DNA from: Owenia fusiformis
Lineage: Eukaryota > Annelida > Polychaeta > Sabellida > Oweniidae
Direction: 5' to 3'
Assembly: GCA_903813345.2 (NCBI GenBank)
Contig: CAIIXF020000007.1
Location: forward strand, 3,975,730-4,039,729
Length of the DNA stretch: 64,000 bases
Shown: positions 1 through 64,000 of the stretch, in pieces
Position numbering within the stretch: the stretch's first letter is position 1
Layout of the letters: each line of letters starts with the position of its first letter
Position numbers and translations under genes: made by a program
Notes under the pieces: model-generated
The model's input: only the letters and a program-made list of their open reading frames with translations
Database searches by the model: none
Told to the model about the DNA's origin: nothing

Positions 1-172
1 TAAATTCAAATGTATTTAACTTATGATTTACCGTTATAACTGTTTTCTATGCAGGGTTACTTAATGCACTGTAAATTTAAATATATTTCCAGGTGGGTCA
101 AATGATGAAAATGTTTCCAAGGACTATAACTGCAGAGCTTCTTCTATCAGTGTGTGATTTATCACAAAACAC

Positions 173-470
173 TGGCAAGCTAATAGCTGCCAAATCAATA
201 GCCCAATTGGCAGTTACTTTATGAGTGTTCACAGCTTATGACATATTGGCAGCTATTTGGTGACTAAAAACTTGTCGAATCAATGGCTATTACTAAGATA
301 AAAATCAAAAGTTGTCAATTCAATCTTTAGATTGGCAATTGCAATATCAAGATTGGCAGTTACTCCTTGGAACAGTTGGCAGTTACTATTGAACATCTAC
401 TTTAAAGCTCTTAAACAAACAAAACATTAAATTGGCAGTTGTATTAAGGGCAGCTGCACTAAATAAGTAA
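173..470. repeat. irregular TTGGCAGTTACT repeat tract
   Basis: The words TTGGCAGTTACT and ATTGGCAGCT recur about eight times at irregular spacing, separated by AT-rich filler. No coding potential was seen. It may be a decayed minisatellite. Confidence 0.5.
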
Positions 471-570
471 TATTTCAAAATCTCTTGTAGAAGTTATTAT
501 GATTAATGGCAATAAAATCTCTTGATGAAAAAAAAAAGTTATTTTTTATCAAAATAATATCTGATAAACT

Positions 571-860
571 ATGACAGTAAAACCTCTCATGTCAAACTGG
601 TCTCATGTCGAAGTGGCACCACTTTTAAAAGTCAGTGGCCTCCCTGACTAAATATTCATTGAACCTCTTTTAGTGGAACATTTTTATGCAAAACAGTGTT
701 CCACTTACACAAGTTTCACCAGAAGTGGTGACATATCATTTAAGTCTCCAATGTTTTGTTGATGGTGTTCGGCGGTTGGTTTTCAGTGTTCAGTACTTGG
801 TGTTCGGTGATCAGGCAGCGTCTGTAACAAATGGTAGGTGTTCACACTTTGCCTTGTTCT
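571..860 (+). repeat. dispersed repeat fragment (head of the GTCACC-hairpin family)
   Basis: Positions 718-840 carry a CACC...GGTGACATAT hairpin, then 'ttcggcggttgg' and 'gcgtctgtaacaa'. This is the same order as the heads of the big tandem-array element at 19505 and 21293. The preceding part (571-600) starts 'cagtaaaacctctcatgtc', like the start of the TA-flanked element at 40280. A short open frame here has no recognisable protein and is not called a gene. Confidence 0.5.
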
Positions 861-2510
861 ATGTAATCTGAGAAATGACCAGTACAATATGTAGTTTGAA
901 AGAACTTATAAATCATGTAAAAGGGCATGCTGCATACTCCTTGTTTGCTAGAAATTTTACAACATTGTACAACAAAATATTTGCAATAAAAATGTGCAAA
1001 ACTTAAAACATGCATGAAAAGGAAATTAAATATAAAAATGAAATAAATATAAACAATCTTTATAACAGTTGTATTGTTATCTGTGGTAAACCATACATTG
1101 AGGTTGATAGTCCCTTAGCAATTTTTGTTTTTTACCCTCAAATATGTAAGGGCTCAAGTCAAGCTATCAATCTTTTGCACCATTAATTGACTGCTAGCTC
1201 ATATCAGACATACCTTTCCCCTGTTCTTCAAACCTTATTGAATATTTCAGTTACGTAATTTACTCTCATGTTTTTCTATAGCAAAATGAGGCTTCCCCCT
1301 CTACACCATTATCTAACAAACTGACAAATATAATTATCTTTGCAAAATATATTACATTTTGTATAAAGCTGAATGTCCAAAGCAAAGTATTTTGATTCAA
1401 TGAGAAGTAAAAATATCAAAATAAACGTTTATGATCATTTTGTTATTGGCTTGCCTTATATCTGTCAATAGATTCAGCTGGTATAAAATGTGATAACGAA
1501 TGTTTATTGTTAAAGAATCTGATTACTCTAATGATAAATGTTGCTTTTATTTTAATCATGAATTTGTATTTGTTGGTTTCAAATGTAAAGTTCCTCTTGC
1601 AGAGTAAACTAGTTAATCTGAAAAATGTAAGATTTTTTGATCTACATTAGGTTACTGCAGTATCAGATCTAGCAGGGTGTCTCCATTTTAGCATGTTTTG
1701 GGTCCAATTTCTAAAAATCTAGTGCATACTTTAAACTCCAGAGTTATACAATAATTAAGTAATGTAGTCACTACATTTATTAATTAAAGCCCCCGATAAA
1801 TCGGGCTACGTATACCGCCGTGTTTACATTAGGGGATTAGAAGAGTTTATTTTTACTTTAGGTATGCAAGCAATATTAATATTTGGCCTTCATGCATGTA
1901 CTTGTGTGTACAATCAGCATGCCCTTCAATAGTATATAAGCCAGGCTATTCAAGTACAACATAATGTACACTATTTATGTGTGTACAACATGGGAATACA
2001 ATTCCCTGGGAAACAAAACACAAATACTTTTTATATGTTCAAAATGAGCCATTTGATTGATGCATACACTTAATACCTTAATATATAAACATCTACAAAG
2101 TATATCTAATAGTCATTTTCAATCCCAATGGTGAAACTTGCCTGGTTACGATTATATGGGAAATCAACACGGGACGATAGTTGTTCACCTTCCTGCCTTA
2201 CCTCTGAAGCCTGTACCCTGGAATCTCTTTATATAGGTTAGCGAGAGCGCTGCGCCTGCGCAGTTTTAAACTTTGGCGCACACTTTAAGGAAGATTCTAC
2301 ACTTCTGTAGCAAATTATACACTTTGGATCTTAAATAACTTCACCAATTGATTACTTAGAGTACCTTTAGCATATCTTTTGGGAGATATTATATTTGAGA
2401 TGGTAAAGAATATATTGCTAGTCATTAATTTGTACAGGCTGCTTGCAATTTTGTCACCCCTATACCTTTCAATATTGGAATTGGTAAAGTAAAACAGGTC
2501 AAGATTCAGT
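861..2510. other. intergenic AT-rich stretch, no gene recognised
   Basis: No convincing coding exon was seen on either strand. A GC-rich island near 2240-2270 contains TGCGCCTGCGCA (2251-2262), which resembles an NRF-1 site. No transcript could be attached to it. Confidence 0.4.
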
Positions 2511-2641
2511 CTATAGACCTATTAACAGGTTCACTGTCAGTTTGTTCATTATTTCTATTGGCAATGATGAAATAAAACTGGTTAAGATCATAAGCCAGGT
2601 ATTCTTTAAGTCAGGCTTTAGGTCTATGGATCTATTTGACC

Positions 2642-4081
2642 TTAGCTGTGCCTCTGGTGTCTGATTGAAAGTTTTGTTGTATGATTGGCGTAATGTGGCC
2701 ATTCAAATTTCATTACTTTCTCATCATGAGCATATTGGTCTATACATTTCCTGTATGTCTGAATAAAGGACCAAAGTAGTCCACTTTCTGGCACACTCTC
2801 AGGGAATCCTTCATCCAGCAGGTGGCACCACCAGTCAGTGTCTTTTGTATATTTGACATGCTGTAAGAACCAGATAAATGCAGGGATGATATTAGACTTT
2901 TTAATTGGATGATATATCTCCCTACCTGGATAATCTACATCATATACAACATCATTCTGTAATGTTATATCGAATGTATCAGGTTCACACCCTGATTGAT
3001 TGTCCTTCCGTCCACACATATCCCTGACAACAGCCTCAAAACATTCACCCACGTTGTTACTCTTACATCTCACTTGATGTTTTAATACCAGAGTCTTCAG
3101 CGTGAAGGAAGATGTTTTCCCCCCAACAGTACAAAGTATATGGCTGATGAATTTCATGCATATAAACACTTGTTTATGCCATCTGGTTAAGACATGTTTG
3201 TTATCATTTGGTGGGTCTACAATGGATTCCATCCAGTGACAATCTTCAACAAAACATTTACATAATTTCAAATAGAATTTTTTCTCTACTTCCCCACCTA
3301 AAGGAACCATTACAGTTCTAGGTGAGCGACCAAATCTCTCTATGCAGAAACAGAGGTCAATATCAGTTGTTGTAAGGGGTGTTCCCAAGCGTAGCCATAT
3401 ACTTGGCCCATGGCAGTATTCATTCATACTACACACACCAACCGGATATGTGTCCTTAGGGCCATATTGTAAGTCAGCATATCCTTTAAATTTAGATCCA
3501 AGCCTAGATTCCAGTGAGTGTTTGATTGCGTGTTGTATTTTCTTAACAAGTTTACAAGATAATATATGTCTACCTTTGGTATATTTCTTCACCATATCAT
3601 CAGCAAATCCTTGTTTTAGGGAAGCAAGTCTGACTGTTACTACACCATAGCCTATATCTCCACCCCCATACCTAAAACAATCTTCTCCAAGATTCTCAAC
3701 CTGGACATTTTCATCATCTGATAGAGCTAAGGGGATCAAGAAATCACACTCATCTACAGATACAACTTTGGTTTTCTCATAGTGACTCCCTCGCCCAACA
3801 AGTTCTTTAGATTTGAATGCAGGTTCTTTTGCTCCTACATCAGCACAGAGATCCTGTACAAACCTCTCTACATAATCAGTGTGTTCTTCCAACTGTTCCT
3901 GTGTGTATTTCCCAGAACTATGGACTTCAGTCTTAACAGAAATAAATTCAACAAACTCTTCGAGGTTATCACCAATCCTGCTATAAGTAAATGTTGAACC
4001 TAGATATGCTGGAAATAGTCCTAATATCATTTCCTTTAAGCCATATAGATATTCCGATTTTCTGAATATAATGTTACCCAT
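2642..4081 (-). CDS. cGAS-like receptor (Mab-21 domain nucleotidyltransferase), single exon
   Basis: Intact 479-residue frame with a good Kozak context (caacATGG). The fold signature of cGAS/Mab-21 proteins is visible in order: GRGS motif at residues 96-99 followed by HYEKTK; metal-binding pair E111-x-D113 (VDECDFLIPL); the GPSIWLRL strand at 225-232; and a third acid in TDIDLCFCIE, where D242 lines up with the third catalytic Asp of cGAS. A helical Mab-21 C-terminal half follows (WHKQVFICMKF near 301-311). Length matches animal cGLRs (about 350-520 residues). Family knowledge: cGLRs sense nucleic acid or other ligands and make cyclic dinucleotides that activate STING. Because all three acidic positions are kept, enzymatic activity is plausible, unlike many non-catalytic Mab-21 paralogues; this and the ligand are inferences. 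No transmembrane segment or signal peptide is evident. WDR75 starts 7.8 kb away on the other strand. A foldback element begins 69 bp upstream of the start codon. Confidence 0.88.
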   Translation of the reverse strand: MGNIIFRKSEYLYGLKEMILGLFPAYLGSTFTYSRIGDNLEEFVEFISVKTEVHSSGKYTQEQLEEHTDYVERFVQDLCADVGAKEPAFKSKELVGRGSHYEKTKVVSVDECDFLIPLALSDDENVQVENLGEDCFRYGGGDIGYGVVTVRLASLKQGFADDMVKKYTKGRHILSCKLVKKIQHAIKHSLESRLGSKFKGYADLQYGPKDTYPVGVCSMNEYCHGPSIWLRLGTPLTTTDIDLCFCIERFGRSPRTVMVPLGGEVEKKFYLKLCKCFVEDCHWMESIVDPPNDNKHVLTRWHKQVFICMKFISHILCTVGGKTSSFTLKTLVLKHQVRCKSNNVGECFEAVVRDMCGRKDNQSGCEPDTFDITLQNDVVYDVDYPGREIYHPIKKSNIIPAFIWFLQHVKYTKDTDWWCHLLDEGFPESVPESGLLWSFIQTYRKCIDQYAHDEKVMKFEWPHYANHTTKLSIRHQRHS

Positions 4082-4150
4082 GTTGATGTATTATTTATAT
4101 ATTTTCCAGAGTTGTACCTTTCTTAATAAGTCTTTATAAAGTTCCTTTAA

Positions 4151-4564
4151 GGTCAGGGTGCATGATGGGAAATTTTCTGCATTCCTCAATTGAGTCACAT
4201 GTTATTTTTCAAACAAGAATCACTCCTTCCCTTCATTGTCTATATCTTCCAGTTTTGCACAAAGAGTGCACTTATGTTCCTAGAAAAGACTTGTGAGAAG
4301 AATGTTTCGATAAAGTGTATAAAAAACAAGAAAATTCAGTGAAAAAAATCAGAAAATTTTCAGAATTTTTTTTCACTGAATTTTCTCATTTTTTATACAT
4401 TTTACAAAACAAACCTTCTCACAAGGCTTTTCTAGGCACAGAAGTGCATTCTTTGTGCAAACTTGGAAGATGCAGACAATGTGGGGAAGGAGTTATTCAT
4501 GTTTGAAAAATAACATGTGACTCAATTGAGGAATGCAGAAAATTTCCCAACATGCACCCTGTCC
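4151..4564. mobile_element. foldback MITE flanked by TTAA, just upstream of the cGLR gene
   Basis: The two halves are near-perfect inverted repeats around a palindromic centre (about 4310-4395). The left end GGTCAGGGTGCATGATGGG mirrors the right end, whose reverse complement is GGACAGGGTGCATGTTGGG. TTAA flanks both sides (4147-4150 and 4565-4568), as in piggyBac-type target duplications. The ends begin GG rather than the usual CC, so the superfamily is uncertain. No coding capacity. Confidence 0.7.
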
Positions 4565-4849
4565 TTAATGATCACAAGAACTTCCCAAAATATTCTCTTC
4601 AGTCTAACAGGCAATTGATTCAACAGACTTATTCACCAGTCACCTTATAATAAATATAAATGTTGAGTCAACACACAATACCTACTTAACATGGTCCTGT
4701 TATGTTTAGCTATATAAATCAATTGATTTTTACACAGCTATTGTAGCTTATAGCATTTGAAGTTCTTTGGAAAATGTATAAAGCAAGTAGTTTTAGGGGA
4801 ATCCCCTTTTAAAAACTACTGCGAATTTCCATTTGATTCATTCAATTAT

Positions 4850-4881
4850 ATCATGGGCTTTCATAGTTGAAAGCCCATGAT
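4850..4881. repeat. perfect 14-bp-stem hairpin
   Basis: ATCATGGGCTTTCA, a TAGT loop, then TGAAAGCCCATGAT. It stands alone in AT-rich DNA, and no terminator or gene is adjacent. Confidence 0.75.
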
Positions 4882-7470
4882 TATATCAACTTATGATGAA
4901 TGAAAATTACCATTTTAATCATCTATCAAATCTTTCCCTTTTGGTATTAGAAGATGTCATTGCGTTCTTATATGTTTCATTTTGTGCTCATTATACTGTG
5001 CACATTATACTGTACTCATAGTATTTTTCATGTGCGATTTAATTTTGCACTTTTTGCAAGTGTGGTAAAACACAAAAAATAATTTTTGCGAAGTTTGCCA
5101 ATCAACCGCTTGAATACCAGCCTCTAAAATGGGTTTGAAACCAGAGCATTTTTAATTTTTGGCCAAATTTATGGACATTTACCATCTAAAGACACAATAT
5201 GTGATGGTTGATTTCATATGAATAGTAAACATGGACCCATTACATACATTTTGAAACATAATTTGTGTAGATTGGATAAAAATTGTCAAAGTTCGAGCAG
5301 TTTTAGTGAAAACTTCTATGACAGATATGACTGTCGCTCTGGGTTCCCAGGGAATCTTATTTGTGACAGATATATCCATTGTTCTGGGTGTTCAAGAGAT
5401 TAAATCCTCAAATGACCACAAACTGCAGCATACCAATAACCAGTAAAAATAGGCATGACTATTTCCTCATTTAAGCAATATGAACATAAAAACAACAATG
5501 ATAGGTCTGATACATGTTTTATAAATAAAAATCAGGTTTATTTTTTCAGATTAAACAAAATACATTTCAGATCGAGTAGAGAAGAGCAATAGTCAATGTT
5601 TCTGTATCATCCAATTATTTAATATTCAAACAGTGAAAGTCTATGTCATGCAGTTGCATCAATCATTCAACAGGACTGGGCCAAATCTACAATTAAGCTG
5701 ACTTAGACAGCAAAAGGTGAATATCCTATCTCAGTTGTAAAAACTATTTAATCATTTTGGAAATTCCAGTCTGTCTCTACTCGGCTTGGTCTAAATCCAT
5801 CCATTGTTTATATTTCCTAATTTATATACACCCAATGTCTTATCTGTTTCCATGGTTACACAAGTAATGTCTCTAGGTTGTTTGTTGTTATTTTGTGAAG
5901 TGTTTCCATGGTAACAGCCTCAGAATGTTTGTTCTCATCACTGCCATAGAAGACTGGAACAAAGAAAATGAGAGAATGTTATGGTGATCATGTTTCAAAC
6001 GCAAAATAGACATGAATAGAGTAGTCCGCAGATTAATGTCACCACCTGTCATTTTTTACAGACGCAGACTGCTGAACACCAACCCAATCGCCGAACACAA
6101 AATTATAAGAGACTAATTATAATAATAATATATATGACACTTCTGGTGGTAACATAATAATATCAGCATCAGCGTGATGAGAGGAGTGTCATCTCTGTCA
6201 TCTGGGAAACAATACACATAACATATGACAACATATGACACATCGATTTTCACAAGATGTGACATAGAAAATTATCAAAGCAGCAAGGGATTTGTTATGC
6301 TAAGAAAAGGAGACAGACATTTTAAAATGGACCAACAGTACAGAGATACAACGGAGATGCCATTCCATTAAATTTCATTCCGAGGGAAGACAAACTAGAC
6401 ATAACGAAAGAAGTTTAACACATGGCCATGCTTAATGAACATGACCAAAGCATATGATGGCCTTTCATTGATCAGTATTTGGAAACATATCAATTTAGAA
6501 TATCCATCAATCTACATAAAGATGATATTACTGTATTATCAGCGAAAAAGAAAATGACAGGATGGTCATGTTTTGTAATATGATTATATAAAAAAGAATG
6601 CAATGCAAAGAACATTTTTAAAACCTGCGAATTTCCATTCATTTGATTAATTAAGTTTTATTTATACACATTGGTGCTTTTGACAGAGTGAGCATTCGAT
6701 GAATAAATTGTTTATTCCATACCTGAGTAAAGATATAGGTGGCATTCCAGGTTCACTGCCCTTCTTAAAGCCTGAAAGAAACCAACATAAAGTATTACTA
6801 AAAAAATTAAAGGCATGTTTAAATGCACTAAAACCTGTCTAACATGTCTAATCTGAACGCCATTGGGACCAGCTAAAAGCATTTGGATTAGAAGGTGTTC
6901 ACATTCCGACGTTTTCGCATTTGCAAAATTTTTTTTTTTTGAGGAAACATATCACATTCTCTAATAAATATTCATAGTTGACAACATAGCTTGATGACGT
7001 TCCAACAAATTACAGAATCTGGACATTATCTTTCCACTCTGATTTGAAATAATTGTCACGGGAAAACTCTATTTATAGGGTAAATAATTGATATCATGTT
7101 ACCATTCAAACTAAAATATGAAGAAAAGATTACAGGGCAAATATTGATCACTCAAGGATTGAGAGATGGTAAAGGTTAAGGTCAGTACAAGGGTCATATT
7201 TTTGGGTGGTCATTTCTTGGCTCTACTAATTTTGGTTAGCGATCGCTGGCGTGACTTGAAATACGCAAATTGCGGGACAGTTGGACGGCCTGTAATCTAG
7301 TGTCACTCCTGTAAATACCACTTGCGGGAAGGACAGTGTTTTTTAATACTTTAAAAACAAAGCCATGCCACATCCAATGGTGTGTATAGTAAGTTTAAGT
7401 GCATGTATAGTAGCCATATGAGGTATTAATGTAAAGTTCAGGGCAAGTACTTTTTAAGTGTACCATTCTT
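4882..7470. other. intergenic repeats, no gene recognised
   Basis: 6040-6180 holds an inverted fragment of the GTCACC-hairpin family ('gtcaccacc ... cagacgc ... cgccgaacac ... ggtggtaac'). 6828-6930 is a fragment of the family represented by the TA-flanked element at 40280 ('aaaacctgtctaa ... tctgaacgcc ... ggtgttcacattc'). Short frames between these have no recognisable domains. Confidence 0.4.
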
Positions 7471-7479
7471 AGTCCAAGA

Positions 7480-8260
7480 CAGTTGAACTAGCAAAATACG
7501 AAAAATGCGAATGGAAAATCACTATATCTTGAAAAATACTAATTCAATTATGTTCATTTTTTCAGGAAAAGAAAGAAGAGTCTGAGACTATGTATGTGTA
7601 GCTCCTGTTGTCAGTAAGTTGTAAAACATGATACCCTGGACACCTGCTCAAATGGCAGTTGTACTAGGAAAATATGAAAATGCAGTCAGAGGTAACTGCT
7701 ACGGCAATAAAACCAAATAACTTTCTAACCATGGTGTTTTGGCACTTCAGATTTGGCACAAATTATCCTCATTCAATGTGTAGTGAATTTGTGGAGTTTC
7801 ATCAAAATCACTCCAGGGACTTTACAGTCATGGTCAAAATGCCTTCTTAAGTATCCCTGAACCAGGGTGTTTGACTGCGATTTGAAAGCATTTCAACCAT
7901 GACTGTAAAGTCCCTGAAGTGATTTTGATTTCACTCTACAGATTAACCATACAGTGATTGAAGATGATTTGTGCCAAATTTGAAGAGCCAAAACACTATG
8001 GTTAGGAAGTTATTTATTTAATTTTTTTGCGGTTGCAGTCACCCCTGACTGCGTTTTTCTGATTTTCCTAGTACAACTGTCTTTTGAGCAAGTGCCCAAG
8101 GCATCATGTTTTGCAACTAACCATTTACAGGAGCTATACATACACAGTCTCTTCTTTATTTCCTGAAAATATGAACATAATTGAACCAGTATTTTTCAAG
8201 ATACTTGTATAGCGATTTCTTTGGGTTGCGTTTTTTTTTAACACCCTGTATTTAAACCTA
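7480..8260. mobile_element. about 0.78-kb foldback element
   Basis: Left arm (about 7495-7860) and right arm (about 7870-8250) are diverged inverted copies. For example 'aaccatggtgttttggc' at 7728 mirrors 'gccaaaacactatggtt' at 7986, and 'cctggacacctgctc' mirrors 'gagcaagtgcccaagg'. No target duplication could be assigned and no coding capacity was seen. Confidence 0.65.
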
Positions 8261-8689
8261 CAATAATCCATCATACACTTTTGAAATAGATCATACATGA
8301 CATCTAAAATTAGAACTGGCCATGTTGTATGTTGAATGTTTAAGTCGATCTCCAAGCCTTTCGTGAAGGTACGCAGCGAACGAAAGGAATTTTTAGAATG
8401 TGTTAAAGTATGATGATGGACTGCGGCAGCAAATACAGAAAATTAAATGTATGGGCAAAACATATTAAATGAAATAACTTTGCTTTATATTAATGTGGCA
8501 AAAGGGCCCAAACTGAGAACATAATGTCTCCTGGGTAAATTCTATCGTGTTTTTTCCTATGACTAGTGCGCACACACAATAAAAATCGACCAATCAAATT
8601 TGAGATGCGCAGAAAATACCCGCAGAGAACCAAATCAAAGAACCGAATCAGTTGTAGATTGCCCTTAGTGGAAAATAGTGATGTAGGTC

Positions 8690-9222
8690 AAAATTTACTT
8701 GAGTCTCTAGCCAATTCTTGGCTAGAAGTAATTCCATCTGAAACACCGTGAACTATTGTAAAATTTCTAGTCAGGCTTCAATAAATTTAAGTAATATTCT
8801 AAAAGCCGTCATGTTAATATTTTACGAATTGAAATGGAACTGGCTAGGCTCCTTGATGAGATATTGCATGATTTCGTCAGGATTTCGTCTAAAATTAAAA
8901 CAAACGGCTCTAAGAAAAATGGCGATATTCGAAAACTGGACAAAATGTCATTAACGTCTGACATTAGTAACTTGCTGTAAATTCTAAGTTAGCGATCCAG
9001 AAGATGTGAACTAATACATTGATCACTTCAATGCATGTTTTTGAATTTTTTGTGAGGTAATAAGACCAAAACTCGCAATTCAAATTGTGATGTGGAAAAA
9101 TGGCGACCATTTTATTTCTAATTTTATGATTACGACATGACCCGTATACAGCAGTAAAAAACATTCAGGGATTTATCTTTGGACGAAGGCCACGATATAG
9201 TGGCCTCTACATTGAAAGCCCA
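8690..9222 (+). repeat. dispersed repeat, copy 1
   Basis: The stretch from 'gagtctctagccaattcttggc' to 'gaaggccacgatatagtggcc' is shared with 16510-16925 (first part) and 19178-19250 (last part). It holds AAAAATGGCGATATTCG and 'gtaaattctaagttagcg' in the same order in both long copies. The family could not be identified. Confidence 0.65.
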
Positions 9223-9356
9223 TGGAAGAAGGTAAATCAAAATAGTTCCAACATGAACATGTTTACAACGTGTGTGCCCATCATCTAAGAATTAAGCAAA
9301 TGGTAGCAAACGCAAGTTACAATAAATGGACGCTGATATCTCAAAAAGTTACCTCC

Positions 9357-11425
9357 CTTTGATTTGATGTACACTCTGTTAAGCATGATGAAAGGCAAGA
9401 AGTTTAGTTAGAAATAAAAGAGTTATCTCATGAATGGGACCCTTACATAGCTCCTAAAAGGTAGAAGACACTAAATGGTGTAACACTATAAGCTGAATTT
9501 TGTCCACATAGAGCATGTGCACAATACTAAAGACATGTAAAATTGAACTGTCAAAAGAACTGAAATATACTTACCAGCTCGCCTCTTCCGGAAGTTATGA
9601 TACGTTATGGTGTAACTACGGTAATTAATTTTAAAATATTGAAAAAATCACAAAATACAAGTTCTGAGGTATATATCGCCATTCTTAAGCGAATTAGCCC
9701 ATACTATGACTATATATTCGCACCCCCATATACAGATATATATAAACTTCATCTTCACAATAAATTGAGCTTCTTTCAAATTTCCATTTTTTGAGATAAG
9801 TGCCATTTTCTTACAATTCAAGCCGTAAAAATAGTTGGAAAGTGCTTCCCAGTTGAGGTTAATGGCTTTTATACTTACATTAATGTATGGAGCACTTAAA
9901 ATGTACTTAGAATCGTATAAATAGCTCTATTCTGTGAGATTTATTTTTGTTTTTATTTTTACATTTTTCTCACCTCACAATTGAAGAGCTCCGCTGTTGA
10001 TTTACATTCAGTTACACGTATTTCATTTAAAATTCGCCATGATTGGAACAAATGATGGTTGGTTTATGTTTTATTCATTTAGTTTGTATTTGAATCTAGC
10101 TACTTAAACACAAAACATGTCTTCGTGTTATGCTAAAGAGCAAAGATCGCGAATTCTAGGTGAAGCCAATTATTTTGCACAAGTCATATCCTGATTGCAT
10201 CATAGTTACTTTGTACTAGTCACATCCTGATTGCATCAGCCAATTAACGTGATTTACAGTTTACACATGGTTTCAATATACATGTTATACTACTTCCTAG
10301 GGTAGTGTTTTTTATACTTTAAAAACGAAGCCATTTCGATCAGTTTTTATAATCTTTGGTAGAACTGAGAGGTATTGCAATACATATTTAAATTAATACA
10401 CATGAGTGTATTTGATGAACTCTCAAAAAATAAAACCCACAATAATATCTTTTTTATTCACAATTTCATGTCATTGTTTCTAACAAGTCGCCTCTTTCTC
10501 TCTTTTCTTTATTTTTGTCAACAGTCAAAATCGGAATTTAAAACTTGGTTTCTTTACAAGCTCTGCTTCTGTAAATACTAAATAACATGAAAAATGTTAA
10601 ACCTTACATCCTACACTTATTTGATATGAAATAGGCGATCATTGATATCATTTTTGTGCTGTTAAGTGTGGATCTTTTAATTTTTTAGTTAAACTTGATC
10701 GCTGATCTCTGTCGATGTGACGTCACGCATTAAGTATGCACGCATGGGCAGTACAATACATAAGGCAATATGGCGTCTTAGGCCTATACATGAGCCAGAA
10801 TGGAGGTCTGCAAGTTGAAATGAATGTGTTTGTTTATGCATCAATCGATCACACATATAATCCAGACAATCTTTCAAATCATATACTTAACATTGTAATG
10901 GATTTATTTATTTTGTGAGCTGACGTTCCCTTTAATTTTCATTGGTGAAGCAATGATTTTACCTAAAATGAGTCCCTGTCTTTGCATAGTGATATTTAAA
11001 AATCGAGAAGCAAAACCTATGTTGAATATACTGTGTATTTATGAAGTTTATATAGCCTAGGGGAACTCAAAAATATTGTTATTATATCGGCAAATTCGCT
11101 CGAAAATGGTTGTACACCCTAGAAATTGAATGTTGTTGATTTTTTCAATATTTTAAAATTAATTACCGTAGTTACACCATAACGTATCATAACTTCCGGT
11201 AGAGGCGAGCTGGTGAGTAATTTCTATTATTTTGACAGTTCAATTTTACATGTCTTTAGTATTGTGCACATGCTCTATGTGGACAAAATTCAGCTTATAG
11301 TGTTACACCATTTAGTGTCTTCTACCTTTTAGGAGCCATGTAAGGGTCCCATTCATTAGATAACTCTTTTATTTCTAACTAAACTTCTTGCCTTTTATCA
11401 TGCTTAACAGAGTTTAGATCAATCG
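9357..11425. mobile_element. about 2.07-kb terminal-inverted-repeat element
   Basis: Terminal inverted repeats of nearly 300 bp are plain. 'ctctgttaagcatgatg' (9371) mirrors 'tcatgcttaacagag' (11398), and the inner ends 'cgcctcttccggaagttatg' (9580) mirror 'cataacttccggtagaggcg' (11188). The interior is AT-rich without a transposase-like frame, so it looks non-autonomous. A 33-bp direct duplication lies at about 10183-10240. Confidence 0.75.
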
Positions 11426-11811
11426 ACCCCTATGAACAGGTACATTTTGATTTATAACACTATGGGGGGTAAGCGTTTCATAGTTGGTCACGAATGCCAT
11501 ATGTGCAAAATAGTGTTCAGAATTTTCGAATTTCGTGTTGAATAACGGTACTCAGACCAAAAGCCCGTGACCTCTTAGAATTCAAGTGGGCGATAATAAA
11601 GCAATCTACTCACCCAGGTATAGAATAGTTGGTATAAAGCCCCAGTGAAATGTAGTTTTTGCTATTGTAAACACTACTGACACCCTCCTCTTCATTTCGG
11701 GACTCATCTTCACCATTTTAGACTATTTAGATCGAATAATACCAGATAAATGGAAATATTGACAAAATGTGAAATTTTTAGTATTCTCGAACGTCGTATG
11801 TCACAACGCTT

Positions 11812-11852
11812 CTGATTGGTGGAAATCTTTAAGTTACGGAAATCTGACCAAT
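11812..11852 (+). promoter_or_regulatory. candidate WDR75 promoter elements (two CCAAT boxes)
   Basis: An inverted CCAAT/Y-box (CTGATTGG, 11812-11819) and a direct CCAAT (11848-11852) lie 38-78 bp upstream of the WDR75 start codon at 11890. No TATA box is evident, as is usual for a housekeeping gene. Function is inferred from position and motif only. Confidence 0.4.
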
Positions 11853-11889
11853 TAAAAGTTAGTTATTAAAATTATTAGAAAAATCCAAC

Positions 11890-11987
11890 ATGGAAGTTGA
11901 AACACATGTTCCTGAAAGTTTAGTCGTTTCTTTACGAAATGGTGCGAGTTTGGTGAAAGCTAAGCCTGTATTTTCATACGATTCTAA
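11890..11987 (+). CDS. WDR75: WDR75 exon 1
   Basis: Encodes residues 1-32 and two bases of codon 33. The start ATG has A at -3 and G at +4. It ends FSYDSK before donor GTGAGTA. The sequence matches the N-terminal FSADSK region of the family and precedes the first WD40 strand. No other in-frame ATG lies just upstream. Confidence 0.88.
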
Positions 11988-14900
11988 GTGAGTATATTAT
12001 TTTTTCTCTGGAAGATATCTTTGTTGCTCGACCAATTATAAGTGATTGTATTATTTGTAGAATTTCTAGATTATTTTTCCAACTTCTCTCGGAATGTACT
12101 AAAAACCCTTCGACCTACGACCCTTCGACCCTACGACTTACTGGGTGTCAAGAATTTTTGGAATATATTTTATTGAAAAACCCTTCGACCTCTGATTTCC
12201 CAGTCCAGTTTACTAAATGATTACGTATAGTTCCAACTTCGAGCTCCCTGTGCACGCAAATACGCATTTTACCTGGTAATTGTCACAGGGGCTTGTCTGG
12301 AGGGTTGGGCAAGCCCTCCGATGAGTCTACTGCTTATTAATAGTAAAAAGGGTGGTCGGTTTTGATGCTACAGTTGGGGACATAAATAAATGACAGGTGG
12401 ATTTGCTGAAGTGAGGATTTCCCATGTTAAAAATAAGAGAATTTACAAGAGGCCATAAATCAGTGGATGAGATTATACAAAATGTAAAATATACAAATTT
12501 TAAGGGATATGTATCTAGACAATATTGGAAATTATGGGCTTTCAGACCACCATAATTAGGAAATGGTGATCGAAAATCGACCTGTCATTTATTTTTGTCC
12601 CCAACTGTACCTGAAATTTGTAGAAAATGATTGTTTATAAGTTGTTAGATATATCAAGTAAAAATATATGGAATCCTTTCAATAATCGACATGCTGATTC
12701 AAACAACACTACAGAGTAAACTTACCTAAAATGGTAGCAATCCATCCACTAGTTGCTGAGATGTGTGAAGAACATGTAAGGAAATGATTAAATTTAATTG
12801 AAAATGCAAAACACGACAATTTTCACCCTCAAATTGTTAGCTCCAGAGTCGATTTCTTCCCAAAGACATGTCCACTGTTAAAAAATGGTAGTCCCTAGAG
12901 CTCTTTGTTTCCTTAGGTTCATTCCCGTATATTATTTTAAACGAAGGACAGCCTATAACGACTGCTATACGCAAAATAGATGCATGAAGTTATGTTTCGA
13001 AACTGAAAATGTGTTCCATGCGCAGTTGCGTTCAATCCAGCAATTTGATTAGTTCATATTATATGAACGCATGCGCAATGACCACATATTTTTCTAGATA
13101 GATGTCACTTGCGTTCATTATTTCACACCAGTCCCTTCCCATGATGCGCCTAATATTGCGGGAATATTTTCCTTTAGTGATAAAACAAATAACTCTCATC
13201 TTCGAAATATGTTTTCCGTTCCTTGGCAATAATCTTTCATTTGGTACTGGCCGAAAAGTAATTCGAATCGTTCTGAATCGTGGGAATGAAGTACTTTCTT
13301 TTTTGCGCATGCGCATAGAACACGGGATATTCGGCCATTTTTCAACTTTCAGTTTCGAAACATAATTTCATGCATCTATTTTGCGTATAGCAGTCGTTAT
13401 AGGCTGTCCTTCGTTTAAAATAATATACGGGAATGAACCTAAGGAAACAAAGAACTCTAGGAACTACCATTTTTTAACAGTGGACGTGTCTTTGGGAAGA
13501 AATCGACTCTGGAGCTAACAATTTGAGGGCGAAAATTGTCGTGTTTTGCATTTTCAATTAAATTTAATCACTTCCTTACATGTTCTTCACACATCTCAGC
13601 AACTAGTGGATGGATTGCTACCACGTTAGGTAAGTTTACTCTGTAGTGTTGTTTGAATCAGCATGTCGATTATTGAAAGGATTCCATATATTTTTACTTG
13701 ATATATCTAACAACTTATAAACAATCATTTTCTACAAATTTCAGGTAGCATCAAAACCGACCACCCTTTTTACTATTAATAAGCAGTAGACTCATCGGAG
13801 GGCTTGCCCGACGCCTCGAGACAAGCCCCTGTGGTAATTGTCAAGCAAAAATGTTTCAGTAGAAAAATTTCTAAAAAAGATCGTCTACACAGCAAAAATA
13901 CGAACGCTGAAAAAAAACGTACGCATTTCGTTCGGACTTTTCACGCGAATTACGTATAATTGCGTTCGAAATTTTTCGTCCCTAACCCCCTAGTATGTTG
14001 ATACTCATTAGCATGGCACATTGGCCAGGTGGCCATTTTGAAAAGTGGCCTCTACAGTATTTTAAAGTCTTATTTTACTTTTTTACTAAAACTTGAAAAG
14101 TAGTTGAACGATTTTGAGATCAAAAGTTCGTTGGGATTTGCTCCACCTCGCGTTGCTGTTATCTAGTTCTGAAATGTTTCATATCTATGTCTAATAAATA
14201 TAGTTGTATAGATGTGTTTGTAATAACCTTTATGCCCTTAAAATGTATATATTCAGGGGGGGGGGGCATTCGTGGGTTCAAGTCGACCACTCCATTGGCC
14301 AAATATTCTCTCAAAATCAGTACAATTTTTCACGATTCTGAGCATTTTCAAGATTTCTGGGCCACTTGAAAATTGTCAAATGTTCACCCCTTGATCCTTT
14401 TGAAAAACTTAAATTGGCAAAAGCTGGTTATACGAACCTGATATGACCTAGCTTGCAAGCTTTTTCTTGAGTTTGTGTTTATTTTCCTTGTACCCTTGCA
14501 TGCTTTGGATTTTGTAGGATGCAAAACAAAAAATCTACTTATTTAGTTGGCAATAATTCTTAACTATACAAATCCAAATTGAATCAAAGTTGATAAAATC
14601 AAAAGACGGTTCTCTTTAAACTATATAAAAAATTTGACCTCCTGAAAATATGCACGATGCGCCACTGTTACAATGTGATGGGAAAAGCACAAGATGATTT
14701 TTACTGAGGAGGTAAGAAACGTTCACATTCGAATGTGCTTGAATACATTAAACCTGCACATCGCTCCAAAACGAAATATGTTGACATATATTGTTTTTAC
14801 ATTTTCAAGCTCTAATATAAAGTTTATGTAAATAAAAAAAAAAATATCTGCGTAATGTCAAAGAACAATCATTTAGTTAAAAAAAATAAAAAGGCGATTG

Positions 14901-17900
14901 CGGGATTTTAACCCGGGCCTCCCGCGTGCTAAGCGAGCATTCTACCTCTAGACCACCGTGATTCAATGAATGGTGGAAGTAATTAAACGCTACTTATTTT
15001 GGATGCTATGATTCGGAAGTGACGTCACATTCTTCATTTAGAAACCTTTCCAAAATCATATCGCCGGCTCCGATCGAAGTCCAGCTTTTAATATCTTTAG
15101 ACTCTCTTGGGACAGATTCTTAAGTTCTATACACAAAGTAATATTTCCAGCAACTTCATATGGACTGAGAAATATCTAGAAGGTCGAAGGGTATATAAGG
15201 GTAATATATTTCAAAAATTCTTGACACGCTGTAAGTCGTAGGTCGCAGGGTCGAATGGTTTTTAGTACATTCCACTTCTCTCACAGTCAACAGTTCAACT
15301 TTTCCCTTGAAATCATAGGGCAGGGGTAATTCAACACGACCTAGTATAGGTCTTATTTCTTATCTGACATATCTTGTTGCCCAAACAAGATAACTTCTGT
15401 GTATATGGTGCCAAGTATGCAGAAAATAAATCTGCTTCATTTCGTCAGTAGAACGGCAAAAATAAGAAATTGGGAGACCATTGTGCAATAATATATGGAA
15501 AAGTATATTCATAATGTACATGAATGACATTTGTATATTTCAGATTTTTTAGTTTTTTGTGCAATAAGCCTGTGCCGTCTTGTAATTTGAAGAATTTCAG
15601 CCATCTTATTGAAAATAACATGGCAGAGAAACATCCAAATATAAGAGGCCACACACTTTATAAGCCAAACTAGAAGCAATCCAAGATATACAAATGTCAT
15701 TCATGTACATTATGAATATACTTTTCCATATATTATTGCACAATGGTCTCCCAATTTCTTATTTTTGCCGTTCTACTGACGAAATGAACCAGTGAAATGG
15801 ACTTGAATATCGAAATGGCAAACCGTGTCAGTAAATAAATCATTAGGCGTAATGATAACGATTTGACTATCGGAGTTCTAATACTGTCATTAGGGGTGGG
15901 GATCACCCACATGCTATCTATTGCAAGACTTATGCCTGGCACAACCGTCACCATGTTATTCAGTGTTTTTAAGTTTTGCAAGGATTCTGCCATAAGGTGC
16001 TATGGAAGTTAACAGGAAATGACAAAACAAAAAATGTCAAAACCATGCTGGATTTTGAAAATGTTTTGAGTTCATGTTTGGACCTCCAGTCAGTTAACTA
16101 GAGTCCATTTCACTGTCTTATTACGTCAGTAGAACCCCAAAAATAAGAAATCGGGAGTCCATTGTGCAATAATATATGGAAAAGTATATTCATATTGTAC
16201 ATGAATGACATTTGTATAGATTATTTCAGATTTTTTAGTTTTTTGTGTAATAAGCCTGTGCCCTCTTGTAATTTGAAGAATTTCAGCCATGTTAATTTTA
16301 TTGAAAATAACATGGCAGAGACGCATATAAGAGGCCACACACTTTATAAGCCAAACTAGAAGCAATCCAAGATATACAAATGTCATTCATGTACAATAGG
16401 AATATATGTTTCCATATATTATTGCATAATGATATTTCGATTTCTTATTTTTTAGGTTTTACTGACGCAATTAAACAGTGAAATGGAATTTATTTCCACA
16501 TATCATTTACATGACCGGGAATTACTCGAGTCTCTAGCCAATACTTGGCTAGAGGGGATTTCATCTGGAATACTGTGAACTCCATTTGAAAAAAGCTGGC
16601 CGCTGTGTCATAAATTTATTGAATATTTAAATAATCGCCAGATAAATAAATCATTAATCAAAACGGACCCCGCTTGGCTCCTTGATGAGATATGACATGA
16701 TTTCATCTAAAAGTAAAACAAAATTGCTCCAAGAAAAATGGCGATGTTCGAAAACTGGACGAAATGTCGTTAAAGTCTGACATTAGTAACTGGCTGTAAA
16801 TTCTAAGTTAGCGATCCAGAAGATGTGAACTAATACACTGATCACTTTATGTGTGTTTCGGAATTTTTGGTAAGGTAATAAGACCATAACTCGCAATTCA
16901 AATTGTGATGTGGAAAAATGGCGGACATATGTTAGGCGTAATGATAATGATTTCACTATCAGAGTTCTAATACTGTCATTAGGGGTGGGGATCATCCACA
17001 TGCTATCTATTGCAAGACTTATTATATTCTATTCAAATTCTATCACTGTTAAATTGTATATCTGCTTCCAGTGTTCGCGTTGACGCCGTTTTTTGCCATT
17101 TTTACGGAAATTTCAGAAGGTTGGACGTAAAAATCAAAATCAACTTACGTTCCTAGGACGCTAAAATTATAAACTGCTTCAAGATAACTTTTACTGCAGC
17201 ACAGTAGCGGTGAGACATGATTTTCATCAAGATTTTCAAACTCACTACCTTGATATGCGAGCAATGATCCAGGCATAGGCCAAGGGAAAAGTAATAGTAA
17301 GCTGTATATAGAAGAGACAGGTCCACAAGTAAGATTGAAAATTTTTCAAATTTTTTTAGTCTTGGCACTGGTTCTCCTTACCATGGTATCAAATTGTATT
17401 CCCAAATCTCTCCAAAATCTTCTTCAAAGTGTTTTTCAAACTTATATCATTGTTTTTTTCAAATCTTTATCTAAAAACTGCATATAATACTGCATATAAA
17501 ACAACAACTATGGATGCAATTGCCTGGCAAGCTGAAACTGATTGTCACTGGTGGAGGTCAGGGAGGTCAGCAGTGACCAATCAGATCACTTGTTTACTAA
17601 TGAACTTGCCAGGCAATTGCAGGTTTCAGAAATTCTCTCTTTTAGACAGCATTATTCACTCTACATCATCTGACTGAGTTTCAATCTTAGGTAAGAGCTA
17701 CAAACTATCAATTTTCTATCAACTGCCCATTGCTTTTTGAAAATAATACACTAAATATTGTTGAAATCTCCATCTTAACAAGTGGTCTAAGTCAGAGTTG
17801 TTCACCTGTCTCTTCTATATACTGCTTACTATTACTTTACCCTTGGCCTATGGATCCAGGTATATTTATATCGACAAATCTGATTGGCTATCATGACTAC

Positions 17901-20900
17901 CGAAGATTAACTGAGTTTCCAGTATGAGACATGGATTTTGATTGGTTTCAATATATTCCGGAAAATGCCGCAATCGAAATGGAAGATCAAAACATACAAT
18001 ATTGCAGAAATCCCCTGTGGTTCCCCACAAATTGAAACGATTGTTTTTCACGATTATTTTTATTATTTCCACTAGAAACCATTATATATCGATCTAATGT
18101 TATACATCAAGATAATTGTTTAATGATAGATCGAGGTTTTTCATCTAAAAGTCTTCAGAATAAGGAGAAATGTTAACTCCTTCATGACTGACAATTTTGG
18201 GGAAAATGGAAAGAAATGAAAAACTGAAATGTAAATGAATCTAGAAGCAAGAAAAGGAAGCAACACCCAATAAGTTTTATATCATTTTGAAGGGCTATAC
18301 CCATACTTTATGTTTTTTGAAAAAATGTGAATATGCAAATGAAAACGATAAAATCCCATGTTAAATCGCCATAGGGATTTTCCGAGAATTTGCAGTCTCG
18401 AAGCTCTAAAAAATTTATTTGTAGGAGTTATGTCATAGTACAAATACCACTGAAATCAGCATAAGAAGATTTATAATTCTGTGTTTTCAGATTTTTAAAT
18501 TGAAGTCTCAATAAAAAATTAAATGCTAAAATAATTCCATTTTAAAAAAAATCCAACTGCGCCATCTTGAATTATGACATCACAATGACACTATCTCATT
18601 TGCATATTCATATTTTTTTTCAAAAAACATAAAGTATGGGTATAGCCCTTCAAAATGACATATAACTTATTGGGTGTTGCTTCCTTTTCTTGCTTCTAGA
18701 TTCATTTACATTTCAGTTTTTCATTTCTTTCCATTTTCCCCAAAATTTTCAGTCATGAAGGAGTAAAAGAAGCAAAAGTTCACGACCTTGACATGACCTT
18801 CAAGATCGCAAGTTTGTTGTGAAAACAAAACTCTTAATTTGAGCATTTCCTTTATTCATTTCGGACTATTTTGGTATAACATTTCTTAAGAATTGTGTGA
18901 AAAGGACCCAGTGATAGGTATTTATCGGGAGGATGCATCAAATTACAATATATGTCATTTTTATCCCATTTTAGTGTAAGCACTCTATTATCGCCCACTT
19001 TATTTTCACTTTCACAATATTTTCTTGAACTTTGTGAAGAAATAAGAGGGACGCAAAAAAATTAGATGGGGACTCAAATTTTTCAAATGAGTTGCGTCCC
19101 TGGGACTCACTGGCTTCATATGGGCTTATTAGCCTTTTGCAGATTATTGATATAGACATAGACATATGATTTCAAATTTTATGATTACGACATGACCAGT
19201 TGTTCATGCAGGAATATATCTTTACTGGAAGGCCACGATACAGTGGCCTTAGAAGAAGGTAAACCGGGAACACAACGCATTGTCACGGTTATACTAGGCT
19301 ATCACGATAACACTACCACGGTCATGGCAGGATCCTTGCGAAACTTAAAAACGCTGAATAACATGGTGACGGTTATGCCAGGCATAAGTCTTGCAACAGA
19401 TAGGGTCTCTCAGATCATCTCATATTAGAATTCATGAACTTGAGAAAAAATTTTGAACCCAGCGCTACTTTGGAGTTGATTCCTTTTGGCCTCCAGTTAT
19501 TATGTCACCACCAATGGTGACATATTGTTATGGTCTCCATTTTTTTGCGACGGCGGTTGGAGGTTGGCGTCCGGCGGTTGGAGGTTGGCGTCCGGCGTCT
19601 GTAACAATTTCTTACAACTTCCTATAACTTAACAAATACTGTTTAGACTGACTTCAATTTTTTTCTAAATCATCTACATGTTCTCAGAAGTTCAAATCTG
19701 ACTTTAGATTTGACATTTGACCTTCAATGACCTTCTCAAGGTCAAAAAGGTCTTTTTTCAACTTGCTTCACATTGACTAAATTTTTTTTCAAAATCATCT
19801 ACATGTTCTCAGAAATTCAAATCTGACTTTAGATTTGACATTTGACCTTCAAATCTGACTTTAGATTTGACATTTGACCTTCAATGACCTTCTCAAGGTC
19901 AAAAAAGGTCTGTTTTCAACTTGCTTCAAATTGACTAAATTTTTTTTTCAAAATCATCTACTTGTTCTCAGAAATTCAAATCTGACTTAAGATTTGACAT
20001 TTGACCTTCAATGACCTTCTCAAGGTCAAAAAAGGTCAAAAAGGTCTGTTTTCAACTTGCTTCAAATTGACTAAAATTCTTTTTCAAAATCATCTACGTG
20101 TTCTCAGGAATTCAAATCTGACTTTAGAGTTGACTTAAGATTTGACATTTGACCTTCAATGACCTTCTCAAAGTCAAAAAAAGGTCAAAAAGGTCTATTT
20201 TCAACTTGCTTCAAATTGACTAAATTTTTTTTTCAAAATCATCTACATGTTCTCAGAAATTCAAATCTGACTTTAGATTTGACATTTGACCTTCAATGAC
20301 CTTCTCAATGTCAAAAAAGGTCAAAAAGGTATTTTTTCAGAACTCAACAATTCAATCTATCAGAATTATGGTCCATTTGTGTATAACAAACACGACCCTT
20401 TAACAGAAAATATGATAAGGCATTAACATGACAAAATGTCACCACCTAAAACAATTTGGTCAATTTAAAGCAAGTTGGAAAATACCTTTTGACCTTAAGA
20501 AGGTTTGATTTGAACTTCTTAGAACATGTAGATGATTTTGAAAAAAAAATTCGTCAATTTGAAGCAAGTTGAAAAAATACCTCTTTGACTTTTTTTGACA
20601 TTGAGAAGGTCATTGAAGGTCAAATGTAAAGTCAGATTTGAACTTCTGAGAACATGTAGATGATTTTGAAAAAAAAATTAGTCAATTTGAAGCAAGTTGA
20701 AAAAAGACCTTTTTGACCTTGAGAAGGTCATTGAAGGTCAAAGGTCAAATCTAAAGTCAGATTTGAACTTCTGAGAACTTGTAAAGTCAAATTTGAACTT
20801 CTGAAAAGATGTAGATGATTTTGAAAAAAAATTTGGTCAATTTGAAGCAAGTTGAAAACAGACCTTTTCTACCTTTTTTGACCTTGAGAAGGTCATTGAA

Positions 20901-23900
20901 GGTCAAATGTCAAATCTAAAGTCAGATTTGAATTTCTGAGAACATGTAGATGATTTTGAAAAAAAAAATTAGTCAATTTGAAGCAAGTTGAAAAAGACCT
21001 TTTTGACCTTTTTTTTTACCTTGAGAAGGTCAAATGTCAAATCTAAAGTCAAATCTAAAGTCATATGTGAATTTCTGAGAACATGTAGATGATTTTGAAA
21101 AAAAAATTTAGTCAATTTGAAGCAAGATGAAAAAATACCTTTTTGACCTTTTATGACATTGAGAAGGTCATTGAAGGTCAAATGTCAAATCTAAAGTCAG
21201 ATTTGAATTTCTGAGAACATGTAGATGATTTTGAAAAAAAAATTTAGTCAATTTGAAGCAAGTTGAAAAAAGACCTTTTTGACCTTTTTATGTCACCACC
21301 AAAAGTGGTGACATATTGTTATGGTCTCCGTTTTTTTTGCGACGGCGGTTGGCGTCCGGCGGTTGGTGGTTGGCGTCCGGCGGTTGGCGTCCGGCGGTTG
21401 GCGTCTGTAACAATTTCTTACAACTTCCTATAACTTAACAAATACTGTTTAGACTGACTTCAATTTTTTTCTAAATCATCTACATGTTCTCAGAAGTTCA
21501 AATCTGACTTTAGATTTGACATTTGACCTTCAATGACCTTCTCAAGGTCAAAAAGGTCTTTTTTCAACTTGCTTCACATTGACTAAATTTTTTTTCAAAA
21601 TCATCTACATGTTCTCAGAAATTCAAATCTGACTTTAGATTTGACATTTGACCTTCAAATCTGACTTTAGATTTGACATTTGACCTTCAATGACCTTCTC
21701 AAGGTCAAAAAAGGTCAAAAAGGTCTGTTTTCAACTTGCTTCAAATTGACTAAATTTTTTTTTCAAAATCATCTACTTGTTCTCAGAAATTCAAATCTGA
21801 CTTCAGATTTGACTTAAGATTTCACATTTGACCTTCTCAAGGTCAAAAAAGGTCAAAAAGGTCTGTTTTCAACTTGCTTCAAATTGACTAAAAAAATTTT
21901 CAAAATCATCTACGTGTTCTCAGAAATTAAAATCTGACTTTAGATTTGACTTAAGATTTGACATTTGACCTTCAATGACCTTCTCAAAGTCAAAAAAGGT
22001 CAAAAAGGTCTTTTTTCAACTTGCTTCAAATTGACTAAATTTTTTTTTCAAAATCATCTACATGTTCTCAGAAATTCAAATCTGACTTTAGATTTGACAT
22101 TTGACCTTCAGTGACCTTCTCAAGGTCAAAAAAGGTCTGTTTTCAACTTGCTTCAAATTGACTAAATTTTTTTTTCAAAATCATCTATGTGTTCTCAGAA
22201 ATTCAAATCTGACTTAAGATTTGACTTAAGATTTGACATTTGACCTTCAATGACCTTCTCAAGGTCAAAAAGGTCTGTTTTCAACTTGCTTCAAATTGAC
22301 TAAAAAAAATTTTCAAAATCATCTTCGTGTTCTCAGAAATTCAAATCTGACTTTAGATTTGACTTAAGATTTGACATTTGACCTTCAATGACCTTCTCAA
22401 AGTCAAAAAAGGTCAAAAAGGTCTTTTTTCAACTTGCTTCAAATTGACTAAAAAAAATTTTCAAAATCATCTACATGTTCTCAGAAATTCAAATCTGACT
22501 TTAGATTTGACATTTGACCTTCTCAAGGTCAAAAAAGGTCTGTTTTCAACTTGCTTCAAATTGACTAAAAAATTTTTTCAAAATCATCTACATGTTCTCA
22601 GAAATTCAAATCTGACTTTAGATTTGACATTTGACCTTCAATGACCTTCTCAATGTCAAAAAAGGTCAAAAAGGTATTTTTCATCTTGCTTCAAATTGAC
22701 TAAATTTTTTTTCAAAATCATCTACATTCTACATGTTCTCAGAAATTCAAATATGACTTTAGATTTGACTTTAGATTTCACATTTGACCTTCTCAAGGTC
22801 AAAAAAGGTCAAAAAGGTCTTTTTTCAACTTGCTTCAAATTGACTAATTTTTTTTTTCAAAATCATCTACATGTTCTCAGAAATTCAAATCTGACTTTAG
22901 ATTTGACATTTGACCTTTAATGACCTTCTCAAGGTCAAAAAAGGTCAAAAAGGTCTGTTTTCAACTTGCTTCAAATTGACCAAATTTTTTTTTCAAAATC
23001 ATCTACATCTTTTCAGAAGTTCAAATTTGACTTTACAAGTTCTCAGAAATTCAAATCTGACTTATATTAAGTTTGAACTCATAATATTGTGAGCAACTAG
23101 GTGGTGACATTTTGTCATGTTAATGCCTTGTTTTACTTTGAGAAGGTCATTGAAGGTCAAATGTCAAATCTTAAGTCAAATCTAAAGTCAGATTTGAATT
23201 TCTGAGAACACGTAGATGATTTTGAAAAAATATTTTAGTCAATTTGAAGCAAGTTGAAAACAGACCTTTTTGACCTTTTTTGACCTTGAGAAGGTCATTG
23301 AAGGTCAAATGTCAAATCTTAAGTCAGATTTGAATTTCTGAGAACACGTAGATGATTTTGAAAAAAAAATTTAGTCAATTTGAAGCAAGTTGAAAACAGA
23401 CCTTTTTGACCTTTTTTGACCTTGAGAAGGTCATTGAAGGTCAAATGTCAAATCTAAAGTCAGATTTGAAGGTCAAATGTCAAATCTAAAGTCAAATCTA
23501 AAGTCAGATTTGAATTTCTGAGAACATGTAGATGATTTTGAAAAAAAATTTAGTCAATGTGAAGCAAGTTGAAAAAAGACCTTTTTGACCTTGAGAAGGT
23601 CATTGAAGGTCAAATGTCAAATCTAAAGTCAGATTTGAACTTCTGAGAACATGTAGATGATTTAGGAAAGAATTGAAGTCAGTCTAAACAGTATTTGTTA
23701 AGTTATACGAAGTTGTAAGAAATTGTTACAGACGCCGGACGCCAACCTCCAACCGCCGGACGCCAACCTCCAACCGCCTTTGCAAAAAAACGGAGACCAT
23801 AACAATATGTCACCATTGGTTTAGGTGGTGACATTTTGTCATGTTAATGCCTTGTTATATGAAATATGTTTGTCCCAATATGATCTTATATGATTAATTG

Positions 23901-26900
23901 TTAAACTTGCCACATATTAGTTGTCGAACACGATGTAATTGCGCTAATTCGACTGAAAAATCAGATTTGTTAAAATGTTTTTTCAAATGGACCCACTTCT
24001 CAAAGCATTCAAGACTTCCGTGAGATGATAGTATGTGGCTTGGAAAAGTCAATAATCTGAGCAGTTCCTCACATTGGCATGGTTCGTTCGGTGAACAATT
24101 TGCAAAATTTGAATACAATAATCAATACAATAATTTGATGGAAATATTATGATTTACCCCAGAAAATCAAGTACCATTTTGAAGCCAAGCAGCATTGCAA
24201 CGTAGTGGTGCAAGAATTTCTTAGATTAAGGTAAGGAGCTCTGAGAAAAAGCAAAAACAACAGATCCGTAGTTCATCAGAAGCTCAACTAAACCATTTTT
24301 TCTATGCTTGGTCATGCGTCTCTGGGGCAATAACAAATCTCAGATATATAAATAAAGCCCCAGAGATGCATTAATGTACCTAATAAATTGGTAGCACTAA
24401 AAAGACTTTGTTTTTGTAGTCCTTTGTATTTAGGTCCAAAACAGTATAATTTGCAGACAAGTTGAGCCTTTCGGTTAGACAGGAACTCAATCCATGCAGT
24501 GAAACATCTGAGGTTAGGGATAAGCTATTGATATTTGGGAGAAGTATTATTTCTGTGTTCGTATACTTTTCAGGTATCTGTTCTGCTGCTGTGGTCATGT
24601 GATCAACGTGTACAGTACACTAAGTGGGGAATGTGTGCGACAGTTACGAGGTCATACTGGTGTTGTCACCTCTGTTGTTGTCAACCCTCATAATAAGTTA
24701 CAGGTAAGCCGCTTTCATTTAAAAACTCATATACCTCAATCACATATATATTTATACATCATAGAGGTAGGAAGCTAATACTGTTTTTTTACTTACTTTT
24801 GCTGTTTATTTACATAAAAAATGAAATGACTTCAAATTGTTTTGAATTTTGATAGTTGAATGAACTTTTCGATGATTAAGAGATCACAGACATTGTTAGA
24901 AGCATTTCTGCTAAATTACATAGTTTCATGGAGCATAAACACACCTATAACTACGGGTTATCCTTTTAAAGAAATATGTTAATGAAGAGTTGGAAGCTAT
25001 TTAGGAAGAGACAAGTGGATCTAAAGATTTTATGCACATCCTATGCACCAAGGGAATTGTCTAGGAATAGTATTTTGTGTATTTGGTAGAGTTCCACCAA
25101 GATAGAATTTAGATAAATAGACACAAACTAATATTTTTAGTCAATTCAAAACAATCATAATTTATTTGAACTCTCATTTTATCTTGTACATTTCAAATTG
25201 GACTTCAGTGAATGTCTCATCACAGTCATAATCATTGAATTGGAGTTCACATTTTTATGGAAGATATTTTTCCAAGACATTGCCGTTTGATTTGACGAAA
25301 AATGCTTTTGGGCAGGACCCGCTCATAAATATAGTGGGACGATGATAATAGCAGCATGGAGCTGCCGTCCCATGGTATACCCAATTATGGGACATCCCAG
25401 ACACCTTCAATCTCCATAGCTTTCCCCGTATGTTGACTGGTTTTGGCTTTATGAAGAACCATCCTCCAGTTGTAGTTGTACCATCCCAATTATTCACAAA
25501 AAGATATTTTGCCGAACCTCCGAGTTGAGGGCAGTTGTTCACTTGCACTGCTTTCGATAAAGTTGTGGAGCGATATGGCGTTGAAGTAGTTGATGATGGT
25601 CGTGAGCAAATCCAATTTGTGGAAGACAAACGCTCGCAGACATAATTATCAACAGTTGTCACAAAGAGACCTCCTCCACTAACTCTTACACTATGTGCAG
25701 TTTTACCTGAATATATAAAGTACAAAATTAATATCAATAATACTGTTCCACAGCTGGATGACTCTAACTGCAGTTAGCTTCATTCAAGATGGTTGCCAAA
25801 TTTCTTTTGATTTCGATAAACTGCTGATTTCAGCTAAACTAAGTTGAATCTAGATTCCAAATATTTCGCTTTGCAAACTAATAACACTATGATAACAATC
25901 TCAGATAAATCCTCTAACAACCGCAATATGGGAGAATTTTAAAGAAAACGGCTTCAAAATTCCAAAATTCACATCACTTTGCCAAAGTGACCTTAATGTT
26001 TTTACCTTGCTCTAATGGCCGTAGTTTAATGACCTTGATGTTATGACCTTGGTGAAATAAACTTGTTAAAGTGACCATGCTATGGAGCCTGAACGATAGT
26101 AAAATTCCACTGTTGACACTTTGCCTATGAAAATTTGTGTTGTTATCAAATAACTGTACCAAACCAGAAAGTAAAAAGCATTGAATGTTCAAATATCATC
26201 AGGTGACTTTGGTACACTGCAATAAACTTAAAACCTTCCCTTTTTGTCATTATATTGCATCCACATAATCTAAATGTTAATGCGATGCAACCATATAAAT
26301 ATAAAAATAAAGATCTAAAGATATAATTAGAAGTTTTCAGTTTGAAAATTCATTTTTGACCTTGTCTTGTTTCCATATTTTATAAACTTCCAGTTTAGTT
26401 CTCAAAAATGATCAATTTCACATTCAAATGTGGCAAAATGGTGATTGAATTGTGTGAATTCATGTTTTACAATATACTCAACAGCAACAGAATGATGTAT
26501 ATCCATATTATCCATACAATATTTGCCAAAATTCCCCTAAAAATTGTCACCGACAACAACTTTTTGAATCTACTGTTGATAATTACCTTTAACTCATGTC
26601 ATATATGACTAATCTGTTTTTCGTTCAGGCCTTGTGCTATAATGACTTCGAGGTAATGACCTTGTTGGAGTAGCCTTGCTATAATAATTTTGCCGTTGTG
26701 ATCTTGGTACAATATCATTGCTATAATAACTTTGGATGACTTACCTGAGGGCTTCCCTACTAGATACCAGCTGGGTGTTCCTGGGTTAGCTGCGGTGATG
26801 TATCGGGAGTATACATAACCATTTCCTGCAACCAGGTATACTTGAATCTCCGTACATCCTGAGTCAGTACATGTATCAATAGCAGAGGGCCCAATCTATA

Positions 26901-29900
26901 AGTAACATGTCAATGATGTCATGATGGTCATTGTTTTGAAGGCCAAAGGATGGAGTCAGGGAGGAATATTTAAAAAGTATAAAACTAGCATATACATGTA
27001 TATCTTTTTTAAATATTATACAGAAATACAATAAAGTCACGATAAAGAAATAAAGTAGAATGAGCTTGACCAGAGCGAAGTTAAGAATTAGGTTGGGTCT
27101 AACTATAGAACAGTAATGCCTGAGTCACGTTTGCTCTGATTTTCAATCCGGCACCTGACTGATTGAGTATTTTGTTCAAAACTGAATGCAGTTACTTACA
27201 GAAGTGCCTGGGGGTGATCCATGATACCTCCACTGCCAGGAATTACTAGAATATGACCACCAGCGCTCATACAACTTAAAGTTAGTACCAACAACAAAAA
27301 CCCGACCTCCATGTATATTTTTACATGCACACATAGGCCGCAATGTTACAGCGTTTGGAGAGCCAGGTGCTTTTCCATGTATCGACCATTGCCAACCACT
27401 GCTCCAATATCTCTCAAACAAACGGCCATAGTTAGAAACTATGAAAAGTTTTCCATCATACATAACACATGGCTCAGATGCAAGATGCTCACCTGCTTGT
27501 AAGCCCCAGGGTTCCCAATGGTTGGCCCAAATCCATCCGCTCGAGTAGTATCGCTCCTGTAGATATTTATTTCCAACACCAAACAGTTTTGTTGACCAGC
27601 CTGACTTCATAGGAGCAAGTCCGGTAAATACTGGAGGTGTCCCATGGTTAGCTGTAACCCAACTCTCCCCATTGACATATGGTATTATCAGTGTAATACA
27701 CACTACTGGGCTCAAACACCACGACATGTTTGCTTCGTTTTGTGTTTGAACTGGTTAGTGAAGTTGTATTTGCTAAAGGAACTTTCTCATTAAGTGTCAT
27801 ATATCATACAGTACATCACTAGACAATATGAATAGCTAACTGTCAATAGTCAATATATGTATCGTTTGTTTTCTTTCATGCTCATTATTTTTAAGTGTGT
27901 TATTATTAGGAGGCCCCTTTATCATTTCAAACTAATTATTTTGTAAATCCAAGTCCAAAGTTTTCTGCAGGATTTTTTCTTTAATGGGTTCAAAATTCTC
28001 ATTTTCGCAATTCAGACCAAAATAGGTCAAAATATGCTAATTTTCCTGTTTTTCTCATTTTCAAGTAGGTGCATATAGATTTTCAGGTGAGTGCAAGCCT
28101 ATTTTAAAAATCTGAGGTGGGTTCTGCGCCTTGTTGCTTTAATGTTGGGGAGATCACTGAGTATATATATATACAAACTTTGTGATACAACATGCCAATG
28201 TGTTCTTTTGCTTTCAGCTCTACAGCAGCTCATTGGATTCTACTGTCATAGAATGGGACTACACAGATGGTGTAATTTTAAAGGTATTTATGAGAATGGA
28301 TTATGTGCAGAATCTCATTGAAGTGTTACTCCTGGTGTTATCCTTTTGGGAAATCTTACAAAACTCACAGGATGAGGTTTTGGGTTATCAAGGGTTTGAA
28401 ATGGCCTTAATTTGATAAATAGACTGAGCCACGTACAAGTTTGTAGGGATAGTGAGAAGCTGCCATCTGTTTGTTTGTCTGTCAATTAATTCTTGTGTCC
28501 AGGTGGTACCAATGGACAGATTTGGTTCAAATTGAAAAGGCTTATGCTTTATGGGTATTGCCTCTGGTTGAGAGAAATTTTCAATATTGTCCCTCAATTC
28601 ACATCCTCTGAACAAAGGCCTCCAGAACTTGTACCTCCTTCTTCCAAGAAGAAGGAAGGAACTTAGTGGATGATGTCTGGAGCCCTGTGTTTGGAGGATG
28701 CTCATTTCAAAATTCATTTTTCATAAAAATATTATCAAATACCTGTTTACAGATTTGGTTCAAATTTTATATACTGATGCTTAGGGACAAATGAGCTTTA
28801 CTAAAGAAGAAATATTCAAGATGTCTGCTCAGTTTAAAATGGCCACAATTTTTTACAAAAATTGTAATCTTTGATAACTCAAACACCATTTGACAGATTT
28901 GGTTCAAATTTTATATGCTAATGCCTAGGGACAAAGAGCTGTGCTCAAGATGAAATGTTCAAGATGGCCGCTGGATTTTGAAATGGCTGCCTTATTTCAT
29001 TAAAATATATTCTTATTGACTTCCATACCAATTGTCAGATTTGGTTCAGATTTTTTTGCTGATGCCTTGTTGACATTGGAATCTGGTGAAGAAATGCTGA
29101 ATTCAAAATGGTCATTTCTCAGGAAAATTATGATTTTTCTCATAACACAAAAACAGTAAGTTACCATATTTGGTTCAAATTTTGATAATTTCTAATATCA
29201 TAAGACCTTTGCTTGAGAAAGAATTTAGATATGGTGACATTTTACTTAATAAAATATGCTTCCTTCAATGGGATTGGCTACTTTCCAGAGTTGCTGTTTT
29301 CTATGGAATACTAAACTTTCCATTGCTCACACCCAGTCACCTGAAGAAATGAACGGAGGGGGGCAAATCTGGAAGAGTTATTTTTTCAAGAGAAACTTTA
29401 CAATTGAATTGCTAAATGATAGTAAACGAATAGGTACAGTACACGGGGAAATGTGTCTTCTACTATTTTTTTTGAACTGATGGAATTGTAAGGTACAAGA
29501 TCTATTAAAAAAGGCGCAGTGTCACCAACATGGAAATGTCAATGTTTTTGCTATAAATCAAGCAACAATGGTCTGCCCGACCTGTAATAAATAAATATAA
29601 GTAGTCTTTTCATGACAAAATTACTGTCATTGGTGATTTTTTGAAATAAGTTTTCAAGTGTTAGATAAAGCATAATTGAAACTGAACAAAGGGGGATGGG
29701 AGTGAATGGAGGGGGGAGTAATATGTCTTTGAGGTGGAAGAAATTTCTGCGAATTTGTGTATTTGAAAAATGAATTCAGTTACTCAGTAACAACTTTATG
29801 TTACAACTCTGGAAAGCGAAAAATAGGGATTTTCGATTATTTTTTCTATAATGTATTGTAACGTGTTTTACAAAACCAACAATGAAAATAGTTTTGTGAT

Positions 29901-32900
29901 TATAACTTCACTTACAAGTACATGTATTTATTACAGGTTGTGTAGACCCGTGTTGTTTGATTTTTTGCAAAAACATTGGCATTTGCACATTGGCGACACT
30001 GCACCTTTTTATCCCATCGAACGAAGTTCGGAGGGATATAGAGAACGCCTCCGTCTGTCCGTACGTACGTCCGTCCGTCCGTCAGTCCGGCCGTCCGTCC
30101 GTCCGGGCAATAACTCAAATACCGTTGGCCCGATTTTGTTCATATTTTGTACACATATACCCTATGGGGGTAGAAGTTCTGCTCGAAAGCTGATTTTCAA
30201 AATGGCGGCTCTTTTAAAAATGGTGGCCATTTTAGTGCCAATTTTACAGTAATTTAGGTGCAATATGTAAAACTGTTATAGGAATTAGTTTTAAATGTAA
30301 AAAAATTATATAGGACATTAATAAAGCTAGAAATGTAGATATTAAAGAAGCACATGGCAGCCATCTTGAAAAATGGCGGCCTTTACTCCTTATTTTACAA
30401 TTTTTGCTGTAACTCGAAAAGTAGTGGAGCAATTTTGTTCATATTTGGTATGTGAATACTATAAGCATGGCACACTGTCTAATGACACTGTCTAATGGTA
30501 GAAGGTGGCCATTTTGAAAAATGGCCGCCATTTTAACGTATTTTACTATAATTCGAAAAGTGGTGGAGCGATTTTGTGCATATTTGGTATGTGAATACTA
30601 TAAGCATGGCACACTGTCTAATGACACTGTCTAATGGTAGAAGGTGGCCTTTACTCCTTATTTTACGATTTTTGCTGTAACTCGAAAAGTAGTGGAGCAA
30701 TTTTGTTCATATTTGGTATGTGAATACTATAAGCATGGCACACTGTCTAATAACACTTTTGGTAGAAGGCGGCCGTTTTGAAAAATGGCCGCTATTTTAA
30801 CGTATTTTACTATAATTCGAAAAGTGGTGGAGCGATTTTGTTCATATTTGGTATGTGAATACTATAAGCATGGCACACTGTCTAATGACACTGTCTAATG
30901 GTAGAAGGTGGCCATTTTGAAAAATGGCTGCCATTTGTGCTATATACTTTGTTTGTAAATATGCCAGCCATGGCTGTTCGATGAGATTTGCTACGCTTTG
31001 GCGTTGCCGTTGTTCTGGTTTAATAGATTTTTTATCTTAGAACTCCATCAGTTCAAAACTTTCTACCAAAAATCAGCTACTCCCCCTCTGTTCATTTCTT
31101 CTGATCACCGGGCGTGTTGCTTATGAACCCCGAGTTATGAACAATAAGTTCTGTAAATTATAGTCATTTCAAATAATAAGATGAATGGTGTTTGCAACTA
31201 GAATGGTAAATGAACAAAGTTCAATTTAAGACTCCAGATTGATTTGACCTAGATAGCTATAATAATAGTAATAAGCTGATTAGGTAACTGAGTAAGTAAC
31301 TAAGGCCATATGAAGTAGATTCTTTGTTTTGCATCCTGGCAAAAACCAAATCATGCAAGGGTACAAGGAAAACAAACACAAACTCAAGAAAAAACACAAG
31401 CTTGTTTGCCGAGAAATGTATACATTTTATGGGCATAAAGAGGGATGACATACCAATTTGCATTGATTACAAACACATATCTATACAATTTATACAATAG
31501 ATTTAAAGATAGCTATTATTCACGGGTAAGAAATAAGAAAATACACAATGTATGCCAAGGTAATCAATTACACTGTCAATTTTGATGCACATCAAATTAT
31601 CCGCCATTTCATCTGATTTTGATTGAACGAAACGCGGTGGCACTTTCAGACCCTTGTGATTGCTATTTGGATGTGTTTGTTTTTTCTGATTTACTCAAAA
31701 TCATGCAAGCAAGGGGACGCAAAACAAAGAATCTACTTTTTATGGCCTAAGTATGTAGCTGAGTAAGAAGCTGGTAGCTTAGAAGTTAGCTGATCATGTT
31801 CGCGCCATTGACTTAACATAGGGATATCATCATATTGACTTTTCGAGACTTCAGAACTTGGTTTGTGGATTCAGATTTCTGAGAAAATTTTACCCTTGTG
31901 GCATAACTCACACATAAAATTTGGAAAACTTTTTATTTTGACCTACTTTTCGGACACCATATCTCAAAAGGGGGTTAAAATACTTTGTGACAGCAAAAAG
32001 CTAACACTATTAGCATTCTCTTGGCTACATCACGTATACACAATTTCGAAGAATATAATTAAAGTGGAGTGTTAGATTTGCAAAAATAAGGAAAAACTAT
32101 GAATTTGACATAGATTTTGACCTAGGCATTTTGTGTCCAAATTTTAAAACTAAGTCGTATTTGAGGTCCCCTTCTTTTATAGACTTTCATAATGTTTAGC
32201 TGTATGCAGTCTATATCTCATGCTCATATTTTACACTTCAAAAAAATCTTTTGTCCCATTGACTTAACACAGGGCACCAAAAGCGATTTTTGATTTTTCA
32301 AAACGTCTGAACCGGAAGTCAGATCGAACTTTGGTTTGCAGATTCAGATTCTTGAGAAAATACTATACTGAGTTGATAACCCACAAGTTCTTGAACAAGA
32401 ACAAGAACTTTTTGTTTTGACCTACTTTCCGGACGCCAAAACTCAAAACTCAAAAAGTAATCAAAAAATGGATGAAACACAGTCGAATCGTCTTTTTATT
32501 GGCTACACGTTAAAACAGAGATTTTGACCTAGATAAATATTTGACCTAATTTCCCAGAAACTAGGTCTCATACCCTAATTGACCATGTAAGTAGATTTAA
32601 GTAAGTTCTTCTAGTTACTGAGAAAACATTACAAGAAAGAAAGAATAACTTTATATGTAAATTGAACAAGTTCAATTGAACAAGTTCAATTTAAGACTTC
32701 AGATGTCAAACTTTGAGTCATCTGAGGTGAGTCATCCAGAATAAGCTGTGTCATCCAGAATAAGCTGTGTCATCCAAAAAAGCTGACTCAACCAAAATAT
32801 AGACATTTAGACAATTCTTAGTTATGCATTCTTTGACTCCATTGACATTCACCATATCAACATTTCGAGATTTCAAACCGCCATAACTTCCAAACCTGAA

Positions 32901-35900
32901 GCTGGATGGGAATTTGGTTTGCATATTTGGATTTCTGAGAAAATAGTACCCTTAATTCATAACTCACACATTAATTTTAATTTTGTCCTTATTTTCAGAC
33001 ACCATATCTCGAAAATGGGTCAAAATACTTTATGATGGCAAAAAGCTACACTATAGCATACTCTTTGCTTTCTGTAAACCAAATTTACAGAAAACCTGAA
33101 TCGCAAAAATAAGGAAAAACTATAAATTTGACCTAGATTTTGACCTAGACATTTTGATGTCCAAATTTTGAAGCTAGGTAGCTTTTGAGGTCCCCTTATT
33201 TTATAGGCTTTCATTATTATGTTAAGCTGTACTCAGTCTATATCTTGTAATTATCCCATCGAACGAAGTTCGGAGGGATATAGGGAACGCCTCCATCCGT
33301 CCGTCCGTCCGTACGTCCATCCGTCCGTCCGGGCAATAACTCAAATACCGTTGGCCCGATTTTGTTCATATTTTGTACACATATACCCTATGGGGATAGA
33401 AGTTCTGCTCGAAAGCCGATTTTCAAAATAGCCGCTCATTTAAAAATGGCGGCCATTTTAGTGCAGATTTTTTCTGTAATTTAGGTGCAATATGTAAAAC
33501 TGTAATAGCAATATGTTTTAAATGTAAAAAAATTATATAGGACATTGATAAAGCTAGAAATGTAGATATTAAAGAAGCACATGGCAGCCATCTTGAAAAA
33601 TGGCGGCCTTTACTCGTTATTTTACGATTTTTGCTGTAACTCAAGAAGTAGTGGAGCGATTTTGTTCATTTTTGGTTTGTGAATACTATAAGCATGGCTC
33701 ACTGTCTAATAACACTTTTGGTAGCAGGCGGCCATTTTGAAAAATGGCCGCCATTTTAACATATTTAACGATAACTCAAAAAGTAGTGGAGCGATTTTGT
33801 TCAGGCACTCTCTGTCCTGATATTGAACTTGGTCCCAACATCCACATCCACATCAAATCATATATGGTTTGTGAATACTATAAGCATGGCACACTGTCTA
33901 ATAACACTTTTGGTAGAAGGCGGCCATTTTCAAAAATGGCCGCCATTTTAACGTATTTTACCTTAACTCGAAAAGTAGTGGAGCGATTTTGTTCATATTT
34001 GGTATGTGAATAATATAAGCATGGCAAACTGTCTAATGACACTTTTGGTAGAAGGTGGCCATTTTGAAAAATGGCTTCCATTTTAACGTATTTTACTATA
34101 ACGTGAAAAGTGGTGGAGCGATATTGTTCATATTTGGTATGTGAATATTATAAGCATGGTACTGTCTAATGACACTTTTGGTAGAAGGTGACCATTTTGA
34201 AAAATGGCCACCATTTTAAAGTATTTTACTATAACTCGAAAAGTAGTGGAGCGATTTTGTTCATATTTGGTTGTGAATTAAAACGTATTTTACTCAGCCT
34301 TTACTTGTTATTTTACAATTTTTGCTGTAACTTGAAAAGTAGTGGAGCGATTTAGTTCATATTTGGTATGTGAATACTATAAGCATGGCACACTGTCTAA
34401 TGACACTTTTGGTAGAAGGCGGCCATTTTGAAAAATGGCCACCATTTTAAAGTATTTTACTATAACTCGAAAAGTAGTGGAGCGATTTTGTTCATATTTG
34501 GTTGTGAATGCTAGAAAAAAAGCATATTACTTCTGATGACAACTTTGCTAGTGAGCAACCATTTTGAAAATGGTGGCCTTTCTTATGTGTGTTATTTTAT
34601 GATATTTGCTATATATTTCGTTTGTAAAAATGCCAGCCATTTCTGTTCGATGGGATTCGCTACGCTTTGGCGTTGCCGTTGTTCTGGTTTACACTTAAAA
34701 AAAACTTTGTTCCCAATGACATAACATGGGGCACCAAATTTAGCGATTTTTTAGCTTTCAAAATGCCATAACTTCCGAACTGAAAGTCGGATCAAAATTA
34801 TGGTTTGCAGATTCGGATTCCTGAGAAGATTCTACATACATTTCATAACTCTAATGTTCAATTTGGCGGACTTTTTGTTGTGACCTACTTTTTGGGCGTC
34901 ATATCTCAAAATAGGTAAGAGTAATCAAAAATTGATTTGCCTTTCGGAATTTTTTTCCCAAGGAACATGATGAAAAGAATTGGGAGCCAAAATATTGAAG
35001 GGCGACTGAGAAAAGTGCTAAAATAATGAAACTCAAGATTTGACCTAGTTCTTGACCTTTGACCAAGATAAAAATTTGACCTAATTTCCCAGAAAGCCAG
35101 ACACATTAGCCATTTAACCATGTAAGTTGGTTTAAGTAAGCTGTGTTATAGTTGGCGAGAAAATTGGTGATGAGGAAGAAAAAAGAAAGAATAATAAAGA
35201 AAACAGGCAAAAGCAATAGATTCCAGATTTGTAATCTGGAGTCTAATAATAATAAAAAACTGGCAAAAGCAATAGACTATAAATATAAAACAATACATTT
35301 GATTACATATGACCCATGACTAAGTTTGCAAATTAATCATTGATTTGATCTAAAAAGAAACTTAATATGGATTTTTTCTAGTCCAAACATTACATTTGAC
35401 TCATTTGAAAAACAAAGGCATTAGTTCTATGATTTATGACAAAAGTACTTGATCTTCCTGTTTGTTGCAAAATCAGTTCAATTGCTTTTATTAACTCTGT
35501 TGACAGACCTAACTTTGCTTGTGGCAGCTCTCAAACCAGGATCTTTGGGATAAACTTGCTGAATTAGAACCTTCTCTCAATAATAATCTTCCCCAGTATG
35601 ATTTTATCTCCATTTTGAAAACAGGAAGCCCTAACTTAAGCATAGATATAAACTCAAAAGCCATTTCACTGATAGTTGACTTCATTATAGACAATAGCTA
35701 ATTCCCTCCCGCATGTCTCTCTCTCTGGTATCCTGTTGTCTTGTCGCACTTGCTCCGGTCCAGGCCCTGTCTGCCTGTCACCCCCCCCTGCCTCTCACCA
35801 TTTCTATATAATGCCCCCTGGCGATTTAGGGATGCTATTATAATTATCCCATCGAACGAAGTTCAGAAGGATAAAGGGAACGCGTCCGTCCGTCTGTCCA

Positions 35901-38900
35901 TCCGTCTGTATATATGCCCAGTCACACGCCTGAGGAACTTTTTCTTTTTTTTTTTTTTTTTTTTTTATTCTGTATAAAAAGTTGTACAAATACAATATTG
36001 TAGAAAAAAAACATACAGTAGTTGCATATGCTATAATATCGTATTTATATATAATATTAGCCTTATTTGGCATAGTAGTTTTGATAAAAAGAGTAAGGGA
36101 AGGGGGGGGGCAGGGGAAAAGGCAAGAGGGGGACTTTTTATGATTTTCTGCTCGATGGTTTGAGCTTGGTGAGGGGGTTTTTATGTTCCCAGTGTGTATT
36201 TTACTATGTTATGAAATGTTTGAGTTTCAACCATTGCTGTTCCATAAGTTCAGGTTTTTTTCTTCTTTGGCTGATGCTTTCTTCTATTTTTTTCTCTGTT
36301 TTTAGGAAGTTTTGCCAGCCTATCATATTAGGTCTCCTTATTTTCCTTTTACATGTGTTTAGGAATATCTTTTGTTTCAGGAATAGATGTTCGTTTTCTG
36401 TTTTTCCATCTCCGAAAAGGAATTTTTCAATCGTGGGTACATCTTCGTCAAGTTGGTTGAAAGATGTTATTAGGAAGTCTTGTACGGCCTCACAATGGTA
36501 TATTCCATGTTCTAAAGTATCTATGTCACTACGGCATAGACTGCATATATCAGTGTTATAGCCGTCTATGTTCATTTGTTTTAGTTGTTTGTTATAGTAT
36601 AGTATCCGGAAGAATATTTTTATTTGGAAATATTTCTCTTTTGTCCTGAGAATATTTTTTCTATTTTTGTGGATTTTGGCCCACATCAATGGATTTTGTA
36701 GTTGCAGTTTGTTTTGCCACTTATCTTCCATCTTCTTTGGCAGTTTCACAGCATTGTTCTTTTTTAGTAAAATCTTGTAAACTTCTTTATTGTTTGTCTT
36801 TTTTAACCATTCTGTGTTAATTGTGACATTCGGATTCTCGGTTTCTTCTTCATTTTCTCTTGGGTGTCTTAATTTTCTTTTCCAATTTTGGGGGATGGCT
36901 GTAATTATACTGTTATATTTCAAAGTATTCCTTTGGTTCATAACAATATCATATTTATGGCCTAATTCTGCTGCTGTGAGGAATCGATTTTCGTCCTGGA
37001 TGTCTTTTATAAATTCAATACCTTTTTGTATCCATACTTCGTTTTTCATGATTTCTCCATTGATTTTTATCTGTTCATTGTGCCATAATGATTGTTGCTC
37101 TGGGTTTCTCGTATCCGGAATTGTTTGATATTTTAGACTGCACCAATTTTTGTAGACTGTCTTCAGGTACCTTAAGTCTAAAACATTTATTTTGTCACTA
37201 TTTTTTGAAAGGTTCAAAGCCCATACTTCTCCCTGCGTCAGGTTCTTCAGGTAGTAGTTCCATATCTTCTTCCATTTGCCACTATATGTAGGGTCTATAT
37301 ATTTCTTTATCCATTTGATGCTTAGGTTTTTTACGTATGATTGTAAGTGGAGCATGTTTAGGCCACCTCTCTCTTGTTCGTTCATCATTATCTTTCTTCC
37401 AATTTTGTCTGGCTTCTCATCCCATATAAAGTTGAAAAACATGTTTTCTATTTCTTTGGTAAAATCATCTGTTGGTGTGAGCACTGTACATAGATATGTC
37501 AGCTGAGATACGAGGAGTGATTTTATCATTATTATTTTTCCTAGAGGTGTGATGTTTCTACTTTTCCATGCTCTAATAAGTCCTTGAATTTTGTTTCTTT
37601 TCTCTGGGAAATTTAAACTGTTTATGTCTCTTCCATCTAAAGGAATGGTTATACCAAGGACTTTTATATCTTTATCTTGGTATTTTAGCCCTGATGCCAT
37701 GCTTTCATCTCTTACTTGTTGCTGTAATAGTGCATTTTCTCTGCCTATCACGGCTTCTTCTGTTTTGTGGAGATTGATGTTCAGTCCTGAGATTTCTCCA
37801 AAATTTCTGAACTTTTTAATTACTTTTTTCGCGGATGCAATATTTCTTACAAAGACTGATGTATCATCGGCGTATTGTGAGATCTTTACTTCTCCATCTG
37901 GTATTTGTATGCCTTCAATTTCTTCATCTCTTCTGATTGATTCACTCAATATTTCGGCACATAGAATAAATAAATACGGACTTAGGGGGCATCCCTGTCG
38001 TACTCCTCTGTTCAGGTTAAAGTAGCGTGATGTATACCCGTTATTTATTACTGAGCTTTTTGCATCGTTGTATATGGTTTTGATCCATTTTCTAAAGTCT
38101 GGTCCAAAATTGAAGTAATCTAGCGTCCGATCAATAAATTTCCATTCCACTGTGTCAAAAGCTTTTTCAAAGTCGATGAAAAGCATTATGCCAGATTCAT
38201 TGTTTGATTTAAGGTGTTCCATACAGTCTATTATGAGTCTAATATTTTCTGATATATTTCTCCCTTTAATAAAACCTGTTTGGTCTTCGTTAATTATTTT
38301 TGTTAAATGGGCTTTCATTCTTTCTGCTAGTCATCCTGTATCTATTTTGTAGTCTGTGTTTAGCAGTGATATTGGTCGCCAATTTAATAGGCGTAGAATG
38401 TCACGGTCTTTTTTAGGTAGTTGGGTTATAATGCTTCTTTTTTGTTCGGTTGACAATTCTTCTTTATCTAATGCTTCCTTGTAGCTTTTTACCAGTATTG
38501 GCACAACTGGTTCTTGGAAACATCTATAAAATTCGCTTGTTAAGCCGTCGCTACCTGGTGACTTCCCGGTCTTCAGGGACTTGATCTGTGTTGTTATTTC
38601 TTCTAAGGTAATATAGCCCTCGCAGCTCTGTTTTTCCTCTTCTGTGAGACTGGTGATTGATTTTATAGCAGGGAAGAATGTTTCTGAGTGCTGCCTAATG
38701 TTTGGGAGCCTGCTTCTGTACAGTTCTTCATAGAACCTTGCACTTTCTTTCCTTATTTGTTCAGGATCATTAAGTTCCCTGCCATCGTCTGTATTCAGTT
38801 GTGTGATGTTCTTTTTTGCAAAATTTCTTTTTTCTAACTTCAGGAAGTAACTAGATTGTTTTTCACCTTCTTCCGCCCATCTTATTTTTGCTCGAAGTAT

Positions 38901-41900
38901 TGCGCCCTTTGCTTTTTCATCATTCATCTCTTCTATCTCTCTTTGGAGTTGTTGTTCTTCTTCTCGTAGCTGTGTTTCATGGATGTAGTTATCTCTTAGG
39001 TTTGCCTCTATTTCTTGTAGCCGTCTTATTTTGTTGGTGATATCTAGGTGTTTTCCAGCGTTTTTTTTGCTTAGAGTACCTAATGGACTCTGTTTTGATT
39101 TTGAATTTTATGAGTTCCCATAAATTTTGAGCAGTCATGTCCTTGTGCTCTTCAACCAAACCTCTGAATAGGTTTTTTATCAAAGCTACATATTCTCTAT
39201 CTTCTGTTAACCTTGCATTGAATTTCCACAAACCGGGGCCACGCTCTTGAGTGCCCATCCTTAGTTGCAATTGAACAAATTGGTGGTCAGCTATTTTGTA
39301 GGATTTTGGAGTGTGAATGTCTACGTCACTGGTATTGTTGATTAGTGGAGAGGCTATAAGGAAATAATCTAGTCTGGATTTTGTAGTGGTAGCGGCATTT
39401 GACCAGGTGAAATTTCTTTTGGTAGGGTTATTTACTCTCCATATGTCCACAAGATCATGTTCCTCCATTAGCTGCTTTATCTGCTGTCTTGTGTTTCTAT
39501 GTGCATCCTGGTTGGTATTGCCTGTTTGGCTTTCTTTATCTTTGTTTGGCTCTAGGGGCACGTTGAAATCTCCTCCTATTATAATAGAATAATGATTACG
39601 CCCTTCTCTCAGTTTTTTTGCGATATTGTTGAAAAGAGTATTGTTGTCATTGTTATGTCCATATATGTTCACTAAGGTTATTTCCTTTCCTTCTATTTTA
39701 GTATTTATTATTATGTATCTTCCATCTTCTCCGATGTCGCTGTCTTCAATTTGGATGTCTGCCTTATGAGAGAATAGTATACCAACTCCGGCTGAATTTG
39801 TGGCCCTTTCTGTAAAATATGATGTCATGCCCCATTCATTTTCCCATTGTTTTGCTTGTTTCATGCCGCAGTGGGTCTCTTGTATGAGTAGAACGTCATA
39901 ATTTTCGTTCCGAGCGTGTAAGAAGAGTTTTCTTCTTTTAACCTGGTCTTGCAAGCCCCTCACATTAATGGTAACGCCTGAGGAACTTGCTTTTATATCT
40001 AATGTGGATTTTTATCTTACCAATCATGACTTAAATATTAATATGGGTATTTCCTATAATTAATATATACTGGATTTTAACTTACCAAATATGACTTCAA
40101 TATTAATATGGGTTTAAACCTATAATAAATTAAATACTGGATATGACAAATAAATAAAATCAATTATAATCTACCTATATGATGTAGATATCCAAATGTT
40201 GGTCTGAATTTATCTTTGTGGAAAGATTGTATGCTTCAGTTGCTCTTTAACAAAACATGTGGGACAGTGTATCTATATACAGTAAAACCTGTCTAATCCG
40301 AACACCCATGGGACCAGCCAAAAGCGTTCAAATTGGCAGGTGTTCAAATTTCGAGGATTTTGTTGGTCGGGGGGGGGGATTTTCATTGTTCAGTGCACTA
40401 TATTGAACACTTAATACTAAGTCAGAAAACAATACATGTTGTTGATGAGTTAATTCTACAATAGGCCTATAGCCTATATGCTATGTTTTATTTATATTTT
40501 GAACAATTTCATCATTTTAGTAAAAAAGGATAACTCTTATATTTTGGCAAAAACTTTGTAATACACTGTAAAAGTATATGATAGTCTCGTACGAAATGGC
40601 TTATCCCATATTATGGTATTACCGGTATATAGCACTGCTTTACTTTTGCTTGAAAAAGTCCTTCATTGTTGTTTGTTTCTTGGCACTTTTAGCATTACCA
40701 ATATTTGAGTAGATATCTTATTCAAGTAAAAATAATTTTTCATGAGTGTTCATTCGAGATGATGTATAATCCTTCAAAATATCAAGGGCATTCAGGATGT
40801 CAGATGTATGCAAATATTACGAAGTTGGATTTTTTCTCCTTCTCATGATATAATCGTGTCTGCAAATGGCGTCTGTGTTGTTTTTGTGATTATAAAACAT
40901 TTACTGATTGAATCTTAGCTATCATAACAGACCCATGGGATATATAACAGTTAAGACTTGTTCATAATCCAAATCAAAAACATCCAGTTAATTTAAAATA
41001 AGGATAAACCAATTATCTACCAGACTCTCACCTTTCTCTTAATCCAAATCAAAAACATCCAGGTAATTTCCAATAATGATAAATCAATTATCTTCTTGAT
41101 TCACACCTTTCTCTTAATCCCAAAATAAAACATTCAGTTCTTTTCTAATAGGATAAACCAATTAACTCCTGTATTCACACCTTTCCAAAACATCCTGTTG
41201 TTTTCCACAAATTAGGGATGTCACTGAGACTAAATAAGTTGATTAGGACAATTGGTTCTTTGATTGCATTTGTATATATGTAAAGATAAATAACAACTAT
41301 AACATTGACTCAATATGTGGCTTTAATTAAAATGTCCAGACATTTGATTTCTGATAAAAATGTCCAGATTAGACAGGTCACTTTTTCAAATCTGGTTGTT
41401 CACTGTTCAAATTAGGAGGTGTTCAGATTTCAAGGTTTTTTTAACATGGGAGTCAATGGAAGAAAAAAATGGGACCGAAAAAAAGTGTTCAAATTGGAAG
41501 GTGTTCGGATTAGCCAGGTGTTCAGATATACAGGTTTTACTGTATTACAAGATGTCCGTCCGTCCGGGCAATAACTAAAATACCGTTGGCCCAATTTTAT
41601 TCATATTTTTTAAAAATGGCGACCATTTTAGGGCAATATGTTTTAAATGTAAAAAGATTATATAGGACATTAATAAAGCTAGAAATGTAGGTATTAAAGA
41701 AGCACATGGCAGCCATCTTGAAAAATGGCAGCCTTAACTCGCTATTTTACGATTTCTGCTGTAACTCAAAAAGTAGTGGAGCGATTTTGTTCATATTTGG
41801 TAAGTGAATACTATAAGCATGCCAAACTGTCTAATGACACGTTTGGTAGAAGGCAGCCATTTTGAAAAATGGCCGCCATTTTAATGTGTTTTACTATAAC

Positions 41901-44900
41901 ATGAAAAGTAGTGGAGCGATTTTGCTCATATTTGGTATGTGAATATTATAAGCATGGCACACTGTCTTATAACACTTTTGGTAGAAGGTGGCCATTTTGA
42001 AAAATGGCCGCCATTTTTGCTTTATACTTTGTAAAAATGCCAGCCGTGGCTGTTCGATGGGATTTGCTACACTTTGGCGTTGCTGTTGTCTAGTTGTATT
42101 TTAAACTGTATCAATGAAATAAATAATAATAACAAGAAAAAATTGCTTTGTAAATTCAATAAAACAATGAAAAATGAATAAATAAATCCTTTAGTCTATT
42201 ATTTTGAATAATTTGATATCATCTAACTATAAGTCACACATACACACAGTATGAAGTAAGTTTAAGGTCTCTCAGATAATCAATGCACACTTTAATAATT
42301 GTATCATCTTATGTACGAAAAAGCATTATCACAGGGCCAACCTCTTGGCTCTGCTTGGCACATACATGTACTACTAATTTCTTCACTTTACAATGGCGTT
42401 GCCCCCCCCCCCTTCCCAGATCTTTTTAGATTTGAAACCAAGCCTAGAATTGACAGCTCTAGAGCAGATTAAAGTCAAAGTGTAATAATGACAGAAATGA
42501 TACTATGTCAGTGTAGAAGATCTCATTTCTCATATTTAATTCTATACCATGTATAGTTTCTCAGGAACCCATACAGTATGTAAATACTTCGAAGAATAAG
42601 TGCAAAATATATATTTTAGTAAAAGAAGTTTTTTAGTCAAAGTCAAGTTAGTTTTTTAAAAACACATTTTTTCTTGTTTTTATTATTGGGAATTTTGTGC
42701 TGAGATATGCTCAGAATGCACCAGAGAGAGGTCTAAATTTGAAAATTTTCTGCCCCCCCCCCCCCCGATCCCCTTAGATTGTGCCGCAATGTATTATATA
42801 TATTTATATCTCCCCGAGCGACCGAAGGGACCAAGGGGAGATATAAATATTTCCCAAGGGATATACCCTATATCCAAAACCGACCGTACATAACTGTTGC
42901 ATCTCATACTTGAGTGGGTTAAGGGTAGATATAACCTTTTCCACCTTTTTCAAATGACAAGATAGGCCTATAGTAAAAGTAAAAATATTTAACATTTTCG
43001 TAATATTCTTTTTGTTCAATACAATGAAATTGTAACATTTAAACTTTAAAAAATTTAAACTTTAAAATTTAAAAATTTTAAAAAATTTTGATTTTTAAAC
43101 TTTTTTTAACTTTTGAAAAATTCCCGGGAGCGGGATGGATATATTATATCTGCCCACATTTGGCTTGGAGCGGGACATATACAATATATCCTGCCCGCTC
43201 CTCATATATGATATATATTCCCGGGTGATATCTACCCCAAACCCACTTAAGTATGAGATACTATGAGGTTATATAATGGTTCATTCTGTATATCGTGTTT
43301 ATACTCGAGTGAGTATATGATATATTCACAAGTGAGCGTAGCGAACGAGTGAATATATTATATTCTCACGAGAGTATAAAATGCACGATATACAGAATGA
43401 ATCATTATATAATCTTATTATGCCACTCTAAGTTCAACTACAGTTGATTCGAACACAATCATAACGATTAAAAACCATAAAAATATCCCATAGCCAACTC
43501 AATAATGCCGATGTTGATCTCGAACCATTTATGACGTCACTTGATTCTAAGAAATCATGCCGGAACCATTTAAGACGTCACTTGATTCTAGGAAATCATG
43601 AAAATTTTGGAGCGTCGGAACTCCTCATTCGCTCCGCTCATTCGAGGGACACAACAGTCTGTGTAACAAAACATACACGTTGTTCTTCGCTCTACGAGGC
43701 CCGATCAGAAAGTAAGTAACCAACTGCTCTCATTTTTTCATATTTCATTCAATCACATTGAAATTTTCACAGATGATGTAGAAAATATTAACCTATTAAA
43801 CAAGAGCATCAATTCCATTGTTATTGCTGTTGCTATGGTGACAATTGTTTTGGGTAGGTGGGGCACCCTGTTTTAAGTCGCGTTTGAAGATAATTTGTTG
43901 AGTTTTTCTACATGTTGTAATACCTCAAATATTACAGTATGTCAAATATACATGTACAAGATTACATTTTAACTCACAGTTTATAAAATTAATCACCACC
44001 AAAGTCAATGCAGTTGAGGCAAGGTTTCACTCTGTCCTAAACATGTCACCATTCAATGACTGCAAACTGCCATTGAAAGCTTTAATGATAGCTTTATTGC
44101 TGTCCAAATGGACACTCCATAACATCATCTTTGCAAGAATTTAGAATTTAGTCACATGGGGAATAGTCTGGGGATTAGTGAGCCTGGGGTAGTTGTGTGG
44201 CCATGGAAAAGGCTTAATCTATTGTATCTCCGGAAATGTTGGCTCTGTGGAGGTGGACCATTGTCGTCATGCCAGTAAAATCTCCTTTCAACAAAATTTG
44301 ACTGGATTGAAACTGTGCCTGAATCATGACCATAATTATGACAGATATACCCTTGATTTCTTTGTGTCGTTGACTTATAAATGAGACAATTGAATGTAGT
44401 TACCATTGTGATAATACATAGAACAAATTATTCAGTCTTGCATAAAAAAATGTTAGGTCATTTGGAGGAATACACCATGTAAAAAATTCTACAAATCATA
44501 TTCCAAAGCCGCTTACAAAAGGGTGCCCCGCTTACCCAAAACAATCATCACCATAGCAACAGCCATAACAATGGCATTGACGCTAACCCATTGTCCTTGG
44601 TCTTGTTTAATAGGTTAATATTTTCTACATCATCTGTGAAAATTCCAATGTGATTAAATGAAATATGACAATATGAGAGCAGTTGGTTACTTACTTTCTG
44701 ATCAGGCCTCGTATATTCATTAGTTCCCAGAATGCACTTCTACAGTGGTATACGCTGGAGTGTATACGGTGGAGTGTATACGATGACGATATACCACTCT
44801 CCACTATAAATCGTTGTTATAGACCCAAGTTATACAACTGTAATTTGACTTAGAGTGGTATAAATAAATATATATCATATATAATAAGCAGATCTACTGC

Positions 44901-47900
44901 TCACAAGGAGAAACAGATGAAGAAGACTAGAAGATGGACATTGTTTTAATATTCATGGTCTCAATTAAATGGATCCTTACCATGTATATAATAATTCTAC
45001 ATACTCATTCACCTTCATTTATATCAAGTACATATATACATGTATTTTGTAAGTTATAAGAAGGACATATCACAGACTAGTTAGTATGAAAGTTAAAAAA
45101 CTCAAAAATTCACTGTTTAATAGTCAGAACAGAAACTAACGTTAACAAAATCTATTATGCTGTGAACAATTAAAATTGCTCTGCAGAACCTGTATTTGCA
45201 TTACTATGACAACCACAATTATTATTTAAAGGACAACTGAAATAGCTTTTCTCAACTTGCAGCTACAAAAATGCGGTTTTCTTCATTGTAAGCCCAACGT
45301 AGAGTTCTTGCGATAGCCATTTTAAAATAAATGTTAGATAACTGCTAACGGTCATAGATAACGAAATAAATTAACTGATCAATCAAATTGGCCCCCACGT
45401 GACTAGTAACGTCATATACAAAATATAGCTTTGGTTTATTGGTTCCTTGGTAATCACAACGTCACGGCAACCATAGGATTGTTGTGTAAACAAATAACAA
45501 AACATTTTTGCATTATGACGTCATGATCTAATGGACCAAAACGGGCCACGTGGGGGCCAGTGAGAGATCACGTGGGGGCCAATAACTTCACAACCAATTC
45601 GAATATTGCTTATTAAGCAGCTATAACGATCGTTAGAGTGAAATAATTTTCACACTACTGATGAGAAAACATGTCCAAATACAATTATCAAAAAAATTAT
45701 ATTGATTCCTTTGGGTTAAAAATACCATTTCATATCTGCTTTAATTGCTATTATTGATTATATCTCCATAATTTTTTTTCTTTGAAAATTTGATTGATGA
45801 ATTACAGGAAATAAGAGTTTGAGAGCAAAATTAGCTTTACTTACTTGAACATTGTAAATTAAGCAGAATTAAATTAACAATTTTAATTTCTTTTTGTATA
45901 TCATTTTAGAAATGCAAGGTTGCCTATCCCATAATAACTCTGCATGCCCCGCAGTATCAGCCATTCCTAGTGGCACACTGGCAGCACAAGGAACGTAAGT
46001 TAAATATTTATTAGTCAACAAATGTCTTAGGCAGCTGTCAAACACACTGTGACGCGTGGAGTCAATTTTGATCTATCGTAGACCATATCACCATCAAATT
46101 CCCGATATTTCAACCTCGCCTGCAAGGCCATTTTTATTTGAAACATCTTGAATTTGGTGTCAAAATAAAGCTGGTCACGCCCACTTTCTATAGTTATCAA
46201 TGGATCATTTACTACGACTACTGTATTCATTTAGGAGCTGCGTTTAGTTAACCAATCAGAGAGACAAATGTTCCATATACAGTAACATGAGTAGTAACCA
46301 ATCAAGATGCCGTATTTTATCACGCGAGTTAAGAGTGACATGCAGAATGACATGAGTTGATCACGATGTTAAACAATTTCTTCTCGTAATTTTCCAGAGA
46401 AATCAGCAATCTGCCATTTCTTCCTGTACAAATTATAACTTATCTTTATCAAATCCTAAAGTTTCAGATGAAGATATGAAGCATACGTTTAAAAACGAAG
46501 CGATTTATTTGACAATCTGATTTTGTATTTTGCAATGGCCAATTTGCAAGTCTGCATGTATTTGACAAGAGATAGCACCAAGTGTTGTTCTAAAATTTGA
46601 CAGCTGCAGAAAACCTGTATCATAACCTGTTCTCTGAGTCTAATTCAAACTGAGTAATAGGATCACTGGGATCCTCTGTCAATGGCATCGGGCCTTCATT
46701 CCAGAACTCACATTTTTAGTTGATTATCCGCGCCTTTCATAGTTCTTGTCTGAAGTTTCAATATCTGCTCTTACTGGCATACTTGGACACCTTTCCCCTC
46801 TTTTAATTGTCCTCAGTCAAATGACGCCCTCTCGCCATTTATATAGCCATTAGGCAGAACCCAAGAATCATAATCGCTGTTGTTTGCCATATTGATACTG
46901 TAATATCTGTAATACTAGGTCATTGACTGCTACGCGTAATGGTTACGTGTCTAGCGCCATATAGGAAAAATTGAGAATTTCGAAACAACAATTTTTGGCC
47001 ACTTTTATTGCAAATTTCAGGTATTTATAAGTGTTTGTGGTATAAAATATAATCCACAGACATAAATGAACATTCAAATTATATGATTTATTAGGTTTTG
47101 GGGCCATTTTTGATCTTAAATTTACATCTTTATTAATATTTCTTGTCATCATAATTTCTTAAAAACTATTTATTGATTCACTTCAAGATAATTGTATATA
47201 TGTGTTAGATGCTATCAAGATCTAGAATTTGTTAACTTGACCACTCCAGGGCAATTTGTTTACCATTTTGTTTGATTTTTGTTTTTATTTCTTGTAATTG
47301 CAATTTATGGAAAAGTTGTTTTGCTACTTTAATTAGCTATCGTTTTGTCTTGTTTATTTTAGATATTTGCTATTCATGAACTGATTCGACTCTTTACATT
47401 CATTGCTAATAAAACATTTATTATCCCACCGAACGAAGTTTGAGGGGGATATAGAGAAGCTGTCCGTCCGTCCATCCGTTCGTTTGTCCATTTGTCCGGA
47501 CGATAACTCTAATACCGGTTGACGGATTTGGTTCAACTTTATAGGCTTGTGCCTTATGAGTGTAGGACCTCTGCTCGAGAAGGAATTTTCAATATGGCCG
47601 CTCAATTCAAAATGGCCACCATTTTTCGTAAAAAAATGTAATCGTTGATAACTCAAATACAAGTTGACGGATTTGGTTCAAATTTTATATGCTGATGCCT
47701 AGGAACAAAGGAATTTCGCACAAAAATAGATTTTCAAGATTGCCACTTAATTACAAAATGGCGGCCATTTTTCGTAAAAATATATAATCTTTGATAACTC
47801 AAATACCAGTGAACGGATTTGGTTCAAATTTTATATGATGATGCTTAGGGACACAGTAGCTATGTTCGACAAAAAAATTTCAAGATGGCCGCTTAATTTC

Positions 47901-50900
47901 AAAATGGCGGCAATTTTTCGTAAAAAACGTAATCTTTGATAACTCAAATACCAGTGAACAGATTTGGTTGAAATTTTATATGATTATGCCTAGGGACACA
48001 GTAGCTCTGTTCAAGAAATAATTTTCAAGATGGCGGCTGAATTTCAAGATGGCGGCCAATTTTTGTAAAAAACATAATCTTTGAAAACTCATATACCAGT
48101 GAACAGATTTGGTTCAAATTTTATATGCTGATGCCTAGTTCACAATGGTATAAACTAACTTTGTGCCAAATTTCACGCTTCTATCACAAAGTGCACAAAC
48201 ATTTCAACATTTACACTAGCTATGATAAGCATAATATGTTTTGTTTGGTTGGATTTGCTACTCCGTGGAGTTGCTGTTTTTCTAGTTGAAGATGAATTCC
48301 ATAAACATTGTCATATTTTGGAATGGAAAATAGCCAGTAGATTGTATTGACAAGGATATTTATTGAAATTGTCTATTTATTTATGTGATACAGCTGTCAC
48401 ATATACGTATATGAATTTTGCTTTATATAGAACCATAAAATAATTAATGAAAAACAATAGTTATAACGGTATTCAAATTTTATTAAATAGATTCTAAGCT
48501 ATAAAGTCAAATGAATTTTACGGAAGTCCTGTTTTGTACATTCTTAACTGACACCAGAGAAAGTTGCATTGCATTGTTGCTCGCACGACAACAACAAACC
48601 ACAGATTTCAGTACAGAGCTCACCTTTTACAAAACAGTGCAACTTACCGCATCTTTAACACTTCAGCTAGTTTTCTAGCCAATATCTACCATTTTCTTGA
48701 TAGATCACAGAAAATCAGAATCAAACAATTTTTTGAAGGATTTTTTGTCTTGCAGAGAATTGTTTTTTTTATTCTGGTGTTGCGACATCGCTATGGTAAT
48801 TCATAAAATAGCATGTACTGATTTACATAATCAGGTAAAATTGGAAAAAAATAATAGCTAAGTTACAATATTCTAGTTTAATGGACATAATATTAAGCAA
48901 TTTTTGGTGAATGTTCACATGGTGTGCACTGTCTATAATGGCGCAATATTTTGCAACGACTTCAGCAAACCCCTTGCGCAAATTTTGGGGAAAAAATTGC
49001 AACAACCTCTGGTGTCAGTCTAAATGCTGTACTGGTAACAGAAATATAAAATATAATACCTTTAACAAACAATATAGGATGTTCCATGTATACAGGTTGT
49101 ACTTTGTTCAATACATCAAAAATATTACAGATCATGAGATAACCTACAACCTACATGTTTTCAACAGAAATTTAATATTTTTGGTTCATTCAAAATTTAT
49201 AGAGAAATATTCCAATCAACTAAACCTTAATGTTCTTTCAGCCGACGGAAAGCATTTAACTGATGTAGTTCATTTGGTAATGAAATCTGGGTCCGGTGTT
49301 GCCAAATGTGAATTGTTACACGGCAGTTTGGGGGGATTAAAAACTGTGGATCAACACGCAATGTCAATAGGAGGTGGTGAGGTAAGGATTGTTCCTGGAA
49401 ATATTTATTATGAATGCCTTATTACGATTGGTCAATTAGATGTTTGTGATTTCCTCCCAACTAAATAGACTGGGAATGCAGACGGTGATCTCACCAGATT
49501 GAAATCTTCAGTTGAGAGTTTGAAAACTACATTTTGTAGAAACTAGTTTTGCATTCAGTACATTTTCAAAATCATGAACAAATATTTTACTATTATTGGT
49601 ACTTGTGTACATGTGTAAACATGCAGTGCTTCATTTTGATAGTATACAGTTCAGCTTATAAAAATGAAAAATTAATGATATATTTTATTAGTTGTAAATG
49701 GTAATCTTTGTTTTGTTTGCAACTAGTGACAACTATTGTTTGTTTTCAGCAAGAGATCCTGGCATATGTGAGTGGGAAGAAACTATATGTCTATAGCTTC
49801 AGACACAATAGAATACATACGTAAGTTCATCTTGTAGGCAGGATTCCAATAAAAAAATAAAATATATGTATGTCTCATTCATGTGTTCATACCATTTAAA
49901 TGGCATCTGCAAGTGTGACATTTGAAGAAGATGAAAATTGAAGATTACTTAGACCTTACTACTCCTAATTTATTCACTTGCTGGAATTATACCTGAAAAA
50001 ATGCTAAAAGGGCTTTAGTGAAAGAGCTTTACAAAATCGCCATCCTGATTACACCAACATTTCTAAAGCGCCTTAGGAATTTTATTTTGAAATTACACAT
50101 GTCATTTGTAAAATGCTTTTTGTGCACTTTTAACGATGTAGATATGGAGAATATCCAGCAGATGTGTACACCTACAATAAATGTATTCTTTTATCATCTA
50201 AGAGAAAGCATAACCGAGACTTTTGCCAGTGATGTGAACTTACTTTCAATTTTTGCGGTATAATTTGATGACCTATTGCATTTTTGGGTCCCATCCATCA
50301 TTTCCTGTATTTTTGCCGTGGCCCAAATGTGTAGCATCCGAAATATGTCTTATTACAATTAGGGCAAATGACAAAAACCCAGGTAAGGCATTTTTCAAAA
50401 ACTGATCGGTATAACACTACACTCCAAAAGCACCTAACGATTTAAGGCGTTTTTTAGTGACTAGGGTTCTAGAAGTTTTGGAAAAGCGCTTTTGTAAAAC
50501 GGCTATCGTGATTACACCTATTTTTCAAACCGGTTAAAACCTTAGGCGCCTTTTTAAAATCAAGGTGTAATTCCAGCAACTGAGTCAAATAATTCTGAAA
50601 AATTCCTCTCTGCATAAACTTAATATAAACTTTTCTTGTAGTCATTTTAAAATTGATTGAGATTTTATTATCCCACCGAACGAAGTTCGAGGGGGATATA
50701 GGAAAGCCATTCGTTCGTTCGTTCATTCGTTAGTTGGTTCGTCCGTCCATCCATTTGTAGTGTGTCCTGGCGATAACTCAAATACCAGTTGATGAATTTG
50801 GTTCAAACTTTATAGGCTTATGCCTTATGGCCGCTCAATTCAAAATGGCTACCATTTTTCGTAAATGCAATCTTTGATAACTCAAATACTAGATGTCGGA

Positions 50901-53900
50901 TTTGGTTCAAATGTATATGTTGATGCCTAGTGACAAAGGGGCTTTACTGAAGAAGTGATTTTCAAGATGGCCACTGAGTTTCAAAATGGCAGCCATTTTC
51001 CGTGGAAATATGTAATTTCTAACAACTCAAATACAGGGTGGTCAAAAAAAATGGCAACCCTAATTTTTCCTCATATCTTTGTCATTTTTAGAAATTTTGC
51101 CCTGATATTTGGCACACATGTACATCATTCAATGTCATACTAGACTGCGTTATTTCATGAACATTGGACTGATAGTCGCAATGTTACAGCACTTTAAACA
51201 AGGCGCCCCAGTTTTCCAATATCGTGCTGTAGGCAAACCTGCACACATTTTCCAAACCTGTTAATGACCTAACTGCATTCCTCAGCAAGTATGGCCTGAA
51301 CGACACATGTGATCTTTATTTTGAGGTCAAATGTCTTTCTGGTGTTATTACCCTACACTCTATCTTTTGGGTATCCCCACTGGTAAAGATTAAATGGGGC
51401 CATATCTGGGCTATGGGGTGGCCATTCATTGTCTGTTGTACTGCTGATAATGTGGTCATTGAAGTGGTCCCAAAGCCATTATTGTGCATCATTGGGTGTA
51501 TGGGGTATGGTTCTGTCTTGTTGGAACCACTGTTGCTGCCTATCAACCCCCCTGGGTTCAACTAAAGTCCCCAAGAACTCCATGGGAATCACAAAATAGA
51601 GTTTGATGTTGACAGTTATTGCATATCCGTTGGTATCATCAAAGGTAAAGAGCCCTGTCTTCTTAGAACACACTAAACTGTGCATCTGTCTGTGTGAAGG
51701 TGCCTCTCCACTACTTCATCAAGTGCTTGGCTCCCCAAGAATACATAATTGTTAGAGTTTACCAGTGCATCAAGTTGGAAATGGAGTTCATTTGAATACG
51801 AGACCAGCTCAGACAGCCCAAAAGTGGCCATATGGGGCATGTTGCTTAAAATGCAGTAATATTGTGACTATCAGTCTCATGGTCATGAAACATGGTAGGT
51901 TGGTAGGAAATTGAATGATGTACAAATGTGTAAAATATCAGTTATTTCTTAGAATGACAAAAATATTAGGAAAAACTAGGGTTGCCGGTTTTTTTGACCA
52001 CCCTGTACCAGTGGACGTATTTGGTCCAAATTTTATATGCTAATGCCAATGGGACAAGGGAGGTTTGATTAAGAATTTTTAAGATTCCTGCTATTTATCA
52101 AAATGGCAACCATTTGTTGTTAAAAATGTAGTCTTTGATAATCCAAATACCAGATCATGGATTTAGTTCAAGTTTCATATGCTCAAGAAGAAATTTTCAA
52201 GATGGATTTCAAGATTTTCAAGATTTAAGCCTCCAAGGTTTAAACTAAGAGAAAGACAAAGAGTTATCCGCAAGAGTTCAAGTCATGTTTGTATTTTAGA
52301 CACCATTTGAATGAGGCCAAGAAGACTGGAGTTCAGATGACTTGTGTTGCAGTTCACCCGACAGAACGCTGCATTGCAACTGGATGTAGTGATGGAAGAA
52401 TCTACCTGTGGTTCTCTGTGTGTAACTCACAGACAGTTACACAAACTAAATACCATTGGCATTCTCTTGCCTGTAAAACCATTGCTTTCACTAATGAAGG
52501 TAAAGTAACCACTATTGCGTGGATTGCTTTATACCTGTGATATAGCATTTTATTCTACCAATAAGAACTGGTAATATCATTAAGGGACACCATTTTTCGA
52601 GACTGATGATTGGTGTCTCACAATCATTGGACTTTCCCAGTTTGCTTGGATTGCTTTATACCTGTTATAGCATTTTAAACTACAAGTAAGAACTGGTTAC
52701 ATCATTAAGGACACCATTTTTTGGACTGATAATTGGGGTCTCACAATTATAACACTTTCCAAGTTTGTGACATGAATGCCTTGTTCAAAATACATATTGT
52801 AATTTTGTATTCTTCAGGTTCATACATGCTGAGTGGTGGGCATGAGTGCGTACTGGTTAAATGGCAGTCTAACTCTAATATGAGGGACTACATGCCACGA
52901 TTAGGAGCTCCAATCAACTACATCTCTTGCTCACCAGATAACAATCTTTATGCTGTATGCATGAAAGATAATGGTATGTAGCCATTCTCTAATACTCAAT
53001 CTAAAGAAAGATTTATTACCATATTTCTCATTTAAGCACCTATGTTTTTGCTATTTATGAGCATGCCAAATGCAATACTTTTGTGCTTTACTAACGAGTG
53101 TATAATGTCACATCAATAGATTATCATATTAACATAGTTAATATTCTTGTCAGTAGGATTCCTTTACATGTTTGTTCTGAATTCAATTTTTATTTTGATC
53201 CAGTGCTCCAAATGACCTTTCACCTTGATCTGACCCTTTGACCTTTATGTGACATCATTATTAATTTTACTTGATCACTGGCAACATTGCAGTCTCATGA
53301 TGTTATTAAAAAACATTGATTACTTGTAGTATAGGTTCTGAAATACTATCTGATGTCATAGGATAAGTTCCAATCAAACAATATGGCTTGTATTTTTTCT
53401 AGTCCTTTTTACTATACTATACATGACATTTTCCATTTATTTTAGTTGTTCAACTGATCTCCAACAACTTCAAGGTGCGCCAAATCTACCAGGGCCTAAC
53501 TGCAGCCCATATGGATAGTTATACCAGGAATATATGTCCCGCTGGACTCATTGTTGATCCCAGAACCAAAAGTCTGGTCCTCAATGGAAAACCTGGACAC
53601 TTGCAGTTTTATTCTTTACAAAGAAACAAGCATTTGTATAATGTAAGCAACTTAAGGCACTTTAATGCTGCAAATTTATTGATGCTATTGAATGACATCA
53701 TTGTTCAGTTGTTAATGCATTGAATAATCTATCTATCTATATATTAAGAAAGTAATTCCAAAATTAAAGGGATGCATTTTTGTGAAACCCTGTATAACTC
53801 CTCAGTAGGAGCTATAAGGTGTTATAACTTGACTAGTACTTGAAATTAAACTTTCAGCTGTCAGCTACTGGGTAACCTACTATTTATGATCAGCTCATTT

Positions 53901-55272
53901 AAATATGAGTAGTACCTGCCAGTATTCCATTCATATGAAATGAGTTTGCTACAAGAAGTAGGTTAATCCAGTAGCCGACAGCTGTTATTTGCATTCGCCA
54001 ATACAAGCTTAGTAAAGAATTGGGAAATCTGTTAGAATTTAGAAAATAAAAACTAATGGGCTGTTGTAAAAAAGATATTGAAGTAGGAATTAATGAAATT
54101 GTAATATAGAAAAGAAATTGTAAAAATCAGCAAAGTTTTGTCAAATTCACCACCAGTTAATCACAAGAAGTTTCTGAATGTTATAATTATCTGAGAACAC
54201 GTGGTCACATTTTCATGTTATTTCAGTTAGACATTGTATGTCAGAATTACATCTCACCTGCAAGTTTGAATCGTCCTACTTTCGTCACAGAGATAGAAAA
54301 TGCTGCATTTGACAGCCTTGGCAATTGGCTAGCAACGGTAGAGCGACGTGATGATAGGGAAACCACACCTGAAATACGCCTGAAATTTTATGAATATATC
54401 TCAAAGGACCAAAGGTATTGTAAATAGGTCTATACGTTTTGCCTGTCTATCTTGAATGAAGAGATATTATTCTAGTGTCATTACACCATGATATGAATTG
54501 AGAGTAGGAAATTATGTTTTAATAGGGCAATGTCTGCAATTATAATCCTAAATTCACATATCAATTTACGATGACCTGTTACTTTCATCATAGGTACAAA
54601 CTTTTTTTCTGTAAATACCAAATTTTGAACACTTTTTAATGACAATTTAATCAACAACCTTGTACTTTTCAGACCTGAAGTAAGAGCTTTTTCATTTCAG
54701 TTTTGTTCTGAACACAACCATTGATTTGCCACATCAGAAGAAGGTTTCCTGCATGAAATTCAGGCCAACCAATCAAAGCGAAGATCCAACTTCACTCCTG
54801 ACCACAAGTGAAGATGGAAAGTTTAAAATATGGCAGATCATGGATGATACAGATATCTATAGTAAGAAATGTTTTCTATGGGGTGCCACATTGCTTTTAA
54901 ATGAATTCAATAATATACATGCATGTAGGATATCTATCAATAGTGCATAGGCACTCAGGTCAAATACCTTTTCAGACTGCCATGAATTGTTCTTCCAGAT
55001 CGATCGATGTATTATTGAATAACTAAAATATAGGCCTAAGCCTGTAAATAATAAATGTGTTTTAAATTTCTGATTTTTGCAGGAAACAATGTGTGTTTCA
55101 ACTGTGATAGTGTCGGCTTCTACAAGGAGTTACCTGCTGGTGCGGCAGACTTCTCAGATGATGGCTCTGTGCTTGCAGTGGCATTTAAATCTGTCCTCAC
55201 TGTATGGGACCCTGACACAAATGGCCTGAAAATGAGCTTAACTCTGGGCAGGAGCAGTAATGATGTGATCAG
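11890..55272 (+). CDS. WDR75: WDR75 (UTP17), WD40 nucleolar protein, 12 exons, 3' end outside the window
   Basis: Twelve exons with GT-AG borders and compatible phases join into 560 codons with no stop: 11890-11987, 24574-24703, 28218-28283, 45910-45994, 49242-49381, 49750-49820, 52300-52499, 52818-52973, 53446-53642, 54227-54414, 54701-54861, 55083-55272. The product aligns collinearly, from memory of the family, with the first two thirds of vertebrate WDR75 (about 830 residues). It has diagnostic blocks such as CVAVHPTERCIATG, PRTKSLVLNGKPGHLQFYSL and GNWLATVERR. Family knowledge: WDR75 is a t-UTP component of the small-subunit processome, acting in the nucleolus on pre-rRNA transcription and 18S processing. 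The last exon ends in phase 2, so the gene continues. No later exon was recognised up to 64000. Introns 1 (12.6 kb) and 3 (17.6 kb) are inflated by transposons. Intron 2 hosts an antisense lectin gene. Confidence 0.93.
12284..13833. mobile_element. 1.55-kb foldback DNA element with 8-bp target duplication (hAT-like?)
   Basis: The ends are CACAGGGGCTTGTC...GACAAGCCCCTGTG, flanked by the exact 8-bp repeat GTAATTGT (12276-12283 and 13834-13841). Arms of several hundred bases pair along almost the whole element. For example 'ggtggtcggttttgatgc' (12350) mirrors 13747-13766, and the 12940-13010 block mirrors 13345-13420. An 8-bp duplication fits hAT or P superfamilies. No transposase is encoded. 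Confidence 0.82.
12371..12607. mobile_element. 237-bp Tc1/mariner-type MITE nested in the left arm of the 12284 element
   Basis: Terminal repeats CAGTTGGGGACATAAATAAA and its inverse, flanked by TA on both sides (12369-12370 and 12608-12609). The partner arm of the host element at about 13741-13750 reads straight through ('tttcaggtagcatc'), giving the empty site with a single TA. Confidence 0.88.
13842..14893. other. intron 1 stretch, no gene recognised
   Basis: AT-rich with a G-run at 14258-14267. The piece at 14470-14540 ('ccttgtacccttgcatg', 'ggatgcaaaacaaaaaatc') recurs, inverted, at 31310-31400. Confidence 0.4.
14894..14963 (-). tRNA. tRNA-like sequence (Gly-type body, AGC anticodon), probable pseudogene or SINE head
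   Basis: On the minus strand the order is: D arm GTCT-AGAGGTA-GAAT; anticodon stem CTCGC/GCGGG with loop TTAGCAC (anticodon AGC, Ala); variable AGGC; T arm CCGGG-TTAAAAT-CCCGC; then a T-run as in a pol III terminator. The body is closest in memory to tRNA-Gly (box A TGGTCTAGAGG). The acceptor strands (ATCACGG and AATCGCC) do not pair, and the T loop lost the GTTC signature. A functional tRNA is therefore unlikely. Confidence 0.5.
15436..15788. mobile_element. palindromic MITE, copy 1
   Basis: Terminal inverted repeats of about 100 bp: CGTCAGTAGAACGGCAAAAA at 15443 mirrors the sequence ending 'gccgttctactgacg' at 15782. A related copy lies 330 bp downstream in the same orientation. Short open frames on both strands are palindrome artefacts. 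Confidence 0.8.
15837..15996 (-). repeat. dispersed repeat shared with 19310-19405 and 16930-17025
   Basis: 'caagacttatgcctggcac ... caccatgttattcag ... tgcaaggattctgccat' appears inverted at 19322-19405. The part 'ggcgtaatgataa ... ggggtggggatca' recurs directly at 16933-17000. Confidence 0.65.
16104..16487. mobile_element. palindromic MITE, copy 2
   Basis: Ends TCCATTTCACTG...CAGTGAAATGGA. The inner palindrome is the same family as 15436-15788, with about the same internal order (TGTGCAATAATATATGGAAA, GCCTGTGCC). A short internal insertion (TTAATTTTA near 16291) and substitutions distinguish it from copy 1. Confidence 0.8.
16510..17025 (+). repeat. dispersed repeat, copy 2
   Basis: Collinear with 8690-9110 ('gagtctctagccaatacttggc ... 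aaaaatggcgatgttcg ... gtaaattctaagttagcg ... gtgatgtggaaaaatggcg'). At 16925 it switches to the 15837 repeat, so this is a junction of two families. Confidence 0.65.
17260..17860. repeat. foldback inverted repeat
   Basis: 17262-17330 ('gatccaggcataggccaagg ... agaagagacaggt') mirrors 17796-17862 ('acctgtctcttct ... ccttggcctatggatcc'). A second nested pair 'caattgcctggcaag' (17518) and 'cttgccaggcaattg' (17606) sits inside. No coding region. Confidence 0.65.
18177..18763. mobile_element. 587-bp MITE with TAA target duplication
   Basis: Terminal inverted repeats of about 170 bp start CTCCTTCATGACTGA, flanked by TAA on both sides (18174-18176 and 18764-18766), compatible with PIF/Harbinger (TWA). 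The interior is AT-rich and non-coding. Confidence 0.75.
19178..19425 (+). repeat. composite of dispersed repeat fragments
   Basis: The first part matches 9121-9222 ('attttatgattacgacatgacc', 'aaggccacgata-agtggcc'). The second part is the inverse of 15890-15996. The open frame here is a chance product of the repeat. Confidence 0.55.
19505..23866. repeat. palindromic cluster of 126-162-bp tandem repeats with GTCACC-hairpin heads
   Basis: Four arrays of one unit (key words 'ctgactttagatttgac', 'gaccttctcaaggtc', 'tcaacttgcttcaaattgac', 'catgttctcagaa') alternate in orientation: plus 19640-20340, minus 20455-21290, plus 21450-23060, minus 23125-23670. Heads with hairpin ATGTCACC..GGTGACAT, a GC-rich 'cggcggttggcgtc' minisatellite and 'ctgtaacaatttcttacaac' lie at 19505 and 21293 (plus) and about 23670-23815 (minus). 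A tail 'ggtggtgacattttgtcatg' occurs at 20404-20450 (inverted), 23101 and 23821. Short frames inside are repeats translated, not genes. Confidence 0.85.
23867..24573. other. end of WDR75 intron 1, nothing recognised
   Basis: AT-rich without repeats that recur elsewhere in the window. It ends with acceptor 'atacttttcag'. Confidence 0.4.
24574..24703 (+). CDS. WDR75: WDR75 exon 2
   Basis: Residues 33-76. It reads YLFCCCGHVINVYST followed by GHTGVVTSVVVNPHNKLQ, the first WD40 blade. The equivalent human stretch is of the same length. Phase 2 in, phase 0 out (donor GTAAGC). Confidence 0.93.
25161..25166 (-). terminator. polyadenylation signal AATAAA of the lectin gene
   Basis: Minus-strand AATAAA lies about 90 bases past the lectin stop codon (25255-25257), a plausible 3' processing site. 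Confidence 0.5.
25255..25706 (-). CDS. lectin exon 3 (C-terminal, with stop)
   Basis: Residues 227-376. The acceptor is 'tatattcag' on the minus strand. Phase 1 entry gives GKTAHSVRVSGGGLF. It contains paired cysteines (CERLSSTNWIC, CC, C) and three weaker aromatic blade endings, so this half is more diverged than exon 1. Confidence 0.78.
25255..27727 (-). CDS. secreted PLL-like beta-propeller lectin, three exons, nested in WDR75 intron 2
   Basis: Exons 27200-27727, 26745-26895 and 25255-25706 have GT-AG borders and phases 0 and 1. They join to 376 residues ending at a stop. The N terminus MSWCLSPVVCITLIIPYVNG looks like a signal peptide. Aromatic repeat endings recur about every 45-50 residues: WVTANHGTPP, WIWANHWEPWG, WQWSIHGKAPG, WQWRYHGSPPG, then weaker WYLVGKPSG, WICSRPSS, WFFIKPKP and WVYHGTAAP. 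This gives seven blades with the first strand closing the last. It resembles PLL-type (DUF346) fucose-binding lectins of Photorhabdus and their animal relatives; a tectonin-type propeller is the alternative. Cysteine pairs in exons 2 and 3 suit an extracellular protein. A role in glycan recognition or innate immunity is inferred. An AATAAA signal follows the stop. Confidence 0.78.
25750..26740. other. lectin intron 2, short GACCTTG-type repeats
   Basis: 'atgaccttg' and 'aagtgacc' words recur at 25985-26080 and 26640-26740, a decayed short-period repeat. No additional exon was seen. Confidence 0.4.
26745..26895 (-). CDS. lectin exon 2
   Basis: Residues 177-226 plus one base. It reads IGPSAIDTCTDSGC then VYLVAGNGYVYSRYI and SWYLVGKPS, one propeller blade with a CTDSGC loop likely to be disulfide-bonded. 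Minus-strand donor GTAAGTC and acceptor CTTATAG. Confidence 0.78.
27200..27727 (-). CDS. lectin exon 1 (signal peptide and first blades)
   Basis: Residues 1-176, with four clear blade endings and three LYERWW/LFERYW-like inner strands. The donor is GTAAGTAAC after codon 176. Reading on past the donor gives only seven residues before a stop, so the splice is needed. Confidence 0.82.
28218..28283 (+). CDS. WDR75: WDR75 exon 3
   Basis: Residues 77-98: LYSSSLDSTVIEWDYTDGV. This is the classic end of WD40 blade 1 and is almost identical to the family's LYSCSLDGTIKLWDY. Phase 0 at both ends; acceptor 'ttgctttcag'. Confidence 0.93.
28430..29310 (+). mobile_element. degenerate Helitron-like copy, subfamily B
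   Basis: The words 'tttggttcaaattttatatgctgatgcctagggacaaa' (in pieces) and 'caagatggccgct' repeat three times as in the copies at 47424 and 50671. It ends near 29290 with 'gattggctactttccagagttgctgttttcta', the decayed 3' hairpin. The 5' end is not clear. Confidence 0.6.
29480..30010. other. intron 3 stretch, nothing recognised
   Basis: AT-rich; no repeat or exon was recognised before the Helitron copy at 30012. Confidence 0.35.
30012..31018 (+). mobile_element. non-autonomous Helitron-like element, subfamily A, copy 1
   Basis: Starts A^TCCCATCGAACGAAG and ends with hairpin GCTACGC-tttg-GCGTTGC, seven bases, then CTGG^T, as expected for Helitrons (TC...CTRR, inserted between A and T, no target duplication). 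A CCGT/TCCG-rich tract follows the 5' end. The interior is a tandem array of about 100-160-bp units ('ggagcgattttgttcatattt', 'aagcatggcacactgtctaa', 'ggccattttgaaaaatggcc'). No Rep/helicase frame, so it must be mobilised in trans. Confidence 0.75.
31300..31755. mobile_element. foldback MITE
   Basis: AGGCCATATGAAGTAGATTC at 31303 mirrors 'gaatctactttttatggcct' ending about 31750. The arms continue through 'tttgttttgc/gcaaaacaaa'. The interior is non-coding. Confidence 0.65.
31806..35130 (+). repeat. tandem run of about 430-bp modules, split by a Helitron
   Basis: Four diverged modules ('ttgacttaacatagggatat', 'tttgcagattcagatt', 'gacctacttt-cgga', 'gacctagattttgac', 'gaggtcccct') start near 31806, 32258, 32835 and 34705. 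The Helitron copy 33254-34687 interrupts between the third and fourth. No coding capacity. Confidence 0.7.
33254..34687 (+). mobile_element. non-autonomous Helitron-like element, subfamily A, copy 2
   Basis: Same ends as the copy at 30012 (A^TCCCATCGAACG...GCGTTGCCGTTGTTCTGG^T). It carries more internal tandem units (about seven) and is 427 bp longer. The neighbouring module shows the unoccupied site ('catattttacacttc' at 32225), so the borders are supported by an empty-site comparison. Confidence 0.82.
35141..35846. other. intron 3 stretch with a possible retroelement tail
   Basis: Mostly AT-rich. A 60-codon open frame at 35519-35701 (LPQYDFISILKTG..., stop at the end) loosely resembles the C-terminal tail of a non-LTR reverse transcriptase, but there is too little sequence to name it. 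A pyrimidine-rich CTCTCT/CCCCCC tract follows at 35705-35800. Confidence 0.3.
35847..35940 (+). mobile_element. 5' head of Helitron-like copy 3, interrupted by a LINE
   Basis: A^TCCCATCGAACGAAGTTC, then GTCCGTCCGTCTGTCC. At 35940 the sequence is broken by the LINE insertion. The 3' remainder may be the truncated piece at 41545-42093, after later insertions separated the halves. Confidence 0.65.
35941..39973 (-). mobile_element. L1/Tx1-type LINE, 5' truncated, with 15-bp target-site duplication
   Basis: The element reads on the minus strand from 39973 to a poly(A) tail (the T-run at 35941-35966). It is flanked by the exact 15-bp repeat ACGCCTGAGGAACTT (35926-35940 and 39974-39988), the hallmark of target-primed reverse transcription. 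It begins inside the first codons of ORF2 (TINVRGLQ), so ORF1 and the 5' UTR are missing. The 3' UTR of about 240 bp contains a G-rich patch (36099-36117 on the plus strand shows ggggggggcagggg). Confidence 0.93.
36204..39972 (-). pseudogene. LINE ORF2 (AP endonuclease, reverse transcriptase, CCHC), inactivated
   Basis: The AP-endonuclease part (39972-38989) shows IQETHC, GGDFNVP, SRLDYFLIAS and ADHQFV. The reverse-transcriptase part (38927-36204) shows DQTGFIKGR, LFIDFEKAFDT, GVRQGCPLSPYLFILCAE and QYADDTSVF. A late C-x2-C...H...C knuckle (CSLCRSDIDTLEHGIYHC) follows. The motif set and order fit the L1/Tx1 group. There are two breaks: a frameshift between domains at the A-run seen as T-run 39061-39068, and an in-frame TGA at 38331-38333 just before LAERMKAHLT. 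All frames on the plus strand across this interval are shadows. The rest of the protein is well preserved, so the insertion is fairly young. Confidence 0.92.
39989..40279. repeat. two-copy AT-rich tandem repeat, possible Helitron interior
   Basis: 'atgacttaaatattaatatggg' (40027) and 'atgacttcaatattaatatggg' (40089) head two units of about 60 bp. No gene. Confidence 0.45.
40280..41542. mobile_element. 1.26-kb TA-flanked (Tc1/mariner/pogo-type) element
   Basis: CAGTAAAACCTGTCTAATCC at the left mirrors 'ggtgttcagatatacaggttttactg' (in part) at the right, with TA on both sides (40278-40279 and 41543-41544). Subterminal 'gtgttcaaatt' motifs recur near both ends. A fragment of the family lies at 6828. 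No transposase frame was seen. Confidence 0.75.
40966..41190 (+). repeat. three tandem units of about 75 bp
   Basis: 'aatccaaatcaaaaacatcc ... caccttt' occurs three times in tandem inside the TA-flanked element; the third copy is diverged. Confidence 0.65.
41545..42093 (+). mobile_element. Helitron-like element, subfamily A, copy 4 (5' truncated or split)
   Basis: Begins in the GTCCGTCCGTCCGGGCAATAAC part, has three internal tandem units, and ends GCTACAC-tttg-GCGTTGCTGTTGT-CTAG^T. The usual A^TCCC start is absent next to it. Confidence 0.7.
42094..43260. other. intron 3 stretch, no gene recognised
   Basis: Contains C-runs (42403-42412, 42753-42766). From 42812 there is a motif-rich block ('ccccgagcgaccgaaggg', 'gggatatac', 'cccgggagcggg') related to 55670-55990. 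Confidence 0.4.
43270..43430. repeat. palindrome with 'gtgagcgtagcgaacgagtg' centre
   Basis: 'ttatataatggttcattctgtatatcgtg' (43269) mirrors 'cacgatatacagaatgaatcattatataa' (43383), with further pairing 'actcgagtgagtatat'/'tattctcacgagagta'. Confidence 0.75.
43695..44711. mobile_element. 1.02-kb mariner-like element with about 200-bp terminal inverted repeats
   Basis: CGAGGCCCGATCAGAAAGTA at the left mirrors TACTTTCTGATCAGGCCTCG at the right, with TA flanks (43693-43694 and 44712-44713). The inverted repeats extend through 'gcaccctgttttaa'/'aaaagggtgcccc'. The interior (43900-44490) has no intact transposase. A diverged relative sits at 60713. Confidence 0.82.
45225..45745. mobile_element. 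probable foldback element with CACGTG-rich centre
   Basis: 'ttggcccccacgtgac' (45388) mirrors 'gatcacgtgggggccaat' (45566), with a third 'ccacgtgggggcc' at 45547. The outer ends 'taaaggacaactgaaatag' and 'catttcatatctgcttta' are diverged inverse copies. The three CACGTG sites are E-box type. Confidence 0.5.
45910..45994 (+). CDS. WDR75: WDR75 exon 4
   Basis: Residues 99-126 and one base: KCKVAYPIITLHAPQYQPFLVAH. It follows DGVILK in frame and corresponds to the CKLHALFTLA region of the family. Conservation is modest, but acceptor, donor (GTAAGT) and phase (0 to 1) all fit. Confidence 0.78.
46000..47423. other. WDR75 intron 4, no gene recognised
   Basis: AT-rich with a short inverted pair 'gcagctgtcaaa' (46032) and 'tttgacagctgc' (46597), possibly the ends of an old element. 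Confidence 0.35.
47424..48285 (+). mobile_element. non-autonomous Helitron-like element, subfamily B, copy 5
   Basis: A^TCCCACCGAACGAAGTTTG start. The interior consists of about 145-bp units ('tttggttcaaattttatatg', 'atgcctagggacacagtagc', 'caagatggc'). 3' hairpin GCTACTCC-gt-GGAGTTGC, then CTAG^T. It differs from subfamily A throughout the interior but shares end architecture. Confidence 0.75.
49242..49381 (+). CDS. WDR75: WDR75 exon 5
   Basis: Residues 127-173, PDGKHLTDVVHLVMKSGSG ... HAMSIGGGE. The region matching the family's variable loop before blade 3 is loosely conserved; the surrounding open frame upstream of the acceptor 'tgttctttcag' is intronic. Phase 1 in, 0 out. Confidence 0.8.
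49750..49820 (+). CDS. WDR75: WDR75 exon 6
   Basis: Residues 174-196 plus two bases: QEILAYVSGKKLYVYSFRHN. A beta-strand pair equivalent to the EGVYVAAVREFYLSVYFF segment of the family. Acceptor 'gttttcag', donor GTAAGT. Confidence 0.85.
49968..50595. mobile_element. probable terminal-inverted-repeat element in WDR75 intron 6
   Basis: 'cacttgctggaattatacct' (49975) mirrors 'aggtgtaattccagcaact' (50564). Inside, 'gctttacaaaatcgccatcctgattacacc' (in part) is repeated at 50025 and 50487. Non-coding. Confidence 0.55.
51034..52005 (-). mobile_element. Tc1/mariner-superfamily element nested in Helitron copy 6
   Basis: Ends CAGGGTGGTCAAAAAAAATG and its inverse, with TA duplication (51032-51033 and 52006-52007). 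The surrounding Helitron sequence joins perfectly as '...aaataccagtg...' once the element and one TA are removed. Confidence 0.88.
51354..51685 (-). pseudogene. decayed IS630/Tc1/mariner transposase (DDD catalytic core)
   Basis: One minus-strand frame shows LFTFDDTNGYAITVN (first Asp region), WFQQDRTIPHT (second Asp) and WPPHSPDMAPFNLYQWG (third Asp). About 36 residues separate the last two acids. An in-frame TAA sits right after PNDAQ. The N-terminal DNA-binding part is not recognisable, so the copy is inactive. Confidence 0.75.
52300..52499 (+). CDS. WDR75: WDR75 exon 7
   Basis: Residues 197-263 and one base. CVAVHPTERCIATGCSDGRIYLW is (in parts) one of the best conserved WD40 blades of the family; KYHWHSLACKTIAFTNEG follows. 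Acceptor 'gtattttag' with phase 2 entry; donor GTAAAG. Confidence 0.93.
52521..52768 (+). repeat. two-copy tandem duplication (about 125 bp) in WDR75 intron 7
   Basis: 'ggattgctttatacctg ... aagaactggt ... gacaccattttt ... gtctcacaat' occurs at 52521 and again at 52648. The copies are diverged by several indels. Confidence 0.8.
52818..52973 (+). CDS. WDR75: WDR75 exon 8
   Basis: Residues 264-315 plus one base: MLSGGHECVLVKWQ, PRLGAPINYISCSPDNN. Equivalent to LLSGGRESVLVEW and PRLGATIEHISVSP of the vertebrate protein. Acceptor 'tcttcag', donor GTATGT. Confidence 0.95.
53446..53642 (+). CDS. WDR75: WDR75 exon 9
   Basis: Residues 316-381. Contains PRTKSLVLNGKPGHLQFYSL, nearly invariant in WDR75 proteins, at the junction of the two propellers. 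Donor GTAAGC; reading through adds no homology. Confidence 0.95.
54227..54414 (+). CDS. WDR75: WDR75 exon 10
   Basis: Residues 382-443 and two bases: LDIVCQNYISPASLN, AAFDSLGNWLATVERRDDRE, IRLKFYEYISKDQR. Opens the second propeller. Acceptor 'ttatttcag', donor GTATTG. Confidence 0.95.
54701..54861 (+). CDS. WDR75: WDR75 exon 11
   Basis: Residues 444-497 and one base: FVLNTTIDLPHQKKVSCMKF, LLTTSEDGKFKIWQIMDDTD. The acceptor at 54700 ('ttcatttcag') keeps phase and homology; an alternative AG at 54672 would insert unmatched residues. Confidence 0.93.
55083..55272 (+). CDS. WDR75: WDR75 exon 12 (last one recognised)
   Basis: Residues 498-560: AADFSDDGSVLAVAFKSVLTV (in parts) followed by WDPDT. 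It ends in phase 2 after GRSSNDVIR with donor GTTAGT. The next exon should start with the family's HLCFG-like strand; none was found downstream in this window. Confidence 0.92.
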
Positions 55273-55669
55273 GTTAGTTTTGTTTTTTTGGAATTTTTTG
55301 ATGGAAATAAATCTTTGAGACAAGCTCGTTAGAGACCAGTGCAGCCAGGCTAGGGCCTTTCATGCTTGAAATGCAGTTCTCAAAGATCTTTCCACCCTGG
55401 AGTTTAGTAGTCTTGCTTTTGAAGGGTGGTCAATTTATTTTGATAAAAAAATCATATTGAATGAATGTTAATATAGGATTTTATTAGTACTGATGCCCAT
55501 TTAGGGCCAAAGGTACATTCTATATACAATTTTCAATAACAATGTTAATGAAACCATGGTATTGACATATTATTTTGCATAAACTGACTTATGTGCAAAC
55601 ATGTCCTACTTTGCTCCAATGATAAAATCATATATTGCGTATACGCATGTTTATCCTATGCCAAGTAGA

Positions 55670-55990
55670 GTTTTAGGGAGATAAGTTGGCAAGATATATC
55701 CCGTATCCTGATTTTGAGGTTTCAATATCCTGAATCTCCATATCTCCCGCCATATCTCCCGCTCCAGGGCATATCTGCCCGCTTCGAAAAAAAATTTGAA
55801 AAAAATAAGAAAAAATTGAAGAAAAAAAAAAATTTGAAAAAATGAAAAAATTGAAAAAAAGAAAAAAAAATAGAAAAAATTGAAAAAATAGAAAAATGTG
55901 AAAAAATTGAAAAAATAAAAAAAATTGAAAGAAAATTAGAAAACTCTACTTGGTATAGGATAAAGCAGTTATGTACGGTTGGTTTGGATA
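55670..55990 (-). repeat. CCCGCTCC-type repeat with A-rich low-complexity core
   Basis: 'gtatcctgattttgaggtttc', 'tctcccgctcc' and, inverted, 'cagttatgtacggttggttt' match parts of 42830-43200. The core (55790-55945) is nearly all A with scattered T and G, so frames across it are low-complexity artefacts. Confidence 0.55.
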
Positions 55991-57855
55991 TTGGGTTCAT
56001 CCCTCCCTACATCCGCCTCCGACCCCGGTCAAAATGTGACCTGAGATGAATTTTAATATAATTTCCAAATTTGTAGCTTATATTTGTTATAAATTTATAA
56101 CATGTTATAATTATCAATAAGGGTTCTATTCAATACAGAGTTCATTAATTTAGTAGCTAATTAAAAAAAATTGAGGTCACATTAACTTTGGCAGTGGGGT
56201 AGGTGCGACTTGACACAAAACGACTTTCTAGCAGTCAGTTTTCAATGTAATCTATACCTCAAAACATGATTTTTTGGGTTATTTTAAAATAGCAATGAAG
56301 TTCTCAAAATTTGCCATGAAGATTTTAGGGTAAAACAGATTTTTCAAAAATATTAGTCAATAGTACATAGAATACTACAGTATAATTTTGAACAAGTGAC
56401 AAAAAAAGAAAACATTTTTTAAGTCAATGTTCTCTTGATCAAATCTCTCAAAAGTTGGTGAAAAGCTTTATTTTGGGTTATTAAATATACACTGTGAAAC
56501 ATGTTGAAATCTTTTTACTCAGATATGAATAAATTGATATTTTGTCCTTTTTCTCAAGGTCACATCTACCCCATGCGTCCACCATCATAAAAAATATTTG
56601 TTCATCAATAATATTTTCTTGTAATAGGTAGATGTGATAAATTCCTACATAAGAAAAGGATAAACACATTTATGTCAAGTATCTAGAGTACTTAATTTCA
56701 ATATTTATTTTCAATACTTGTTTAAATATTATGTTTTGCCCCAAGTCGCACATACCCCACCTCGTGTAAAATTATGAAAATTTTCAATAAATCCTCTTCC
56801 CTTCAAAAGTTGATGGTAATTTTAATACTTATTTCATTGTTACCTTCTCTGAAATGTTAACAAATAAAAATAGCCCATTTAGATCACCCATGGTATCATT
56901 TTAAATCATATTTTCATACATTAAGATACTAGATAAGATGCATTTAAACATTGATTACCAACATATCATATGAGTATAGTTTCCTTCAAGGCAGAATCTG
57001 ATCTAAAGCATTGACAAAATTGCAAGCAACATGTACAAATAACATATTAATGTGGTACTGGTGATCTCAAATACAAAATCCCATAAGATCTATGATATCA
57101 AATCAATTGGTAAAGACTAAAGATATGAGCCCAAAATGTAATAAGATTGAAATAATTGTTTCTTGTGCTTGTCTTTGTCTGTTCATTATCTGTTTTCACA
57201 CCATCGGTAGTATATGGTCGTCGTGATGACTATGTTTTCATTACGGTGATTGTCCCACTTTTTTGTCATCCCAATTTCGGGATTCAGCTGATTATCTTTT
57301 AGGTGGCTGAATTGTTTTCTGGCGGCCAATTTGAAGGTTTTTTGTTAAATCTTGTCATTGTCATTACAGGAAAACCCCTTGTTCAGTTTTCTCCAAATCC
57401 ATACACCTGTTTGTAACAGAACTGCAAAAGATCTCTACAATTATCTCCACTCTGTTATATTGCCTTAGATTTTAGTTCAATATGTGAGCTATTGATTAAT
57501 ATGACCACAGTCAACATTTTTTCTTCAAAGTTTTTAAAAATAATAGGAGAAAAGTTTTCCTGGTTCATACATTGTCTGGCTATTTGGTGGTGTGATCTCG
57601 TTCACGTAATGTATCTTGTTAAATATAGCTACTGTGCCTAAAAATTGATACCACAGCATTGAATTAATGGGAGTTGACTTTTAATTAAACAGACTGTTAT
57701 TTTATATCTAGATATTGTTTGATATAAATTCATTCCAAAAGTAACATAGATGGTACCAACTTGAAGCTAGGAATTTGTAGTATGTAGAAATAGGATATAT
57801 ATGTGGTGGATCTGGTGTGTGTGACATAAGGATATTAATTATGCATTTTATTATA
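55991..57855. other. downstream WDR75 intron, nothing recognised
   Basis: AT-rich. Words like 'aggtcacatctaccccatgcg', 'gtcgcacataccccacc' and 'ggtaggtgcgactt' recur loosely between 56020 and 56770, hinting at an old repeat. No exon with WDR75 homology. Confidence 0.35.
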
Positions 57856-57964
57856 CAGGGTGTTCAGTAAATATCATGAATAGGTCTGGCATTTTGTTTT
57901 ATTGTATGATATACAATGTATCAGCAAATAAATATGAATAGAATATTGAGGGTATAACACCCTG
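57856..57964. mobile_element. 109-bp TA-flanked MITE
   Basis: CAGGGTGTTCAG...TAACACCCTG with TA on both sides (57854-57855 and 57965-57966). Too short to encode anything. Confidence 0.75.
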
Positions 57965-58248
57965 TAGTACTCTTGGTTGCTATGGTAACCATATTATCAA
58001 CCAATCTAATGGTAGAACTGATATCTTTAAATAAATCAATTCAGAAATGTCCAATGCATATGCTCATAAATTTTCATATTTGGACAAATACAAACAGTAA
58101 CAAAATACCAGACCAATGCACCTTTTTTCTTTACAGAGGGTATACTATTTTGTAGCGATTTAGTATGAATAATTAGTCTCTGCATACAATTTTGCCATTT
58201 GACGTCAATTGTATTCTGTATATTGAATATTTTTGGGTGATTTGTTAT

Positions 58249-60324
58249 CACAGGCTGTTATCGAAAGATTTGTGTGCTGTGACGGATCATGCTATTGTTC
58301 ATAAAAACACTAAGAATACTTTACAATTTATTTTTTAACTCATATGTTTCGTTATATCAAAGAAAATTACCTACTCCATGCAATGGATATATCATTTGCG
58401 AGTAACCGCCAAAGTATCATACGCTAAAATGTACCATTTCTTTTTTTTAACTTTTTAATGGCATGATATAGTGACATGATAATATTTACAGAGGTGGCGT
58501 TAACGCAATTTTTTACGTTTTTTACTCACATTTTTGCAACTCTGACGCAAATATTCATTGTCTACTGAGTCTTTCTGACGCACGTTTGTTTCACATGCCA
58601 AATCCCCGCTTGGTACTTGGTTAAATTGATCCCTATACGTGAAAATACGTGATTGATCAAATTTATAATTTTGCTAATTCCGGAAATCTAACATTTCGTT
58701 CAGCGCAATCGAGCCTCCTTCCTACCGATCATTTTCTCATTTCGGTATTTCATATAATTTTTAAAGCCCTGTGATTCAGATTCAATGATAAACTTGAAAA
58801 CATTGATCGATCCCTCGATTTATTTATCTCGTGAAGCACGTTGCTAGGGGGCGTATCAAAAATGCAATAAAACGAACATAACATTGAACAATAATTTATT
58901 AATTTCATACTCCCTTCTAAGGATTTTATTGATGGTATATTTATCTAAATTACCGCATAAAATCTTCCCTCGAATGTTCACACGCTATATTTACGAACCT
59001 TTAGTTTCCTTCGCAAGTTCGCAAAATTCCTTAGCTAAGTTAGCAAGTTTCCTTGAGCCGTCCCCTTCATCAGCATGCGCAGATGTAATGCGCAGTAGGT
59101 TTATCAATGGTGCTCACAGTGACCGATCTATCGTTAGTTTTCACCAAGTATTTTCAATTAACTCCCTCAAGTTAAGATCTTCGATTCACTAGATCTGAAG
59201 CTGATCCTATGAAAATAAATAATGGGCACATGAAAATCCAGTCGATCGCACATTAAGGGGGGTAATGATGATAAATTAGGTATGAAAACAAATTTACTTT
59301 CGGTTTCATTTGATCAGCTATAATTATAAGATTCTACCGTATTCAATTTAAATAATGCCCAGTATTGTTGTCGGTCTTATATTGCCGTTTTAGACTTTGG
59401 AAAGATTGCAAAAATGTTGAATTTCAACATGAAACGCTTCGACCCCAATTTGTGTAACCCCACACAGGGAGAAACTCCTCTCCCACTCCATTCACACCCA
59501 TGACTCGCTGGACCAGATAATCAGATGATTAATAGTGACATTTTTCTTGCAATTGCCTAATTAATTAATTGTTAGTTGTTAATGTGCTATAAGAGTACAA
59601 TAAAAGGTATGCATGAAATCAAAAAATAGATTTTGTATGTGGTTTCTACATTTTGTATGCATTTTTACTCAAGAAAAAACACTTTTATAGCTTTGACTCA
59701 ACTTTTTTTCTTGTGACTCACTTTTTTGAAACTACCTGAGTCATGATGACTCGCAAAAATATATGCCTACCGCCACCGCTGATTTACATATGATTTCAGC
59801 ATAACTCTGAATGTATTAATGAAGATCTGGATGTATTGGGTCATTTATTTCATAAAAAATAATGTTTAATTTTTTTGTCTGCTGTGACGGAGCAGTTTCA
59901 CTTTTCACATTTGCAACTGCTTCATCACAGGGGACAAAAAAATTAAACATTATTTTTTATGAAAAATAATTAAAAATACCAAATACATCAAAATCTCATT
60001 GATACTTTCAGAGTTATGCTGAAAACATATGTAAATATTATCATGTCACTGTATCGTACCATTAAAAAGCTAAAAAAAGAAATGGTACATTTTGGGGTAT
60101 GATACTCTGGCGCCATTTTCAATAGCTTTACCTCCTAGCATTATGGGACTTCAAACAGAAGTGAAAGTTCCCCGCAAATGATATATCCATTGCATGGAGT
60201 AAGTAATTTTCTTTGGTAAAACGAAACATATGAGTTAAAAAATAAATTATGAAGTATTCTTAGTGTTTTTATGAAAATAACATGCTCCGTCAAAGCGGAC
60301 AAATATTTTTGATACCAGCCTGTG
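58249..60324. mobile_element. 2.08-kb terminal-inverted-repeat element
   Basis: CACAGGCTGTTATC at the left mirrors GATACCAGCCTGTG at the right. The flanks share GTTAT (58244-58248 and 60325-60329). The terminal inverted repeats run about 250-300 bp ('aactcatatgtttcgtt', 'tactccatgcaatggatatatc', 'aaatggtacatttt'-type pairs). A nested hairpin lies at 59775-60030 ('aaacattattttttatg' palindromic). No transposase frame; the frame at 58884-59192 has no known domain. Confidence 0.72.
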
Positions 60325-60712
60325 GTTATATGGACTTTTATATTAATTAAAAACATATTCATTTAAATATTTTCATGGATAAAGCAACTACTTAAAACAA
60401 AGACACTGGCTCTAGGTTGCATCGTATATTTTAAAGAAAATTAAGAAGTTTACTTTAGGTATTTATGATGTTTATCAATGTTAATTGTTGAATTGAACAC
60501 ATGTGAAGATGTTTACTCTATAGATCAGGATTAACAACACAGTACATGTACATCATTAACTGTGAATTGGTAAAAGCATTAATTTGAATAATATCTGAAC
60601 TTCAATAGGAATCCCATTCTCTATAGGTAACAAAAGATCTCTTAAAAAACAATACTTTTAATTAAAAGTAACTTATAATCATAGTACATGAAATGCATTA
60701 TTTTTTGTTATA

Positions 60713-61560
60713 CGAGGGCTGATCATAAAGGTCTCATAATATCTCTCTAATTTCTTTATTTATCGATATTACTAATGAAATTTTCACAGAATGTGCAGCA
60801 TAGAACATAATATTAATTCAGCAAAAAATATTTAGAAGAACAAAATATAATGGTCTTGTGAACTATGTGATCACATAACTGCATAATGAATGATTGAAAT
60901 GCATCGTTAGAAGTGATGTTAGACCCTGCAACTGTTTTGTTAAATATCCAGAGGAAATTTGAATTTGCCCCTCTAGTTCATTTCTAATACGTTCCTATCT
61001 CACACAGGGTCTACTTTTGTTCATATCTTTGCAGTATATTTGTTTGAACCATCTTTGGTTTGAGCAAAGGATTTTACAAGTTGAATATAACTTTTTATCA
61101 GTATTAATTCTATTTTTCTATGATTTCTGCACCTATTGCATCTCTTACCCAGTCATTCCTGATCATAAGTTTTGAGTCTCAGAGTCTGTCATCAAATAAG
61201 TCATGTAAACTTCCCATATGACATCACACAATTCACATGATCAATTTCTTTAAAAGTAAAAGCCCTGAACAATATTTAAGTTAACATTATAATGTGTTAC
61301 ATTATTTATGAGAGTTTATTATGTATGTTTAACATGGTTAATTAGTCTCATTCTCAAAATTTTTATTTGCCCCAGTTTCCGCCTTGATTTCTGGTAACTA
61401 TGGTAATTGTAATTGTCTTATACTGTATATGTGTGATACTAAACATTTTTTGCTAGCTTAATGAGACATTATATGCTTCACATTCTGTGAAAATTTCATT
61501 AGATTATATTGAAAAATAAGAAATGAGAGAGATATTATTACAACTTTATCTACATTACTA
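60713..61560. mobile_element. diverged mariner-like element related to 43695-44711
   Basis: TA then CGAGGGCTGATCATAAAGGT. 'cgatattactaatgaaattttcacagaatgtg' (in part, 60767) mirrors 'cacattctgtgaaaatttcattag' (61478), and 'atctctctaatttc' mirrors 'gaaatgagagagat'. The right terminus is eroded. Confidence 0.6.
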
Positions 61561-62214
61561 TATTTAATGTTATGAGTATTATTGGGGAACAATTTTTGTT
61601 GTAATGACTGAAATGTCCCTCGTTTCAGTCCTTGAATGTGATATTGAGTCTTATTAATTAATTCAGAAGTCAATAAAAGAATTTTTAGATAAGATTAACT
61701 GTAATAATGTCAATTTTAGCATTATTTCCGGCCTCTTGATGGAGGTGTTTCTATAAGTATTTTATCAATAAGTGAATTTGTCATAAACTTTATCAAAGCC
61801 AAAATAGTTTACCACTTCTTTCAATAACTGACGTCAATATATTTTTCATGTGTATTTTAACTTGCATTAACCTCAATGATATTTTCTTCAAACTCATTCA
61901 GTGAACAGGACTTTTTCCAATGACTCAAAACTGTTGCTCTTGAGAGGTAAAATAAAAGGAATTTTGGGTTGATTCAGTAGCATGTAAACATATTTTTTAT
62001 TCTATTCTAACTCACATAACCATGCCGATGTATGCATTATGCAGAAAAAGGTATATTATTTCAACAATAATTTATATACATTATAGTTGTCACATTTTTA
62101 ACATATTCTTGCAAGTAAAAAAAACTGGATGTTACATCTTTGAAGAATGAAAAATTGGGGAAAGGACCAATCTCGGTTTGGAGAATGAAGTTCATCGGCA
62201 TATTCTGATGTTAT

Positions 62215-62660
62215 CAATGTCACCAACGATTTTGATTTTTTATAGTGTAGATTGAAATGTGATCTTTTGAATATGTAAGATTTAATTATGTTAATGTTTT
62301 TATTTCTTTCACAAAACAAATATTAGCTACCCCCCCCCAATATTTCACTTGTTAAAGTCCCATTGACGATGTCATCTAGGAAAATTGAGGTTTTTGGCAT
62401 GTTAAGAGATAGAACTAACTATTGACTACATTTTCCAGTAAAATCATACATTACATGTATCTCTACTATGTAAGATATCATTTTGATTATAATAAATATC
62501 AATTTCAATAGCCCTCTGTCTTTAATAATGATGATTGTGGGGGGGGGGTTCGCTAATATTTTGTTTATGAAAGCAATAAAAATATTACCATAATTAAATC
62601 TTAAATATTCAAAAGATCACATTTCAATCTACACTATGTAGAAAAATCAAAATTGTTGGC
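62215..62660. mobile_element. foldback inverted repeat with C/G-run loops
   Basis: 'gtgtagattgaaatgtgatc' (62245) mirrors 'gatcacatttcaatctacac' (62616). The arms carry matched C9 (62331) and G10 (62538) runs, so the runs were present before the inversion or arm-copying. Confidence 0.7.
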
Positions 62661-62730
62661 AACATATATATATATTTTTTTTATCATGTATATATTTCTC
62701 ATTTTATAACTTTGTATACATCAAGTCATT

Positions 62731-64000
62731 TTACAATATTTGTGAAAAATGATACAATTTCAATTCTTGAACATTATTACAATAGTTTACAAATATAATG
62801 TACCATAAGTTGTTTAAACATTCATAAAAATAAGTATAGTTAGTGTCTTGTACCTTATAGCCAAAAACAAGAGTTTTATACTTTTTCAAGCTTAATTCAA
62901 TTTTAAAATGATCTAAAATATAATTTTCTAGTTGGTCTATTACATTAAGTACTCTATGACATTGAAAGAACAAATGTTTATAATCTTCTACTTGTCCGCA
63001 AATATCACACATGTCATTAACACTTATTGTCCATCTTAGAAGTACATGTAATTGTTTGCATGGTAAAATGTAATGTAAAAGTTTGTATTTAAAATTGGCC
63101 ACTTTTTTATTTTTGGATTGCTTTAAAAGTATCCAAGTCTGTTGAAACAGCATTTGACTATTTTGAATTTCACAAAGATTAATCCAAAATGATTCCAAAT
63201 ATGTTTTAGTTGCTATATGTTCCAACAAGATTGAATATATGTCTCTAGAACTTGCATGTTTATCCAAAAGTCTATAATGCTTCAATTTACTGTCATAAAA
63301 CCTTAAACTTACATTTGTATTCACATATGTACATCTGCTTGCCTCACTAAATATTTTAACTCTATATTGAAATGGCAAAGATTGCTTAACAGTTACATAT
63401 TCTGCCATCTTATTGACCCTAGATTTAAGCTTATCAAGAATTTCATCTTGGGTACACATTAAATCATTAACATATAATATATTTGAATTTATCCAGTTTT
63501 CAAAATACAAACATTTGTTATTGAAAGTTATGTCTTTATTGTGCCAAATCACCATTTGTCTAATTTCTGCAAATGTTATGTTATGAATTTTGGATTCTGA
63601 GCCTCCAAGAATACTCCAAGCATGGAGTAAATCTTTGTAAAATTGTTCTGGTTTTCCATAAGTAGATTTAAATATCAAAGTATCTGGGAGTCCAGTTTTA
63701 CTTAATATCTCTCTTGCTAGAATATTCCAACTTGAGTTTTTATTCCCATACTCAATGTCTAATATCCATTTAATCTTAAAGGCCCTGAATTTAGATTTTA
63801 AGTCAGGCATTGAGAGTCCACCTTTAGACCAAGTATTAATTAAGACAGATCTTTTAATTTTATCTCTTTTTCCATCCCACAGGAATGAATAAAGTTCTGA
63901 AGTAATTTCTTTCAAAAAAGTTTCATTTGGAGTGTCAATACATTTTGCTAAATACATCAGTTTAGATAATGCAAGTGTTTTAATTATAACTATTTTCCCA
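62731..64000 (-). CDS. C-terminal part of an L1/Tx1-like LINE ORF2, partial at window edge
   Basis: An open frame runs from the window edge to a stop at 62731, about 420 codons. Motifs after the polymerase core are seen: GKIVIIKTLALSKLMY, FLWDGKRDKIKR, GGLSMPDLK, and a late CDICGQVEDYKHLFFQC knuckle. These match the region behind the reverse-transcriptase domain in L1/Tx1-type elements, including the LINE at 35941. The two elements share order but little identity, so they are different families. There is no stop or frameshift within the visible part. The catalytic YADD motif would lie beyond 64000. No clear poly(A) tail follows the stop; 62670-62730 is AT-rich with a TATATA run. Confidence 0.85.
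   Translation of the reverse strand, partial: GKIVIIKTLALSKLMYLAKCIDTPNETFLKEITSELYSFLWDGKRDKIKRSVLINTWSKGGLSMPDLKSKFRAFKIKWILDIEYGNKNSSWNILAREILSKTGLPDTLIFKSTYGKPEQFYKDLLHAWSILGGSESKIHNITFAEIRQMVIWHNKDITFNNKCLYFENWINSNILYVNDLMCTQDEILDKLKSRVNKMAEYVTVKQSLPFQYRVKIFSEASRCTYVNTNVSLRFYDSKLKHYRLLDKHASSRDIYSILLEHIATKTYLESFWINLCEIQNSQMLFQQTWILLKQSKNKKVANFKYKLLHYILPCKQLHVLLRWTISVNDMCDICGQVEDYKHLFFQCHRVLNVIDQLENYILDHFKIELSLKKYKTLVFGYKVQDTNYTYFYECLNNLWYIIFVNYCNNVQELKLYHFSQIL

Follow-up and report, generated by a model that had tools for sequence, protein, structure and literature searches.

An uninterrupted 479-codon frame of Owenia fusiformis that most likely encodes a divergent cGAS-like protein of the Mab-21 superfamily

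Positions 2642 to 4081 of a 64,000-nt stretch of Owenia fusiformis DNA (the window) had been read, in an original prediction made from the letters alone, as an intronless gene for a cGAS-like receptor (cGLR) with all three catalytic acids in place. The question raised by this locus is whether its product is a nucleotidyltransferase able to make a cyclic dinucleotide, or a Mab-21 relative that makes none. The parts of the gene, with one neighbouring element, are as follows.

2642 to 4081, minus strand: one uninterrupted open reading frame, 479 aa long, for a candidate nucleotidyltransferase of cGAS-like type (Mab-21 superfamily) by frame and profile match
3725 to 3901, minus strand: residues 61-119, predicted leading helix, activation loop and strand with E111 and D113; sole significant profile match
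3785 to 3796, minus strand: G96 R97 G98 S99, predicted activation-loop motif; S99 in register in 32 of 32 non-independent alignment settings
3743 to 3751, minus strand: E111-C112-D113, predicted first two catalytic acids; same 32 of 32 settings
3356 to 3358, minus strand: D242, probable third catalytic acid; 21 of the 32 settings, block score 19.5
3080 to 3115, minus strand: residues 323-334, TSSFTLKTLVLK, best SYHxKT candidate of the C-terminal lobe; block score 18.0, weak
4147 to 4568, no strand assigned: palindromic element, a neighbour outside the coding gene, with 202-nt arms and TTAA ends

The locus is a real coding frame. It runs on the minus strand, which the original prediction had not named, from an ATG to a stop through 479 codons with no internal stop. 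When the whole window was shuffled 100 times by a first-order Markov model, no ATG frame exceeded 175 aa; the uninterrupted 479-residue frame that had been claimed was borne out, at a length far above chance. The use of bases by codon position was strongly uneven (chi2 41.7), a value reached by none of 3000 random 1440-nt stretches with starts in the 5-34 kb part of the window (maximum 22.2). Because an in-frame TAA lies four codons 5' of the ATG, coding must start at this ATG, barring a splice from further 5'; the 5' untranslated part of the gene may contain an intron. The ATG is found in the context ATACATCAACATGG. Two splice-like donor patterns and no acceptor pattern occur within the frame, and the nearest AATAAA on the 3' side is 790 nt past the stop. 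The encoded protein is not basic overall (K+R 60 against D+E 64, pI 6.6), which speaks against a cGAS-like enzyme.

The original prediction had also stressed the intronless state. Since MAB21L1 and MAB21L2 have one exon each (excerpts of PMC9681113 and PMC4342166), a single-exon gene is not unusual here. Among the papers listed in literature searches, judged by titles and abstract openings, none dealt with intronless cGLRs. The uninterrupted frame, the LINE frames elsewhere in the window and the palindromic element alongside would also suit a recently inactivated or unexpressed copy of a multi-exon cGLR, that is, a retrocopy or nascent pseudogene in a repeat-rich region. The 479 codons without a stop and the strong codon periodicity make such an origin very improbable. 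Moreover, no A-run of at least 7 was found in the 2000 nt downstream of the frame, and no exact words of 10 to 20 are common to 1801-2641 and 4082-4700, so that a recent retrocopy is not indicated.

Several other elements were observed in the window. The arms of the palindromic element are 88% complementary, 65 nt separate it from the ATG on the upstream side, and TTAA is found at both of its ends (4147-4150 and 4565-4568); it resembles a miniature transposon of the kind that inserts at TTAA. Downstream of the gene, the 29 nt at 2428-2456 recur inverted at 57012-57040 with 93% identity, and the pair is probably a small dispersed repeat. LINE-type retrotransposon frames lie on the minus strand at 36207-38330 (RVT_1 match, E 6.7e-37) and at 62734-63999 (zf-RVT match, E 1.2e-5, just below its cut-off), with a third, putative one at 38992-40011. 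WDR75-like exons are present on the plus strand at about 52244-55315, where two frames match the models of the first and the second propeller of WDR75. Together with the LINE-type frames, the gene family and the gene structure, these exons point to an animal genome. W-rich repeat frames occupy about 25258-27754 on the minus strand; the best PDB-sequence match of the frame at 27179-27754 was to designed beta-propellers (Cake9, whole-sequence E 1.2e-19), with Kelch_6 matched weakly, while Pfam gave no family for the frame at 25258-25773. A long inverted repeat at about 12300-13870 was spotted by eye, as was a tRNA-like stretch at about 14880-14970 (minus strand), which ARAGORN did not call and which is perhaps a tRNA-derived repeat. 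A second copy of the gene was not detected by tblastn within the window; beyond the gene itself there were four matches (E 1.2 to 7.8), and the one at 14602-14649 was set aside as chance after inspection by eye.

Kinship of the protein was assessed with a profile built from human cGAS, mouse cGAS, the cGLR1 of PDB 8gjy and MAB21L1. The 479-aa protein scored 22.1 bits, against at most 6.9 bits in 2000 shuffles, and the matched part was residues 61-119. With the profile divided, the N-terminal part alone gave 24.3 bits (at most 8.2 in shuffles, 0 of 2000 as good), and neither of the other two parts was significant: the middle part gave -1.0 bits, equalled by 278 of 2000 shuffles (reversed sequence -1.2), and the C-terminal part 1.3 bits, equalled by 146 of 2000 (reversed sequence 0.4). 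Of the 2000 shuffles, hmmsearch gave scores for 994 with the N-terminal part, 1309 with the middle part and 1685 with the C-terminal part; in these counts the remainder were taken as below the real score. The hhalign score was 41.3 (probability 61.8), and 100 shuffles gave at most 28.1, in agreement with the profile. On these comparisons, residues 61-119 are clearly related to cGAS, cGLR1 and MAB21L1.

With an E limit of 10, no Pfam family matched the whole protein. When the predicted nucleotidyltransferase lobe was searched as three overlapping pieces, these had PF03281 (Mab-21) as their sole match, at E 0.043 to 0.091 and 13.2 to 14.3 bits, below the Pfam cut-off of 24.1; no match was obtained for the C-terminal piece or for the two pieces beginning past the E-x-D strand. 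PADLOC models did not match the protein, and phmmer against PDB sequences returned no cGAS relative; its lone match was a phospholipase at E 0.4. The claimed kinship with the cGAS/Mab-21 nucleotidyltransferases is supported by the profile, by hhalign and by the PF03281 pieces. The profile search that had been proposed as a check succeeded at residues 61-119 with our own profile, and with PF03281 it stayed under the cut-off. A chance motif match in a frame that is not a nucleotidyltransferase at all would explain why no family is matched over the whole protein, and the AlphaFold models described below are unusable; we give this explanation hardly any credence in view of the 15-bit gap to the best of 2000 shuffles, none of which reached the profile score, and of a motif order and GS-to-acid spacing that match cGAS. 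The protein is most likely a divergent cGAS-like member of the large, already known Mab-21 superfamily.

The residues named in the original prediction (G96 R97 G98 S99, E111, D113 and D242) are all present at those positions, and their register with the cGAS active site was examined in 32 alignment settings, which combined four sequence sets with four MAFFT modes and two matrices. Human S213, E225 and D227 were matched by S99, E111 and D113 in 32 of 32 settings, which are not mutually independent, with G98 S99 aligned on human G212 S213; the register of these three residues is secure. Eleven residues separate the GS from the first acid, followed by E-C-D-F, and the distance is also 11 in human cGAS and in 8gjy cGLR1. 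For the third acid the claimed register is less secure: D242 fell on human D319 in 21 of the 32 settings, Y201 in 9 and D203 in 2, and a separate alignment (A1) places D203, not D242, on D319. A block test, which scored the two strands around the third acid, ranked D242 first (19.5), ahead of D240 (13.0) and E191 (9.25), with D203 at 4.5; the score of D242 was equalled by 17 of 5000 shuffles. D242 is thus the best candidate and the probable third catalytic acid. By the counting rule of the published motif, the second and third acids are spaced by 126 if D242 is the third; the corresponding values are 89 for human cGAS, 102 for 8gjy and 91 for MAB21L1. The less likely D203 would give 87.

The published cGLR filter, in excerpts of PMC9980059, is h[QT]GS [X8-20] [DE]h[DE]h [X50-90] h[DE]h. 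The protein has the G[S/G] activation loop of that source (G98-S99) and the interval of 8 to 20 residues before [DE]h[DE]h (11 residues, then E-C-D-F), and it departs from the filter at R97, where Q or T is expected, and at the spacing of 126 with D242, where 50-90 is expected and the 87 of D203 would lie inside. The solved 8gjy chain departs at the same two points (K, and 102), and the filter therefore does not mark a sharp limit. The definition of the cGLR superfamily in excerpts of PMC10732462 is a PF03281 Mab-21 domain by hmmscan at E < 1e-3 together with placement inside the superfamily clade in a phylogeny; here the whole protein gave no PF03281 match and the pieces remained at E 0.043 to 0.091. 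Because the protein lies outside the literal motif, the spacing and the Pfam threshold, we call it cGAS-like and not a curated cGLR. Nor does it match cGAS proper in the H-C-C-C zinc ribbon expected there: H390, C396, C397 and C404 of cGAS were unmatched as a set in all three alignments of the protein.

Homology across the C-terminal helix bundle and structural homology of AlphaFold models are further marks of a cGLR in PMC9980059. Here the profile did not recognise the C-terminal lobe (the 1.3 bits given above). The SYHxKT counterpart, SSFTLKT at residues 324-330, is weak, its block score being equalled by 136 of 5000 shuffles. AlphaFold models from the single sequence had a mean pLDDT of 31.4 for the whole protein and 34.0 for residues 58-262, and both are unusable. 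With an E limit of 10, Foldseek on the latter gave 73 matches; none of them reached 0.001, and the best had E 1.5. Among the best 50 of the 73 were five nucleotidyltransferases, namely TUT7 (rank 1), the CD-NTase LpCdnE and OAS1 three times, which were discounted as evidence as all had E of at least 1.5. The statement that all three catalytic acids are in place can be kept for E111 and D113, and as a whole it is probable only, because D242 is insecure, the spacing is off, the middle and C-terminal parts are unmatched, no Pfam family covers the whole protein and the AlphaFold models are unusable.

The uncertainty of D242 and a C-terminal lobe that the profile does not recognise also suit a Mab-21 superfamily protein that has kept the fold and some of the acids, makes no cyclic nucleotide and has a scaffold, ligand-binding or developmental role. 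Cases in this direction are described in excerpts of three sources: shrimp Mab21 proteins made no cGAMP upon nucleic acid and activate IKK-epsilon instead (PMC12928593), human MB21D2, whose triad is putative, yielded no product with those ligands that were tried (PMC8410604), and MAB21L1, which keeps E73 and E75 and has Q169 at the third acid, was inactive in its authors' hands (PMC4897736). The last case fits the original statement that acids have been lost among Mab-21 relatives. We regard this reading as possible but less likely: the protein keeps the activation loop and two acids where MAB21L1 carries D-N at the G-S position and Q at that of the third acid, and in the block test the third place was best fitted by an acid.

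The reading that we prefer, at a probability of about 0.58, is a divergent cGAS-like nucleotidyltransferase of the Mab-21 superfamily that works as the known cGLRs do; the product of the gene is probably an enzyme. The fold outside residues 61-119, as well as ligand, catalysis, product and STING coupling, we infer only from cGAS and the cGLRs. In the working proposed by analogy, a ligand, probably double-stranded nucleic acid, would bind beside the leading helix, and binding would remodel the G98-S99 loop. Two metal ions would be held by E111, D113 and probably D242, NTPs would be joined into a cyclic dinucleotide, and this would carry the signal to STING.

Relatives of the protein were sought in viral, prokaryote and phage collections, and results from these have no bearing on lineage specificity. 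Scans of viral contigs, which reach close relatives only, produced no pattern match for the 479-aa protein; for the 8gjy cGLR1 stretch there were five, none of them confirmed. Prokaryote genome contigs scanned with the 479-aa protein, again for close relatives only, gave four pattern matches, none confirmed, and tblastn found no relative in phages at E up to 1.

According to excerpts of the preprint PMC9980059, about 3,020 animal cGLRs are catalogued in 583 species, and the number exceeds 200 in individual bivalve species; 140 were purified, 'many' of which produced cyclic nucleotides, 15 of the active ones were taken further, and several purified cGLRs gave products unlike any known standard. 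If the gene described here encodes a working member, it would add a further candidate to the possible sources of unknown second messengers. It would also mean that cGLRs can score below the Pfam cut-off and lie outside the published spacing window, so that such filters may undercount the family. It seems to us unlikely that the gene stands for a strongly diverged and so far undescribed subgroup of cGLRs, marked by a larger insert between its second and third acids, an altered C-terminal lobe and a different ligand or cyclic nucleotide, which the published motif and Pfam filters would miss.

Among known systems, the protein can be set beside the animal cGLRs, cGAS and the MAB21-like proteins. 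With the cGLR1 of 8gjy it shares the G-S activation loop, the 11 residues to E-x-D and a similar predicted leading helix, and, like the cGLRs described in excerpts of PMC8410604, in which the human cGAS zinc ribbon is missing from other cGLRs, it is without a zinc ribbon. It differs from cGLR1 in having R where 8gjy has K before the G-S and in the longer spacing to the probable third acid (126, against 102 there and 89 in human cGAS), and from the cGLRs in a C-terminal lobe that the profile does not recognise. With human cGAS it has G212, S213, E225, D227 and probably D319 in register, whereas the zinc-ribbon set is missing and the identity is 21% in alignment A1. An oyster cGAS homologue is described in excerpts of PMC8218723 as a Mab-21 domain with three zinc fingers that binds dsRNA and dsDNA. 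MB21D2, compared here by its description in PMC8410604 only, is a relative whose loop is Gly-Gly and whose triad is putative. MAB21L1 and MAB21L2 belong to the same superfamily and are likewise single-exon genes, but MAB21L1 has D-N in place of G-S in our alignments and, by the account in PMC4897736, E-x-E for the first two acids and Q169 as the third, where the Owenia protein has G98-S99, E111-C112-D113 and, probably, D242.
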